NCBI GenBank assembly: GCA_950295325.1
Contig: OX485807.1
Location: forward strand, 24,461,666-24,525,665
DNA length: 64,000 nucleotides
Origin: Polytrichum commune
Taxonomy: Eukaryota; Streptophyta; Polytrichopsida; Polytrichales; Polytrichaceae
Reading direction: 5' to 3'
Both the position numbers and the translations under genes were made by a program. This document shows positions 1 through 64,000 of this stretch, in pieces (position 1 is the stretch's first letter; each line of letters starts with the position of its first letter). Below the pieces are notes generated by a model. It searched no databases. It was not told the origin of the DNA and saw only the letters and a program-made list of their open reading frames with translations.

Positions 1-1334
1 AATATGTGGGCCCTCAAGTCTAGTGTAAAGTGAAAACAAACCATGTTGAGGGACCGCAACGTAGTTTATGAAGTCATCGACACCCCATTACGTTAGTCCT
101 AATATTTATGTAACTTCTTGTCGTGTTGTACTTGTAATCTAGGGCTTTTCAAATATCTTTCCTTTCAGCTTCTATCTTCCTCTTCGTAGTGAGCAATGAA
201 GACCACCATGGATCAATATAAGAGCAGAGGAAGGATTCTTATTTTGGTTATTGTGAGTTTAGTTCGTAGAATAAATTTGTTTTGCAAAGTTCAAATACAC
301 ATACAATTTTTAAAACCTCCTATAGTTTACCACCAAAAGGGCATGCGTTTGAAAAGGATCAGAATATATGCTCATAATTTGTTAATTAATCTAAGTGCAA
401 TAATCAACACAAGTGAGGGGTAGCTACATGATCATTTCACAAGAACGTAATCTTCACTTTGAAAATGTATGAGATATGCACAAGAGCTTCAAAAAATCAT
501 GAGGGAAATTCTGATGGCTTTGATTGGGGGTTTGCAAATCATCTTACAATAAGTATGTATGTTATAGCCTAAGACAAGTGAGTGCAAAGAAGATAGTTGA
601 AGTGTTTATCCATTGTAGGCCCATTTACCTCATAAGGAGTGGTAATAGAAGTCGGTTGAAAGAATATAAAGTGACACTAAACACCATGAACAGTGTAGTG
701 GTGTGGGCAATACTCCAAAGTAAACATCTTTTCAAAATGGCATTGAAGCTCGTTGTGACTCGTCGTAACACACTCATCATCCAATCCATGAAATTTGACC
801 ACCTCTAAAATAGGCATATAAACTCCAACTCCGGTGATTCAACTTGACCTCAACCTGACCTATCATACTCAACTTGACCCACTCTTTAAAAAAGTGGAGG
901 ATGGGCGACCATGCACCCTCATATGTGAACACCTACTTTCCTAGCCTAGCAAGTCAAATGTTTTTAACTCTAAAAAAATCATAATTTGGATAATGCTCAA
1001 AAATGACAAAGTGATTAGTGGAAATGATTACATAATAAGTGGCCACATTCAATTTGAATGTGGAAGATACTTGGGCTGGCATGGTCACATGGCAAGCCAT
1101 CTACATAATGTTATGAAAACCTTTGAACAAAGTAAAAGAATTGAAGTGTGCATATATTGTCTTGATTGAATTCTTAATCATTCAAACTCACTTTAGACTC
1201 TCCCACATTGGTGGTGAGAGTGTGTGAAGCACAAGACCACTTAATGAGGGCGGCTATTATAAAAGAGAGTTGGTAACCGGGCCACTCTTAGTTCAAGGTC
1301 ATGGGAATATTATGGTAACCCTCACTTAGAATGA
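1..1334. other. AT-rich spacer, no gene recognised
   Basis: Only short open frames occur here (under 95 codons), with no recognisable domain and no codon bias that stands out. No tRNA, repeat array or transposon end was seen up to the start of the PIF-like element. Confidence 0.5.
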
Positions 1335-2513
1335 GGGGCGGTTTACACCATAGACCATGAACTCGTCCCACGGAAGATGCCTTATTCCGCGGTACGAGTT
1401 CATGGTCTACATTTCATGGTCCGAGTTCTTAAAAAATTGATTTACAAAGCCGTTGGGCCCCTCACTAGGTGTAAACCGAATGTGGACCAAGAGGAATGAC
1501 CATGCGGCAAGAAGTGGATGCGCTGATTTTTTTAATATAAGCCCAAAAAGGGCAGTTTTGGGAAAAAATGAAGTTTGACCATTTTGTTGACTTCAATTTG
1601 CCTTCATTTGCCTACACATGCCTTCACTTATCTTGTCACTTAGTTTTTTCTTCTTTTCGCCTTAAAATTTGATCATTCTCTTGTCATCTCTTGGGCTTCA
1701 ACTGTCTTCACTTCTTGTTAAATGTGTTGAAGATGTGGCTTGCAAATCTTCTCACAACAATTTTTACAAAAAAAAAATGAGCAATTCAATTTGTACATGT
1801 TCAATGTAATGTACATGTGACATGTACCTTGTGTTGTCACTACACTAAATAGGATATTTAGTGTTTGATTATATCTAATGTTGTTACCACCCAACCTTGC
1901 TCAACACTAAATTTCAATTCTTTGATAATTAATGTTAGAAGATTTCCCATTGTGCTTATTTTGACCACCCTGATCTACAGTCACTAAACAACTACGTATT
2001 TTTCTTTTTTGTTTTGCAACTGCATTTTTTGAACATTTTGGGGCGTGTAATACACGCCCCCAAATTCCAAACATTGCAGCTGGTAGACCAAAAAAATAAA
2101 TGTGCACTTGAATTCTTGAGTTCTAGATGTCCCGCGTTGTTTGATGAAACACGTGTAAGCCGGTTTAAGGGGTAGGGCAAGGAAGTGTTGGTATCTCTCA
2201 TGGGCTATAATATAATTAAGGCACATAAAAGGTAGATTCATTAAAACATTCTTGAAATGGCATTTCTTTGACATGGGCCCTTGCCTTTTCCTACCAGACC
2301 ACATGTCTTGCCTCTCTCACCGCAAAACCCGTTGGACCGGTCAGTGCATTTATTAGGCTTTAAAAATTATATTTTGGGGACCTCAACCTCCATGGTCCCT
2401 CTGCCATTTTTTCCTTAGTGTAAACTGAAGTTGTCCCGGGACAACTTCAAGAGCCAATCAGTTGCCTTGCAGAGCCCTGGTCTAACTTCATGGTCCATAG
2501 TGTAAACCGCCCC
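1335..2513 (+). mobile_element. PIF/Harbinger-like non-autonomous DNA element, copy 1
   Basis: The ends are inverted repeats: the left end reads GGGGCGGTTTACACCATAGA and the right end, reversed, GGGGCGGTTTACACTATGGA; the match continues through ACCATGAA. Copies of the family lie at 48360-50240 (inverted orientation) and 41290-41762, the latter with a clean TTA target duplication, which is why I place the family in PIF/Harbinger. Here the three flanking bases are TGA and TCA, so no exact TSD is left. The interior has no transposase that I can recognise. One frame on the minus strand (1984-2304, 106 codons) is shared for about 70 codons with copy 2. Low-complexity T runs and a short palindrome (GGGCGTGTAATACACGCCC) lie near 2040. 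The element is likely non-autonomous and moved in trans. Confidence 0.75.
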
Positions 2514-3371
2514 TCAGGGTCGCCCCACCTCCTAACCAAATCAAGTGCCAATGTTGGCCCATGGGGATTCTCAGGCAACCCGCTTATAGAGTGGGTTAGG
2601 TTGAGCATGGGGAGAGCTCGTAATTGAGTGCAAGTATGTGGCCAACTAAGGTATGCGGGTGTTATTTGGTGTTTTGGTGGTTTTTCTTTTTTCATTTTTC
2701 TATATCTTCTATTGGTCAAATTTATGTCTTTAAATTTGCGCTCCATTAGCAAATGTATAATGATTTTTCTTCAACAAAACCCTAGAATATAAATTGGACC
2801 TCCCATGATTTATTTATGGTAATTGGAAATGCATGTTTGTCAATTCCTTAACTGAATACATAGGTCCTTCTATTTGTGTTTATTGTTGAGTGTAGAGTAG
2901 TTAATAAAGTTTGAACACGTAGTCCAATCTCTTTAAAAACATGTGACTTTATGGTGTTTTGTTCTTTGATCTTCACCTAACCACAAATCAATCAAATTTT
3001 AAGTGTCCTATTAAGAAAAATAACCGAATAACACCCACACCCCTTATGTACCATAGTCTTTGCTTAGGGCTTGATGAGGGGCCTTGCACTTAGCCACACA
3101 AATTAATATGGCCAATGAAATCTCATTTTAAAGTCCAATAAGCTAAAAGACTCATGGGACATGTGGCCTTTGGTTCAAGCTACTTGGTAATATGATGTTA
3201 ACATGGCATCATGTACATTAGGTCAACCATATCTTGGTCTTCTCCTTATTGCTTTCTCAAGAACAGCTTGTGGTCAATGAGTTGTCTTGTGAGGTGTGTT
3301 TTACTTCTATAAATGAATAACATCGTTTGGTATCAATTTTATTTTGTTGAAAGAGACTTGTATGACTATAA
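2514..3371. other. spacer, nothing recognised
   Basis: AT-rich sequence with no convincing frame, RNA gene or repeat end. An open frame crossing 2447-2752 runs out of the PIF-like element into this spacer and is considered accidental. Confidence 0.4.
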
Positions 3372-3737
3372 TTACATCAAAGTGGGGTCAAAGAGTTTTT
3401 CCCATGGAATGACAAAGTGCAATGGTCTTTGTGAGACAACAGTGAATATCAATCCGATGATCCAATTGGTAGAAAGCTTGGGACTTAGACCTAGCATTAT
3501 ATTATGAAATTCGGAAGGTATTTTATCTCTAATGGAGTTGTAGACATGATAACCCAATACAAAGTGTGCTTCATTTTCAACCTCATTATAAGAGCAAAAG
3601 TTATATAATTTGTTTATCCTTAGGAAATGTGACACAATCCAAACCCACATTTTGTGTGAACAGGGCCTCTTTTGTAACAATGTGGGACTTGATGATTTTG
3701 CATTGCCACTAACTATACACAACCAAGGGCCACACAC
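3372..3737 (-). pseudogene. fragment of a LINE-type C-terminal zinc-knuckle region
   Basis: A 121-residue open frame on the minus strand contains FCSYNEVENEAHFVL followed by YHVYNSIRDKIP. This resembles the region after reverse transcriptase/RNase H in many non-LTR retrotransposons, where a C..C...H...C cluster is followed by a Y..IR..hP helix. The usual second and last cysteines are not in place, so the zinc site is probably degenerate. No reverse-transcriptase motif is visible upstream (towards 3800), so this is a short remnant. It differs from the LINE at 36649-37929, so at least two LINE lineages would be present. The family assignment rests on the spacing pattern alone and is tentative. 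Confidence 0.45.
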
Positions 3738-3854
3738 AACTTAGTCCAACCTCCCTCGATAAACCTATGTACAAGAGCGCAAGGTATGCGCCCCATGATG
3801 GGTTACTGTAAACCCCTTGCCCAAAAAGGTTTATAATCAAGAATCACCCGACTC

Positions 3855-4190
3855 TCGGTCCTAAGGACATGCCTTGAAGTCCCCTCAAGTTATTGTTTTC
3901 ACCCATTAGCATCTAAACCCAATCATATGCATACATGGTATGCCCTTAGGGGTGTGGGTCATTAAGGAGTCAAGATGGTTCCACCGGGACAACTCACACT
4001 AGGCCTAGGAGTGAGGGTTGTTTCACGGACTACCATGGGACTTCAATACCCTTGCCCCTCGTATAAGCTTCTAGTCCTATGTGCAAAGAAGGGTTTGTCC
4101 CTCTCCTTGCTTTGAGGGCAATCACCACTTTGGAGCTAATGCTAAAACGTTGTCACAAACTTTGATGGACTTTGTAGGCCAAATCCTCCG
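3855..4190 (+). repeat. dispersed repeat, copy related to 25715-26040
   Basis: This stretch matches, in reverse complement, the stretch near 25715-26040. Shared landmarks in the same order are the GACTTCAATACCCTTGCC block, the CTCGTATAAGCTTC block, a CACTTTGGAGCTAATG block and ACTTTGATGGACTTTGTAGGC. The two copies are clearly diverged, with many substitutions and small gaps. No coding frame spans it. It may be an untranslated or LTR-proximal part of an old retroelement, but no ends could be defined. Confidence 0.5.
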
Positions 4191-4505
4191 GTCCAATCGG
4201 GACGCTATTTACATTGGCTAAAAACTATCAAAAACAACTTTCAAATGGTAGCTCAATCACCTCAAATGGATAAGATTTTATACTTCAGGTCATTAAAAAA
4301 AATGTGGTTATCACTTGGAAGTAGCGTGAGGCTCCTTTTAGGACAACCCTCACACTTTGCCTTCATGAGGCTTAGTGTGATCCCTTAGTGCCTCTTTAGT
4401 GTCACTCATGCACTTGCATCCCCTCCACATGAGTGGGCATTGCTTTATTGCGTTGTGAAACTTGGGCATCGCCCAAGGTCCACTCTTGTAGGTGCCATGT
4501 TGGGT

Positions 4506-4872
4506 AAGGCACCACGGGCCTTGGCTTGGTGGTTAGGGCTCATGGCCCCCAATGAGGAGGTTGTGGGTTCTATTCCCCATGCCAGCGTGGTGCTCACCAC
4601 CTTAGTCCACCCAACTATGGTGGGGGGTCCTTGGACCTTGTTGTATGGGTACCTCAAAGCCCTTTGGGGGATACCATGTCCGGTATCTTCAAGGCACTAG
4701 TGGCTAGCTAGGAACTAGTATAGTGTGTCACTATAGTGCCCATCCTCGAAAGGGGAGAGTAGTATTGCCCCAATGTTCCCTTGTCCAGTGGGCATCGGGT
4801 CATTGACATTATGAACGGACACTTTATTCACGCCGGCCCCTTGCTAAAAAGGGACCGGAGTTTTTATCTATC
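4506..4872 (+). mobile_element. tRNA-derived SINE (family 1), complete copy
   Basis: The head contains an A-box-like TGGCTTGGTGG (4522-4532) and a B-box-like GGTTCTATTCC (4566-4576) with tRNA-like spacing, expected to act as an internal RNA polymerase III promoter. A long unrelated body follows (367 bp in total), and the 3' end is TTTTTATCTATC. The copy is flanked by an exact 13-bp duplication, TGCCATGTTGGGT, at 4493-4505 and 4873-4885, the signature of LINE-driven target-primed insertion. A second copy of nearly the same length and with the same tail type lies at 8245-8611. Open frames across it (86 and 70 codons) are accidental. Confidence 0.9.
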
Positions 4873-4885
4873 TGCCATGTTGGGT

Positions 4886-5638
4886 CATATTAGTATAGTT
4901 GGTCACCGATGGAAGTCTATGATTTGAGATTTAGTAAGGAACCATGACTTTTGCGGTGGGGTGGTGACAAAAGTTTCTTCAAGCATGCTTTGCATACATA
5001 TTTGAGAAAGTCTTTGAGGTGGAGGTAATCTAATTTATACCCTATGATGTTGAAAAGAGTTGCATTCTTGAGCTATAAAAGTTTGCAAGCGAGAGCTCGC
5101 CAATTGTGATTCCTTTGTGATGTTGGGATATCATGGGTCTCCCATTGTGGTAGTCAATGACGCAGATGAATGGTGCCTTTAATATGGTTGTTAGTTTATC
5201 CTATGTGTAAGGAAAGTTGTGGAGGTAAAAGAAAAATAACAAGAAGGAAGATGTAGGGATGTAGAGGGAAGGTAAGGGGAAAGCAATTATGAAGGAATCG
5301 CCACCCTGAGATGTGGTTAAATTATAATGGAAAGAGAGACGGGGATACATCTCTAAGGTAAGAATGTATTGCTAGGAGTTAGACCAATGACCTTCCCTTC
5401 ATGAAGTGAGTAAATAATTAAATGGACTTCAACAATTCTACATCTTATGTGATTGAGGGCCGTTCTTTATAGGGCTTGTCTAATGTGCTTACCCCATTTA
5501 AGACTACTCATAGAAATATTGCCTACATGTATAGGGGCTTTGTAACTTGAATTTGAATATTTCAAAAGGATGTGATTAACCGGATGATCCTTTGGGTTTG
5601 TATTGTTTGATTATGTTAGGCATTTGGGGGTGTGTAAA
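4886..5638. other. spacer, nothing recognised
   Basis: No coding frame above 60 codons and no repeat end was found. A purine-rich stretch (5215-5350) has no assigned role. Confidence 0.4.
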
Positions 5639-5852
5639 CACTAGTAGAAAACTATGCCAAAAAAAACTATATGCCTTTCCAATAATATATTACATGCCCC
5701 CAAATTCTTAAAATTTCAGTTGCTAAACCACACACAAATTTATTTATTTTAAATTAAAAATTGCAGTTGTTTAGTGACTGCATATCAGGTTGGTCAAAAG
5801 AACTGCAACCAATTTCGGCTGTGGTTCTTTTTGTCATACTTTTCTACTAGTG
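5639..5852. mobile_element. CACTA-type MITE
   Basis: The ends are inverted repeats that begin with the CACTA-superfamily terminus: left CACTAGTAGAAAACTATG, right (reversed) CACTAGTAGAAAAGTATG. The element is 214 bp and too short to code. The three bases outside (AAA and AAT) do not form an exact 3-bp TSD. The inner part (about 5670-5810: CCTTTCCAA, then ACATGCCCCCAAATT, then TTTAGTGACTGCATATCAGG) resembles an internal module of the PIF-like elements at 1335-2513 and 48360-50240, so sequence has been exchanged between families or one is nested in the other. Confidence 0.7.
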
Positions 5853-7289
5853 AATGGTTGTGTATTTGTTAAGGCTAGGTGTGATAAGTATACCATATAA
5901 ACTTGTGGGAAGTGGTTGTGTGGACATGGTGAGATTACGCGTTTCAAGTGGTGGGTGTAACTATGTCATATGTGGAAGGCTAGGGTGAAGTCCTTGTGAA
6001 CCCACAATGCTAGTTGATGTGGAAAAGTGCTATTCCCAACTCTAAGCCTACTATGGGGTGGGCCATGAAGTGGTCACATGGAATAGAATGCAAGGTGGTG
6101 CTCACCTTCAAGAAAGACCTCCATCTTGCTTGTGTTTTTTTCACAAAACTAAACTCCATAAATTGTTTAGCTTCTTGCATTCTTACCATAGATACAAAGT
6201 ATGATTCTTAACGCCCGTGCGCGGCATGAGGGGGGGGGAGGGAGGGGGTCAAGCAAACAAGAAAGGTTGCCATGCCAAGAGGAGTTATTGCATTTAACAT
6301 GAGTTTGGTCTCCTTGGGAGATCTTAGGCCCATGTAAAGCCCTCACAATAGTTGAATAATGTTTTGTCGGGCATTCTTGATGTGTCTCGATGTCAATTAG
6401 CAATTTATTTCCCAAATAAGTCGAAGGGCTTGCAATTTACTGGAAAAGACTATAGATTGTCACTTTAAGTCATCATTCATGCCTTCACTTGGCATTGATA
6501 TTATTTTATTCTATATATATAGAGAGTATATTACCAAGAAAAACAATTATGTTCTATGATGTCCGAACAACCTATTGAACTCTTGAGTAAGATTTTATTG
6601 CATCGGTTAATTCTAAATAATAAAACACACGCCAATTGGGATAATCATTGAAGTAAGATGTCATGATTCACAAGTGAGTGTAGTAGAAAGTACCTTATGC
6701 ACAAAAGTTACAATGAGTCACTTAGGCTTCAGGAGCCCTAATTATGGTGTCTTGCCCATTAGGTTTTCATCTAGCTAGACTTCCCTTCCTCAAAGCCTGA
6801 AGGTAATAATGTGAGAGGGCCTCTTTAGCACAACTCAACAGAAGGGATAGTTTGTTTTGTCTTCTCACTGCTACACCTTACATGGGCCTGTATCAAACTC
6901 TCCGCATTCTCTTTCTTCACAAGTTCTAATACTCACTTGTGTTCGTTTGTGTTTATGCTATTGTTGTAGATGTTATTGTGCTTATCATTGCATCACTCTT
7001 TAAAGCATACTTGTACTATGTAGACTTGTTTTCTTTCATATTGTCTAAAATTTCAATTGAAAGGCATGTTCTGTGTTGATTTACGGTTTCTGTTGCGAGC
7101 AATTCATTTCTTTTATGTATTTGTTACTTGATTGGAAGTACTTGGAAACGATTCGCTTTGTGTTGCTTTGTTTCCAAGTTAGAATTGGAGTCAGTTAGGG
7201 GTACAAGATCTTCTTCTAAAGTGGTTCAATTTGGTAGCTATGCCTAGCCGTCCGCATAGATAGAACCGCATAGATGATGCACTTTGCTC
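5853..7289. other. spacer, nothing recognised
   Basis: AT-rich DNA with one G-rich run (6231-6248). Open frames are short and have no recognisable motif. No promoter or RNA gene can be supported. Confidence 0.4.
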
Positions 7290-7990
7290 ATGAATCATAC
7301 ATTCTATGTTTAACGAGGACTTATCTTATCCCAACACAAGTGAACATTATGGTTATCCTTACAAAATTGTCATAACCATAGCCAAAGCTTTTGAAGAAAA
7401 TGGTCAATTAATACCCAAGCAGAGTGGCGGTGTTCATTATCTAGCTTTTCAAGATGAGCACATTTAAAAATTAGTAGTGAGGCTTGATGCAAATTCCATT
7501 GTCAACTGAATGAAGCTTGTCAATTCCCATGCCTTGTATCTATCAATTGTGTCTCAAAAAGCCATTTGAAACCTAGTTGGATTTACCATCAAGTTTATGC
7601 GCTATGAACAAGATGATTATAACAATGAAGAATGTTTTAGAAAGCATATAGAGTGGTGTAAACAAAATTAGACATTAGTGACAATATGGTTGATGTTGTA
7701 TACGTGGATGAAGTTGGTTTCAATTTACATGTGACATGTCGATTTGGAAGGGATTGTCGAGGACAAAGATACCAATGGATTTGTCCAACTCAAAGGGTCT
7801 AAATTTATCTTTGGTAGTTGCAGTTGTCGTGAAGGAGTCATTGCACGCAATGTCAAACTTGGTGCCTACAATACAGACAAGTTCTTAGAAATCATTTAGA
7901 CCAAGGTCATTCCTAGCCTTTAGTAATGATGACATACAAGCAATCATTGCAGACATATGTCTCCTAGTCCACTTGGTTGGATAAGAGAGG
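7290..7990 (+). pseudogene. decayed IS630/Tc1-mariner-type DDE transposase
   Basis: Translated pieces on the plus strand fit this superfamily in the right order. Around 7350-7470, YGYPYKIVITIAKAFEENGQ followed by IPKQSGGVHYLAF looks like the N-terminal helix-turn-helix region that precedes a G-G-R/H step. Around 7590-7665, MRYEQDDYNNEECFRKHIEW resembles the linker before the catalytic core. Around 7690-7765, VVYVDEVGFNLHVTC carries the hallmark (I/V)DE(S/V)GF containing the second catalytic aspartate. Around 7800-7920, a stretch like SLVVAVVVKE then NVKLGAYNTDKF follows. Several stop codons (for example about 7466, 7508 and 7567) and at least two frame changes (near 7670 and 7790) make it non-functional. 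No terminal inverted repeats or TA duplication were found. Confidence 0.65.
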
Positions 7991-8244
7991 TCAATCAAAA
8001 TATTGGTAGAGCTAGTCATGGGGAGCAACTAGGAGAATCTTATACATGATGTACAATTTTTTGTAAAATAAAATTTTACAGTTCAAGAAATTGATTTTGT
8101 GAAGTTGTGAATATGGGTACCAAAACATGAGATTGTTCACAATATGTAATGAAATTGGTTCAAGTTAGATTGGTTGTCTATATAGTGAACTTGGTTCATG
8201 ATTCCAATGAAATTGCTGGAACATATTGCTAAATTGGTCTATAA

Positions 8245-8611
8245 GATAGATAGAAACTCCAGTCCCTTTTTAGCAAGGGGCCGGCGTGAATAAAGTGTCC
8301 GTTCGTAATGCCAATGACCCGATGCCCACTGGACAAGGGGACATTGGGACAATACTACTCTCCCCTTTCGAGGATGGACACTATAGTGACACACTATACT
8401 AGTTCCTAGCTAGCCACTAGTGCCTTGAAGATACCAAACATGGTATCCCCCCAAAGGGCTTTGAGGTACCCATACAACAAGGTCCAAGGACCCCCCACCA
8501 TAGTTGGGTGGACTAAGGTGGTGAGCACCACGCCGGCATGGGGAATAGAACCCACAACCTCCTCATTGGGGTCCATGAGCCCTAACCACCAAGCCAAGGC
8601 CCGTGGTGCCT
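8245..8611 (-). mobile_element. tRNA-derived SINE (family 1), second complete copy
   Basis: This is the reverse complement of the SINE at 4506-4872 along its full length with few differences, including the A box, the B box (GGTTCTATTCC when reversed) and the tail, which reads TTTCTATCTATC on the element strand. It has its own exact 12-bp target duplication, ATTGGTCTATAA, at 8233-8244 and 8612-8623, so it is an independent insertion and not a segmental copy. The close similarity of the two copies suggests fairly recent activity of the family. Confidence 0.9.
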
Positions 8612-8689
8612 ATTGGTCTATAAAATCATGAAATTGAGTTTGCACTTCTATGAATTCATCTTTCCCAAGGAGTGATATTCAAGCCGGCT

Positions 8690-9260
8690 GAATATGGGGT
8701 CCCCAAGACACATCAGTCCCCAAGACAACACAGTATTAGAATGGCTATTACAACGCACATGCCCCCTCATCCCATGCACATGCATGGCCCGGCTAAGACC
8801 AAATATCCTATGTATATTAGGCGCTCCCATTGATGACCCACCCCCTTCGCCCCCGCCGCCTAGAACATCATACAATTCATAAAATCCACTTACTGCCACT
8901 ACAAATTATTGTCCCACAACTGCTATTAACGAAAAATCTGACAAATACAATCTCCTCATTTAAACACTTAAAGACAAATGATGGACAATAAATCCCCTTA
9001 TCACAATCACAATTGGATAAGAGACGCCATCTACAAATCACGAATACAAACACTACAAAATCACAAAATACCCCGAGTGGGATCAAAAACTAATGAAACA
9101 CTTATATATAATAGCTATAAAATACCTCATATACTTAGTCCTAAACAAGCAAGAATTAGCTAACAAACAAACACCAATGGCCCACTGTAGGAGGGTGGAA
9201 CCCCCTTGATGATTTTAAAACACGTCGCCCATGCATGGAGCCCACATCTTGGAAAAAAGG
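8690..9260 (+). pseudogene. 3' fragment of the same LINE family as 36649-37929
   Basis: The translation at about 8730-8840 contains WLLQRTCPLIPCTCMARLRP then ILCILGAP, matching WLLECTCPQAQCQCQARLRP then ILCILGAP in the LINE frame at 36826-37929. Further on, NPLITIT (about 8993) and AIKYLIYLVLNK (about 9115-9150) match the end of the same protein in the same order. The reading frame is interrupted several times. After the coding part, a GGAGCCCACATCTT block (about 9237) corresponds to the 3' untranslated AGAGCCCACCTCCC of the other copy. The 5' boundary (about 8690) and 3' boundary are approximate; no TSD was found. Confidence 0.7.
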
Positions 9261-9823
9261 AAGTATTCTTACCATGTAGGTTGGTAAAATATGACCAAGG
9301 TAAGAAACAATGGGCTCCCATTCACATCCATGTACAAAGCACACAGACTTTTCTTTTCCTTTTCAAGTCAACTTGGAAATTGAGGATGAATTATAATCTG
9401 TGTCTATTTGGTTGGAACAGAAGAAATGACATTGTGATTGATCTGCACCAACAAAATAAAAATAGGATAATCGATCATTATTCCAATTCAAATAGAAAGT
9501 TCATGCACATTGGTTCCATTGGTCACAAATGTTAGTTGCATATAATGCTTGAAAAAAATTCATGTACATCACACATTCATTGTATGAAAGAAACTCCTTC
9601 GGATCACCAAGGAAGATTGAACTTAGAAAATGTATGCAAATGACATAGGCAGTGGCATCGACTATGAGGCTAGGATTGCATTACACATATACAAGATACA
9701 TTGAATACTAGAAACAATATGAGAGTCATACATGAATTCGTGAAAGTGTTGAGGCTACATTACTTTGTGAATATTCAAGATTATAACACTCTCAAAGATT
9801 ATATGGGAGTTGTTATTTCATGA

Positions 9824-9847
9824 TTTAGGGTTTAGGGTTTAGGGTTT
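9824..9847 (+). repeat. interstitial telomere-like (TTTAGGG)3 array
   Basis: Three consecutive TTTAGGG units followed by TTT. This is the Arabidopsis-type telomere repeat common to most green plants. A block this short can also act as a telo-box near promoters, but no gene start is visible next to it. Confidence 0.75.
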
Positions 9848-9869
9848 CAAGATGACACCGGCCATTAGT

Positions 9870-10090
9870 TTGTTCAAGAATATCTTCCTCTTGCATACTA
9901 GAATGCAAACTCATAACACTTCATATTAGTAGGTATGCTCAATAATATCCTCTCCTTGCATACTAGAACGCAAAAAAATGTAAATAATTTTCCACTTGAA
10001 GAGTTACTTATGTTGATGGACAATATCATATTGACAATTAGTGGACGTGACACTTTGAGACCTCCTAGGCATCTAGTTTAGGCCCTTTGC
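9870..10090 (+). repeat. dispersed repeat, unoccupied paralogue of the 41.2-42.0 kb repeat
   Basis: Shared landmarks with 41220-41286 plus 41766-41965 include CTTCCTCTTGCATA, TGCTCAATAA, TTGCATACTA followed by CGCAAAA, and GTGACACTTTGAGACCTC followed by AGGCATCTAGTTTA. Here the sequence runs uninterrupted through the place where the 41-kb copy carries the PIF-like MITE (41290-41762), so it serves as an unoccupied-site comparison. No coding capacity was seen. Confidence 0.65.
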
Positions 10091-10094
10091 AAAA

Positions 10095-10114
10095 ATATAT
10101 ATATATATATATAT
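10095..10114. repeat. (AT)10 microsatellite
   Basis: Perfect alternating AT run between the dispersed repeat and the tandem array. Confidence 0.9.
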
Positions 10115-10140
10115 GACACTAAATGCCCCAAGCGGTGTAG

Positions 10141-10715
10141 TATTGTGCAGTGCTAGGGCCAAGCTCAAGCTCTCACCCCTTAAATTTCACAAAAAGTGTA
10201 AACAAATTCCAATAGTTTTTTAATATTCATGAAATTGTCTCACATGCATGTATATGAGCTTTGCGATTCAAGATTAGGTTTGTGCAGTATTAGGGCCAAT
10301 CCAAGCCCTCATCCCTTAAAATTTCACCAGAAGTGCAAATGAATTTTGATTTCAATTTTTTTCCTTTTCAAATTTCAATAGATTCCTTCATTTGCATGTG
10401 TATGAGCTTTTTCCTTCAAGAATAATGTTATGCAATACTAAGGCTGAGCTCAAGACCTCAACCTTTGAAATTTCACAAAACTGTAAACAAATTTTGATTT
10501 TCAATTCTTTTATCTTTTAATATTCATGATATTCTCTCATCTACATGTATATGAGCTTTGCCATTGAAGACTTGTACTATGCAAAACTAGGGTTGAGCTC
10601 AAGCCCTCAACCTTCAAGTTTCACAGAAGATCCAAACAAACTCCGATTTCATTTGTTTATTTTATTTGTCAATATTCATGAAAATTCCTCATCTACATTC
10701 TTTGTGAGCCCCATG
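10141..10715 (+). repeat. four-unit diverged tandem array, period about 137-149 bp
   Basis: Equivalent landmarks recur at 10145, 10282, 10430 and 10579: (G/A)TGCA(G/A)-type start, then AGGGC/AGGCT, CTCAAG-CCTCA, TTTCACA-AAG, AAATTC/TTGATTT, ATATTCATGA and TGTATATGAGCTTT. Units differ by many substitutions and small indels. Satellite-like DNA; the array adjoins an AT microsatellite and lies 300 bp from telomere-like repeats. Confidence 0.8.
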
Positions 10716-13149
10716 AAAGCAATCCAACCCCATATGTCACACCCTAATATGTCGTGAAGTGGGCAACATAAAAATTACAACGGGCAACGTACATATTAGA
10801 ACATGTAGCCCTCTTGAAAACTTGGTTTAGGGTTTTTTGGACTTTCAACATTTTATTTCCTCTTTTTTTCCGAAGAATATCATGTTAAGAGGGTTTGGGG
10901 TTCATCAAAAGGAAAAAAAAAAAAAAAAAAAACTATGATTTTCTCATAGTTGTTTGACATTCTCGAGCAAAAGGTTGTCATCTCAACTCAAGACAACAAC
11001 ATGTGGACTTGCTCTTGATTTTATATTCACTGATCCAATACTCTCATGTGGTGGCTAAGGTTCATTCTCACGGTCCAACTTGTTGTCTTTGTGCCCAAGT
11101 TTCCAATCTTGCTTGTTCATGTGGTTGCTTTTGAAGGGGTACACACCAAGAAAAGGCGAACCATCATGCACTTGTTTCTTTTTCCTTCAACATCATTCTA
11201 TGTTCTTTTTGCAAATTCCAAAGTTATTTGCATGTGTTACACAAACTTTTTATTTGAAAAAAAGATGGTTTTGTTTGATGTCGTACATAAGGAAATAAAT
11301 GTGATCATCTTTGAGCATTCATCCATCCCAGGGAGCATGTTTAAGTCAAAGTAAACTTCCATACTTTTGATATTAAACCATAGACATGGAGGAGATTGCT
11401 GAATATATCCTCGTAACTAGCAATACAACACCCCGTCATACTAATAAAAAAAAATAGGCTACGTAATCCTAATTGTGTTCCATTGCCCAAGTAATATTTT
11501 CAAACAAGAGGATGATGCCCTTTTTCTCATAAAATCTTCCAAGTCAATCACATATTGGTTAATGTTTTGTCAACTTGCATGGGGAGAAAAATGCGTCATA
11601 ATGTGAGGGCCAAAGAAAGTGTGGAGAATGATGGTTCAATACAACAAGAATTGTGTGAAGCAAACTTACCACAACACCATTACAACTTGGAAGAAGTTAC
11701 ATGAATAACATGGTGTTGAGATATCCAAAAAACTTGTGATACCCAATTTGGTCCAATTGCTTCATAACATGTGAGCACTCAATTAAATAAATCCCAATGT
11801 TCACCAATCATGTCTACAACCTCATGAAAGGGGAATTTTGCACCTAGTTCGATGCGCCTTACAAGGAAGCAATGTGATGTCCAACATTTTGCCACCTACA
11901 TAGTCATCCTTGTAACAAAATATTGCCAAAAACTTCAACTTATGCATCGGACAATGATATAGTGAAATTTATGAGTCATATTAAGTGGAAGTTCATTAAT
12001 GATATTATACAAGAGAAAAGGGTAAATTTAGAGGTGGTTCAAGGGTTTGGTCATGCAAAACATTAAAGAAAACAAATTGATACTAGCTAATCACAAACAA
12101 AGTCATAGGTTGTATTGTACAAAGTAGTTATAGCTGTGTATTTTTTGCCTTTTGTTGTGTACTACCACACATGTACTATACCATGCATGATTGCACTTGG
12201 CTTGAATCATTTATGAAGACTAGAGTATAAGTAGCTTTAGATGGGTTGTGGATCAAAATCTCCCACTAACCATATGCTAAGGTAAGTGGACTAAATTAGG
12301 TTTAGGAGGAAATTGAGGACGGTGTTGCGAGACAAGAGGACCCAAGAAAAATGGAAAGATGGGAGCAACCTTGATTGGTACACAATAGAAGGGCGGGGGT
12401 TAGGGGTAGCCATATCATGGTATGAACTTGCGAAGAGGATGTTAGTATCACCTTGCAAGCCTCCCCACGGAGACGCACATTCATTACACTTCCCTTGAGC
12501 TAAGCTCAACTAGAACAAATTATCATAGAGGTGTGCACATGTTGGGTAGGAATGGGCTCTAGAATGTTGGTGATATTTGAGATAGTAAAACGATCAAGTT
12601 GTCAGTTGAAGCCTTATCTCATAAGTTAAAATTTGACGATAGGGAGTAGGAGGCGATGGATATCTTGATTGAGTTCATGCAAACAAATATCATAAGCCAA
12701 CCTTCAACAAGCCCTAGTGAATAGCTTGATTGGGAGTTTCATCTCTCCTGACGATTAGGCAATTCATGAAATGGTTTTTTTTAAGGTTCCATGCTTTCTA
12801 GGTCCATGCTTAATGGGTGCTCTTTAACACCCTTTCCATTGGCCACTATTAAGTCTTTCAAGGTTCCTCCATCTCTCCCACATTCTCGACTTGGACCTCA
12901 CTTGGAGAAACCCGAGAAGGTTGAAATTAACATTAAATATATGTTGTAGGTTGGTCTGACTTGTGAAAACTAATAAGGCCCTACCAAAGAATTGGCTACA
13001 TCCTCGATTTCGATTTGCACTATGCGTGTGTTTCTTATCCTAAGAAAAGTGGGTACAAAGCTAAGAGTGTCCATTTTAAGCTCATTATCTTAGTTCATTG
13101 TTCATTCCATTGTCTCCAACTTTGTTATCACATTTGTAGATTATAATAC
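10716..13149. other. spacer, no gene recognised
   Basis: The stretch holds a 20-A run (10913-10932) and several open frames below 105 codons without recognisable motifs. A stretch near 11640-12060 gives weakly gag-like translations, but nothing diagnostic. No RNA gene was found. Confidence 0.4.
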
Positions 13150-13371
13150 TACATCATTTATGGTATTTAGCATCACTTACTATTTGGACTTACACAATGC
13201 TATAACTTCTTACTATAGTTTTTTTTTTACCAACAAAAAATGAATAGGTTGCTTGGACATTAGACATTGACATAAATGACTTTACTTGGTAGAATTTATA
13301 TTCATTAACAAAAAGTCATGGCAATACTTGACTCCAAATAGTAATTGATATCAAATATCATAAATGATGTA
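13150..13371. mobile_element. hairpin MITE with about 50-bp inverted ends
   Basis: The left arm (TACATCATTTATGGTATTTA and onward to about 13200) is the approximate reverse complement of the right arm (about 13320-13371). The trinucleotide TAC lies on both sides (13147-13149 and 13372-13374), consistent with a 3-bp target duplication. The left-end sequence also recurs at 41092-41111, so it is a dispersed family. It is non-coding. The superfamily is uncertain. Confidence 0.6.
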
Positions 13372-16300
13372 TACATACGCAATAACAAATGTACTTGTTA
13401 TGTAAGGAACGTGTTGCAAATTATTACACTAATTTTCTTGACAATCTTGTAGCCTTCCAAATTTCAAATCACTTGTTTTGTAAGGAAACATATAGCTACA
13501 GTAAGTGTTGGAGAGGGCTCTTTCTATTCCGACATGGTGTTCATGGTGTACATGTAAACTCATCCATCATGGATGGAGACGACCCTTAGTGAGAACAAGT
13601 CTCTTAGAAGGGTTGAGGACGGATTCATTTCAACTTGTCTCCATTAGACTAATTCGGGATATGATGCTATTTTCCGCTGCCAAACGATCAAAAAGCAATT
13701 ATTGACAAACTATAATCTAATTCACAATGTTTTTCACCTTCACAACGGATGAGTTTTCGTAGACACCACACATCTCTAGCTCCCTACCCTATCCTAACAT
13801 ATCTAAATCTTCTTCCTTCACAATCATGTCATGTTTCATGCTCACATTGGCGAAAAGCCACTCGAATCCCATGTGGAAATCATATTTACACTCCTGCACT
13901 AGCACCGATGCCATGCCGTAGAGCACGCTCTATGGTATGGTATTCGAACTCTGGCCCTGCAGTCCGAGTGCAGGCGATCCATCCTCAGAACTGCAATTTT
14001 GGAAGTCAAAAGAAGAGCCAGCTCCTCACTACACTTATCAAGTGTTCCTGCAACAAGAAGAGAATGGAGTGGGGGGACTCCTGTTGAAGATAGTAGAATA
14101 ATGTAAAGTGTGTGGGTGAATGGGTTCTGCACCAGTGGGGAGCCGGCGACTCACCTCCTATTCAGGGCTTCTAGGGTTAAAGGGTGCCACGTTGAAGCAC
14201 ATGCGAGTAAAGCGAAGCAAGCAAGCAAGCGAGGAAGAAAGGCAGAAGATGGAAGAAGAGGAAGAGATGCAGGCTCCCCTGCGCTCCGCTCCTCAAGCAC
14301 TCGGAGATTGCTGGACGAGCGGCTCCCAGATCTTCGATGCTCGCAATTCCTCCGCACCACTCCATCACTTGAGCTTAGCTGCCACACCCAAAATTGGAAC
14401 TTAGTAATGCTGCGGGAAGGCGCGACTTCCCGACTTCCTGCAACTACGTGAAACCTAACTTAGTGTAACTTGATGGAAACTTGATGAGGTGAGGCGAGTG
14501 GGGGCAGGGCGAGCGGATGGATGGATAAATGGGATGGACGGCATTCAACTCCTGCAGAAACTTTTTTGAAAGAAAGATAGGCAGGCAAGGAGTTTTTGAA
14601 AAAAAGGCAGGCACGCACTTGGATCTGCTTCGGCTGACTGGCTGGCTGGGCTGGCTGGGCTGGGCTGTGTAGGTCATGTTGGGGTTGAGCTACTAGTCGG
14701 TTGCGCGCTCAGGTGAGTTGATGCAAATGCAAATGCATGCACATCACATTGCTTGTGATTGCAGTAATCGGGGTTGCAGTCATGTTGCAAGGAGGTCCAG
14801 AATCGGTTGGGTACTGGGCAAGCCTCAATCACAAAGATCTCTCTTTCAGTCGGTATATGTGTATATTGCAACGAAGGTGACATAATTTTATTAAGAATTT
14901 TCTCTGGTAGTGATGCCGTATAAGAGAGTGGTAGTTTCAGCTTTTGGGATGTATCACGACTAGGTTAATTGAAACTGTTTGAAGTGATTACAATATATAC
15001 AGATGGGTCATCCTCTCCTTATTGCAAAAAGTAAAAATTTAGGAGTTTTTCTGGATGTGATTGCAGTAATTAGGGAACTATGTCCTTGGAACCTTTTGTA
15101 GAAGTATACTGTAAAGTCTACAGAATATGGAACTCGGCATCTTATTGGGAAGGAAATTTGGATGGATGTGTGTTGAAATATGTATGTAGCCATGTAGTTT
15201 GTGAGGATTTTTTTTTTTTCGCCGCTTAGTACATGCTCATGCTAACTTATGTCCAAGAGTCTGAAATTTTGGACTGCAGTAAGTCGAGAGCGGGGAATAA
15301 TGCATCTAGAAACTCTCGACGAGTGCACGGGATTAACTTAACAAAAAAAAAGCTACTAAGGTGGCAAGAAATGTGTGTTGTGCCTGGTATGTTTGGAAAC
15401 CCCACCAGATAGAAATGTGGATCACACAACGCCTTTATAACTGAGTAGGGAAATTTTCTGCAATTCGAAATAGATGGGGCAGAAATTTCTTCACAGAATT
15501 GCAGTAATCTTCCCTTTTCATATATTTTGCAAGGAAGCCCACTTAGATGACTAGGGATATATTCCATTGACATATCCCAAAGAATCCGCCGATGATGTTT
15601 CATGTAAAGTCACCACCCAGGGCATCGGCTGGGGTTTCTGCAGTTTTCTTAGAATGTCAATCTTTGGACTGGTATATCATTTCGTAGATAGATAGAAAGC
15701 TAGCCTTCTGCATAGAGCTTGGCCTGGGCCCTGGTCGCTTGCAGATGAAATAGGAGGGCTGGAGATTGATTCATATCTGGCTTGGCTTGCAGGGATTGGA
15801 ATTTGGGAAGGATGACTGCAGTTCACACCAGGTGGGGGATTCGGTAGCTTGCTTCGTTGTCGTAGTTCAGGAGGAATGCACTTTGTCTCTCCACGAGTTT
15901 GAACTTGTACGGAAACATTGGCTTTATTGCTTGTACAACCGCAGAGCCTAGTAACTAGCTCCACATCTGCAGGTTCGGAGTTTCTGCAGTCACGTGAAGG
16001 TTTTCTGGATTTCATGAAGGAGGCTTTATTTTGGGCAGTTTGAGACAAGGATGGAATCATCATGACGGCTTCACTGTGAAGTTATACATGGCTTCAAGCT
16101 AGATGCAAAGCGGATTCAGCAGCCAATGAATATAATTCTCCCTTACTGTTTCGTATTTATCACAGCTTTTGCATGACTGCGGGAGTATAAAGATTCCTCA
16201 CATCGTCTGAGGTAAGTCTTTTTTAGGTGTGAGATCCTTTGAGTGAAGTCAATGCCCCAGGAAGGAATTGAATCTCCTATCTTGGGTCGTAACCTGTCAT

Positions 16301-17952
16301 TTGTGCTTCATCTTGCTGGGCTGTTGCACTTCTTAGACAGTGGAACGTTGGACAACCTGTGTCCTGCCAGATAGAACTTCAAGCTTTTGCAAAAGAAACT
16401 TGGACGCTCTGAAACCCTAAACTGAAAGTTCCCTCCTATGAGATTTTAGTGAATTAGGCAGGGTTTTGAGTACAGTGTCTTGATTTGCAACCCGAGATCA
16501 AACTGCTTTTGTCAAAGCATTCCTGCAACCAAATGCTGCCATCTGGTAGTGTAATTCGGTGTCTGCGAGAACAATGTGTTCTCATAAAGATTGGCATATG
16601 TTCTCATAGGGATTGGCATATGTCCTAGCCTTCAGGATTCTGATGTGGAAGGACATCATAGCGTTGATGCGGGAGTGAACTTATCAACATGTAGTAGTAG
16701 GAGTCAGTCTGAGTGGTCTCGTTTTTGTGCATTTTTCATGTTGTTTGCTTTAGCGGTTTCATTGTCCCCTGAAGAATCCGTGACAAAGCGTCGAGACTGG
16801 TCTGTAAACAGACAATCTGATGATGATGTCTTGACTTGACATGCCCATAAGCTGGTGGGATCCTGCAGGAAGGTTATGAGATGCCAAGACTACTAGCTGA
16901 TTGCATTGAAGGTTCACCCGTTGCGTAATCATTCCACAGTCTAATGCTTTGACCGCTTCGGATTGTATGGATTGTCAAGTTACATGTTGTCATTCTCTCG
17001 AGAAGCACGGAGAATGTATCTAAATATTGTACTCCCAATTTGTTTAATTGAGCCCTTTCTTCACCGCCAACATGCATACTTTTCGGTGAGAGGTACCTTA
17101 GTGCAAGTAACGTTTCAATGTCATCAGAGGATGATGTTTTGTGGAGATACCTGTCATAGAGACAAAGAGTCCACTACATCCTATATTAATTGGTTGTCAT
17201 TGCAGTACCTGTTTGCAGGTAGCAGGTGATCATCGTTTGATCAACTGTGCTTTGTGTATGCTTCTGTAGTACCGGCAAAAAGTTGTACAACTGTCAAGCG
17301 AGCCTGGCTCACTCAAATTGAGCTTGCTCATTTCTACAACCTTTACATTTCTGCAACTAAGGTATAGTGACATAGCAAAACTATTAAACAGAAGTTCGGA
17401 GTGCAACATCATCACCTTTACAAGTATTCTTCCTTGGGGCTCTCCGAAATTTCCCCACACTGCATGTTGTGTACCAGATGCTCATACTGCGTCCTGGAGG
17501 ATGAAGATTATCAACTAAGTAGTGTCCGAACTTTACCAATCAGATACATTGGTGCTCCTCCTCCTCCCCTGCAAGTTTAAATTCTTCAATGCCTGCAGGT
17601 ATGCAGTTGCGAGCAGAGTGGATCGACTCGTGCAGCATCTTCCAAGCATAAGCTGGTTAGCTAGCAGGTGGTATCATTCTGAGCTTTAATAAGTATTATA
17701 ACAGTGGGATCATCTCCTGTAAGAGGAGCCAGAACTCCAATGATCTGTCTGTTTTGTGGGAGTGATTTGCACCTGGTTATGATGCGCGCGAGCGTCGCGC
17801 GTGTCAGCTTCTTAAGCCGGTAGATTATGTCGCCGTCCTGCCGTCGGTGGCCTCCGTAGCTAGGCCTAAAAGGCTTAGAATAAGTCGGAGACTTGTCACA
17901 CCCAATCACATTTCTAAACTTGCCCCTCATGCAGACTTCTCGGAAGGAAGGA

Positions 17953-17979
17953 AGGCAGGCAGGCAGGCAGGCAGGGAGG
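17953..17979. repeat. GGCA microsatellite
   Basis: AGGCAGGCAGGCAGGC-type run. Similar short runs lie near 14577-14592, 20427-20442 and 21949-21982, all within the CTGCAG-rich island. Confidence 0.85.
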
Positions 17980-18377
17980 CCAGCCGGCCATCATTTCTCC
18001 TTTTCTCAATCGGAGACTACTGTTGTAAATAACTTGAGTACTTGGGGGAGTAACTGTCTTATGTCAGCAAGGGTAACTGACTTTCAAGTACACCGATTTC
18101 CATCACCTGCTTGCTTCTCTTTCCTTCGTTCCTCCCTTCCTGCAACTGCTGAGTCGCTTTGTGCAGTCAATTCAATTCTGGGTAACAGCTTCTACTACGC
18201 ATTGACGTACTCCATTTTCCAAGATTTAATTTGGATAGGTTTAACTTACCCGCTAGTACTGTAATACTACTAATTATGGGCTATATTAGAGACTCAATAT
18301 TTTGGCAAGCCAGGGTTATGGACGATTGTTCTCGTGGGAAGGCCATTACGTCATGCAGCACAACAATCCTGTAGACG

Positions 18378-18385
18378 TATAAATA
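18378..18385 (+). promoter_or_regulatory. possible TATA box
   Basis: A perfect TATAAATA lies in a GC-rich setting, 37 bp before an ATG at 18422 that opens a 112-codon frame of no known family. The match and position suit a plant core promoter, but nothing else confirms transcription. Confidence 0.3.
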
Positions 18386-19014
18386 AGGAAAAGCGGCAAG
18401 TGCCGGCGCTAAAAGAGAGACATGTGTGACTCTGACTGGGTGTGGGCAGGACTGAAATTTCAAGATATTCCAGGAGCTGCCCGGGCGCAGGCCGAGGGGA
18501 ATTGGGTTGGGCGTGGCCTACGTGGGTGCGCTACGCAGGTGGAGACAAGCTACCGGTGCAGAGCTGGTTGGATGAGCTTCAAAGTAGCGGCTGGAGCCCC
18601 CGAGCTAGCCAGAACTGGCCCACTGGTATTCCTCCGCCCTCGTCACTGCCCCCGCTGCACCCCAGCTAACCTAACTCTAGGGCTCAGGCACCCGCCTCAA
18701 TATCTTTCCACTTTTTATAGCCACATCTGCAGCTGTAGCCTTTCACGTTCTCCTGTTTGAGCCGTTTTGGCCGTGATCGACCGATCCGGCCCATTCCAGC
18801 AGCCGTAACGGATTCCCGAACAAACTCAGGTTCATGCCTCATTGGCATCCATTAGGAGCCCCTGATTGGGATTAGGCTGAACAGCCAGGGTTGGATGTTG
18901 CACCCATCACAAACCCCAAATGCATACATGATGCACATTTGACGGGTATTTGACAGGCATATGACGGGTGCAAAAATCATCATTGTGAACAACTTACAAA
19001 ACAACCTGAGTCTA

Positions 19015-19372
19015 GGGAGACCACACACGTTCAAAAACATTGGTTTAAAAATGGAGTTTGGTAACCCAAGGTAAGAGAATTTCGGCCTTGACATGTGCCT
19101 AACTTCGAGGAGCTTGGTTTCAAGGCTAGTCCCTTTTTTTATTGGGTAGAATCGTCCGTTTTCAACTCCTATCCAAGCCGGTGTTTTTGCAAGGCTTAAA
19201 ATCTCTGCATATGATTGGAGTTGGAAATGGATGAATTTAACTAAAATAAAAGAGGAGCCAACCTTGAAACCCAGCTCCTCAAAGTTAGGCACATGTCAAG
19301 GCCTGAATTCTTTTACCTTGGCTTACCAAACTCCATTTTGAAACAGATGTTTCTGAACGTGTAGGGCCTCCC
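19015..19372. repeat. 358-bp imperfect inverted repeat (foldback or long hairpin)
   Basis: The left arm (19015 to about 19155) and the right arm (about 19240 to 19372) are reverse complements for roughly 130 bp with scattered mismatches. They share GGGAG-CC-ACACGTTCA, AAATGGAGTTTGGTAA and CCTTGACATGTGCCTAACTT, and are separated by an unrelated loop of about 85-100 bp. No clear target duplication was found. A 146-codon open frame on the minus strand (18852-19292) lies across it and is probably a by-product. It could be a Mutator-like or foldback MITE, or a transcribed inverted duplication able to make double-stranded RNA. Confidence 0.7.
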
Positions 19373-22300
19373 CATCAGTCATCAGGCAAGTAAAGTCAGT
19401 CAGTCTATTTTAAGAAACATATGAGGAATTTGCCATTTTTCATTCATTCATTCTTCTGGAGATGGCCGGCCGGGAAAGAGTTGAGTAAATTCGAATGTCC
19501 GCTTAGCTCCTGTTTAAATTAGAGGTAATTGCGCAGCATTGAGTTCCTTGGTTCCTTTCTCCAACCGGAAGGAACAGCAGAATACTTGTGCCTGCTACCT
19601 CTAGGATCCTCCCCAGTGGCTATTAGTAGTGACAGTCCCAGCTGAGAATTCGATTGTGAGTCGATCAAAGAAGATCAACGTAAAAAACCGTACAACTAAG
19701 TTTTATCGAGATGCAGCAAGCAGGGTGATTCCTTCTGGAGCACACTTTGATGATAAATGGTGTGGGCCACAGTAGCCAGCCTACTAGATGTGTAACTGTG
19801 TTGTAGTGTGGTGGTATAATATAAGAGCCGAAACCATTGGGAGCGTATCAGAAATTGAATCAAATCAGGCGAGCAGCCATGGGACGTAAGTAAGTACGTA
19901 CAACGCTGCAAGTAGCCGCACCAATTCCTGCAACTTGGAGAAAGATTTGGGTGTCGGCAGCAGGATTTGATACACAGTAGTACGTTGCTTCTGACTTGGA
20001 AAGCCTCCATTGGATGGGTCCGAGATGACCCTAAAATACCGGACGATAGTGGAGAGTACCCAAAACCGAATGGATGGTTGGCGGTTCGATTTCCGCCGAT
20101 TTGTAATAATACTAAAGGAGGCCCGGCCCGTGAGTGATGAGTGTGTGGGAGGGACGGTGGAAGGGTGGAAGGGTGGGAGGGAGTGCTTGTATGTGTAAGT
20201 AGTTACCTTGACGACTCCTCTACTCCAGTAAAAGTGGGTCGATACACACACTGTCACCGAATGAGAAAAGATAAGAGCGGTAACCTGTAGCATAGACAAT
20301 ATATTCGTCCCACTCGGTTTTGACGGAGTCGTCGAAAGGACCTCATGCAGATATTCATCGGGGTTAGGCTCATCCAGCTACAGCGACGGAAAGTAGACGA
20401 AATAGTACCCGCGAGTTTTTAGATAGGCAGGCAGGCAGGCTGCCCGTCGACTCCTCCCTCCTACACTTTTTCTGACCTTGGGTTTGGGGACTGCAGGAGA
20501 GTATTTAAAAGGAGTTTGGAGGCTAAGGTAAGGCGCCTCACCCAGTGTTGACGATTCCTTCTTTTCCATTCTGTCTGCCTGTCTTGCTTCGATCGCAGGC
20601 TCTCTGCACTCCTCTTCATTCCGTGTATGACGGCACCATTGGAATCGATGACTGCAGGAAGGAGATTGTCGAGGTTTGGATGCGAAGTGAAGTGGGGTAG
20701 CATCGTTCAGCAACTCAAGTAGTATTCCTTGGCAGCCGCAGTTTGGCACGAACCTCTCATATCTATTCCACTCTTTGAACGCATTTGTTGTCGAGTGGGG
20801 AAGAGAGAGGGAGAGAGAGACACACAGAGAGAGTTAATCTGTTATGGAAGTGCATATTGTTTGTAATCTGTTGGTGCTCTGTCCCAGAAATCATCGACAA
20901 GGTTCAGATTCTTCTTCGTCCATTTTTTCTTGCAGCGAGTCGAAGTCCTAAGCTAAGCTTCCCGATCTTTCACGAAAGATGGAGTCAGACAGACACACAC
21001 ACACACAGACAGTTTCAGTTCCTCACTAAAAATGGCGACAGCGGAAGGCACAACTTCAGTAAAGAATAGTCGAGAAACGGGTGGTACGCATTACTGCAGT
21101 CACGAAGAATCCAGTCGCAGGTTTTGGCAGATTTAAAACACCAACGTCTTAAACTTGTTTAAATGTACCCAGAACCCGTGCTAAAAAGCTATGTAGTAAG
21201 GTATTATGTTATGTCCGAGTCGTCCCATGAGTCAGCCATTGCCTTATGCCAGCACCAATGTGTTCACCCACACGAAGTAAGTTAGTCTCAGTGAGTGGAT
21301 TTTGTCGACAGAGTTTCGTGCCAAGCTGTGTGCAACCAAGGGGTTTATTGCTTCACTACCGAAAATGGGCGAATCTAGGTATGTTGCCAAAAGCTGAGAC
21401 TTCTGGTTGCCAACTTCCGGCCTCGATCAGACGACTTGCAGGAAGGGAAAGGTACTGCCTCCTGGGTATCTGCAACTTTTTTTGTCTGAAGCTAATCTAT
21501 TTTCCTGTTGCACTTATTAATTGTTACTTCTGTGACTGCAGTCAGGATACACCGCATAACAGCACCCTGGCTCACATATGTTATTTGCTCGTGAAAGTAT
21601 GATGCGTTCTGCTTATCTATCCTCGTCCATAGCCCCTGTGTAGTAGTGGTGCTGACAAAACCAAGAGGGTTGGCCTCTTAATGTTTGATCTCAATCTTTA
21701 ATGAAAATTACTGCAGTCGGACAGGTCACTTGCCAACGCGATGAGGTCCTTGTTGAAGCTGGACGTCCACAATTTTTCATGCTCTTGGTTTATCCCTTTA
21801 CTCGTTTGCAAGGATAGCGAAGGTGATAATCCAACTTTTTTGGCATGGTGGATAAGGACTAATTCCTAACCTTCCGATCCAGACTCACATCCACCTTCGG
21901 ATGTGAACGTTGTTCATCGTTACTTTGAGTGACTGCAGGAATACAGGCAAACAGACAAGCAGGCAAGCAGGAGGGCAGGCAGGCGCTGATTTTAATCTTT
22001 ATACATGATACTGCAAGTGGATGCGAGTCTACATGATGGGGTTTACCGCGATCCAGAGACAGACGTTAGCTCCTTCGATCAGCAAGTACATTTGAGGAGC
22101 TTAGATCGGGTTGATATAGTCTTTAGATTTTGCCACAATCTAGCGACCCAATTTCAGTTTAGTCCATTAGAGAATTTGCTTTTGGTGCCTACGCATTGTC
22201 AAATGCTTGATGATACATGGCAATTATTTTAATCTAAAACTCTTTGTGTTGGGAACTCTTTGATGTAAGTTTGGGACAATACAAATCCATTACCCAATTT

Positions 22301-24538
22301 CAGGTGATGCTTTCTGCTCAAGTCTCTTGGTTGTGCTACATGCAGCGGGCCATTTCTGTTGTCACCAATCTCACCACATCTCACGCACAAAGTGTCCAAT
22401 TCGAGACAAGCTGTGATTCTAACGCGACCTTGCAGAAATATTCCTATGTATTTTCATCCTAACAGACCTGCTGTTTGAACAAGTATTTGGCGAATTGTGC
22501 TGCAACACATGGTGTATGAAGATGATCAGGCTTATCTGATCTGCACCATTGCTTACAATTTTTACTTTCAAGATTAGGTGCTGCTTGCTTGTGGCAAAAA
22601 AGTGAGTGTCTGGGCATTGATGGAGGTTTCAAACGTCAGGAAGATAAATATAAATGATCGATACGTTCTGAGATATTCTCAGAAGCATTCGACAGTTAAC
22701 ATCTGAGTGAAGACTTCTATCACAATTCCTCTGAAAATACAGTTTGCAATTGGATACTTGAGCAATTTCTATGGTCACCGTACTAGAACAGGGAGTTTCT
22801 TTCGATGCATGCATCTTCCCCGCTACACATGCAGGTTTAATAAGGAAAGAAAAGAAAATCAATGGCGCCTTCAACAAGCATAGCCTCAGATGTGAAGATC
22901 AATTGTGAACCATTGAGATTCGAACCAGCCTTTGAATAATTACAAAGGGTCTTCAAGTACAAATCCCAAGATCCGATCATCAATAGTACTTAAAACCTCC
23001 TCGCACAAATCTAGCGTCACGAATGAGGGATGAAGTGAAAAGATTTTGCAGTTCTGTTAATATTCACCCTTGCAAAGATCTAGCCCATACTGCATGCGGC
23101 CAGCTGTGCAATGTCGATCTCAACGTTGATCCTTGCAATGAGCATGCTTGCACGAGAGCATTAAATCTCCCATGGTCTCATGCTCACATTCTGCCCAGGA
23201 AATGCACGACAAGCAAACTAATTTGGGACCTGATTTATGCGAATCCACAGGTAATTGTAGGCATCCAAAGCTAGAGACTACAGCCAATCTCGTGATGAAA
23301 TTTCTGGAAGCCAAGATATACAAGATTATTCCACAATTTCACTCGCAATTCTAAGTGTCTATGGCTCAAATGATCAACTTGATCCAATTCAAGACCTGTT
23401 GCCACTCAGCTCCATCTAAGCAAGCATTTCAAAAAGAAAACGCTACATGATTGCCATTGAAATCTGTTTGGCGTTGCGAACTTCCCAATCTATTCAACAC
23501 CGTGAGTTCCAAGTGTTGTCTTTGTAACGGTGCTTGCTTTTCCATGTTCAGCCTGTCTTGTTAATCAAGTGCTGAGCATCGGAACATGAGGAGATACTCG
23601 ATGCACATTATGTAGCATTGACACAATAGGATCATCTGGTAACGCACCAATAGTTTAAGAAGAAATAATGGTAGACTTTTATCTATATTCTGTTAACCTT
23701 CACTCAGCTCTGCATCAATTATCAGCTTGAATCTGTTTCATGAAGGTCAATATTCAATGATGCGTCCAGCTTTTGGATTGTCATTAGTGGAGTGTTCTAC
23801 ATATTACAACAACTAAAATGAACATGATTATCCAATTAAGACATGAAATTTGATCGATGAACTACAATACTGGAATTTACCAGATTTGTATAGGTTGTTC
23901 AATGAGCCTCCGCAAGTCAGGCTAGAAAGAGTCCAACTATTGATCTCATGGTCACAACAAGTCCCTTGAAACGCCTGACCGTTCTGGTTTCTGTGCCCCT
24001 TTTGCCTACGATGCGAAATTCAATCAGGATGTGGTGGCGTGAGTGACTTTTCTTTTGCTTGATTTTGCCAAGTTGGTGATGTTGCAACTTTTGGGAAGCT
24101 GGTGAAAGCATGCCTGTTGTGGCTCTCCAATGAGCTGTTGCAGTCGTGCTTGCAGAAATATTAAAGAACGTTGACCAATGTTGCCAACTACATGAAAGAC
24201 CCCTTCTTGTCATTCAGCATTGTTCAAACTCATGCCAGGGAATGTCTTCTTGTCTAGATTCCGAAACAACAACATAACCAACACACTGTGGTGTAGGGTA
24301 GGGTGAAATTTCCGACCTCCATGCAGAAGATTAAGTACTTCAGGACCTTGATCCTCATCTCAAGAGCCTATGATCACGTCATGCAGTTTAGTGGCAGAAT
24401 CGAGGAGTTATGTTTCTGCAACTAATACTGCATTCATTCCTTGGTGAAGGAGGTTTGCATGTAGGTATGGTGTATGGTCACTTTAGTAGTTTTATTGGAT
24501 GTCTTTCATCAACATCAACCACAATGCTCCGGCTGCAG

Positions 24539-25714
24539 AGGTTAACAACTAGAAAAAATTTCATACTTGTCAGCTATTCTTCAATGTGATCCGAGCCTGC
24601 TAATTTCTTGAGATAATGTGCAGGAAAGAAGAGAATTCTCCGAAGCGCGAAGGTGCCAGGTGATATTACTAGTGCTTCAACGTTCAAACCCAAAGTATGC
24701 CTATCATTTCTCCACAAGATTTGGGGCTCCAGGAAATGCCGATTGCTACATAAAGTCTTCAAGGTTGGGGAGGTAAAGCTGGTTCACCTGTAACCACCTT
24801 TCCCAATTTCAGTAACCCTTCCTTTTTCTCAGTCCAATTCCCTTAAGTATGATCCATTTCCTGCACTGATTACATTGCAAGGATTGTGAAACAGTTCTTT
24901 CATGTGCAAATAATGCTGCGTGATGTTCAAATCTTGTTCTTATCAACGATTGCAACTTTCAGAACTGTATTGATATGCGAGGTCAAAGTAAGAAGAGCAC
25001 AAATTCTGGAAGACCATAGTTGCAACTTCTACTTTACTCTGCTCGAAAGCACCTATAACTGAGTTTTATTTGTGAAGCTGATGAAATGTGAGACTGTCCA
25101 GGTCAGTAATTGAGTATTATGGTACACTCAAGTAGTTTAGTTGAGCACAACCTAATCAATACTACATATTTCTCCTGTTGCCATTCATGCCTTGAACTCA
25201 ACAAGACCCTCTGAAAAGGGGTTATCTATAGAGAGTACAATGAGCTTTTTTTTGCTTCTCAAAAAACCTAGGGTTTTTAGATCCTGAACTTTGATGTCCC
25301 TTTAGACATCTACATGTCACCAACAGCTAAGATTTAAGTAAATATGGATAAAAGACTTGTCCAAAAAGAACAATGCATCCGAGAGTAATGTTTATGTTGT
25401 TCCCAGGGAATGCACTCTAGGCGCACCCTTAATTGGAGTGACTCGACATGGCGCTTGTAGGGGTGGACCTTGGTGTGACACCCAAGCCCTGCAAGATAGC
25501 ATTGTGGTGGCCACATGTGTGGAAGGTGACTAAGTGTATTTTGTGGGGGTGATCCGAAAGAGAGCCTCACAATGCCTCCTATACGCATGAATGTTCTTTT
25601 CGTTGCCTAAAATGAAGATTTTGTCTGATCTTGATGATTGAAGTACTATCAAAAAGGTGTTATTGAGGGTTTTCCAACAACTCAAGAAATATCATGATCA
25701 ATCAAGAGATGCAG
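24539..25714. other. spacer, nothing recognised
   Basis: AT-rich transition out of the CTGCAG-rich island. No convincing frame, RNA gene or element end was found. Confidence 0.4.
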
Positions 25715-26040
25715 CCTACAAAGCTTGTCAAAGTCTGTGGGAACATTAACCCCAAAAGTGGTACTTGGCCTCTAAACTTTCATGGTGAGGTGGGGGACAT
25801 GCACGGAGGACTTGAAACTTATATGAGGATGGAAGGGTAGTGAAGTCACGGGGTGTTGTCCCGAGACCTCACCCACTCCAGGAAGTAATGCGGTAGTCCC
25901 AATGGAACCTTTTGGCCACTTTAGCTACCCACACTAGTAAGAGCATGTCTTGAAATTCTAAGAAAGGGTGTTGAGGTTAGCAAGTGGTAATATTAGCTTG
26001 CGGGGAGCTGGAGGCATGTCCCTATTAGGACCATGAGTTA
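25715..26040 (-). repeat. dispersed repeat, reverse-oriented relative of 3855-4190
   Basis: Reverse complement of this stretch follows 3855-4190 through the blocks described there (for example ACTTTGACAAGCTTTGTAGGC against ACTTTGATGGACTTTGTAGGC). The copies are strongly diverged, and the ends are not defined. Confidence 0.5.
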
Positions 26041-29000
26041 GGGCAAGTCATGACTTTAATTTCCATTAGTACCGGGGTCCAAGGTGTATGAGGTTTATTG
26101 ATAGAAATTGAAGTAACTCGTGTGTGATCTTGTTGTGCAAAGTTAATGTCATTGCAAACCCATCGAGTCCCATTTGATCGCCGCCTTCAAACTAAGTGCG
26201 GCTTTGAGTTGCAACATGTGTTACCATAGCAAGGTTAGTAGACTTTGGCACTTGTCCAACCGGCTATGATGATGAAGACTAGGAAGAACAAAAAAGCCAC
26301 AAGTTCAAGCACGCAAGATGTTCCCATGAAGCACCTAGCCCTCACCAACAATTATGATGGTGGATGGGAAGTGGTTGAGGATTTGACAATGATTTAGCAC
26401 AAGGCCATGCTTGAGTCAGAGGAGGGTGATTCGCACCACAAGAGTGTGATGGATTCAAGAACCTGACTCCCACCCTTCCTTCCACCAGGGATAATCTTTG
26501 TTCCCACAAGTGCTCAATGAGCTCATGAACCTTATTTGAATTATTAAATGCTAATCCAATGCAAATTTTGGTCATTACTCCTCAAAAGGAGGGGGCGTGA
26601 TGCTAAATTTTTAGCATAGTCTAGTAATAATGAAAAGAATAGTGTAAATAAGTTATTTTTGGACTTCAAGTTTTAAACGACATGTGGAATGCATGACAAT
26701 AGTCTTGAAATTTAGGAAAGAAGAACTGAAAGAGGCCATAGTCTAATAGGAAAGGCCACACCTTTCTAGACCAAACATATGGTCATTGTGTACTTGGGTG
26801 GATTTTTCCATAGCAAGGGGATTGCAATATACTTTTGTGTAGTACCAAACCTTTGACAATTTGTAAAATTCACGAATTCACTTTCAAAAAGACATGAGAA
26901 TCTTAGTGTTGGGTGAGGGTTTCACCTTTAGATAGAAATTTTCTACTGTTTGGATTAATTGAAGTTTAGCCATGGTGTTTGTACTAGTTAGACAACTTCA
27001 TTGTATAAGTCTTGTGAGTGATTCACAATCTATTGAATGTCTTTGATTAAATTATGTGTTCTTGGAAGGAGTAAGGTATTGTTGATTGTTTGATACCTTG
27101 GACTTTGTCTTGTAGTGAAAGGTCATTGTGAGATTGATGTGCAGTCTATAATTTGTGTTGAGCCTAGATTGATATGAGCTCTCCTTACGTAGCAAGTGAA
27201 TTGCAAATTGAGTTGCTATCTTGCAAGCTAAAGCACGAAGGGGAGTGAATTGGTTGTAAGTTATTCAAGGATACAATTAAAGAACCTTATCTTTGGTTCT
27301 TGTGATCGGAGTGTACCTTAAGAATTGTGCGAATGTTTTACAAAGTCAATTGTTTGAATGAGCAAGTTTTTATTTTGCATGAAATGGTTGGAATCCTTCT
27401 CACAAATCTATAGAATGTGAGATGTGAGTGAGATTGAGAGAGAGAAATTAGTGAAGACAATGGTCTATGTTGCCTATGATATTTCAAGAGAATTAATGCA
27501 TTCAAAAGAGGTGCGTATAAATTTGTGATGCTTTTTGAAGAATCTGAGAGACTTATTGGTTGAATGAACCATATACTCGGCAGGGGGTGTGAATCTCCTG
27601 AAGAGATGAATTTGAGCAATGATTTTGAATGATAAGGTTGTAGATTATAGAAATCTCAATCTATTCATTGTTTGAATGTTTTACTTGAGGAGGAGACTCA
27701 AGTCGATAGGCTAAGGGATTTCACAATGGGTTTGCAAGTTGGAGAACTCAGGCCATTGTCTGCCTAAAAAACCTCAACAATGAATCACACCACCACAATA
27801 ACTAAACCCAATGAGACTGTGATTTTATCACTGGGAGTTATATTTAAATGGCCGAATTGATGAGTCAGGAAGGAAGAGGAACTGACAAATATACCTAGGA
27901 GGGTATCATTGTAGTAACTAAAATTGTATGTTATTTGGGCACTGAAAATACTGGCTAAGATAAAGAGTCACTTTGACAATCCATAGACTGACTTTGGGTA
28001 CTCAACAACCTTACCTTTCAATTGTCAACCTTCTAAAATAAGCAAAAGTAAAATCTATAGTATGCTGGAAGTAACTGTACATGTAAGGGGAAAACAAGTT
28101 TACACTAAGGCCAATTCAAAAGTGAAAAAAGATAAATTAAGGTAAGTAAGTTACCAGTGTTATGGGATTACGTTATTTCATCTTTGATTATAGTTGATTA
28201 TTATGGATTGCACAATCATGAATGTAAAGGCTAAATCAAATAACCAGTCCTTGGTTTCTTAACATGATATGTGGTACTGATCTGTAGTCATAGTAAAAGG
28301 ACATTTGGTTACTCTAGAAAATATCAAGTAAGAGATAATGGTCAGACAACATAATTAAAATAATAATTAATTAAAGAATTTGGACACCGTGTAAGGGTGA
28401 CTACACTGCATCTTCAAATTACATTAAAATGATTTGATTAACTTGAGATCATTGACTACATCAAAGTGCCATTGGCTTTGGTAAAGACATTAAATTGAGA
28501 TATTGCATGCAAAAAAAATTGATGATAGATGTGCCTATGCATGCGTACCACGCAAGGTTCAATAAAAATGAACTCATTGCCAAATTATTGATTGGGTAAA
28601 TAAAGTGAGTATGAGTGATGGTTATAAATGCATATATTATTGTTGAAAGATATTGAAGTCTTTATCCCCATAAATCACCTATACAATTGTCAAAGAAAAT
28701 CTTGAATAATATGAAGTGATTATAAGTTAATCCTAACTAAGCTTATCCGAGACACCTTGATATTAACTAGAAAATCACCTTTTAAGTCTAGTTCCCTTGT
28801 TGTTTTCATGGGTTCTTTTTAGCCAAAACCTAAAGGCTAGGGGGTTTGATCATAATTGTGCCACTGGATTTGTTCACAAGTGGAAGGCAAGTGGAAGGCA
28901 AATGACAACTTCTTCAATGTTGGTGATGTAGAATATGAGAGTCGGAAGTTAAGTATGCAAACTTAAGGAGCATGCTTTGACATTGTGGGTGGGTGGATAA

Positions 29001-29783
29001 AAAGATGGAGAGGGTGGACTTGTTACTTGGCCTGAATTCAAACCGCTTTCTGTTGATCAATTCACCCTTAAGTATGCTATTATTTAGGGTTATAATTCAC
29101 CCAAATATCACCATGTTCAACACTCATTCATCAACTTACAAATCGGTAGTCTTCGAAATTCATAGATAAAACCAACTTGCTCAATTAATGTAAATTCACC
29201 CTTACGTAACCTAGGGTTACAGTTCCATTTTGTCAAGACTGGTCTTTTGTGGTTTCTTGTTTAGGGTTTACAAAATAAGGGAAGCAAAGAGCAGAGAGCG
29301 GAGTCATGGAAGCAAAGATCTCAAACATGCGCACAACAACATGCTCTTGAATTTTATCAAAGAAGCAAGGCTTCCATGCTCACATTGTCGCTCACAATGG
29401 ATTCTCCTCTCCCTTGGCCATTTTCCCACCTCTCCCTTGGAGTTGAAAGTAAGCAACTTGGCCATTGTTTATAGTTGCTTACTAGGATACTGTAGCTGAT
29501 TTGAATAGGTGTACCATGTTAAAATTTCAGTGGGTAGATTTTTGTGATTTCTAGTGTCAGTGACTGGATATGTGCATGTTGCATGCTGGTCCGAGAATTT
29601 TTGTGGTGAGGCTTAGAGCAAATTCAAGAGTATCGGTTGTTAATTCTGCTTCAGTCTCAGTTTCCTTTGGTGATCTAGAGATTAGTGGAACAAACTTGAA
29701 AACAAGGATGCAAGCCCTGCTTGTACCACATGCCAGTAGGATCCTTGTAAAGCTTGACATTTGAATAAGCGTTAGTTTGGGAA
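26041..29783. other. spacer with possible retroelement debris, no gene recognised
   Basis: A purine run (AAAAGGAGGGGGCG, 26583-26596) directly followed by TGATGCTAAAT could be a polypurine tract and LTR start of an old LTR element, but no second LTR and no coding domain were found. The rest (27-29.7 kb) is AT-rich with short meaningless frames. Confidence 0.3.
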
Positions 29784-30475
29784 TATTTTTCTTCTTCCAG
29801 AATGTAGTGTCTGAAGCCTTGAATCCAATTTCATCACGATGCAGTGAATAGGTATTCCACCTTGGATTCCAAGGTTTTGTAGTTCAAATTGTTTTTCTTC
29901 TTCCAGAATACAGTAATCTCCCGCTCCAGTACGCATTTTGAACCGGACTTGTTGGTGCGCACTTAGCTGGTAGGTGCGTACTTTACTCATATTGTTTCTA
30001 GACCCTGTGATGCAATGGGAACGGATGAAACCTGAGGCAACCCACTTGACCAAAATCCAACCTATCGAGACATTGGCTGAATATGAAAGTGCTACCGACT
30101 TCAAAGGCTTTGAAGCTCTACACAGTATCGTCCTCAACATCGACGGCCACTTGCTTTGCTATGATGTTCAAACGGAAGCTACATAGATGTATGATGAATT
30201 GTGACGATTGTTTGTGACGTTTCAGCGGAACATTAACAAATTGACATCGAATGTCAAGCGGATAAAAAATGCATGCATTCGCGACAAATGACTTTGCATA
30301 ACATGCTCAAACAATAAAGTATGAACCCTCATTTTTGTCAAAAAAACTGCGCACTTAACCGGGATGCGTACTTAAGCGGGAGATTACTGTATAGTGTCTG
30401 AAGTCTTGAATCCAATTTCATCACGATGCAGTGAATAGGTATTCCACCTTGGATTCCAGGGTTTTGTAGTTCAAA
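29784..30475 (+). repeat. tandem duplication of about 105 bp, second unit split by a pogo-like element
   Basis: Unit 1 (29784-29890) and unit 2 (29891-29910 continued at 30390-30475) share TTTTTCTTCTTCCAGAAT, TAGTGTCTGAAG and GGTATTCCACCTTGGATTCC in the same order, with few differences. The inserted element (29911-30389) interrupts unit 2 exactly after the bases equivalent to CCAGAAT in unit 1. Confidence 0.8.
29911..30389 (+). mobile_element. pogo/Tigger-like DNA element (internally reduced)
   Basis: The terminal inverted repeats match at 23 of 25 positions and begin CAGTAATCTCCCGCT, the CAGT start usual for the pogo group of Tc1-mariner elements. A TA dinucleotide lies on each side (29909-29910 and 30390-30391), the expected TSD. 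Sub-terminal repeats (GTGCGCACTTA, GTGCGTACTT, GTACGCA) may be transposase binding sites. At 479 bp it is too short for a whole transposase. A 70-codon frame (29974-30186) contains FEALHSIVLNIDGHLLCYDV, which faintly resembles the C-terminal tail of pogo/CENP-B-type transposases, so it may be a deletion derivative that kept the 3' coding end. That protein assignment is tentative; the element structure is firm. Confidence 0.8.
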
Positions 30476-31169
30476 ATCAATCCTAACAGCATGATGGAGA
30501 AGAAATGGGAGAGGAGCCGATGTTTGAGTTTTCTTTGATGATGTTTTCAAAATTGATGTGGAACATCACCCAAAGTTTTCAAAAGATAATTGAATAGAAT
30601 CTGTGTGACACAAGACTAGACCCTACATCTGCAAACTCGTAAGTAGTTTTTTGATTGGGCTTATTTTTCTTATTGTATTTTCATTCATGTTATACTCCTT
30701 TTTTTTGTTTTTTTTTTTCATGCAGTTGTAGTTATATGGTTTTGTAGAGGTATGTATGAATCATGTCTTTTTGTTGTCATGCGTTTTTGCACCACTTTTC
30801 CAATGTGTATACTTTTGTCTTTATTAATTTTATATTATAAGGAATATAAAATACCAAAAAATAAAATAACATTGGAAATATAGCTAATGGTAGGGTGGAA
30901 TAAAATCCATCATTTTGAAGAATTGAGTAACTACAGGGAGTTTTTAAATCATGCCCCCAAGTACTTCACTATCTCATAGCTTTTCTATATACGTGCGTCA
31001 AATCTTTGTTTAGGGGAGTTATGTATCTAATATTTTCTTTTTCTAATAACTTAAGTTTTTCTATTTCTACTTTGTCTCATTATCTTGCACCCTTTGGTAG
31101 TATGAACTTAATTTTTTCCATTTACCCTTGACACTATGTTGATTCAAAATGCCTCTTACGTGTTGTTAA
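30476..31169. other. AT-rich spacer
   Basis: T-rich runs and no frame of note. Confidence 0.4.
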
Positions 31170-31680
31170 AATCATTGTAAGTGTGGTGTTTTAAGCCACC
31201 CTTTATCGACAAGCTTTAGTAACATAAATCAACCCATTAACATAAGACATGGTTGCCTAATGTTATTGATTTTTTCAATAAAGGGTGGAATACAGTAATG
31301 ACAAGGGAATGAGACACCAAACCATGACAAAGATACAACATGCTGAACAAGAACACTACTAAACAGTATAATAACACAATTGAGCACTACAAGAACACTA
31401 CTAAATGCTAAAGAGTTGAAGCTATGAGTGAAAAAAACCTTGTGACCCTCTACAAGTTTGTATCATCCTAAACACAACACCTTATATGTATCTCTACTAA
31501 AAAAAATATAACATGACATTATAAGGTACTATAGAGTATTTATATTGTAATGTATGAATAAAAGTGATGCTATGCTACATCAAACATTTCTCAAAAAAAA
31601 TGCTTACACAAATAAAGAGCACCGTATATTAGGTCTCACCTTATTCTGATACTTTGCTAGTGAAGTACCCAAGATTATGC
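31170..31680 (-). repeat. dispersed repeat, uninterrupted copy A
   Basis: The reverse complement of this stretch matches 36520-36648 continued at 37930-38340. Landmarks include TCACTAGCAAA, TAGCATCA-TT-TATTCA, ATAATGTCATG, GAGGGTCACAAGGTTTTT, TTTAGTAGT and CATGTCTTATGTTAATGGGTT. It carries an internal palindrome-like segment bounded by CACCCTTTAT and ATAAAGGGTG (31198-31287). Copy A lacks the LINE that splits copy B, so it shows the pre-insertion arrangement. Non-coding. Confidence 0.75.
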
Positions 31681-31769
31681 AGTGGAGGTAAATAGCCCTC
31701 GCACAAATGGCCCTCAGTTGCACCTGATGCAAAAAATCCTAAAAAGCTACCCGAGCATACGGTATGCTA

Positions 31770-33500
31770 AGAACAACCGGTTCGACTAAGGAGTGGAAAG
31801 GAAAGTTCTTCATTTATTAAGAATAAGTACCCTCATTTGTACATTTAAAATCTTTTTGATCGACTTGGGGGAGCCAAGTATTGGATCAACCTTAAGTCAA
31901 GCTATTATCAAATATGCTTTGCACAAGAGGACATCCCTAAAACAATTTGTAGGACTCGATATGGGTCCTAAGAATAATGTTTTGATGTTGTCCAGGTTGT
32001 GTAATGTGCCATCCACATTCACAACCTTATTGAACAACATCTTTTGAAACGGAGCAGACAAAATTGTGGTCATCTACATTGATGAAATTTGAGTGTACTT
32101 CAAGACAAGTGAGGAGCATGCCAACACTTGGAGCGGGTCTTTCAAAAGTTAAGGGAGCATAAGCTTTATGCAAATGGGGATAAGTGTAAGTTCCCACAAT
32201 CCAAGATAGTGTTCTTGGATCATATCATGACTTGTAGCAAAGTGAGACCATACGATTACAAGGTAGAGATGAGACAACATGTCTTTGAGGTATTTTGAAG
32301 GTCACATGGTTTCACACCCAAGAAATGAAGGTGGACATTTGTTTTGACTTCATTTGACATCGAGTTGGTTTTCCAATCGGGCCATGACAATGTGGTGATT
32401 GATGCTTTGAGCCGAAGGGAAGAACATGCTCCTAAGGGTGATCTACCACGAAGAAACAAGAGTGGAGAGGAAAATCTAGGTTGGATACAGGGGCGACAAA
32501 GAAGCGGACATCATTCTAGGAAAGGTTGGAAATGGCTCCTACCACTGGGCTTTGATTAGGTATCAACAAAATTCAGGTTTATCCGTCCAAAGGGACATTA
32601 ATGTTGACATTGCTCAAAGGGGAACATGACAACCCCTTGGCAAGTTATAAAAGCATGAAATGAACCCTTGCCGCTATGACGGAGAGGTATTATTGGCCAA
32701 ACATGAAATAAAACACCTACAACACTGGCAAAACTTGTGTGGCATGCCAACAACATTGAGCCTCGTAGTTGAAGTGGGTGGGATTGTTGAGGTTGTTGCT
32801 AAGTCCAATCTCAATCCAAACCAATGTTGAGTAAGTATGTCCATGGACCTCATGACATTGATACAGGAATCCGGTGGATTCAATGCCATGTACATAGTCC
32901 TAGATAGGTTTACCAAAAGGGCTCACTTTGCATCAACATAAGATGCGGCGAGAGTGCAAGAAACCGCAAGGTTTTGTTTCCAATTGGTGATTAAGCAACA
33001 ATATTTAGCTAATGAGTTATGTTTATGGGCCTAACAAAAAATTTGAGAATAAAGACTCCAGATGCCGAAATCCCATTGCTTCGCACTGAAGTTGAAGTCT
33101 GAGCAGTTGAACGCAACTCAATAACCAAGTATTGTTATGCGTGACAAACTTTCAAAGGATATTGTGTCAAATGGAGACCGGAAGTTCACAAGTTTTGGAA
33201 GCCAATTTGGAAGAAAATGGGAATGGAGCTCAAATGAGCACCGGATTTAGACCGAAAACGATGGCCAAACAAAATGGGTGAAATTAGTGTTAAAGCAATA
33301 TTTGAGGAAGTATGTGGGTGCATAACAATGAGACTGGGTCAAATGGTTGGGTTTGGCGGAGTTTATCTACAATATCACTAAACATTATGTAACCAATGAG
33401 TCGTTCTTTATGGTGGCTCAAGGGCGGAAGCCTTTAACTCTTATTTGAGGGCCGCCATTGTTACACAACGGATCGCCTTCGAATTATAAGTTCATGTTGC
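31770..33500 (+). mobile_element. Ty3/Gypsy retrotransposon fossil, pol fragment
   Basis: Translated pieces follow pol order of the Ty3/Gypsy group. Reverse transcriptase lies at about 31790-32270 (LFDRLGGAKYWINLKSSYYQ; a region equivalent to FGLCNAPSTF; a VVIYIDE catalytic box). The end of the RNase H part lies at about 32350-32420 (FQSGHDNVVIDALSR). The integrase zinc region (RYYWPNMK) is near 32688 and integrase core-like pieces run to about 33450. No gag, protease or LTRs were found nearby. It is broken, with numerous interruptions, and appears old. The 5' and 3' limits are approximate. Confidence 0.8.
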
Positions 33501-34089
33501 AACAAATACCATCATTAGATAATCAGCCTGGCACATTTGTGCCAATAATAAGCAATTTGCCAAAAGTTGGTCCGGCACTTTAGAATGATAATTTGGGAAT
33601 CCCGACATTTTTTATAAATTTTATTCAATTCGGCTTGCTCACCAATACCAATCAGAATGTTGTACGTGTTTACAATGCACATTCATAAGATTTGGGATAA
33701 AAACCCTCCGTTTAATACAAGTAGAGTGGGATTAATGTTCACAATCCATGTGGGATGTGTAAACTTGAGAGATCACACCAAGGTGTTCCCCTTCAATATG
33801 TATTTGTTTGTACCTTTGTATAACAACTTTAAATCAATAGATATTTGTTGGAGGTGGTATAATGTTTGATAGTCTAAGTTCTCTTAATTGAACAACTCCT
33901 AAAAATAAATGTCTTCCTTGCATGATCAAGCTTGGAAAACTTGTTCATAGTTCATATTTAATCTCCAAACCTCCTACACATCTTGGAAAAGCTTGCTCAA
34001 ATTTGTTCATATCTATTGAATTACAACCTCAAATCACAAAACTCTTGTTGGAGGTGGTATTGCATATGATTGTGTTAGTTTTTCTAGTT

Positions 34090-34125
<36 letters not shown>

Positions 34126-36519
34126 AAAAATAAAAAATCTTTGCACACTCAAGCTCCAAAAATCATTTATAACACATTCTCCCTTCAAACCTCCTCACCT
34201 ATTTGAAAATTCTTGCTAAAATTTGTTCATTTCATTTGCATGAAATTTCAATTCGTAAATTTTAATTTATAGGTGGTACTTTATTTGATTTTCCAACTTT
34301 ATGTAGACTAAGTTCTTAGTACATAGCCCAAGTTTTTAGTATGTAGTCTTGCAACTTCATGCTAACCCATATTCTTTGCCATGGGTTTAAGATGATGTTG
34401 AATATAATGTAAAGCCTTTCTCAACTTAGAATTATACCATATTTTGGCAATTGTGTAGTTTTAAATTAAATAGATTCCATAAAAATGTGTCTATATTTTT
34501 CAAAATGATTTAGAATTAATTTGTGCCGGATTGTTTTCCAACTATGGAATATTGCTAGAAATGAAGTTCTTCTTCATATGTAGGGTTAGTATGTGTTGTT
34601 TTGAGTTCTGAAAATGCAATATCCCCATCAACTTCATGGAAAATAAAAAATTAACATTCTAGCCATGAGTGGATTTTGGACATGTAGATGTAGGCTATAT
34701 GTGACATCTAAATTAAGGTGTGTAAAAGAAAATGAAGGGCGTGGTTTACTCCTTTGAGGATGTGGAGGAAAAAGACCTCAGCTTCATATTAACAATCTAG
34801 GAGAAAGGTATATGATAAAAGACCTTCTCTCATTATATAAAGAGTTGGGATTTAAGATAGAGTCCCTTATTATGATCAATAGGCTTAAGGAAGAGCAAAG
34901 ACCTTTGTATTTTTACTTTCTTGAATACAAGAGCTTCAAGCTCAATGTCCTTATATAACGTTCAAATTGAGGGTACCAAGTAATTGAATGGAGATGATTT
35001 AGTCTAAGACGTGAGTGCACATGTGAAGAGGACTCACATACTTGGAAGCAATTGATTATCCTTGCAAGGATAGAAACTACATTTTGAAAGGCTAAGTGAT
35101 GTTAAATGCTTGAGAGGTTTACATGCAAAACAAAGAGCTCACATGTGTGATGAGGAATTTTGGAGTGTGAGGTGCTATCAATTGTGTGTGGAAGGACTTA
35201 CAATTGTGAAGAAATTGTTTTTATATGTGTATGGTAACATCAATTGCCTGAGGTGAGACTTAGGAACATGAAATGGTGATTTACATGTGTGAGTCTAAAT
35301 ATGAAAGGAGAGACTTAAAGCATATGAAAGGTGTTGCTTGTGGATAGAGGAAACACAAGTTAAGAGAATGAAAAGATTTATAATATTACTATTTACATTT
35401 TTCTTATCTTTAACTCACTTTCAACTGATTATATATGCATATCAAGCATTAAGTGATCAATGAGAATATGGTCGTATTCTAATTAAAATATAATATATTA
35501 TGATAAAACTAGCTCACTTACTTTTATAATACAATATAGACACACTACACACAAATACATATTCTTTATTATCATCATGATCCAATTTAAACAACACTTT
35601 GCTACTGCTTTTGGGCGTTTGACCAAAACAATTATGGTTTTCGTCAACCGGAGCACTTTTTCATATACTTGACCGTGCTTGCTCCCTCACATGTTCATAA
35701 AAGCAAGTTGCATGCTAAAAAGATATTAAACTTTTGATAAAGAGAATACGAGAAAGATATTTGGTGTTATCAACCATTGTCATTGCTGACATTATCTCAT
35801 AATATTCTCGCGAGAATTTTCTATAAAAAAAAATCTTAATTAGGAAGGGTTCAATTATTACTACTCAAAGCATTAAGTATGGGAAAAAATTAAGTACACA
35901 CACACACAAACAATATGACCTAGTCTTTCTTACATAATTTTGGGCAAGAACATGTTCGACCACCTACAATTTTAGATGTATTGGCCATCTACTCATAACT
36001 TATTGACATAACTAAAAAACCTTATGCAACATGACGTGTTTAATTGTATCCGCCCACAACCGATATGCCACGCTCTATTACAAAAACATAACAATGGGGT
36101 TCAATTCTTGGGACCTATTCTCCATCCATATGTGATTGTTGGCTTTTAATGTCCTTCTCCTTCTATCCAGCACACTCTAAATATGCTCAAAATTCCAACA
36201 CACAAGTTTGTTTGTAATGTCTACGTTGCGACCATAGTAAAAGAAAAAAGAAAGAAAAAGACAACTTCGATGTTGCCACTGGCATGAATTATGGTGTTGC
36301 CTCATTTTCGAGTTGGTCAAAGTCTATATGTAATCCCAAATGGCCATTACGAGAATTAGAGGGGGCCCAATGACTATTGCCTCCTTTTGAAAATGAACAC
36401 CTTGAACAAACACGGACATGCTGACTAGCACCTATCTCCCCAAAGGCAAGCCCTTAGGTTCCCACATGGTTAGTTGAAAATATATGGTTCACCTAGATAC
36501 CCCCAATATGATTCATCGG
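33501..36519. other. AT-rich spacer, no gene recognised
   Basis: Contains an (AAC)n microsatellite (34090-34123). No coding domain, RNA gene or element end was recognised; open frames stay below 95 codons, and the longest runs through the microsatellite. Confidence 0.45.
34090..34123. repeat. (AAC)n microsatellite
   Basis: About eleven perfect AAC units. Confidence 0.95.
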
Positions 36520-36648
36520 TGCCTCACTAGCAAAATGTTAGAAATCAGGTCATAACCAATACATGAAACTCTTTATTCTTGCAAGCAATTTTTTTGAAAA
36601 AATTCAATGTAAAATAGCATCAATTCTATTCACATGTTGCATTATAAA

Positions 36649-37929
36649 GAAAAGAAAAGAAAAAAGAAAAAGAAAAAGAAAAAGAAAAATTACGCCCGTA
36701 CATAGTACCGGCGTGAATGTGAGCCCGTTATCCAAATGTTTAACACGGCATGCCGTGTTGTCACATAAGGAGTTATGCCTCTTGTGGGAGGTGGGCTCTG
36801 TTAGTTTGTAATGTTCGGCCCCGTTTTAGGGGGGTGCGACGGTATTTTGTTTATTGTCTAGTTTTCTTTTGTTAAGTACAAGATATGTTAAGTATTTAAT
36901 GGCATTTTGATGTATGTTTTTCATGAGAGTTTTGACGTTAGGTTTTGGTATTTTGAGGTCTGTGAGCTTTGTGATGGATTGTTCGTGTATGGCGCCTCTT
37001 ACGCCGGCTGTGATAGTTATGAGGGGGTTTGTTTTCCAGCCTTTGCTCCGTATAGCATTGATTAGTGGGTCGTATTTTGTATGTTTTTGTGTGAGAGCTT
37101 GTTCCGGGAATCTGTCATGGCAATATGTGAATTCAATGAATTGTATTGTGTAGGCGGGTGAGGGTATAAGGGGTATTGAGGTTTGGTTTGGGGCTCCTAG
37201 TATACAGAGAATGTCTGGTCGTAGTCTTGCTTGGCATTGGCATTGTGCTTGTGGGCATGTGCATTCTAGGAGCCATTCTGGGACCGTTTGTTGTTGGTTT
37301 ATGTGATTGAGGTTTCCTGCATTTGTTAATGTGTAGTATCTTGTGTGTTTGTTGGCTTGTAGTGTTTGAGTGATGAAGTGAACCGCGTTGTTGTGGCGGG
37401 CAATTCTTAGGCCTTTTAGATAAGGATGTTCGCACATTGATAGTAGATGTGGCCATGTGTCTCTATCATTTTTGTAGCATAGTGTGCAATTGGGGTTTCG
37501 GAATTTGAGGGGCCAAAAAATGTTTTTTCTGTGGTTACCCATATATTGGGCATATCTAAATTTTAGTGTTTGGGTGATTTGAGCGTCTGTTATTTTTGTG
37601 TTTTTCCAAAAGTGGTTGGAGAGTTTTTGGTTTATATGGTCGTTAGTTAACCATTTTTCTACATATGGGAATTTGTGTTGGGCATGGGTTTTTTCTCGGT
37701 TGGTATGTTCTTTTATTATGAATTTGTGAATATTTCTGATGGCTCCATCGTGGGTGGCGGTTGGGCAACTTGCTAGCCAGTAAGGTGTGGCGTGTGCCAG
37801 GTGGATGTGTGGGGTGTTGGTTGGTTTTTCTTGGAGGTTTCCTTCGTTGGCTAATATGTCTGCTTTTTCATTACCCGCAATTCTTGTGTGGGCTCGTACT
37901 TTGTGGATGTGGATGGAGTGTGGGGTCCT
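36649..37929 (-). mobile_element. 5'-truncated LINE insertion with 10-bp TSD
   Basis: The insertion is flanked by an exact GCATTATAAA at 36639-36648 and 37930-37939. On the element strand it starts abruptly inside an RNase H region, carries one long frame, a 3' untranslated stretch of about 135 bp and a simple-sequence tail of TTTTTC/TTTTC units (36649-36690). The unoccupied paralogue at 31.2-31.7 kb confirms both boundaries. 5' truncation, TSD and a repetitive tail are the hallmarks of target-primed reverse transcription. A decayed relative lies at 8690-9260. Confidence 0.93.
36826..37929 (-). CDS. LINE ORF2 C-terminus: RNase H end plus cysteine-rich domain
   Basis: A continuous frame of 367 codons, open at its 5' end because the LINE is truncated, ends at a stop at 36826. 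Residues about 6-24 (HKVRAHTRIAGNEKADILA) match the last conserved block of cellular-type RNase H (H..H..G.GNE.AD.LA). From about residue 148 a CTLC-x9-H-x4-C cluster forms a putative zinc knuckle, followed by HPYLKGLRIARHNNAVHFI. A second cysteine-rich stretch, with CTC then CQC then C spacing, follows about 100 residues on. The last 150 residues are basic and of unknown role. The frame has no stops, so the insertion is probably young, but without the endonuclease and reverse transcriptase it cannot move itself. An internal ATG at 37542 is not a natural start. Confidence 0.85.
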   Translation of the reverse strand, partial: RTPHSIHIHKVRAHTRIAGNEKADILANEGNLQEKPTNTPHIHLAHATPYWLASCPTATHDGAIRNIHKFIIKEHTNREKTHAQHKFPYVEKWLTNDHINQKLSNHFWKNTKITDAQITQTLKFRYAQYMGNHRKNIFWPLKFRNPNCTLCYKNDRDTWPHLLSMCEHPYLKGLRIARHNNAVHFITQTLQANKHTRYYTLTNAGNLNHINQQQTVPEWLLECTCPQAQCQCQARLRPDILCILGAPNQTSIPLIPSPAYTIQFIEFTYCHDRFPEQALTQKHTKYDPLINAIRSKGWKTNPLITITAGVRGAIHEQSITKLTDLKIPKPNVKTLMKNIHQNAIKYLTYLVLNKRKLDNKQNTVAPP

Positions 37930-38340
37930 GCATTATAAATACTATACAGTACCCTATAATGTCATGTATTACTCTTTAGTAGAACTACATATAGGGTACT
38001 ATGTTTTAGGATGGTAAAAAATCTTGTTGAGGGTCACAAGGTTTTTCCACTCACAAGCACAACTCTTGAGTATTTAGTAGTATTTTTGTAGTGCTCAATC
38101 ATGTTATTAGGGTGTTTTGGTATTGATTAATAGTGTTCTTCTTCATCATGTTGAATTCGTATCATGTTTGGGATCTCAATCCCTTGTTATTATTGTATTC
38201 TACCCTTTACTGACAACTTTAGTAACATAAGGCAACTCATGTCTTATGTTAATGGGTTTCCTTATATTAGTAAGCATGTTGATAAAGGGTGCCTTGAAAC
38301 ACCACACATTATGGTGATTTTAAACAACATAGGAGTGAGT

Positions 38341-41219
38341 AGAAGTAGAAAAAATAGGGTATTAGAAAAAGGAAAAATATATATAAATAGCCCCCCATGG
38401 CTTTCGAAGGGTTCGGACCTCTAAAGGCTAATTCCTTCATCTTTTTATCTCTTTCAACTCTTCTCTTGTTTCCGGTTTACTTTCACTTAAGTAAAGAATG
38501 TAATAGTTAAATTTTATAACATAGTTTGATATTATAGAATGCTATATAACTAAGATTAGTTGGCGTAAGGTAATTGAATGATAGTTTAGTGTTGTAGGTA
38601 ATAAGAAAGTAAGCACTGTCATTTGAATAAAATTTTGATTTCTTGAACTTATTATTTGTTTTGATTTTGTTTCACTTGTAAATATATTTTGAGTTGTTAG
38701 TTGCTAATTAGCTTTTAGAAAACATTTGAATTCTATAATATATTGAATATACAGAGAAAATAATTTTCTTTTTAAAAATCTTAGACTAAAGGTAAGTAGT
38801 TTGAAGCCTCTAATACATTAGACACAACTAACATCAAAACCTTATATGGGCTCTCAGAATGTCAATTTTCTATAAGTTTTATATCTATAGAATATTTTTA
38901 AAAATTTTATATGACCCAAATTGTTTTAACACAATTAAAAAATCGTCTAATAATTAGATTTTTGTGAAACTACTTTAAAGGCTATTTGTCTAGGAACATC
39001 TTGCTTTTCAGGTTTGCTAAATTTTTGTATAGTTCTTATTTCCTATGAATTTTATATATACAATTAGGTCTTGAAGTTTTTTTTCTAGTCTAAATAGTTT
39101 TAACTCATTCTAAATTTTTATTTTTAAGTTATATAGGTTCCCGTGAAACAACTCTAAAACGTCATTTCCCTATAAAATATTTTTAGATTTAGAATTGATC
39201 ACAATAGGTTTTAGACCATATTGGTTTATATCATAATACCTAAATTATATTAAAGGGGTGTAAGTTGCTTATTCTATGGCAACTAAGCTTGGATTGGACT
39301 TTAGACGTTAACTAAAACTATTTAGATCAATTTTGTTCACCAAGATTTTCAATTTTTAATTCTAGGGTTTTTTTTTTACAAATGTAGATACAAAAATACA
39401 GTTTTCTTCGAAACCCAAGGGGTGCTTACTTTACCTCCTCACAATCGTAATACGAATTTTTTTATGGAAATATTTGAATTTGGTCATTACGGATAATGAA
39501 ATGCGAACAATGAACTTCAAAGGTGCCATTGCAGTCAATGTTTAGGTTACTTAGAATGGGATCAAAAATATCTATGGAAAAAAGGACTTAAATCTCCCCA
39601 TGGTCGATCATGATTAAACATGTCTTCTATATTGGTCATCATAGTTTAATAAGGTTATACATAAGTACATCAAACCATCCTTGTAGTTTTAGCACAAGTA
39701 AATATGTAAGGATTACAAGAATGCTAAGACAATGGACGAAGATGAGATTATATATCAAAACGATTGCATCATAGTGGTTATCATCCATACTTGCCACAGA
39801 AGAAGATATTTTTTGTCTTTCTGAGTGGTTGGGGTTCTAGCACTTCCGTTACGGGCATTAGGGTGGTTATATACTTATTATAAGTATAAGTATAAGTTAT
39901 ATTTATGAATGTTATATTATTTTAAACATATATATATACATATATATACATAATCTTATATATATAATCTTATATTTTGTGATGTTTGCAAAATATGACA
40001 ATAGATGAACATGTGGAGATACCAAGGTTTAACCTCGTAGAGACGGTGCATAACAAGTGACTTCAATAATCCAGCAACAAGATGACTTGCATGTACGGAG
40101 CAATAGTAATTGATTTGACATGTATGTTTATGCATATTGCAAATTACATGTTGTAGTTGAAAGGGGGATCTCTTGGTAAAGACATCAATTTAATGTTCTT
40201 GAAATTGAAGGTTATTGCCAAGTCTAGAGATCCCAAGCTGGATACATATGCCATCAAATCTTACCATGGACCAAAAATAAGGATTGTGCATTGGAGGGCT
40301 CACAGTTGTTGGGTCCACTAAACGGAAATTGAACTTGCCATCCGATGTTGAGTGCGACTCACATCGACTTGATAAAGTGAACTATTCAATTCCTTGCCCT
40401 AACACTCGGGCTAAAAGGGTACGCATAGAGTCCTTGAATTATGCAACACATAGTGTGGGTCATACTACATCTATTTTAGGAACATGTTGGTGGGTTTTTG
40501 CAATCCTTCCTTGCTCTATGAACTAATTCGGCACTAGTCACGTTCAAGCTTTGCCAAAACACCTCCCAAGCTAGTCCTCCATCCCTAGAATGTTCAATCA
40601 ACATATACTATTGTAAAACTTACCATTTAGAGCCCATAACATGCATTTCTAGGTAATGCATCACTAGTTATCTGAACCGCACTTCCACTAACACATTCAA
40701 CACCTTAGCCACATCAACCTTAAGGAACATGTTAGCTTACAAGAAGATCAACCCTAAGCTTGGACATTTAGAAAGATCGATCGTTTTTGTAGTTCTTTGG
40801 CGTTGGACCCAACCCTAAATCACCATAGGGTGAGGAAGCTACTTTTATTTGGTCACTACAACATTAATGAGGATTTCGTTCTCTAAGACCTATCATCAAG
40901 GGTGCAATAAAAACCAACCCCTAGTAGTTTGTTGTTGAGTCATAATAAAAAACTTTAGTAGACTATTTTGGGGTTTCTAATCCCAATTTAGGTGTTAGAT
41001 TGTTTTGGAATAATCCTTAGACTTTACATAGAAGTTCATGTTTTTACCCTCCTTAATGGTATGTATTGTGGCCATGTAGCCATGTAATGACCTACATCAT
41101 TTATGGTATTTAGTGTACTTACTAATATCTTGGCATGAGTATGTTCAACAATGTTATGAGGTATATATGTCTACGTTACACAATGGTCTACAAGTTGACT
41201 AAAAGTGCACACTTGACAC
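38341..41219. other. AT-rich spacer, no gene recognised
   Basis: Includes TATA-type low-complexity DNA (39918-39973). No domain, RNA gene or clear element end was found. The left-end sequence of the hairpin MITE at 13150 recurs near 41092. Confidence 0.45.
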
Positions 41220-41965
41220 TTGACATTAGTATGCTCAAGAAAAACTTCCTCTTGCATATTAATCCATAAACACATGGTAATTGCCATTAGGGCCGGTTTA
41301 CACCATGGACCATGAAGTCGGACCATGGAAGATGATATTTTTCCATGGACCAAGAGGAATGACCATGCACCAAAAAGTGAATGTGCTAGATTTTTTTTAA
41401 TATGTGCCCAAAAATGGCAGTTTTGAAGGGGGGGGGGGAGTTTGACAAATCCCTTGTCTTATCTTCTCTTCCCCCAAAAAAATTCATTAAAATATTATTA
41501 TAATGATGTTTCTTTGCCATGGGCCCCTACCTTTATTTTATTTTATTGGAGCACCTCTATTGCCTCTCCCACCGCAAAACCCGTTGCCCTATGTTAGTCG
41601 ATAATGTAGGCCTTAATAAAATATGTCTTTTGGGGACCTCGAACTCCACGGTCACTCTTACATGTTTTCCTTGGTGTAAACCGAAGTGGTCCTAGGACGA
41701 GTTCAACAGCCAATCACAAATGGCCTTGGGACAACTTCATGGTCCATGGTGTAAACAACCCCTTATTATGCTCAATAAACATCTTCTTTTTGCATACTAA
41801 ACCGCAAAACTAACATCTCAAGTATCCAATGTGCTACATTAAATGTCATAACATAGACATTTTTCACTTTAAAAAAAAAAGATTATCTTATTGACGCCTA
41901 ATATCAGGTTAGCAATTAGCAGATGTGACACTTTGAGACCTCTAGGCATCTAGTTTAAGCCCCTC
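41220..41965 (+). repeat. dispersed repeat occupied by a PIF-like MITE
   Basis: Flanks 41220-41286 and 41766-41965 correspond to the uninterrupted stretch 9870-10090. The MITE at 41290-41762 separates them. Confidence 0.6.
41290..41762. mobile_element. PIF/Harbinger-like MITE, copy 3 (473 bp)
   Basis: The left end reads GGGCCGGTTTACACCATGGA and the reversed right end GGGGTTGTTTACACCATGGA, both continuing CCATGAAGT. TTA lies on each side (41287-41289 and 41763-41765), the typical PIF/Harbinger 3-bp TSD. The sequence is a shorter relative of copies 1 and 2, retaining the CCGCAAAACCCGTTG and GGGGACCTC blocks. It has no coding capacity. Confidence 0.85.
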
Positions 41966-42047
41966 ATAAACAGTGTACGTGACACTAAACACCATAAACG
42001 ATCTAGAGAACTTTGTTGTTGAGCACATTTGATTGGAAGGTGAACTT

Positions 42048-42240
42048 ATTTTTGTTTGTTTTTTTATTCGTTCTGTTTTTGAAACAGAAGGCCAACAAGC
42101 CAACGCCAATGCATAACAAAGGAAGATGAAGTTGTAATTACGCACGGTGTGGGTGTTAGGTACATAATCTGGATTGCATTCTCTTGGCTTTTATTCATTT
42201 GGCACTGGCTGCATTGGCCTTCTGTCTCCAAAAAACCAAA
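42048..42240. repeat. inverted pair of SINE-like 3' ends
   Basis: On the minus strand, 42055-42118 reads TTATGCATTGGCGTTGGC then TTCTGTTTCAAAA, and on the plus strand 42190-42235 reads TTATTCATTTGGCACTGG then CTTCTGTCTCCAAAA. Both resemble the 3' end of the SINE at 62676-62871 (TTATGCTTTGGCATTGGC then CCTTTTGTCTTAAAA). Heads are missing, so these are probably two 5'-truncated or deleted copies. Confidence 0.45.
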
Positions 42241-42833
42241 AAAATTAAAAATTAAAAAATCTGGATTGCATTGGAAGGATTGAATCCCCTTCGAAGCTTT
42301 CCGGAAGCTCCGGTTGGCTAAGTTACTGTGGTTTGCCGATGCCGATCATGAAACCTGCAGCAAAGTGCAAAGTGGGCTAAAAAAAAACACGTTTCCGGGT
42401 CATTCATAAAGTGGAGGCGGGTTGATGAGGAGGCTTGCGCTTTGAAGCTTTCGACCTACATTATGTGTGTAAGGCTAATCAACTTTTTCTAATATCTCCC
42501 GTTGTGCCTGATGATGAGTGTGGGCTCATTTATCCCTTCAGCCTATCTTTGGGGGTACCATAAGCCTGGAGCCGTCACTGCAATCGGCTGGGTGGCCCCG
42601 CTCACTCACTGCACCCTCTATTTCTCGGATAGGCGATGCTGCTGCTGCTTATTATGCCTTTGTAAAGGCAATTGCCCGCAACCACATGTGTTGTTGCCTC
42701 AAATAGAGGAGATTTGCAAATTTTCTTTGGGACCAAAAAAAGCCAAGATGGGGGAGTCTCATTGGCTCAAGTGTTGCTACTGGGATCCGATGGCATTGCT
42801 TCGTTCATAGATAGGTAATGTAGCTCATGCCCC

Positions 42834-43130
42834 GATCACACTAAACTTTCCGTCCAGTTCCGGCCGTGAAATTGTTGGGGATTGTGGTCAGAAGTAGATG
42901 TTGGCCCACCATTTTTCACATTGTTACAGCCGGAGATGCCGACGGATGGTGTTAGAACTGGTCGGTGTGGTCGGCCCCTCATGCTGCCCCGATCACACCA
43001 AACTTTCTGTCCAGTTGCAACCGCGAAATTGTTGGGGATTATGATGTTCATAAATGGTTGTTGGCCCATCGCTTTTCACATTGTTACAGCCGGAGATGCC
43101 GACGGATGGTGTATGAACGGGCCAGTGTGA
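42834..43130 (+). repeat. diverged tandem duplication, period 157 bp
   Basis: Unit 1 starts at 42834 and unit 2 at 42991. They share GATCACAC-AAACTTTC, GAAATTGTTGGGGATT, TTTTTCACATTGTTACAGCC in variant form, and GGAGATGCCGACGGATGGTG. Differences include a small indel around the GATGTT-TTGGCCCA part. No conserved frame is evident. Confidence 0.8.
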
Positions 43131-43145
43131 ACAACCCCTCCTCGC

Positions 43146-43252
43146 TTACTGGTATGGGCCACCAACGAACGGTTCCTACCAGCAGGGGTCGCTTTTAGAG
43201 TCGGTTTAGCCAATGCTAGTAGGAACTGTTCATAGGTGACCCGCACCAGTAA
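43146..43252. repeat. 107-bp hairpin with about 40-bp arms
   Basis: The left arm begins TTACTGGTATGGGCCACC and the reversed right arm TTACTGGTGCGGGTCACC; both continue to GTTCCTAC-AGCA with few mismatches around a loop of about 27 nt. It could be a small foldback element or, if transcribed, a precursor-like stem. Confidence 0.7.
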
Positions 43253-44580
43253 ATGTGGGTGGGCTATAAGTTCATTGAGATAGTTGGGGTGTCCCTAACT
43301 TATTATTTAGTGGGTAAAGTTTTGTGAGATCTAGGAGGGTGAAAACGTAGAGAAAACGGAAGCATGTTGAGCTTAGAAGTGTAGGAAATCATGAAGTCCT
43401 TGAAGTTGAATTCGCCAGCATTTGGTGTATCAATGAGGCGCTTTGTAAGGGCAACTACTGTGACTTTCAGTGGAAGTTTTCCTCTCCTTTTGCTCCCAAT
43501 CATGAGTTTTTTTTTTCATGATTCGGATTGATTGGGGGGGGTGTGAATTTTCTTCGAATATAGTGGGATCCAACTCAAATGTCTTAACAACAAACATGGG
43601 AGGGGGATGTTTTTATTGCACCTCTAGCTCATGGTAGGTGTTGTGAACCAAAGTCCTTAATTAGTGACGGCTATGCAATAGCTTTCAATTCATCAACATG
43701 TGTTAGTCATCGGTTCCCATGACATTTGTTCGAAACTGAACGACATAGAAATAGTAAAGAAGGTATTTTATTATGTGAGACCAGGTATAACAAGAGAATC
43801 AACTAGCATTATGTCAGCCTATATGTGAAATCAACATGAATCTACTACCAAACTTTGTTCTCAACTTGCTTCAAATCAATAAGTAGAAGAACAATGTTAC
43901 ATGGATGAGGATTTGGAGGTAAAGAAAATCAACGTTTCTTGTTTATAGGTTCATCTTTAGTCATTTCTCTGGGAAATATACCCTTATTTAAGTATATTTA
44001 ACCTTCAAAACTGTTCCTTGATTAGAGAATTAGGTTCAAATCAGTGTGAAATATATGGTCAAGTACTTGAAGAATACAATATACTACCATATGCAGAGTC
44101 TAGTATTTTAAAACAACACTTATGTACATAGTTGTATTTTATTTCTTTATTAGATTCGTGTTTTACATAAGTTGGTTGTGAGCCTACAGATTAAGCGTCA
44201 ATGAACAATACCCATCCTATGACTATTTACAATCGGAATCCTATGCATGGGATTTTGTCATGTCAACATATTAAATTTAGTTCTGAGCTACACAACGATA
44301 CTCTTTAAGGCATTTGCAAAGACTCTTTCATTAAGACATAAACAACATTTGAAGTCCATTTTGAACATTGAAAGTCTCTCATCTTAAGAGATTTCATTTT
44401 ATTAAAATGCTCTTCAACCATTACGCATAACATTACTCAACAATGGTATGTTACACGCCCGTGAATATTCCCATGTTATTTTTGTAACCTAACCATGACC
44501 TACTAAGGATATTTGACAACATACAAAATTAAATTAGCAACTACTACACTAGAATTAGAACTTGATAGATTGATGCAATT
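43253..44580. other. spacer, nothing recognised
   Basis: AT-rich and without a convincing frame. Confidence 0.4.
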
Positions 44581-47400
44581 ATGACAATGCAAGTTGTGAT
44601 ATATTTATTTAGTTTAAAATATTTAATGTTGGACTATGCAAGAAAAAAATGGCAAATGACAGCCTTGGAAGTGGAAGATTTAGCAGAGGCCCAAGAGAAT
44701 GATGGAGGTGGCTCAGTTCAAGTTTATGTTATAGTGATGAACATGGAAGTAGAGCTTGAACCAATAGTAGTTCAAATTAAAGGATACTTGAACTCTTCCT
44801 ATCCATGCACGAATCTGGTTGATTCAGGAAGCACATATAATATGATGTTGCAAGAAAATTGGAACTCCCCCTTGTTCTAGTATAGGCGTCGTATGTTTTA
44901 CTACCAAACAACGAATCTTGCGCTACAAATCACCACATGTTGAAGGTGTTGGTGGACATTCAAGGAATCAACATTGTAGCCGACTTTGAGGTTTGGAGTG
45001 GAGCACCATACAACATCATTTTAGGAATGACATGGCTATGTCAAGTGGACGCACACATCACATGTAAAGAAGGTGCAGTACATAAAAACCTTTCATATTG
45101 AAAATCATTTGCCATAATAAGTAAATAATCATTACCCAAATTTTCCAATGTTTTTTCATTTACAAATGAAAATATCTATCAAAAAATGTCAAGAAATATT
45201 TTTAGTACATGTGGTGGAATTGGAAGAGGAAACCAAAGTCAACAAGAAAGAAGAGGTTGCTTTGGATGGGAAGTTATTTCTTGATGAATTTAGTGATGTA
45301 TTCCACTAGTAAGGAAAGTTGATCATGCTATAGAATGGTCACTAATGCAATCCTAGTCTCAAGAGCTCTATATATTCTTTCTTAGCTCAAAATGAGGAAT
45401 TAAAATTCAATATTTGAGGTGACTTCGAGGTTTGGAATGAAGCACAATACGACATCGTCTTAGGAATGATGTGGCTATGTCAAGAGGACGCACACATCGC
45501 ATAAAAATAATGTGCAATACATGAAAATAATTTAGATGGAAAATAATTTTCCAACAAGGGCAAACAATTATTACCAAAGGTTTCTATGGTTTTTCATTTA
45601 CAAATGAAAAGGTCTATTAGAAAATGTCAAGAAATATCTTTAGTACATGTGGTAGACGTGCAAAAATCAACAAGGAAGTGGAGGTTGCCTTGGATAGTAA
45701 ATTATTTCTTGATAAATTTAATGATGTATTCCATGATAAAATAATTGAATTATCACCAGTAAGGGAAGTCGGTCATGCTATAGACTTGGTCGCTAATGCA
45801 ATCATGATCTCAATAGCTCCATATTGTCTTTCTTTACCTTAAAATGAGAAATTAGAAAATCACTTGATGTGTTTGCTAAACAAATGCTACATTTAACCTA
45901 ATAAGTCTCCGTGGCTGCACCAATCTTTTTTGTAGGGGAATTTTTTTAAAAAAATTAATGAAATTTCTTTGAGATTGTGTGTAGATTACCATGGATTGAA
46001 TAAATTGACCATAATGAACAAATATCCTATACCATACACAAATGATATGGTTGATTATCTTTATGAAGCAAAGGTATTTCCTAAAGTTGACGTAAAGAGT
46101 GGTTAACATCAAATGCAAGTGAACGATTCAAATATTGAAATGACCACGTTTCAGTTGTAGCTAGGACACTATGAGTATGTTGTGATGCCTTGTGGCCCCA
46201 CTAATGCTCCAACAACATCTATGATCTTGATGAATACTTTGTTTCGTAAATATTTAGGTAAATTTGTGTTAGTATTAATTAATTATAATTTGATTTAGTC
46301 TAAAATAATAAGGATTACAAACAACAGCTTAGACAATTGTTTAATAGTTTGACTTCCAATAACTTTATGCCAAGTAGAGCAAGTGTGAATTTTAGTCATC
46401 GAGCATTGAGTACCTTGGGCATATACTTACAAACAAAGGCATACAGTTCACTCTAAAAAGTCAAAATAATTGTTGAGTGAGCAATACCTAGCGATAAGAT
46501 GCAAGTTTAAAGCATCTTATATCTTTTTAGCTATTATCAAAGGTTTATGAAAGGATTCTCCAAAATTCCAATCGCTTTTATTGCATTCTTGAAGGGGATA
46601 TTAGAGGTTGGTAGTTGGGCTTCTGATTGCGATTCATGTTTTTTAAACTTAATCAACCCTTCAACACCTATCTTGACAATGATGGATTATTTGAAGGGAC
46701 GTATTTTTTATGTACTAATGCTAATGATCTACCTATTGGTGTTGTTTTGATGCAAGAGAAATGCAAAATCCGTTGATTGTGATTGAGCCAAAAGATAAAA
46801 GATTTGTAGTAGAACCAAAAATCGAGCTACAAATAGAAATTTTTTACTATATGAGAAATATATTGTAAAAGTAATGTTTTGGCATAAAAGGGAGCTTGGG
46901 GGAGCACAGAGGATCTTTTGTCTTTACTATGGTTGGGCGGTTTGAGCTCATAGCAATCACAATAATGTGATTAAGTTGTAAAGCTTTTGTAATGTGCAAA
47001 GTTTGAAAATTCTCATATTGGTGTCTCATATGCATTCATGCCAAAACCATTTTGGATACAATTCACAACTTGCATCAACCCTTAGTTGAATATTTACAAT
47101 ATAAGCAAGATAGTCTAAGGCATGTTGCATGTGGGTGTTAAATGATTAGTTTTTCTAGTGGAATTACTTATATTGTTCTAATCTATATATGGAAGATTTC
47201 TATGGTTTAGCAAATCAGCCAAGAGGTGAGGTAAATACATTTTGTAATCAGACCCCAAATGAACAATATGCAATTTTTTGAACTCCATATTGTGTGATTC
47301 TATAGTTGGTTGCCTAGACTAGTCCAAAGTGATTCGAAACCAAAGTCAATCAAGTCCACCATGCTTTGAAGTTTCATATGGTTAATATGTGGTAATAACA
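44581..47400 (+). mobile_element. Ty3/Gypsy retrotransposon fossil, protease to RNase H region
   Basis: Pieces of pol appear in Ty3/Gypsy order. The retropepsin site NLVDSGSTYNMM lies near 44813, and the linker VWSGAPYNIILGMTWL near 44990. Reverse-transcriptase pieces run from about 45970 to 46260 (VDYHGLNKLTIMNKYPIPY, then an [13 protein letters not shown] equivalent). A piece after the catalytic region (FSKIPIAFIAFLKG) lies near 46547, and RNase H-like and later remnants follow to about 47400. Between the protease and the reverse transcriptase the element contains a tandem duplication of about 439 bp. No LTRs were identified. It is broken many times and looks old. Confidence 0.8.
44982..45740 (+). 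repeat. tandem duplication inside the Ty3/Gypsy fossil
   Basis: Unit 1 (from 44982) and unit 2 (from 45421) share TTAGGAATGA then TGGCTATGTCAAG, CATTTACAAATGAAAA, AAAATGTCAAGAAATAT, TTTAGTACATGTGGT and TTAGTGATGTATTCCA-type blocks at a constant offset of about 439 bp. They differ at many positions, so the duplication is old. Confidence 0.75.
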
Positions 47401-48359
47401 TACGCTATTATGTCCAGTTGCACGAGTTAAACCCTTTACAAAAGTCTTATACATGTAAATAAGATAATATCCAACATTATTTGAACTATGTCTAGCAGCA
47501 CAACATTGTTATGTGTCACCATGAGCTTGCCAACTAAAGTATGGTGGTCAATGTGGATTTTGCATGGATGTTTGTGGATTCAAGGATGTGCTTATCAAAT
47601 CACAAGTGAGGCAAGAGGTGATGGGCCACATAGGAGTTTCAAAAGGTTGCGATGTGTTTGCAAGACTCCGCCACAATGTGAAGCCATCATGAGCTCTTGT
47701 ATTTCGGGTAAGATGCTCTACATGCGGTTACTTATCATGTTGCATGTTGATAACGACCAAGACCCACCACTTAAGACACAGTTACAAGGCACTAGATGAA
47801 GAGAATAGTCGAATAACACTCACATACCCTACTTGACCAACTTCATGGCCCACTTCATCATGTTTGCACCCTGCACTAAAAGATGGTGGTACATTAAAGG
47901 TCTCCATCAATGTTATTTCCTTAGGTTGGTGACAATTTTGTTGTTGTTTGGATGTTAACAAAATTAACTAGAATTTAAGTATATTTGGATCTATGCATAA
48001 AATTTGGACAATTTTACCCACCAAATATCATACACTAGATCATCTAACCCAACTTCCTAACCTAACTTTGACTATATTGCGCCGGCATGGATGGCTTTGG
48101 GGTAGTTGAGCCTACCCCACAGCTGGAGGCAACGACACCCATTGCAGAGGGAGTAAGGGATTGAGGAGCAAGTTAGCATGGGAGCGAGGTGCGGCCAAGA
48201 GGTGAAGCAGACATGGACGCATGGGAGGCTCCAACGTCAATGCACACATAGAGCAAGGCGGTTGCAGCGATTGTCCTTGTCAAGGACATTACCTCTAAGG
48301 TATGGGCCCTCCCATTGGTCCAAATTTAGCTTCATTGATCCACCCTAAACCCTTGCTTA
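47401..48359. other. spacer, nothing recognised
   Basis: A 103-codon frame at 47488-47799 has no recognisable motif. A slightly GC-richer stretch near 48080-48250 is unexplained. Confidence 0.35.
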
Positions 48360-48824
48360 GGGGCGGTTTACACTATGGACCATGAAGTTGGACCAAGGCT
48401 CTGCAAGGCAGTTGATTGGCTCTTGAAGTTGTCCCGGGACAACTTCGGTTTACACTAAGGAAAAAATGGGAGAGGGACCATGGAGGTTGAGGTCCCCAAC
48501 ATATAATTTTTAAGGCCTAATAAATGCACTGACATGGTCCAACGGGTTTTGCGGTGAGAGAGGCAAGAGAGGTGGTCTGGTAGGAAAAGGAAAGGGCCCA
48601 TGACAAAGAAATGCCATTTCAAGAATGTTTTAATGAATCTGCCTTTTATGTGCCTTAATTATATTATAGCCCATGAGACATACCAGCCCTACCTTGCCCT
48701 ACCTCTTAAACCGGCTTACACGTGTTTCATCAAACAACGCGGGACATCTAGAACTCAAGAATTCAAGTGCAGATTGTTTTTTTGGTGTACCAGCTGCAAT
48801 GTTTGGAATCTGGGGGCGTGTAAT

Positions 48825-48865
48825 ATACCGTTGGAAAGGTCTTGAAAATACCTTTCCAACGGTAT
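48825..48865. repeat. perfect 16-bp stem within PIF-like copy 2
   Basis: ATACCGTTGGAAAGGT and its exact reverse complement enclose a 9-nt spacer. Copy 1 lacks this stem at the equivalent point (2040-2060), whereas the CACTA MITE at 5639 has a related CCTTTCCAA segment. Confidence 0.85.
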
Positions 48866-49306
48866 TTTACACGCCCCAAAATTTGCAAAAAGTATAGTTG
48901 CAAAAGAAAAAAGAAAAAAACGTAGTCGTTTAGTGATTGTAGATCAGGGTGGTCAAAAGAAGCGCAATGGGAAATCTTCTAACATTAATTATCAAAGAAT
49001 TGAAATTTAGTGTTGAGCAAGGTTGGGTGGTAACAACATTAGATATAATCAAACACTAAACATCCTATTTAGTGTAGTGACAACACAAGGTACATGTCAC
49101 ATGTAAATTACATTGAACATGTACAAATTGAATCGCTCATTTTTTTTTGTAAAAAATGTTGTGGGAAGATTTGCAAGCCACATCTTCGACACATTTAACA
49201 AGAAATGAAGACAGTTGAAGCCCAAGAGATGACAAGAAAATGATCAAAATTTAAGGCGAAAAGACGAAAAAACTAAGTGACAAGATAAGTGAAGGCATGT
49301 GTAGGC

Positions 49307-49967
49307 CTATGTTCGGGGAAAACCGACAGCTAGTTCATTATCAGCCGATGGATTTCCCCTCATGGCCGGTCCAAATTTCCAACCATCGGATGGCAATCCG
49401 ACTGTAATTTCAATCCTCCGGCAATTAGCCGATGGACCAAAAAATGTCCCAGAAATGTAGCCGATTCTTCTTGTGAGTTACTGGATTTCAGCCGGAAGCA
49501 TTCAGAGCGCTATTTGTCTGGGGCATCTGATGATGCACTTGAGGAAGTGCCCTAAACCTTAAACTTTTTGAATTATGCAACCTTTCCATGACCAAATCCA
49601 ATTGCTTCTATGAAGAATTGGGGGACCCTTGGCCTTCAAGCGGTGAAGGCATTGCTAGGTTCAATTCCTGCCAAGGATACTAACTCTTCAAATTTAAAGT
49701 TTTGAACATGCCTTTTCTTTTCACTTATTCAAGATTTTGTACTAAGAAATGATTTCTAATAACTTTTCATACATTTTTTAAACAATTAGTGCCGATATGA
49801 ATTCCATTTAATCGGATATTGGCCAATGAAAATATGAAAATATAGGCAATTGGCTGATTGATTTTACAAAAGACCGGCTCTTGCCGATGTAAATTGGAAA
49901 TAATCCGACCCTTCGTAGCAACTACCGGCAATTAGCCACTAAGGCTTCAAAAACTTCCTGAACTCTG
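49307..49967. mobile_element. hAT-like non-autonomous element, nested copy (661 bp)
   Basis: Flanked by an exact 8-bp duplication GTGTAGGC (49299-49306 and 49968-49975), the hAT hallmark. The termini are CTATGTTCGGGGAAAACC (left) and CAGAGTTCAGGAAG (right, reversed). It sits inside the PIF-like element; copy 1 of that element (around 1612) has the uninterrupted TGCCTACACATGCC, showing the pre-insertion state. It contains repeated GCCGAT/CCGGCAATTAGCC words and no transposase frame. A smaller relative is at 61832-62057. Confidence 0.88.
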
Positions 49968-50240
49968 GTGTAGGCAAGTGAAGGCAAATTGAAGTCAACA
50001 AAATGGTCAAACTTCATTTTTTCCCAAAATTGCCCTTTTTGGGCTTATATTAAAAAAATTAGCACATCCACTTCTTGCCGCATGGTCATTCCTCTTGGTC
50101 CACATTCGGTTTACACCTAGTGAGGGGCCCAACGGCTTTGTAAATCAAATTTTAAGAACTTGGACCATGAAATGTAGACTATGAACTCGTACCGCGGAAT
50201 AAGGCATCTTCCGTGGGACGAGTTCATGGTTTATGTTGGG

Positions 50241-51285
50241 TTAGGCCATGTGAAGCATAGGCTTGCTTAATGGAGAGCGAGGGGGGGTTTGCTCTCTCCC
50301 CCCCCCCCCCCTCCCAAGGCCCGTAAATGGGAGCTCGGGTGGGTCATTGGTGAAAATCATAGCAACAATGTGCTATAAAAAATAAGGTCTAATATATTAA
50401 TTTTAGATAAAATTTGCAAAAAACGTACATATGAGATAGGGGTTTTTAAATAGTGAAACGTGTTTACATGTAAAATACCTTCACATATAATGCGCTTTTT
50501 TTATTTAGTCAGTACATGTAAAATAACGTGGAAACAATTACTAGGGGTAGTGGGTCTAGGGTAGGGTATGTGCTAGTGAATGAAAAGAGGTAATTTTCTG
50601 TTGAAGAAGCTTGGATGGATGACTTCGCATGCTGGTTGGCTTGCATGTTATTGAACCAACATATCCAATATGGAGTTAATGTTCATTACCTATGTGCTGG
50701 GAGGGAAAATTTTAGCGCATTGTTTGAAATGCAATCTTCTTTCTAATTTTCTTTGGTAGTGTAAGCAAAATAGGGTATTTTTAAATGATTCCCCAAAAAA
50801 TTTATAATTACCGATAGGGTGTATTAAGATACAAGAATTTACCTTTATTTTGAAAAATACCATACCTTATAATGTTTTCTGCAAGGTAAATAGCCCCCCG
50901 ATAAATAAGTCTTGAGCGCACGTGTATGCATTAATATAAGAGGGAGTGACCCCCCCCCCCCCCCCCCCCCCGAGGTATGGAGGAGGCCATGGATGAGATC
51001 TTGGACCCTCACATGAAAAACCATGTGACCCTAACCTAAAAGGAGGAGAGGTTGGAGGGGAATTGCCCTCCCCCCCATATAACCATTTTAGACTACACTA
51101 TGGAACCAAAAAAAGGCCAAACGGTGCCCACATAAAATCCTACATACCAAAAAGTTCAAAAAAGAAAGCATGGAGAATGGCCCCCCACTTGGCCATTATG
51201 GAGTGGTCCTTGCTAGTCATTGCTTAGTCCTTATTAGGTATATGCCAAGTACTTGTAATGATGCTATTTAATTGGTAGTTGATCT
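50241..51285. other. spacer with two poly-C runs
   Basis: Runs of 14 C (50298-50311) and 22 C (50950-50971). No coding frame or RNA gene was seen. Confidence 0.5.
50950..50971. repeat. C22 homopolymer
   Basis: Uninterrupted run of 22 C. G-quadruplex-forming potential exists on the minus strand; its length in an assembly may be inaccurate. Confidence 0.9.
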
Positions 51286-53510
51286 ATGGTTCATGTTGTT
51301 CAAGAGATCAATGAAGACATTGTTTTCCCGTATGAGCTTGACAATGCCCATGATAATGTGACGCACATGCACACTCTTCAAATCACAAACTTCAATTATT
51401 TTATTAATGGTTTGAGAATTAAACCATTATCTAAGTTGCATTTGTTTATTCCTTTATGTCATCTAAAACCTTTGCCGTTGGTAAGACCTGTACTAGAGAT
51501 AGATGTCATGAAGTTGGAAAATAAGTTTGTGAATGGCTACGGTGAGGGAGATAGAGTATTACATGTTTAAGTGTTTGACAATGAGGGTGAAATGGAGGAT
51601 GTTACTGGTTTGATTACTAAGGGATGGGATGCTCATTGGAAATTGTCTAATACTTTTGAGCTGTCACTCCCCGGAGACAAGGATTTGCAAAAAAAATTGT
51701 GGCAATATGTTATTTGTTTGGGAGGGGAATCATAAAATCTTTGCATGGCGAAGGCTTGTAGACCATCATTATGCTAATGATGCCAATTGGCATTAGTCAA
51801 TGGATTGCATACTCCTTGACCCAACGGACTCAATGGGAATTTTTATAGAGGCTATGCACAATGTGAATAGTTGTGTGCTTCTCTTTTCATTTTTTATTCG
51901 TTTTGTTTATATTTTATTCATTTGTGTTGGTGTTTTGTGTAGGTCCACCAAATTTGATCATGTCAAAACGAATTTAGTTCACAAACTTCATTGTGTGTGG
52001 AAATTTAGGACTCTAAAACTATCGGCTTATAAGAATCTCCTCTCCGCGGATGATTATACCAAATGCAATAATCGTCGTAACAAAACTTGTTGGTATCCTT
52101 TGACTGTGGAGGTGTTCACAATTTTTGTATAAGGTGAGTCGAACCCCTTGACACTTGTCTTTATTGACATGCTATTAGTGAATTGACTTCTCATTAGTTA
52201 ATTTGTTCATAGTTACTTACAAAATTGAATGGATGTGGTGCAGTGTAAAATAACAAGTGCAATTAAAGATGTCATGCATAAATACAATGACAAACATCCC
52301 TTGAGAACTAGATCTATAAAGGGTGTCTGGAAGGTGATGAAAATTGATATGACTAAGGCAATTGGGTTTATCAAAGGCAGGGAGCTAGAGAAATTGCTCG
52401 CAGTGGAAAATCCCGCGAACGGAGAGGAGTTCTTTGCAGAGGTATCGTTTTTATACATTCATACCTCTACAAATCTATCACTTGTATCATCATTAATGCT
52501 TCATCAATTGATGGGTATGATGTAGATCAAGAAACACTTTGGTGTTATAACTAGGCATGATATGACACTAGAGAAGTTGCAAACTATTACAACTACTCCA
52601 ATGGAAGCAAAGTACGAGATTCAATGATCGCATTGGTGGAACTCAAGCTCCGTGATAAAGGAGTTGGTTCAATTTCCACTTGGTGATGTAAAAGAGTTTG
52701 ACCTTGAGTATTGGGTTATTTGAGCTTCATTTTGGGCACAAGTACAACTCTTTTCATTGTTCTTTATCGATTGATGTTTTTATTGTATGTATTTTTTGCT
52801 CATTTGAAAAAAATCTTGTAGTTGGAGGTGGCCATGGCGAACGAGTTTGAGGGCATGAAGGTGAATTGGATGAGGTGGAGTGTAGTGACCATATTCCACT
52901 CCCTACGTCTTACATGGAAAAATGAAGAATTTTGTTGTGGACCAAGGCATTGTAGTCGTTGTTAGGGGACCCCATGGATTCATTAAATCTATTATCCTTC
53001 TTCATTACCCAAAGGGTTAATTCATACATGTATTTTTCAATGCCATCTTTTAATGTTCTATTGGCATACTTTGCAAACAAAAAATTTGTTTCTTTGGGTC
53101 TTCATAGGCATCTCATGACTTTGGGGCTATGGCGTTGAAGTCTTTGCCAACATTCTTGTTGACTTGGCCACGGGAGGGTGATCTTTGCATGTTTACGAGA
53201 TCTCAATTTAAAACTGGGACAATGACACTTTATTGCAATGCCCTTGGTTCCTAAATTGTCCTTTGTTTTTTCTATCCACCAGAGGAAAATTTGGAGAGGT
53301 TTAGAGCATGGCTTTCACAAACACAAGATGATACAAACATCTTGGATGATGATACTCAAGTAAAAATTGCATCATCCCAAGTATTAGATAAATGTAAACA
53401 TGGGCAAAAAAAAACTGGCCCTCCTGCTCAAGGCATATGGCATGGAGCAAATTATCATACAACAACCAAGAAGCAACATATCAATAGAACAACAAAATAA
53501 TAATTCACAT

Positions 53511-53580
53511 GTCATAATGGTTTAGTTGGTTAGAACATAAGATCGTAATTTGCACATAGGGTTCCAAATCCCTCTTTTGA
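53511..53580 (+). pseudogene. degenerate tRNA-like sequence, anticodon-position CGT
   Basis: A GTTT/GAAC D-stem around AGTTGGTTA, a seven-base TCGTAAT loop in the anticodon position and an AGGG-TTCCAAA-TCCCT T-arm lie at tRNA-like spacing. The acceptor stem does not pair and the anticodon stem is weak, so it is not a functional tRNA gene. It may be an old tRNA copy or the head of a tRNA-derived SINE inserted in the ParB/methyltransferase fossil. Confidence 0.4.
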
Positions 53581-53819
53581 TAGGAATTTAACCTACAACA
53601 TAGTGGGAGAGGCCCCTAGCTCATCAATACCATTGGAGGTTGTAACACAAATTCCAATTGCTTCAACTCAAGCACCATTTGTTCCAATCAACCCTCCACC
53701 TTCAATTATTCACTCTCAGCATGTTACACAACAACATGTTGTTGAAAACAAAATTAGTACTTCCTTTGCTATCATGTTGCCATGTGTGTCTTGTAGTAAG
53801 GTTTTTTCTCTCAATTAAA

Positions 53820-55720
53820 TAACTCAAAACCCAGGGTACAAACTCTCAAGGAAGGTTTAACTAGTGTCTATTACAGGCAACTGTCACATTATAGTTCATT
53901 AATCAGACAATAGGGTTGTTATCTTCACTCTAAGTCACAACTCGTATGTCTTTTACTCTTTCATTCTCTCTTTCTCAGGCTTAATCTCCACTCTTATGGT
54001 TCATTGGTGCTTTGATCCGTGGGTGGGTTTGTCCTATCTGACGACTCCTATCACTCTAGTTTCACACTTCCTAATTACGTCGTGAAGCTCAAAAGCTTTG
54101 GCAATAGTCTTTTTGGATCTTGGCAATAGTCTTCCAATGGATTTTCATCCTATTGGGGTTAGCCTCTTCTTCCTTCATTAATTAATCATTCAATGCCATC
54201 AATCATAATTCAAATTGCATTGCTCAGAGAGTTTGTTCATTTACTTTATCTCTTTCTTAATTATAATTGAAATTTACTTATCTTAGGTTCGTCATTGTCA
54301 CACAACACACAAAGGTTTGCTTTGATTCCTGCAACATTCTTACATAATCATATAGATTCATAGGCTATAGCCATTAGATTCCAACATAATCGATTTCGAC
54401 ATCTAGCCTAATTCCTCTCACATCAAACCATATCTTTCTCATTCCTAATCATATCAAAACATGCTCTTTGTGGATTAGATTACTTGCCGACTCACCATCA
54501 TTATGATACTCTAATTTCCATCATGCCTCGTCACTCCCTCTAAACTTCTTGTCTTTCCTAACAATGATCACTTTGAACTACCTCATCACTTATGTTCGGG
54601 TGGTTACTTAAGACGTCTCCCTCTCTTACTCCTTCTGGTAGTTTCTACTTCGCCTCTATTAGTTTCCTCTCTCATAGGCGATAGTCCGTTAGGTTACTCT
54701 CGGTCATCAGCCATGACCGCAAAGAGCCTCTCCGCACTGGCTCTCTCTCTTGCGTACATTAAGGTGACTTAAACTTCTCTACGGCTCTTCCTTCTCTCCG
54801 TCGATTCTTTTGGCCTCACTATCTTGGCAATATGTTGATATTCATGGCTATGGCCCATGTGCCGATGAACTCGTCCTCACTTTCCTCAACTTCTTGTGGA
54901 TATGCTTACGGCATCATGTTCGTGTTACAAACTATGGCCCTTACATTTGCTTCTACTTAGGCTATAGTCAATCTCTTTCCTCGGTAAGTTCTAATTTTGA
55001 CTTGTAATTTGTGCTGAGATCATTCCTCTCGCTATCGCTAACCGCTTTTAGATTTCCACAAATCCTGGTTATGGCCTTCACATCTTCTGCAACATTCTTC
55101 ACTCCTTCCATCAAGATAGGGTGGTGTATTGACTTCACTTACCATGTTCATTTTACAATCCAACCTATAGCCTCTCTGCTCAACAACTTCTCACATCTTA
55201 CTCATAGATTTCACTCATTTGATGCTTTCTTCACTCGCTGAACTCGAACATGTTCTGGAAATACACTCATTCGACTCCAAATGCCATACACAAACTATTG
55301 CCATGTTTGTATTAATCATATAATCCTCTTTACTCAATCAATTCAGACTCAGTTTGTTAGGCTACATCCCCCTATCATGGGCGGTGATGCTCATTTGCTG
55401 ATCTAATTTCAAAGAAACTACATTCAACTAGCTCTATCGCCTATAGCCTGACTCTATGCGGCTATGGCCTTAGTAGATATAACGAGAAGTATCTTCTCCT
55501 TGGCGATAGCCCGCTTATCAAGCTCGGAGCTTCTAGTGGTTACAACTCCTACAACTACTTTCCTCGGGCTATAGCCTTCCGATTTCACCCTAACCTAACT
55601 TTCATCTAGTATTTTAGTTACTTTATCGTAAAAGAAAGTTTTTCTTTCCTACTATTAGGCTATGGCCAGAAAAATGGTATTACATGTCTATCATAGGGAA
55701 GAAGACATCAATATTGTTGA
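53820..55720. other. CT-rich non-coding stretch with recurring CTATAGCC/CTATGGCC words
   Basis: This pyrimidine-rich stretch separates the two halves of the ParB/methyltransferase fossil. Variants of GGCTATGGCC, GGGCTATAGCC and GGCGATAG recur (for example near 54676, 54848, 54960, 55438, 55463, 55503, 55569 and 55660). Open frames are short and unrecognised. It may be an inserted element or a very long decayed intron; no ends were defined. Confidence 0.45.
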
Positions 55721-57172
55721 TCATGGTGAATGGTGTTGATACAAATCAAGTTTTTTCTTGAGACTTTGGACTTCATGAAAAATATAAGTTTCATGTCTCT
55801 AGCATTCATTCATTCACTTAATTGTTATGTTTTTTTCCTTATACATGATCTTCTTCTTTGCAAATGTCTACAAATAACTCTAAGTTTAATCTCATTGTTG
55901 CCGACCTTCCAGATGGCCTCCTAGTACCCAATGTCTCCTCCCCACCATAGTCCATTCCTAATTGGAACAAGCACAACTTGAGCCATGTCAAAGCTTTGTT
56001 TGAGTTCGTGTTTGCCCACCTTGCTGATAATGCATGCATGCTTATTACGATACCTAAACTAAAAGTTGTTAGAGGGGATGTAATGACTTAAGTTGCTACT
56101 TATGAATTCACAATGGCAAAGAACTGGTGGAGCATCAACAAATTACCTTTGTGTTCAAACATGGATGGATCTCACACGGTAAGTTTTAGAATTGATATTT
56201 TTTGTTTCAATATATGGTTGGGTTGTGTTGTTATTTGTGTATTTTTATTGATGGTAAAGTTGTTTATTATTATGTCCTTCAAACCATGCGTTTCCACATC
56301 ATTATGTTCATGCACAATAAGATGTCTGCAGTGCGATTCAACTTTCAAAAACCTAGTGACACATCAACCTTGGATATTGAGGGCACTGATATCTTCTTTA
56401 ACCTAACTAAAGCGGGTAAATAGCTTATGAATGGAACGGTCCCTTGAAGAGGTGGTAGGGAGAGAGATCCATTGTCAATGCAAGCGTTTATTAAAGCATT
56501 AACGAAACATGAAGGAGTGATTCTAAGTGCTTATGTGTCAACAAGTGTTGCATTTCTCTTTTGCATATCAATCCCTAGAATGCAATGTGTTTGTTATATT
56601 CAATTATTTATAGTTGTTATTTGTTTCAAACCTTCCAAGTGCATCCATCCATGCTTGCAGTGGGATGCAATCATCACCTCGTAGCCTACGAGGGAGATTA
56701 TGCAATTTATGAGGCTATTCTTGCTCCATTGTGTGATGCACCTCATATTCCTTTTTGTTCTACCAATGGAGCCCATTCACACTCCCTTGTTGATGCACCA
56801 CTTTGGAAGGTGGCTAAGTGCTTGTGCATTAGTAAGTAAATTTGTCATGTGATGTAAGGCTAACAAGTATTACTTATTGCATATGCAATTTTTCTTTTTC
56901 TTTTTTTTGTTACCTAACTGTTAAATTGTGTATGCAAAATGTTGATGTCCATCAAATCTCCTCCTATGATGGTGGAGATTCATGCATATGCTAAAAGTGT
57001 AGCCAAGGTTATGACAACAACATCTACACCTAGATGCAAGTCAAGGTGTTTGAGTATCCATCCATTTGTAGATGATATAGCACTTAAGTGTAATGATGTG
57101 GAAAGACACTCTATGGACGGTGAGGGAGTGGAAGAGGATATGGATAGTCACGATGGATTCTACTTAGAGTGA

Positions 57173-60127
57173 CTTCAAGCAACCATTCTTTTAATTTATG
57201 TGTGATGTTTAGGTCTTTGATTTCACAATAACCACGATTGGTGGACATAATCTTAAATGCGGTATTCCAACATTTGTCTCATTCCTTGTATACGACACAA
57301 TTTGTTCCTTATTGCATTGTGTTCAATTTATTTGTTAGTTTCAAATTCCTACATGTAAGAGGGATTGAGCTCGTTAATGTCTATGCAAGTTCCCAAATGT
57401 TTCGGTCATCCACAAGTATAGGGTACAAATTCCCCTAAATCCATGTTTTTTTTTCCCTCTCACATGTTACATGTCACAAATCACCGCTCACATGATAGCA
57501 TTCCCTTGCTACTCTAACTTGCAACATTTCAAACGAAAGCAAAGCTTCTATATGCACATATGTAAAGTAAATTGTGTTTGTATTTGTGTCGACTTGGATA
57601 TACATTGATGTTGGAGTGTTATAACCAATTTTTGATAGGCACATTGTATAACCAATTTAGTGTGATATTAAAATTGATGCGTCACTTGAACCGTAGTGGT
57701 CTCCATGACTTGTCCCATAGAAGCTCATGTGCCATGCCACCTTCTTTGAATGTCATATGGTGAGTGCAAGATCATATATGTAGTTCAATGATGCATAATG
57801 TGGGCCACACTAAATTATATGTAGAGTGTAGTAGTCGGAGACACATAATGAACGATTTGTTTGTTTGTCGCATCCCCCCCCCCCTCCTCCTTGGAAAGGG
57901 GTGGGATGGAGGGGTTATCATAAGTCAAGTTATGATTTTCAAGCATTCACCCCTTGATGCCAATGAGGTCTATTTTGAGGTCTATTGCTAAGTTATGACC
58001 CTGCATATTGGTTGGGTATGGACCAAGTGACAACAGTGGGTGTCAAGGCAAATGTGATAAAGTGATTTGATAATAAAAAATGAGTGCATTTTTCGTCAAT
58101 TACCTTGAAGTGAATGATTGTTGCATTGACCCCCTCCCCTTGGTTTGGTGTGGGATGGGTTTTTATTAGGAGAGATGAAACCCATGAAAATGGAACGCAT
58201 TTCCCATTCGACACAGGATGGTGTTACAACAAGGCTCAATTGACAACAATTGAGCGAAATCTACGCCAATTGTAGAGTGGAATTCATTATTGTCGATTGG
58301 ACCATGTTCTAATCACATAGGAAGTGTGTTTTGGGACCTTGTTTCCTACTAGTGTTGTATCCTTGAGGCTGTAATAGACAAATAGACTAGGTGATAAGCT
58401 TGCACGGTGGCTTCAATTCAACGATTTCATTCACTAGGTTGTGGTAACAAATTTGATGTGCTATGTTAATTTTTTTAAAATGGTATTCGTGACTTGTAAT
58501 GTAGCACCAAGTATCATGTGACACCCTCTCTAGTTGCAACATGGTGATTGCAAGACAATCAATATAGATGAATAATAAGTCGGTAGTATAGGTCATACTA
58601 AATCAGGTGTGTAGTGAATCATTGTATTGCTTATGCGTTGCCTAGTAGAAGAAGGACTAAGCAAGGGTATAACTTAGAAAGTATTTGAAGATTCAAAAAC
58701 CCAAGCTCATGACAACAACTGATATTTACATAGAAGGAGGATAAAAGGATATTTGTTTTTGGGAGTGACTAGGCAATGATTGAACCAAATTAAACCTTTC
58801 CTTTGAATCCATCAACCCATCTACCTACCCATTCATGAGTCTTTGAATACCAAACACACACACACACACACCTAGCGGACGGGTGGTCAAAGGCCGCCCA
58901 ACTATTTGCCTATGGCTAGACTACATATACATATTTCCCATGAACTTCTTATAACAATACTAAGCTTAAACAAACCTTCTCACTGCAACAATGGGGGAAG
59001 TTGGAAGTTAAAGACAATGAATGGTGAGAACCGGCTGCTCTAAAAGATAGTCTTATTAGTGTGGGCGGAATCTTAGCGTGGAGATAATTAACTTGGATCA
59101 CACTAATTTTCTAGTCAAGCTGGAATTAATGTGGGTCCAAGACTCTAAGTCTTCATGAAGATTTTTGACCAACACACTAAATATTATTTATAGGTCAAAA
59201 GTAGCACAAATCAAATCAATCACCCCCGTTATTTTGTTAAAAAAAACAGTTAATGTGACCCACATTAATTTTCTACTAGAAATTTAGTGCGGGTTGAAAA
59301 TCAATGTTGTCCACGTTAAATTTCATCATGAGAATTAGCATGGGCTTTAGAAAATTTACGTGACCCACAATATTAGGATTATTTAGTGTAGTTACAGATG
59401 AACCAGTTGAAGTTGAAGACTCCGTGAAAACTACCCATCATTTTTGAAGAATCTATAGAATACATCCCAACTCAACTGCATGTCATAACATTATTTAGAT
59501 CCATAACAATGTTATGTGGGACTGATAATATTCCACATAATATTCACGTATTTGGACGGAACACGAATGTTCCTTGAAATATTGTCAGTCTCGCAAAACA
59601 ATGTGTTATGGGTTTGAATAATGTTTTGGTAAGCGGTTGGACTTGGAAACACTAAGGTATTGACCGATTGTGCCGAAAAACCTCCCCGGACACCGTAGTC
59701 GAAGGCATGAGCACCTAAGTTGCTCGCTTGGTTAATTACTTACAGAAGCATGTGAATGGGGGAGGAACCCCCGTGAGTCATGTGCCTACAATTTACTGGC
59801 TGGCTGGCTGGTATCATATCCACACTAACTAAAAAGGCGACCCCCTCCAATTGGCAAAGAAGGGTATGTTGTGGGGGGCCATTGGCTAAGGCCAAAAAGG
59901 AAGGCCACTAGCTAGAAAGCAAGGGGGGAAATGGCGCTTAAATTAGTGTGCTAGAGGTGGGAGGGAGGGCATCCTAGGGCTTGGGCTCTAGGGTAGCCAT
60001 AGATTCCGGCCTCCCACACGGTGGCCCACTAAATTGCAGTGAATGCCATTGATTAGGCCACCCGTGCATTCACCCTCTTCTGCTTATAATTGGGCCTATG
60101 CCACCCTCCCCCCACCTACACATACTG
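57173..60127. other. spacer with MITE debris, no gene recognised
   Basis: The stretch holds a C-run (57870-57881), an (AC)n microsatellite (58855-58871) and, at about 59030-59400, TE debris with CACTAATTTTCTAG and TTTTCTACTAGAAATTTAGTG words and repeated GACCCACA-TTAA blocks suggestive of CACTA-type MITEs, without clean ends. No domain or RNA gene was found. Confidence 0.4.
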
Positions 60128-60135
60128 TATAAATA
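60128..60135 (+). promoter_or_regulatory. possible TATA box
   Basis: TATAAATA follows a C-rich stretch (CCACCCTCCCCCCACC, about 60099-60114). An ACACT pentanucleotide repeat lies at about 60200-60222. No coding frame of interest follows, so any transcript would be non-coding or very short. Confidence 0.3.
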
Positions 60136-60331
60136 GCCCTACATTAGTACTATAAGTGGCCTAGCCTACTCCTGGCTCATAACTTCTTAATAACCCTACT
60201 ACACTACACTACACTACACTAGGATTAAGGTTGTCAGCCGCCTGTTGCTGAGTGCCCTTCTGAAGTTCAACCCTACCTAAGGAAGTGGGCTTGAGGAAAA
60301 GTTTTAGTACAAGGTGTAACATGATTAATTA

Positions 60332-60676
60332 GGGCCCGTTCACACAGGCTCCCGAGTCCTAAGTCCCTCGATATTGATCCGTGCGATCTCAGCCGTTGAG
60401 TGAGAGCGTGGAAGTTGGGACTTATCACTTAATAGGGGGTCTCAAGTCCCAAGTATGACATGGGTGCCTCCATGGAAGCACTTTTTGGAGGTGAGGCTCG
60501 GGACTTGTGTTGAGAGTTGGGTTGAGAAAAAAGCTAGACCCAAGTCTCAACACAAGTCCCAAGATCCTTTTTGCATAAAATATGCAAGATCCAACTTTCG
60601 ATGTATACCTTCTTGAGGCTTAAAAGTCGGGACTTGCTAACATGAGTGGGACTTGGGATCCCATGTGAACCAGCCT
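60332..60676. mobile_element. PIF/Harbinger-like MITE, distinct subfamily (345 bp)
   Basis: The left end is GGGCCCGTTCACACAGGCTC and the reversed right end AGGCTGGTTCACATGGGATC, both continuing to a CC-AGTCC block. About three quarters of 28 terminal positions match. TTA is found on both sides (60329-60331 and 60677-60679). Internally CAAGTCCCA/GGGACTTG words recur in both orientations. It has no coding frame. Confidence 0.75.
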
Positions 60677-60779
60677 TTAGTATATTTCCAGTTGGGGTTT
60701 CGTGAACTCATCCAGTGAGAGGGAATTGTCTCATACGTGTGTGCCTCCCGTTCATCCAACTCAAACGTCCCGAAGTAGC

Positions 60780-61843
60780 ATGAAATTTTAGATGTTACTT
60801 TACATAGATGATTTGACACCAAAATCAACTCAGTCCAAGTCATTTGACATGAGTTGACCACAAACGTGTAGAGAATCGAGTTTCTATGTTGGACAAATGA
60901 GAGCTACGCTTGTAATTGATCATTCTCTCTCGCCAACTCATCCATTGGGAACATGACAACACAACAATTTGCTCTATTTTATGAAATTTTCTCTACTTGG
61001 TTTGATTTTGAAAGTGGAATTAGAGACCTCGAACTAGTCTAGCGTGATCAAGTTAGCATGAAGCAACCCTCAACCTAGTATAAGGTAAGCGGGCCTAATG
61101 GTATCACTTATCTCAATCGGACATTTGTATTTGAATGGTGTGTGCTTAGGTGCAGATCTAAGGACAATTGCCAAAAAGACATTTGTTTGAATAAGATCGG
61201 ACTACGTGCTCGGATTTCTTTAACCATTCTAGGCTCACTAGGTAGTCAACATAGTTGCAGGGGACCTATATGATCATATGTACAAGGAAAGAGTTTCTTC
61301 ACTTTTATAAAGAAATAAGATATTCATACGAGTTCCATTAATCACGAGGGAAATAGCTACAACCCTGATCAAGATTTGCTAACCATCTCGCACTAATCAT
61401 GTGTTTGGTATCCTAGGAAAAAATGGGTGTAGAGATTAAATTATCCACTTTAGGCCCACCCATATATAACCATCCAACTAATATAAGTAAGTGAATCATG
61501 CATGCTTAGCAAATGCAGGTAAACATCCGACTATGATGTTGATGTCGAATACTATGACACATTTTGTGCACCAACAACATGACAATAGGGAAATTACTGC
61601 ATTGTACGATCATACATCTCATTAATCCAACATAAAAACCTTGAAACAATATGCAACCCATGGATTTATTTATTCAAAAAAAATTGATGTGACACCGGAA
61701 TCAACTTAAGAGATTCCAAATTTAATCCAGTTCAATCCATCAGAGTTGAATAGGCAACAACCCTATGTGGGTCAAGTTTATGTGTTGGATGGATGAGAGG
61801 TATGTTGTATGCGATTATCCTCTCTCTCGCCCAGTGATCGGGG
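60780..61843 (+). repeat. diverged direct repeat pair
   Basis: About 60780-60940 and 61680-61831 share TGACACC-AAATCAACT, GTTGGA---ATGAGAG-TA-G, and GATTATC/GATCATTCTCTCTCGCC. The second copy is interrupted just after CTCTCGCC by the hAT-like element at 61832-62057. Confidence 0.5.
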
Positions 61844-62057
61844 AGATTTTTGGGCATAACCGGTTGAGATCCTAATGTTTGCAAGTCCAACCGGTTACAT
61901 GTTGACATCCTCCGGTTGTCCTTTATTGAAGTAGGGTATATTCTATAAATTCCTCTAAAATAATCGGTACTTTTCGTGCAGTCTTGAACTTCAACCAGTT
62001 ATTTCTCAAACTCAACTGGTTCATCTGTAACTAACTGCCGGTTCTCCCCGATCATAG
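61832..62057. mobile_element. hAT-like MITE (226 bp), relative of 49307-49967
   Basis: An exact 8-bp target duplication CTCTCGCC lies at 61824-61831 and 62058-62065. The termini are CAGTGATCGGGGAGA (left) and CTATGATCGGGGAGAACC (right, reversed). The right end continues GGCAGTTAGTT, matching ACAGCTAGTT after the CTATGTTCGGGGAAAACC end of the larger copy, so both belong to one family. ACCGGTT words recur inside. Non-coding. Confidence 0.9.
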
Positions 62058-62675
62058 CTCTCGCCCAACATGAGCAGCTTATATGTAGATGAAGGCCCGA
62101 GACTCTGTCTACCCCTGAATCAAGAACCCCATTCACCACAGAGTGGAGATTGTACTTAAACCTATAAATTCAATGCTGGCAGTCTCAAGACTGGGGCTAA
62201 CTTACATCAATAGTTCACCCAGCCACATAAGTTAGTATATTTATAGCTTATGGAGTCCTCAATTATGCACAGATGCCTAGTGTCTGACATGTTAACAACC
62301 CCGCTTTCACAAGCCAGTACAGAGACATATATAGCCCCTGCAACAACAACGTCACCACACGAGGAATTATTTCCGCACCAAAGTTGAGACCCTTATCAAC
62401 CAAAACACACCAAATCCCTGCACAATTTGGCCCAGGCTCGTGCACAAATCAGGCAGTCAGTGGGATTTCCCATGCTTACACATCACCAGATTGAATGTTT
62501 TGCAAGATACAAGTGTCACTACAGATTATTTGGCCACCTGGCACTTTTAGAACTCGAGAATGGCAATTGTGGATTCTAGAATATGTGTATAGTATACCTA
62601 GCGTGCTTGTCCCTCTGTTTATAACCAAAGTTCCTCAATATTGCCTCTTGGGTTATGGCTAAGAGATTCTCTTGG

Positions 62676-62871
62676 CGCTGCTTTTTCTTTTAAGACAAAA
62701 GGATGACATGCCAATGCCAAAGCATAAGAGGCAGTTGACCACCTAGCAAGTTTTCCATCAAGTAGAGAGGAGATTTCACAGCCGGGAATCGAACCGCCAA
62801 CCGCCAACCTCTTCCTTGAGGTTTGGGTATCTCTCCACCATCACCCAGTAGTTTAGGGTTGTCTCGGACCA
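62676..62871 (-). mobile_element. short tRNA-derived SINE (family 2)
   Basis: On the minus strand, a TGGGTGATGGTGGAGAG A-box-like element (plus-strand 62832-62848) is followed about 40 bp later by a consensus B box GGTTCGATTCC (62785-62795). The 196-bp element ends in TTAAAAGAAAAAGCAGCG. TCTCTTGG lies at 62668-62675 and 62872-62879, a probable 8-bp TSD. Length and layout resemble Au-type plant SINEs, but I cannot confirm membership. The 62- and 99-codon frames crossing it are accidental. Confidence 0.7.
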
Positions 62872-62879
62872 TCTCTTGG

Positions 62880-64000
62880 ATTAAGAAACTAATCCAAGGT
62901 CTTGGCCATGTAAGCATTTCCATATTTGCATGGCCAATGCCTCCAAAGAGAGGTATGCTCCTTAAACTAAATGCAGGCTTTAGAACCATTATAACATATA
63001 TTGTTGATGGTGTGACGAGATAGGAAGACTGAGAGTAAAAGAATCAAAGTAAGAGAGGCTACAGTAACAACGCCAAAAGCTTGGTGATACACATGTATGC
63101 AATAGAGTTGAAGCTAGAGGTAGAGAGCTCTAAGACCGCTACAGTGTCTTGGGAGGTGCACTCAATGTTAGAACCAAGAACCACCTGCGTGCATGACCAT
63201 GAAATTAACACTCCTAATATACAAGATTTTTCTCCTCTTAACAATGATATATGTATAAAGATGTAGCTAGGAAATCCCCTCAAATACATACACGAATGAA
63301 AATTAAGTCTTATAGACCCCAATCATATGTATATGCCAAAAAGATCATGTGAAAAATATGGCTAAAAGTTTCTTAGCAAGACATATTTATTTAGGGATTA
63401 TTCAATTGATCACACACTAGTCAAAACAATCACAGTCAATATGTGAGGTGTCAACTAGGCTCTAACTTATCATCCAAGTTGGCCAAGTTTATTTTATCCA
63501 ACACATAATTATTACTTTGCTTCTCTTTGTGTGTGCGGTGAAAATCAACTTTGGTCAGGTCATGTGACCATGCAACGTGTTTTTGTTGTCATTTTAACAA
63601 ACTATGTGATTGATTTGACATTCCCTTTATTTACTATTGATAAAATCATTGGATACTCGTTCATCCATTGAATGTAACTCATGCAAATTTGTTCCTACAA
63701 TACAAGTCATTGTAGCCAATGCGTGATGATATTTACCTCTACCATCAAATGATCTATCATATCATTGGTCCACATTGACCCATTCTTGTTTTCATACCAC
63801 ATACCCCTATTTTCACATTGGAAGGCCCGACCAAGAGGTCAATTGATTGTCGATACTCAACCAAAACTCTCAATGATTGTAAAACTCTCAATTAATCTTA
63901 GATTGCAAAACTCTCAATGATTGTAAAAAATGGACCACCAACCCAAGGGGGGATACATATACAAAATATAAATCATGAAATAACGAAGCCTTTATTACAT
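62880..64000. other. spacer, no gene recognised
   Basis: Short frames only. A 22-bp direct repeat AAAACTCTCAATGATTGTAA occurs near 63862 and 63908. Confidence 0.4.

What the first reader, a model, noticed from the sequence alone, without database searches (positions are those of the whole stretch)
51286..57172. Intron-bearing fossil combining a ParB-like domain with a beta-class DNA amino-methyltransferase in a plant-like genome
The sequence shows a GNHK box in a ParB-like setting (WEGNHK, about 51740) and, 4 kb later, blocks that fit a DPPY-type region, then an FxGxG-type region, the order of beta-class N4/N6 methyltransferases. ParB-methyltransferase fusions are familiar in phages and bacteria. 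Spacers with T-rich tracts and TAG/CAG ends imply that the gene lived in a eukaryotic nucleus long enough to carry introns. The ancestor might be a host gene family, a captured prokaryotic or viral gene, or cargo of an unrecognised mobile element. That last step is inference.
Basis: partly seen in the sequence, partly recalled or inferred. Interest (0 to 1): 0.82.

Follow-up and report, generated by a model that had tools for sequence, protein, structure and literature searches.

The report
Transposon's ParB-like methyltransferase gene, decayed
The stretch is a dead copy of a gene carried by a large, recently mobile plant transposon family; better-kept copies encode an unusual protein with a methyltransferase-type domain and lie beside arrays of palindromes that may be its own binding sites, which might help the transposon escape silencing.

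Summary
It is one degraded copy of gene 2 of an abundant DNA-transposon family in a 408-Mb land-plant genome (984 first-look candidates for its first exon; the 150 that were scored all matched). Recent relatives of one lineage are 15-35 kb elements with perfect 9-bp target-site duplications (6 of 6 checked). They hold a divergent transposase-like gene and, on the other strand, a gene of about ten exons under purifying selection. Its C-terminal part is a beta-class N6/N4 DNA-methyltransferase domain (PF01555 in 4 of 4 lineages, best 2.6e-6). The catalytic DPPY is replaced by D-x-P-[D/E], so catalysis is doubtful. Its N-terminal domain has a GNHR box laid out like ParB, but no profile or fold search confirmed ParB. 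New here: non-coding parts carry arrays of 18-22-bp palindromes that differ between lineages; four lineages share a CGG-N2-CCG core. One occurs 1,441 times in the genome, its reversed control never. Best model: gene 2 encodes a binder of its own element, comparable to the VANC anti-silencing proteins of Arabidopsis VANDAL elements but built from other parts. Function is untested.

The parts
51283..51687 (+). first-exon remnant, N-terminal part of the GNHR-box (ParB-like) domain; one stop at 51568
   Evidence: 150 places scored; 44% identity, 1.2e-34 to L018
51698..51868 (+). rest of the first exon after a frame change, holding WEGNHK at 51719-51736; one stop at 51794
51872..52477 (+). exons 2 and 3 with the intron between them
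   Evidence: 9.5e-26 to L018:5396-6025
52526..52750 (+). exon 4
   Evidence: 2.5e-15
52832..53330 (+). probable exons 5 and 6 (by eye only, strongly decayed)
   Evidence: no significant tblastn match
54363..55667 (.). cluster of GGCTATAGCC palindromes (8 copies with at most 1 mismatch), between the probable exon 6 and exon 7
   Evidence: 8 of the window's 8 copies lie here; the next GC-rich 10-mer palindrome reaches 3 in any 1.9 kb
55873..56184 (+). exon 7, methyltransferase motif IV block (DLPD at 55903-55914)
   Evidence: 2.7e-15; 1.4e-21 to L042, small search space
56448..56528 (+). exon 8 remnant (RGGRERD..., before motif I)
   Evidence: E 0.002, single comparison
56669..56740 (+). exon 9 remnant (NHHLVAYEGD..., after motif I)
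   Evidence: 2e-7, single comparison
56951..57172 (+). last exon remnant and stop codon
   Evidence: 2e-5, single comparison
39453..40457 (+). transposase-gene remnants (39453-39638, 39989-40222, 40290-40457); same strand as the fossil, unlike the recent elements, so probably from another dead copy or an inversion
   Evidence: 8e-17, 2e-6

Best explanation
The window holds a dead copy of gene 2 of a probably Mutator-like DNA transposon family. SHOWN: recent elements have 9-bp target-site duplications, a transposase-like gene read leftward, and a divergent gene 2 of about ten exons read rightward. Gene 2 encodes a GNHR-box N-terminal domain and a C-terminal beta-class methyltransferase domain with an altered catalytic motif. 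Non-coding parts of most lineages seen carry arrays of 18-22-bp palindromes that differ between lineages. INFERRED: the gene 2 protein binds the palindromes of its own element as a dimer (as ParB/SopB do at parS/sopC, recalled, and VANC at its repeats) and thereby keeps the element from being silenced, with the methyltransferase domain acting as a DNA- or SAM-binding module rather than an enzyme. Likelihoods: anatomy about 0.95; gene 2 protein binds the arrays about 0.6; outcome is anti-silencing about 0.45.
For: Mobility: 6 of 6 copies of lineage A checked at both ends have perfect 9-bp duplications; copies are 95-99% identical over kilobases. Two-gene unit: 50 of 65 scored transposase places have a gene 2 exon within 20 kb on the other strand, about 0.5 expected per exon type; 26 of 27 and 36 of 37 of these are divergent. 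Methyltransferase: PF01555 in 4 of 4 lineages, a solved DpnA-type enzyme 7.1e-7, hhalign with a three-member profile (two phage enzymes, one from contig C12) 4.5e-8. Selection: omega 0.09-0.22 for the first exon in pairs with dS 0.22-1.36, 0.21 for the motif IV exon. Arrays: ATCCCACGGATCCGTGGGAT 85 sites, control 0; the 50 sites listed all lie within 20 kb of a family hit, ground that is 2.7% of the genome. ACCCTCTCGGTTCCGAGAGGGT 1,441 sites, control 0. GGTTTCGGTACCGAAACC 41 sites, control 0; 25 of 41 within 5 kb of a scored first exon, all 25 upstream, chance 0.4%. CGGnnCCG 15 against 0.6 expected (L018), 28 against 0.65 (L028), 19 against 1.35 (L027) in resampled sequence. Arrays upstream of gene 2 and, in two lineages, in its intron resemble where VANC21 motifs lie in VANDAL21 (PMC5735166, passages).
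Confidence: 0.6

Rival explanations
1. Gene 2 encodes an active DNA methyltransferase that marks the element's own DNA (6mA or 4mC), and the mark, not mere binding, shields it from host silencing.
For: The domain is a true N6/N4 methyltransferase relative; the motif II region (ALExD) and one Gly of motif I are kept in the 4 lineages aligned; the motif IV exon is under purifying selection.
Against: The aromatic residue of motif IV is Asp or Glu in the 4 lineages aligned (DVPD, DAPE, DIPE, DIPE) and in the window (DLPD), and motif I varies (DWQCGTG, DWSPSTG, DWQCGVG, DCTAATG).
Confidence: 0.15
2. Gene 2 is a transposition helper, like the second genes of maize MuDR or yeast Mutyl, and the palindromes are binding or assembly sites for the transposase.
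For: Divergent second gene in conserved order; second genes of such elements are known (PMC6446971, passages; the name MURB is recalled); CGGnnCCG sites also occur in the 5 kb fetched around a transposase (11 in L043, nine of the ten shown being the array motif).
Against: The arrays examined lie internally, upstream of gene 2 and in its intron, while the lineage A ends carry a different repeat, GAGCGTA.
Confidence: 0.25
3. A host ParB-methyltransferase gene family, or a captured viral or bacterial gene, that merely decayed here.
For: Same domain order as ParB-methyltransferase fusions such as L001 (contig C12) and OP947158.1.
Against: Many dispersed copies, some near-identical, inside elements with target-site duplications; no relative confirmed in prokaryote or viral contigs by pattern scan and no phage match for the one first exon tried.
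Confidence: 0.05
4. The GNHR box is a chance likeness and the N-terminal domain is not of the ParB fold.
For: Searches gave no significant ParB match.
Against: G-N-H is invariant and the R nearly so in 16 sequences, with the layout R-P-I...D-V..L...F..G-Y...V...E-G-N-H-R..A-W; the helix and strand order of the low-confidence model is compatible; the strongest sub-threshold Pfam match, DUF6551 at 1.3e-3 in 2 of 16 members, covers just this box.
Confidence: 0.4

Closest known systems
VANDAL Mutator-like elements of Arabidopsis with VANC anti-silencing proteins (PMC5735166, passages read)
   Same: DNA transposon with an extra gene; family-specific short motifs in tandem repeats, placed in introns and upstream regions; motifs differ between families
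   Different: The VANC21 motif YAGTATTAY is not a palindrome, and the passages read mention no methyltransferase domain; here the sites are long palindromes and the protein has a GNHR-box and a methyltransferase domain; anti-silencing is untested here
ParB-N6/N4 methyltransferase fusions of phages (PMC12704722, passages read; OP947158.1; also L001 on contig C12)
   Same: N-terminal GxxR-type domain followed by a beta-class methyltransferase
   Different: L001 keeps DPPY; this gene has D-x-P-[D/E], introns, a long middle region, and lives in a plant transposon
Bacterial parS / F-plasmid sopC arrays with ParB/SopB (recalled, no call)
   Same: Clustered palindromes next to the gene of a putative ParB-like binder; sopC is also a tandem array
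   Different: Binding not shown here; host, element and partner genes differ
Fungal DNA transposons that carry TET/JBP dioxygenases (PMC12730594, passages read)
   Same: DNA transposons that carry a gene related to DNA-modification enzymes
   Different: Different enzyme family and host; no binding-site arrays mentioned in the passages read

Membership tests
Mutator-like elements (MULE) | 8-11 bp target-site duplication | tested here: met
   9 bp in 6 of 6 lineage A copies; range from PMC6446971
Mutator-like elements (MULE) | MULE transposase domain | tested here: inconclusive
   No Pfam match for the 681 and 493 aa frames at E <= 10 or the 781 and 238 aa frames at E <= 1; the 754 aa frame gave only FERM_M 0.023. 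DDE-like and SWIM-like motifs seen by eye
Mutator-like elements (MULE) | terminal inverted repeats (not universal) | tested here: inconclusive
   Short shared inverted motif CATGAGCGTAGAGCG near both ends of lineage A
N6/N4 (beta-class) DNA methyltransferase | PF01555 homology and motif order IV then I | tested here: met
   4 of 4 lineages, best 2.6e-6; the first member scores 22.1 bits, under the 26.7 cut-off, bits of the others not shown; 7.1e-7 in PDB; 4.5e-8 by hhalign
N6/N4 (beta-class) DNA methyltransferase | catalytic (D/N/S)-P-P-(aromatic) (recalled) | tested here: not met
   D-x-P-[D/E] in the lineages aligned; L031 DISE
ParB / sulfiredoxin fold | GxxR box after beta-alpha-beta | tested here: inconclusive
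   Box present; profile and fold searches negative or of low confidence
VANC anti-silencing proteins | sequence homology to VANC | not tested
   No VANC sequence was compared
VANC anti-silencing proteins | family-specific motif arrays in introns and upstream regions | tested here: met
   Lineages A, C, C', D and L015, weaker in B'; not in lineage B
VANC anti-silencing proteins | loss of methylation at own copies | not testable with these tools
   no methylome

The most novel reading that the evidence does not exclude
A eukaryotic transposon uses a ParB/parS-like module: a ParB-fold protein fused to a catalytically altered methyltransferase loads on arrays of family-specific palindromes in its own element (perhaps as a nucleotide-gated clamp that spreads) and so excludes host silencing, with binder and sites co-evolving by tandem-repeat turnover.
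Probability: 0.25. Interest if true: 0.9.

Novelty: new variant of a known kind. Interest (0 to 1): 0.74.

Why it matters
To my knowledge, transposon-encoded sequence-specific counter-silencing is known chiefly from VANC in Arabidopsis. A second system built from different domains, with long palindromic sites and several lineages in one genome, would suggest that the strategy arises repeatedly, and it gives a ready test set for protein-DNA co-evolution. If the ParB fold is confirmed, it would also be a eukaryotic ParB-like protein other than sulfiredoxin, which the 2025 survey names as the most common eukaryotic form (PMC12704722).

Tried and rejected
Lone host gene or simple capture: rejected by copy number and target-site duplications. 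An exact 14-mer palindrome scan found recurrent arrays only in lineage A; allowing a central spacer showed others. For the N-terminal domain, profile comparison with nine ParB domains (six phage, three from contigs C12 and C23), PDB sequence searches, PHROGs, NCBIfam, phage tblastn with one first exon, viral and prokaryote contig scans gave no ParB support; the best stray hits were phrog_1033 'ParB-like partition protein' at E 0.14 in 1 of 16 members and DUF6551 in 2 of 16. A viral scan with the methyltransferase profile also confirmed nothing. The AlphaFold model was poor and its fold comparison empty. No terminal repeats or target-site duplication could be assigned to the window copy; of the inverted repeats of 24 bases or more found at 40000-62000 none brackets the fossil. 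Literature searches for such a transposon found no report in the listings (each a listing of limited length); subscription papers and preprints are not held.
Full report
WHAT IS IN THE WINDOW. The window is G000:C5:24461666-24525665, in a 407.8-Mb genome of 64 contigs; contigs C1-C7 are 42-78 Mb long. GRAS-domain matches (70, none in the 14 control genomes) show a land plant; 'moss' is my inference. At 51283-57172 on the + strand lie collinear remnants of one gene: first exon 51283-51868 with stops at 51568 and 51794, a frame change near 51690, and WEGNHK at 51719-51736; exons 2-4 at 51872-52750; probable exons 5-6 by eye; exon 7 at 55873-56184; weak exon 8 at 56448-56528; exon 9 at 56669-56740; last exon to the stop at 57170-57172. 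It is a pseudogene.

FAMILY. The first-exon piece matched 150 of 150 scored places out of 984 candidates; the methyltransferase exon of a recent relative 150 scored of 1,004; the transposase-like frame 65 scored of 2,116. These are capped lists. Some copies are 95-99% identical over 2-8.7 kb. Open frames around the first exon reach 324 aa.

ELEMENT. For lineage A I checked both ends of six copies; all six have perfect 9-bp duplications: GCAACCTAT, GTCCACTTG, TCTTTGAGG, ATGAGAACC, CATCCCATT, TCCTGGAAG. The base next to the left duplication varies (A, G or C). The copies in L036+L018 and L037+L020 are 16 and 15 kb; the one with ATGAGAACC spans about 34.6 kb from its two end positions. Ends of other lineages and of the window copy were not found. 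The left part encodes, leftward, transposase-like frames (681-781 aa and 493 aa) with by-eye SWIM-like and DDE-like motifs but no informative Pfam match. The right part encodes gene 2 rightward. Of 65 transposase places, 27 have a first-exon hit and 37 a methyltransferase-exon hit within 20 kb on the other strand (about 0.5 expected each), together 50 of 65; 26 of 27 and 36 of 37 are divergent; on the same strand there were 0 and 1. Of 150 first-exon hits, 38 have a methyltransferase-exon hit within 10 kb on the same strand, all 38 downstream, 0.55 expected. 15 of 65 transposase places had no scored partner.

PALINDROME ARRAYS. Tandem repeats in the elements contain palindromes: lineage A AATCCCACGG-AT-CCGTGGGATT; C' (L028, L029, L043) ACCCTCTCGG-TT-CCGAGAGGGT; C (L027) CTCTCGG-CT-CCGAGAG; D (L030-L035) near-palindrome CCTCTCGATTCCGAGAGG; L015 lineage GGGTTTCGG-TA-CCGAAACCC, four sites about 136 bp apart upstream of the first exon; B' (L025, L026) GACCCCTGCG-TTGG-CGCAGGGGTC, two to three copies; B (L022-L024) none found. 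Whole-genome counts against the reversed pattern: 85 against 0 (lineage A 20-mer, per strand), 1,441 against 0 (C' 22-mer, both strands), 41 against 0 (L015 18-mer, per strand). The 50 lineage A sites listed, of 85, all lie within 20 kb of a family hit, ground that covers 2.7% of the genome. For the C' motif I tested eight of the 100 listed sites (ends of some clusters), 6 of 8 near a hit; at C1:24591147-24604093 the array fills the space between a transposase hit and a methyltransferase hit. Of 41 L015-type sites, 25 (12 of 19 clusters) lie within 5 kb of a scored first exon, all upstream; 16 do not, but only 150 of 984 candidates were scored. In C' and D, arrays also lie in the intron after exon 4. 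Strict CGGnnCCG counts: L018 15, L021 15, L017 10, L020 9, L016 2 (its array lies outside the stretch), L019 0 (none in its upstream L038 either), L027 19, L028 28, L029 18, and 0-1 in L022-L026 and L030-L035; expected 0.15-1.35. So lineages A, C, C' and L015 share the core CGG-N2-CCG; D, B' and the window do not.

THE WINDOW'S OWN CLUSTER. GGCTATAGCC with at most one mismatch occurs 8 times in the window, all at 54363-55667, between probable exon 6 and exon 7. Among the 1,024 ten-base palindromes it is the most clustered after the two AT simple repeats; the next GC-rich one reaches 3. The motif was chosen after seeing the sequence, lacks the core of the other lineages, none of the three array motifs tested has a recognisable copy in the window, and the stretch could be an insertion; I count it as suggestive. 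The transposase remnants at 39453-40457 are on the wrong strand for the same element.

READING. A DNA transposon with an extra gene and lineage-specific motif arrays in introns and upstream regions is what was reported for VANDAL21/VANC21 (passages of PMC5735166). By that likeness I propose that gene 2 protein binds its own arrays, most likely as a dimer since the sites are palindromes, and counters silencing. Binding, dimerisation and anti-silencing are inferences. A ParB fold, if true, would add a nucleotide-gated clamp; that is the bold reading.

KNOWN OR NEW. The 2025 ParB-fold survey reports phage N6/N4 fusions and names sulfiredoxin as the commonest eukaryotic form; 'plant', 'transpos' and 'moss' do not occur in its main text (passages). 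The Mutator survey lists extra genes, and only flowering plants among land-plant hosts in the table rows I saw (passages). I found no report of this element in the listings.

Noticed in passing
L001:1468-2799 (contig C12, 61 kb) and L002 (contig C23, 20 kb): Small contigs of the assembly look bacterial or phage-derived; C12 encodes a 443-aa ParB-methyltransferase fusion with intact DPPY.
   Followed up: partly
window 36826-37932, - strand: 368-aa open frame that looks like the RNase-H end of a LINE (by eye).
   Followed up: no
window 41286-50102: Diverged inverted repeats (e.g. 41346-41396 with 50052-50102, 88%) that may bracket another mobile element upstream of the fossil.
   Followed up: no
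window 50280-50311, 50939-50970, 57856-57887: Unusually long runs of C on either side of the fossil.
   Followed up: no
L037:1362-4610, - strand: 1,083-aa Copia-type polyprotein frame (by eye) directly at the left end of the element in L037+L020.
   Followed up: no
G000:C1:24591147-24604093: About 13 kb of palindrome array (spacing often about 107 bp) between a transposase hit and a methyltransferase hit.
   Followed up: partly
L018 and L021: A second palindrome, ATGCACGTGCAT with at most one mismatch, occurs 4-5 times; its place in the arrays was not checked.
   Followed up: no
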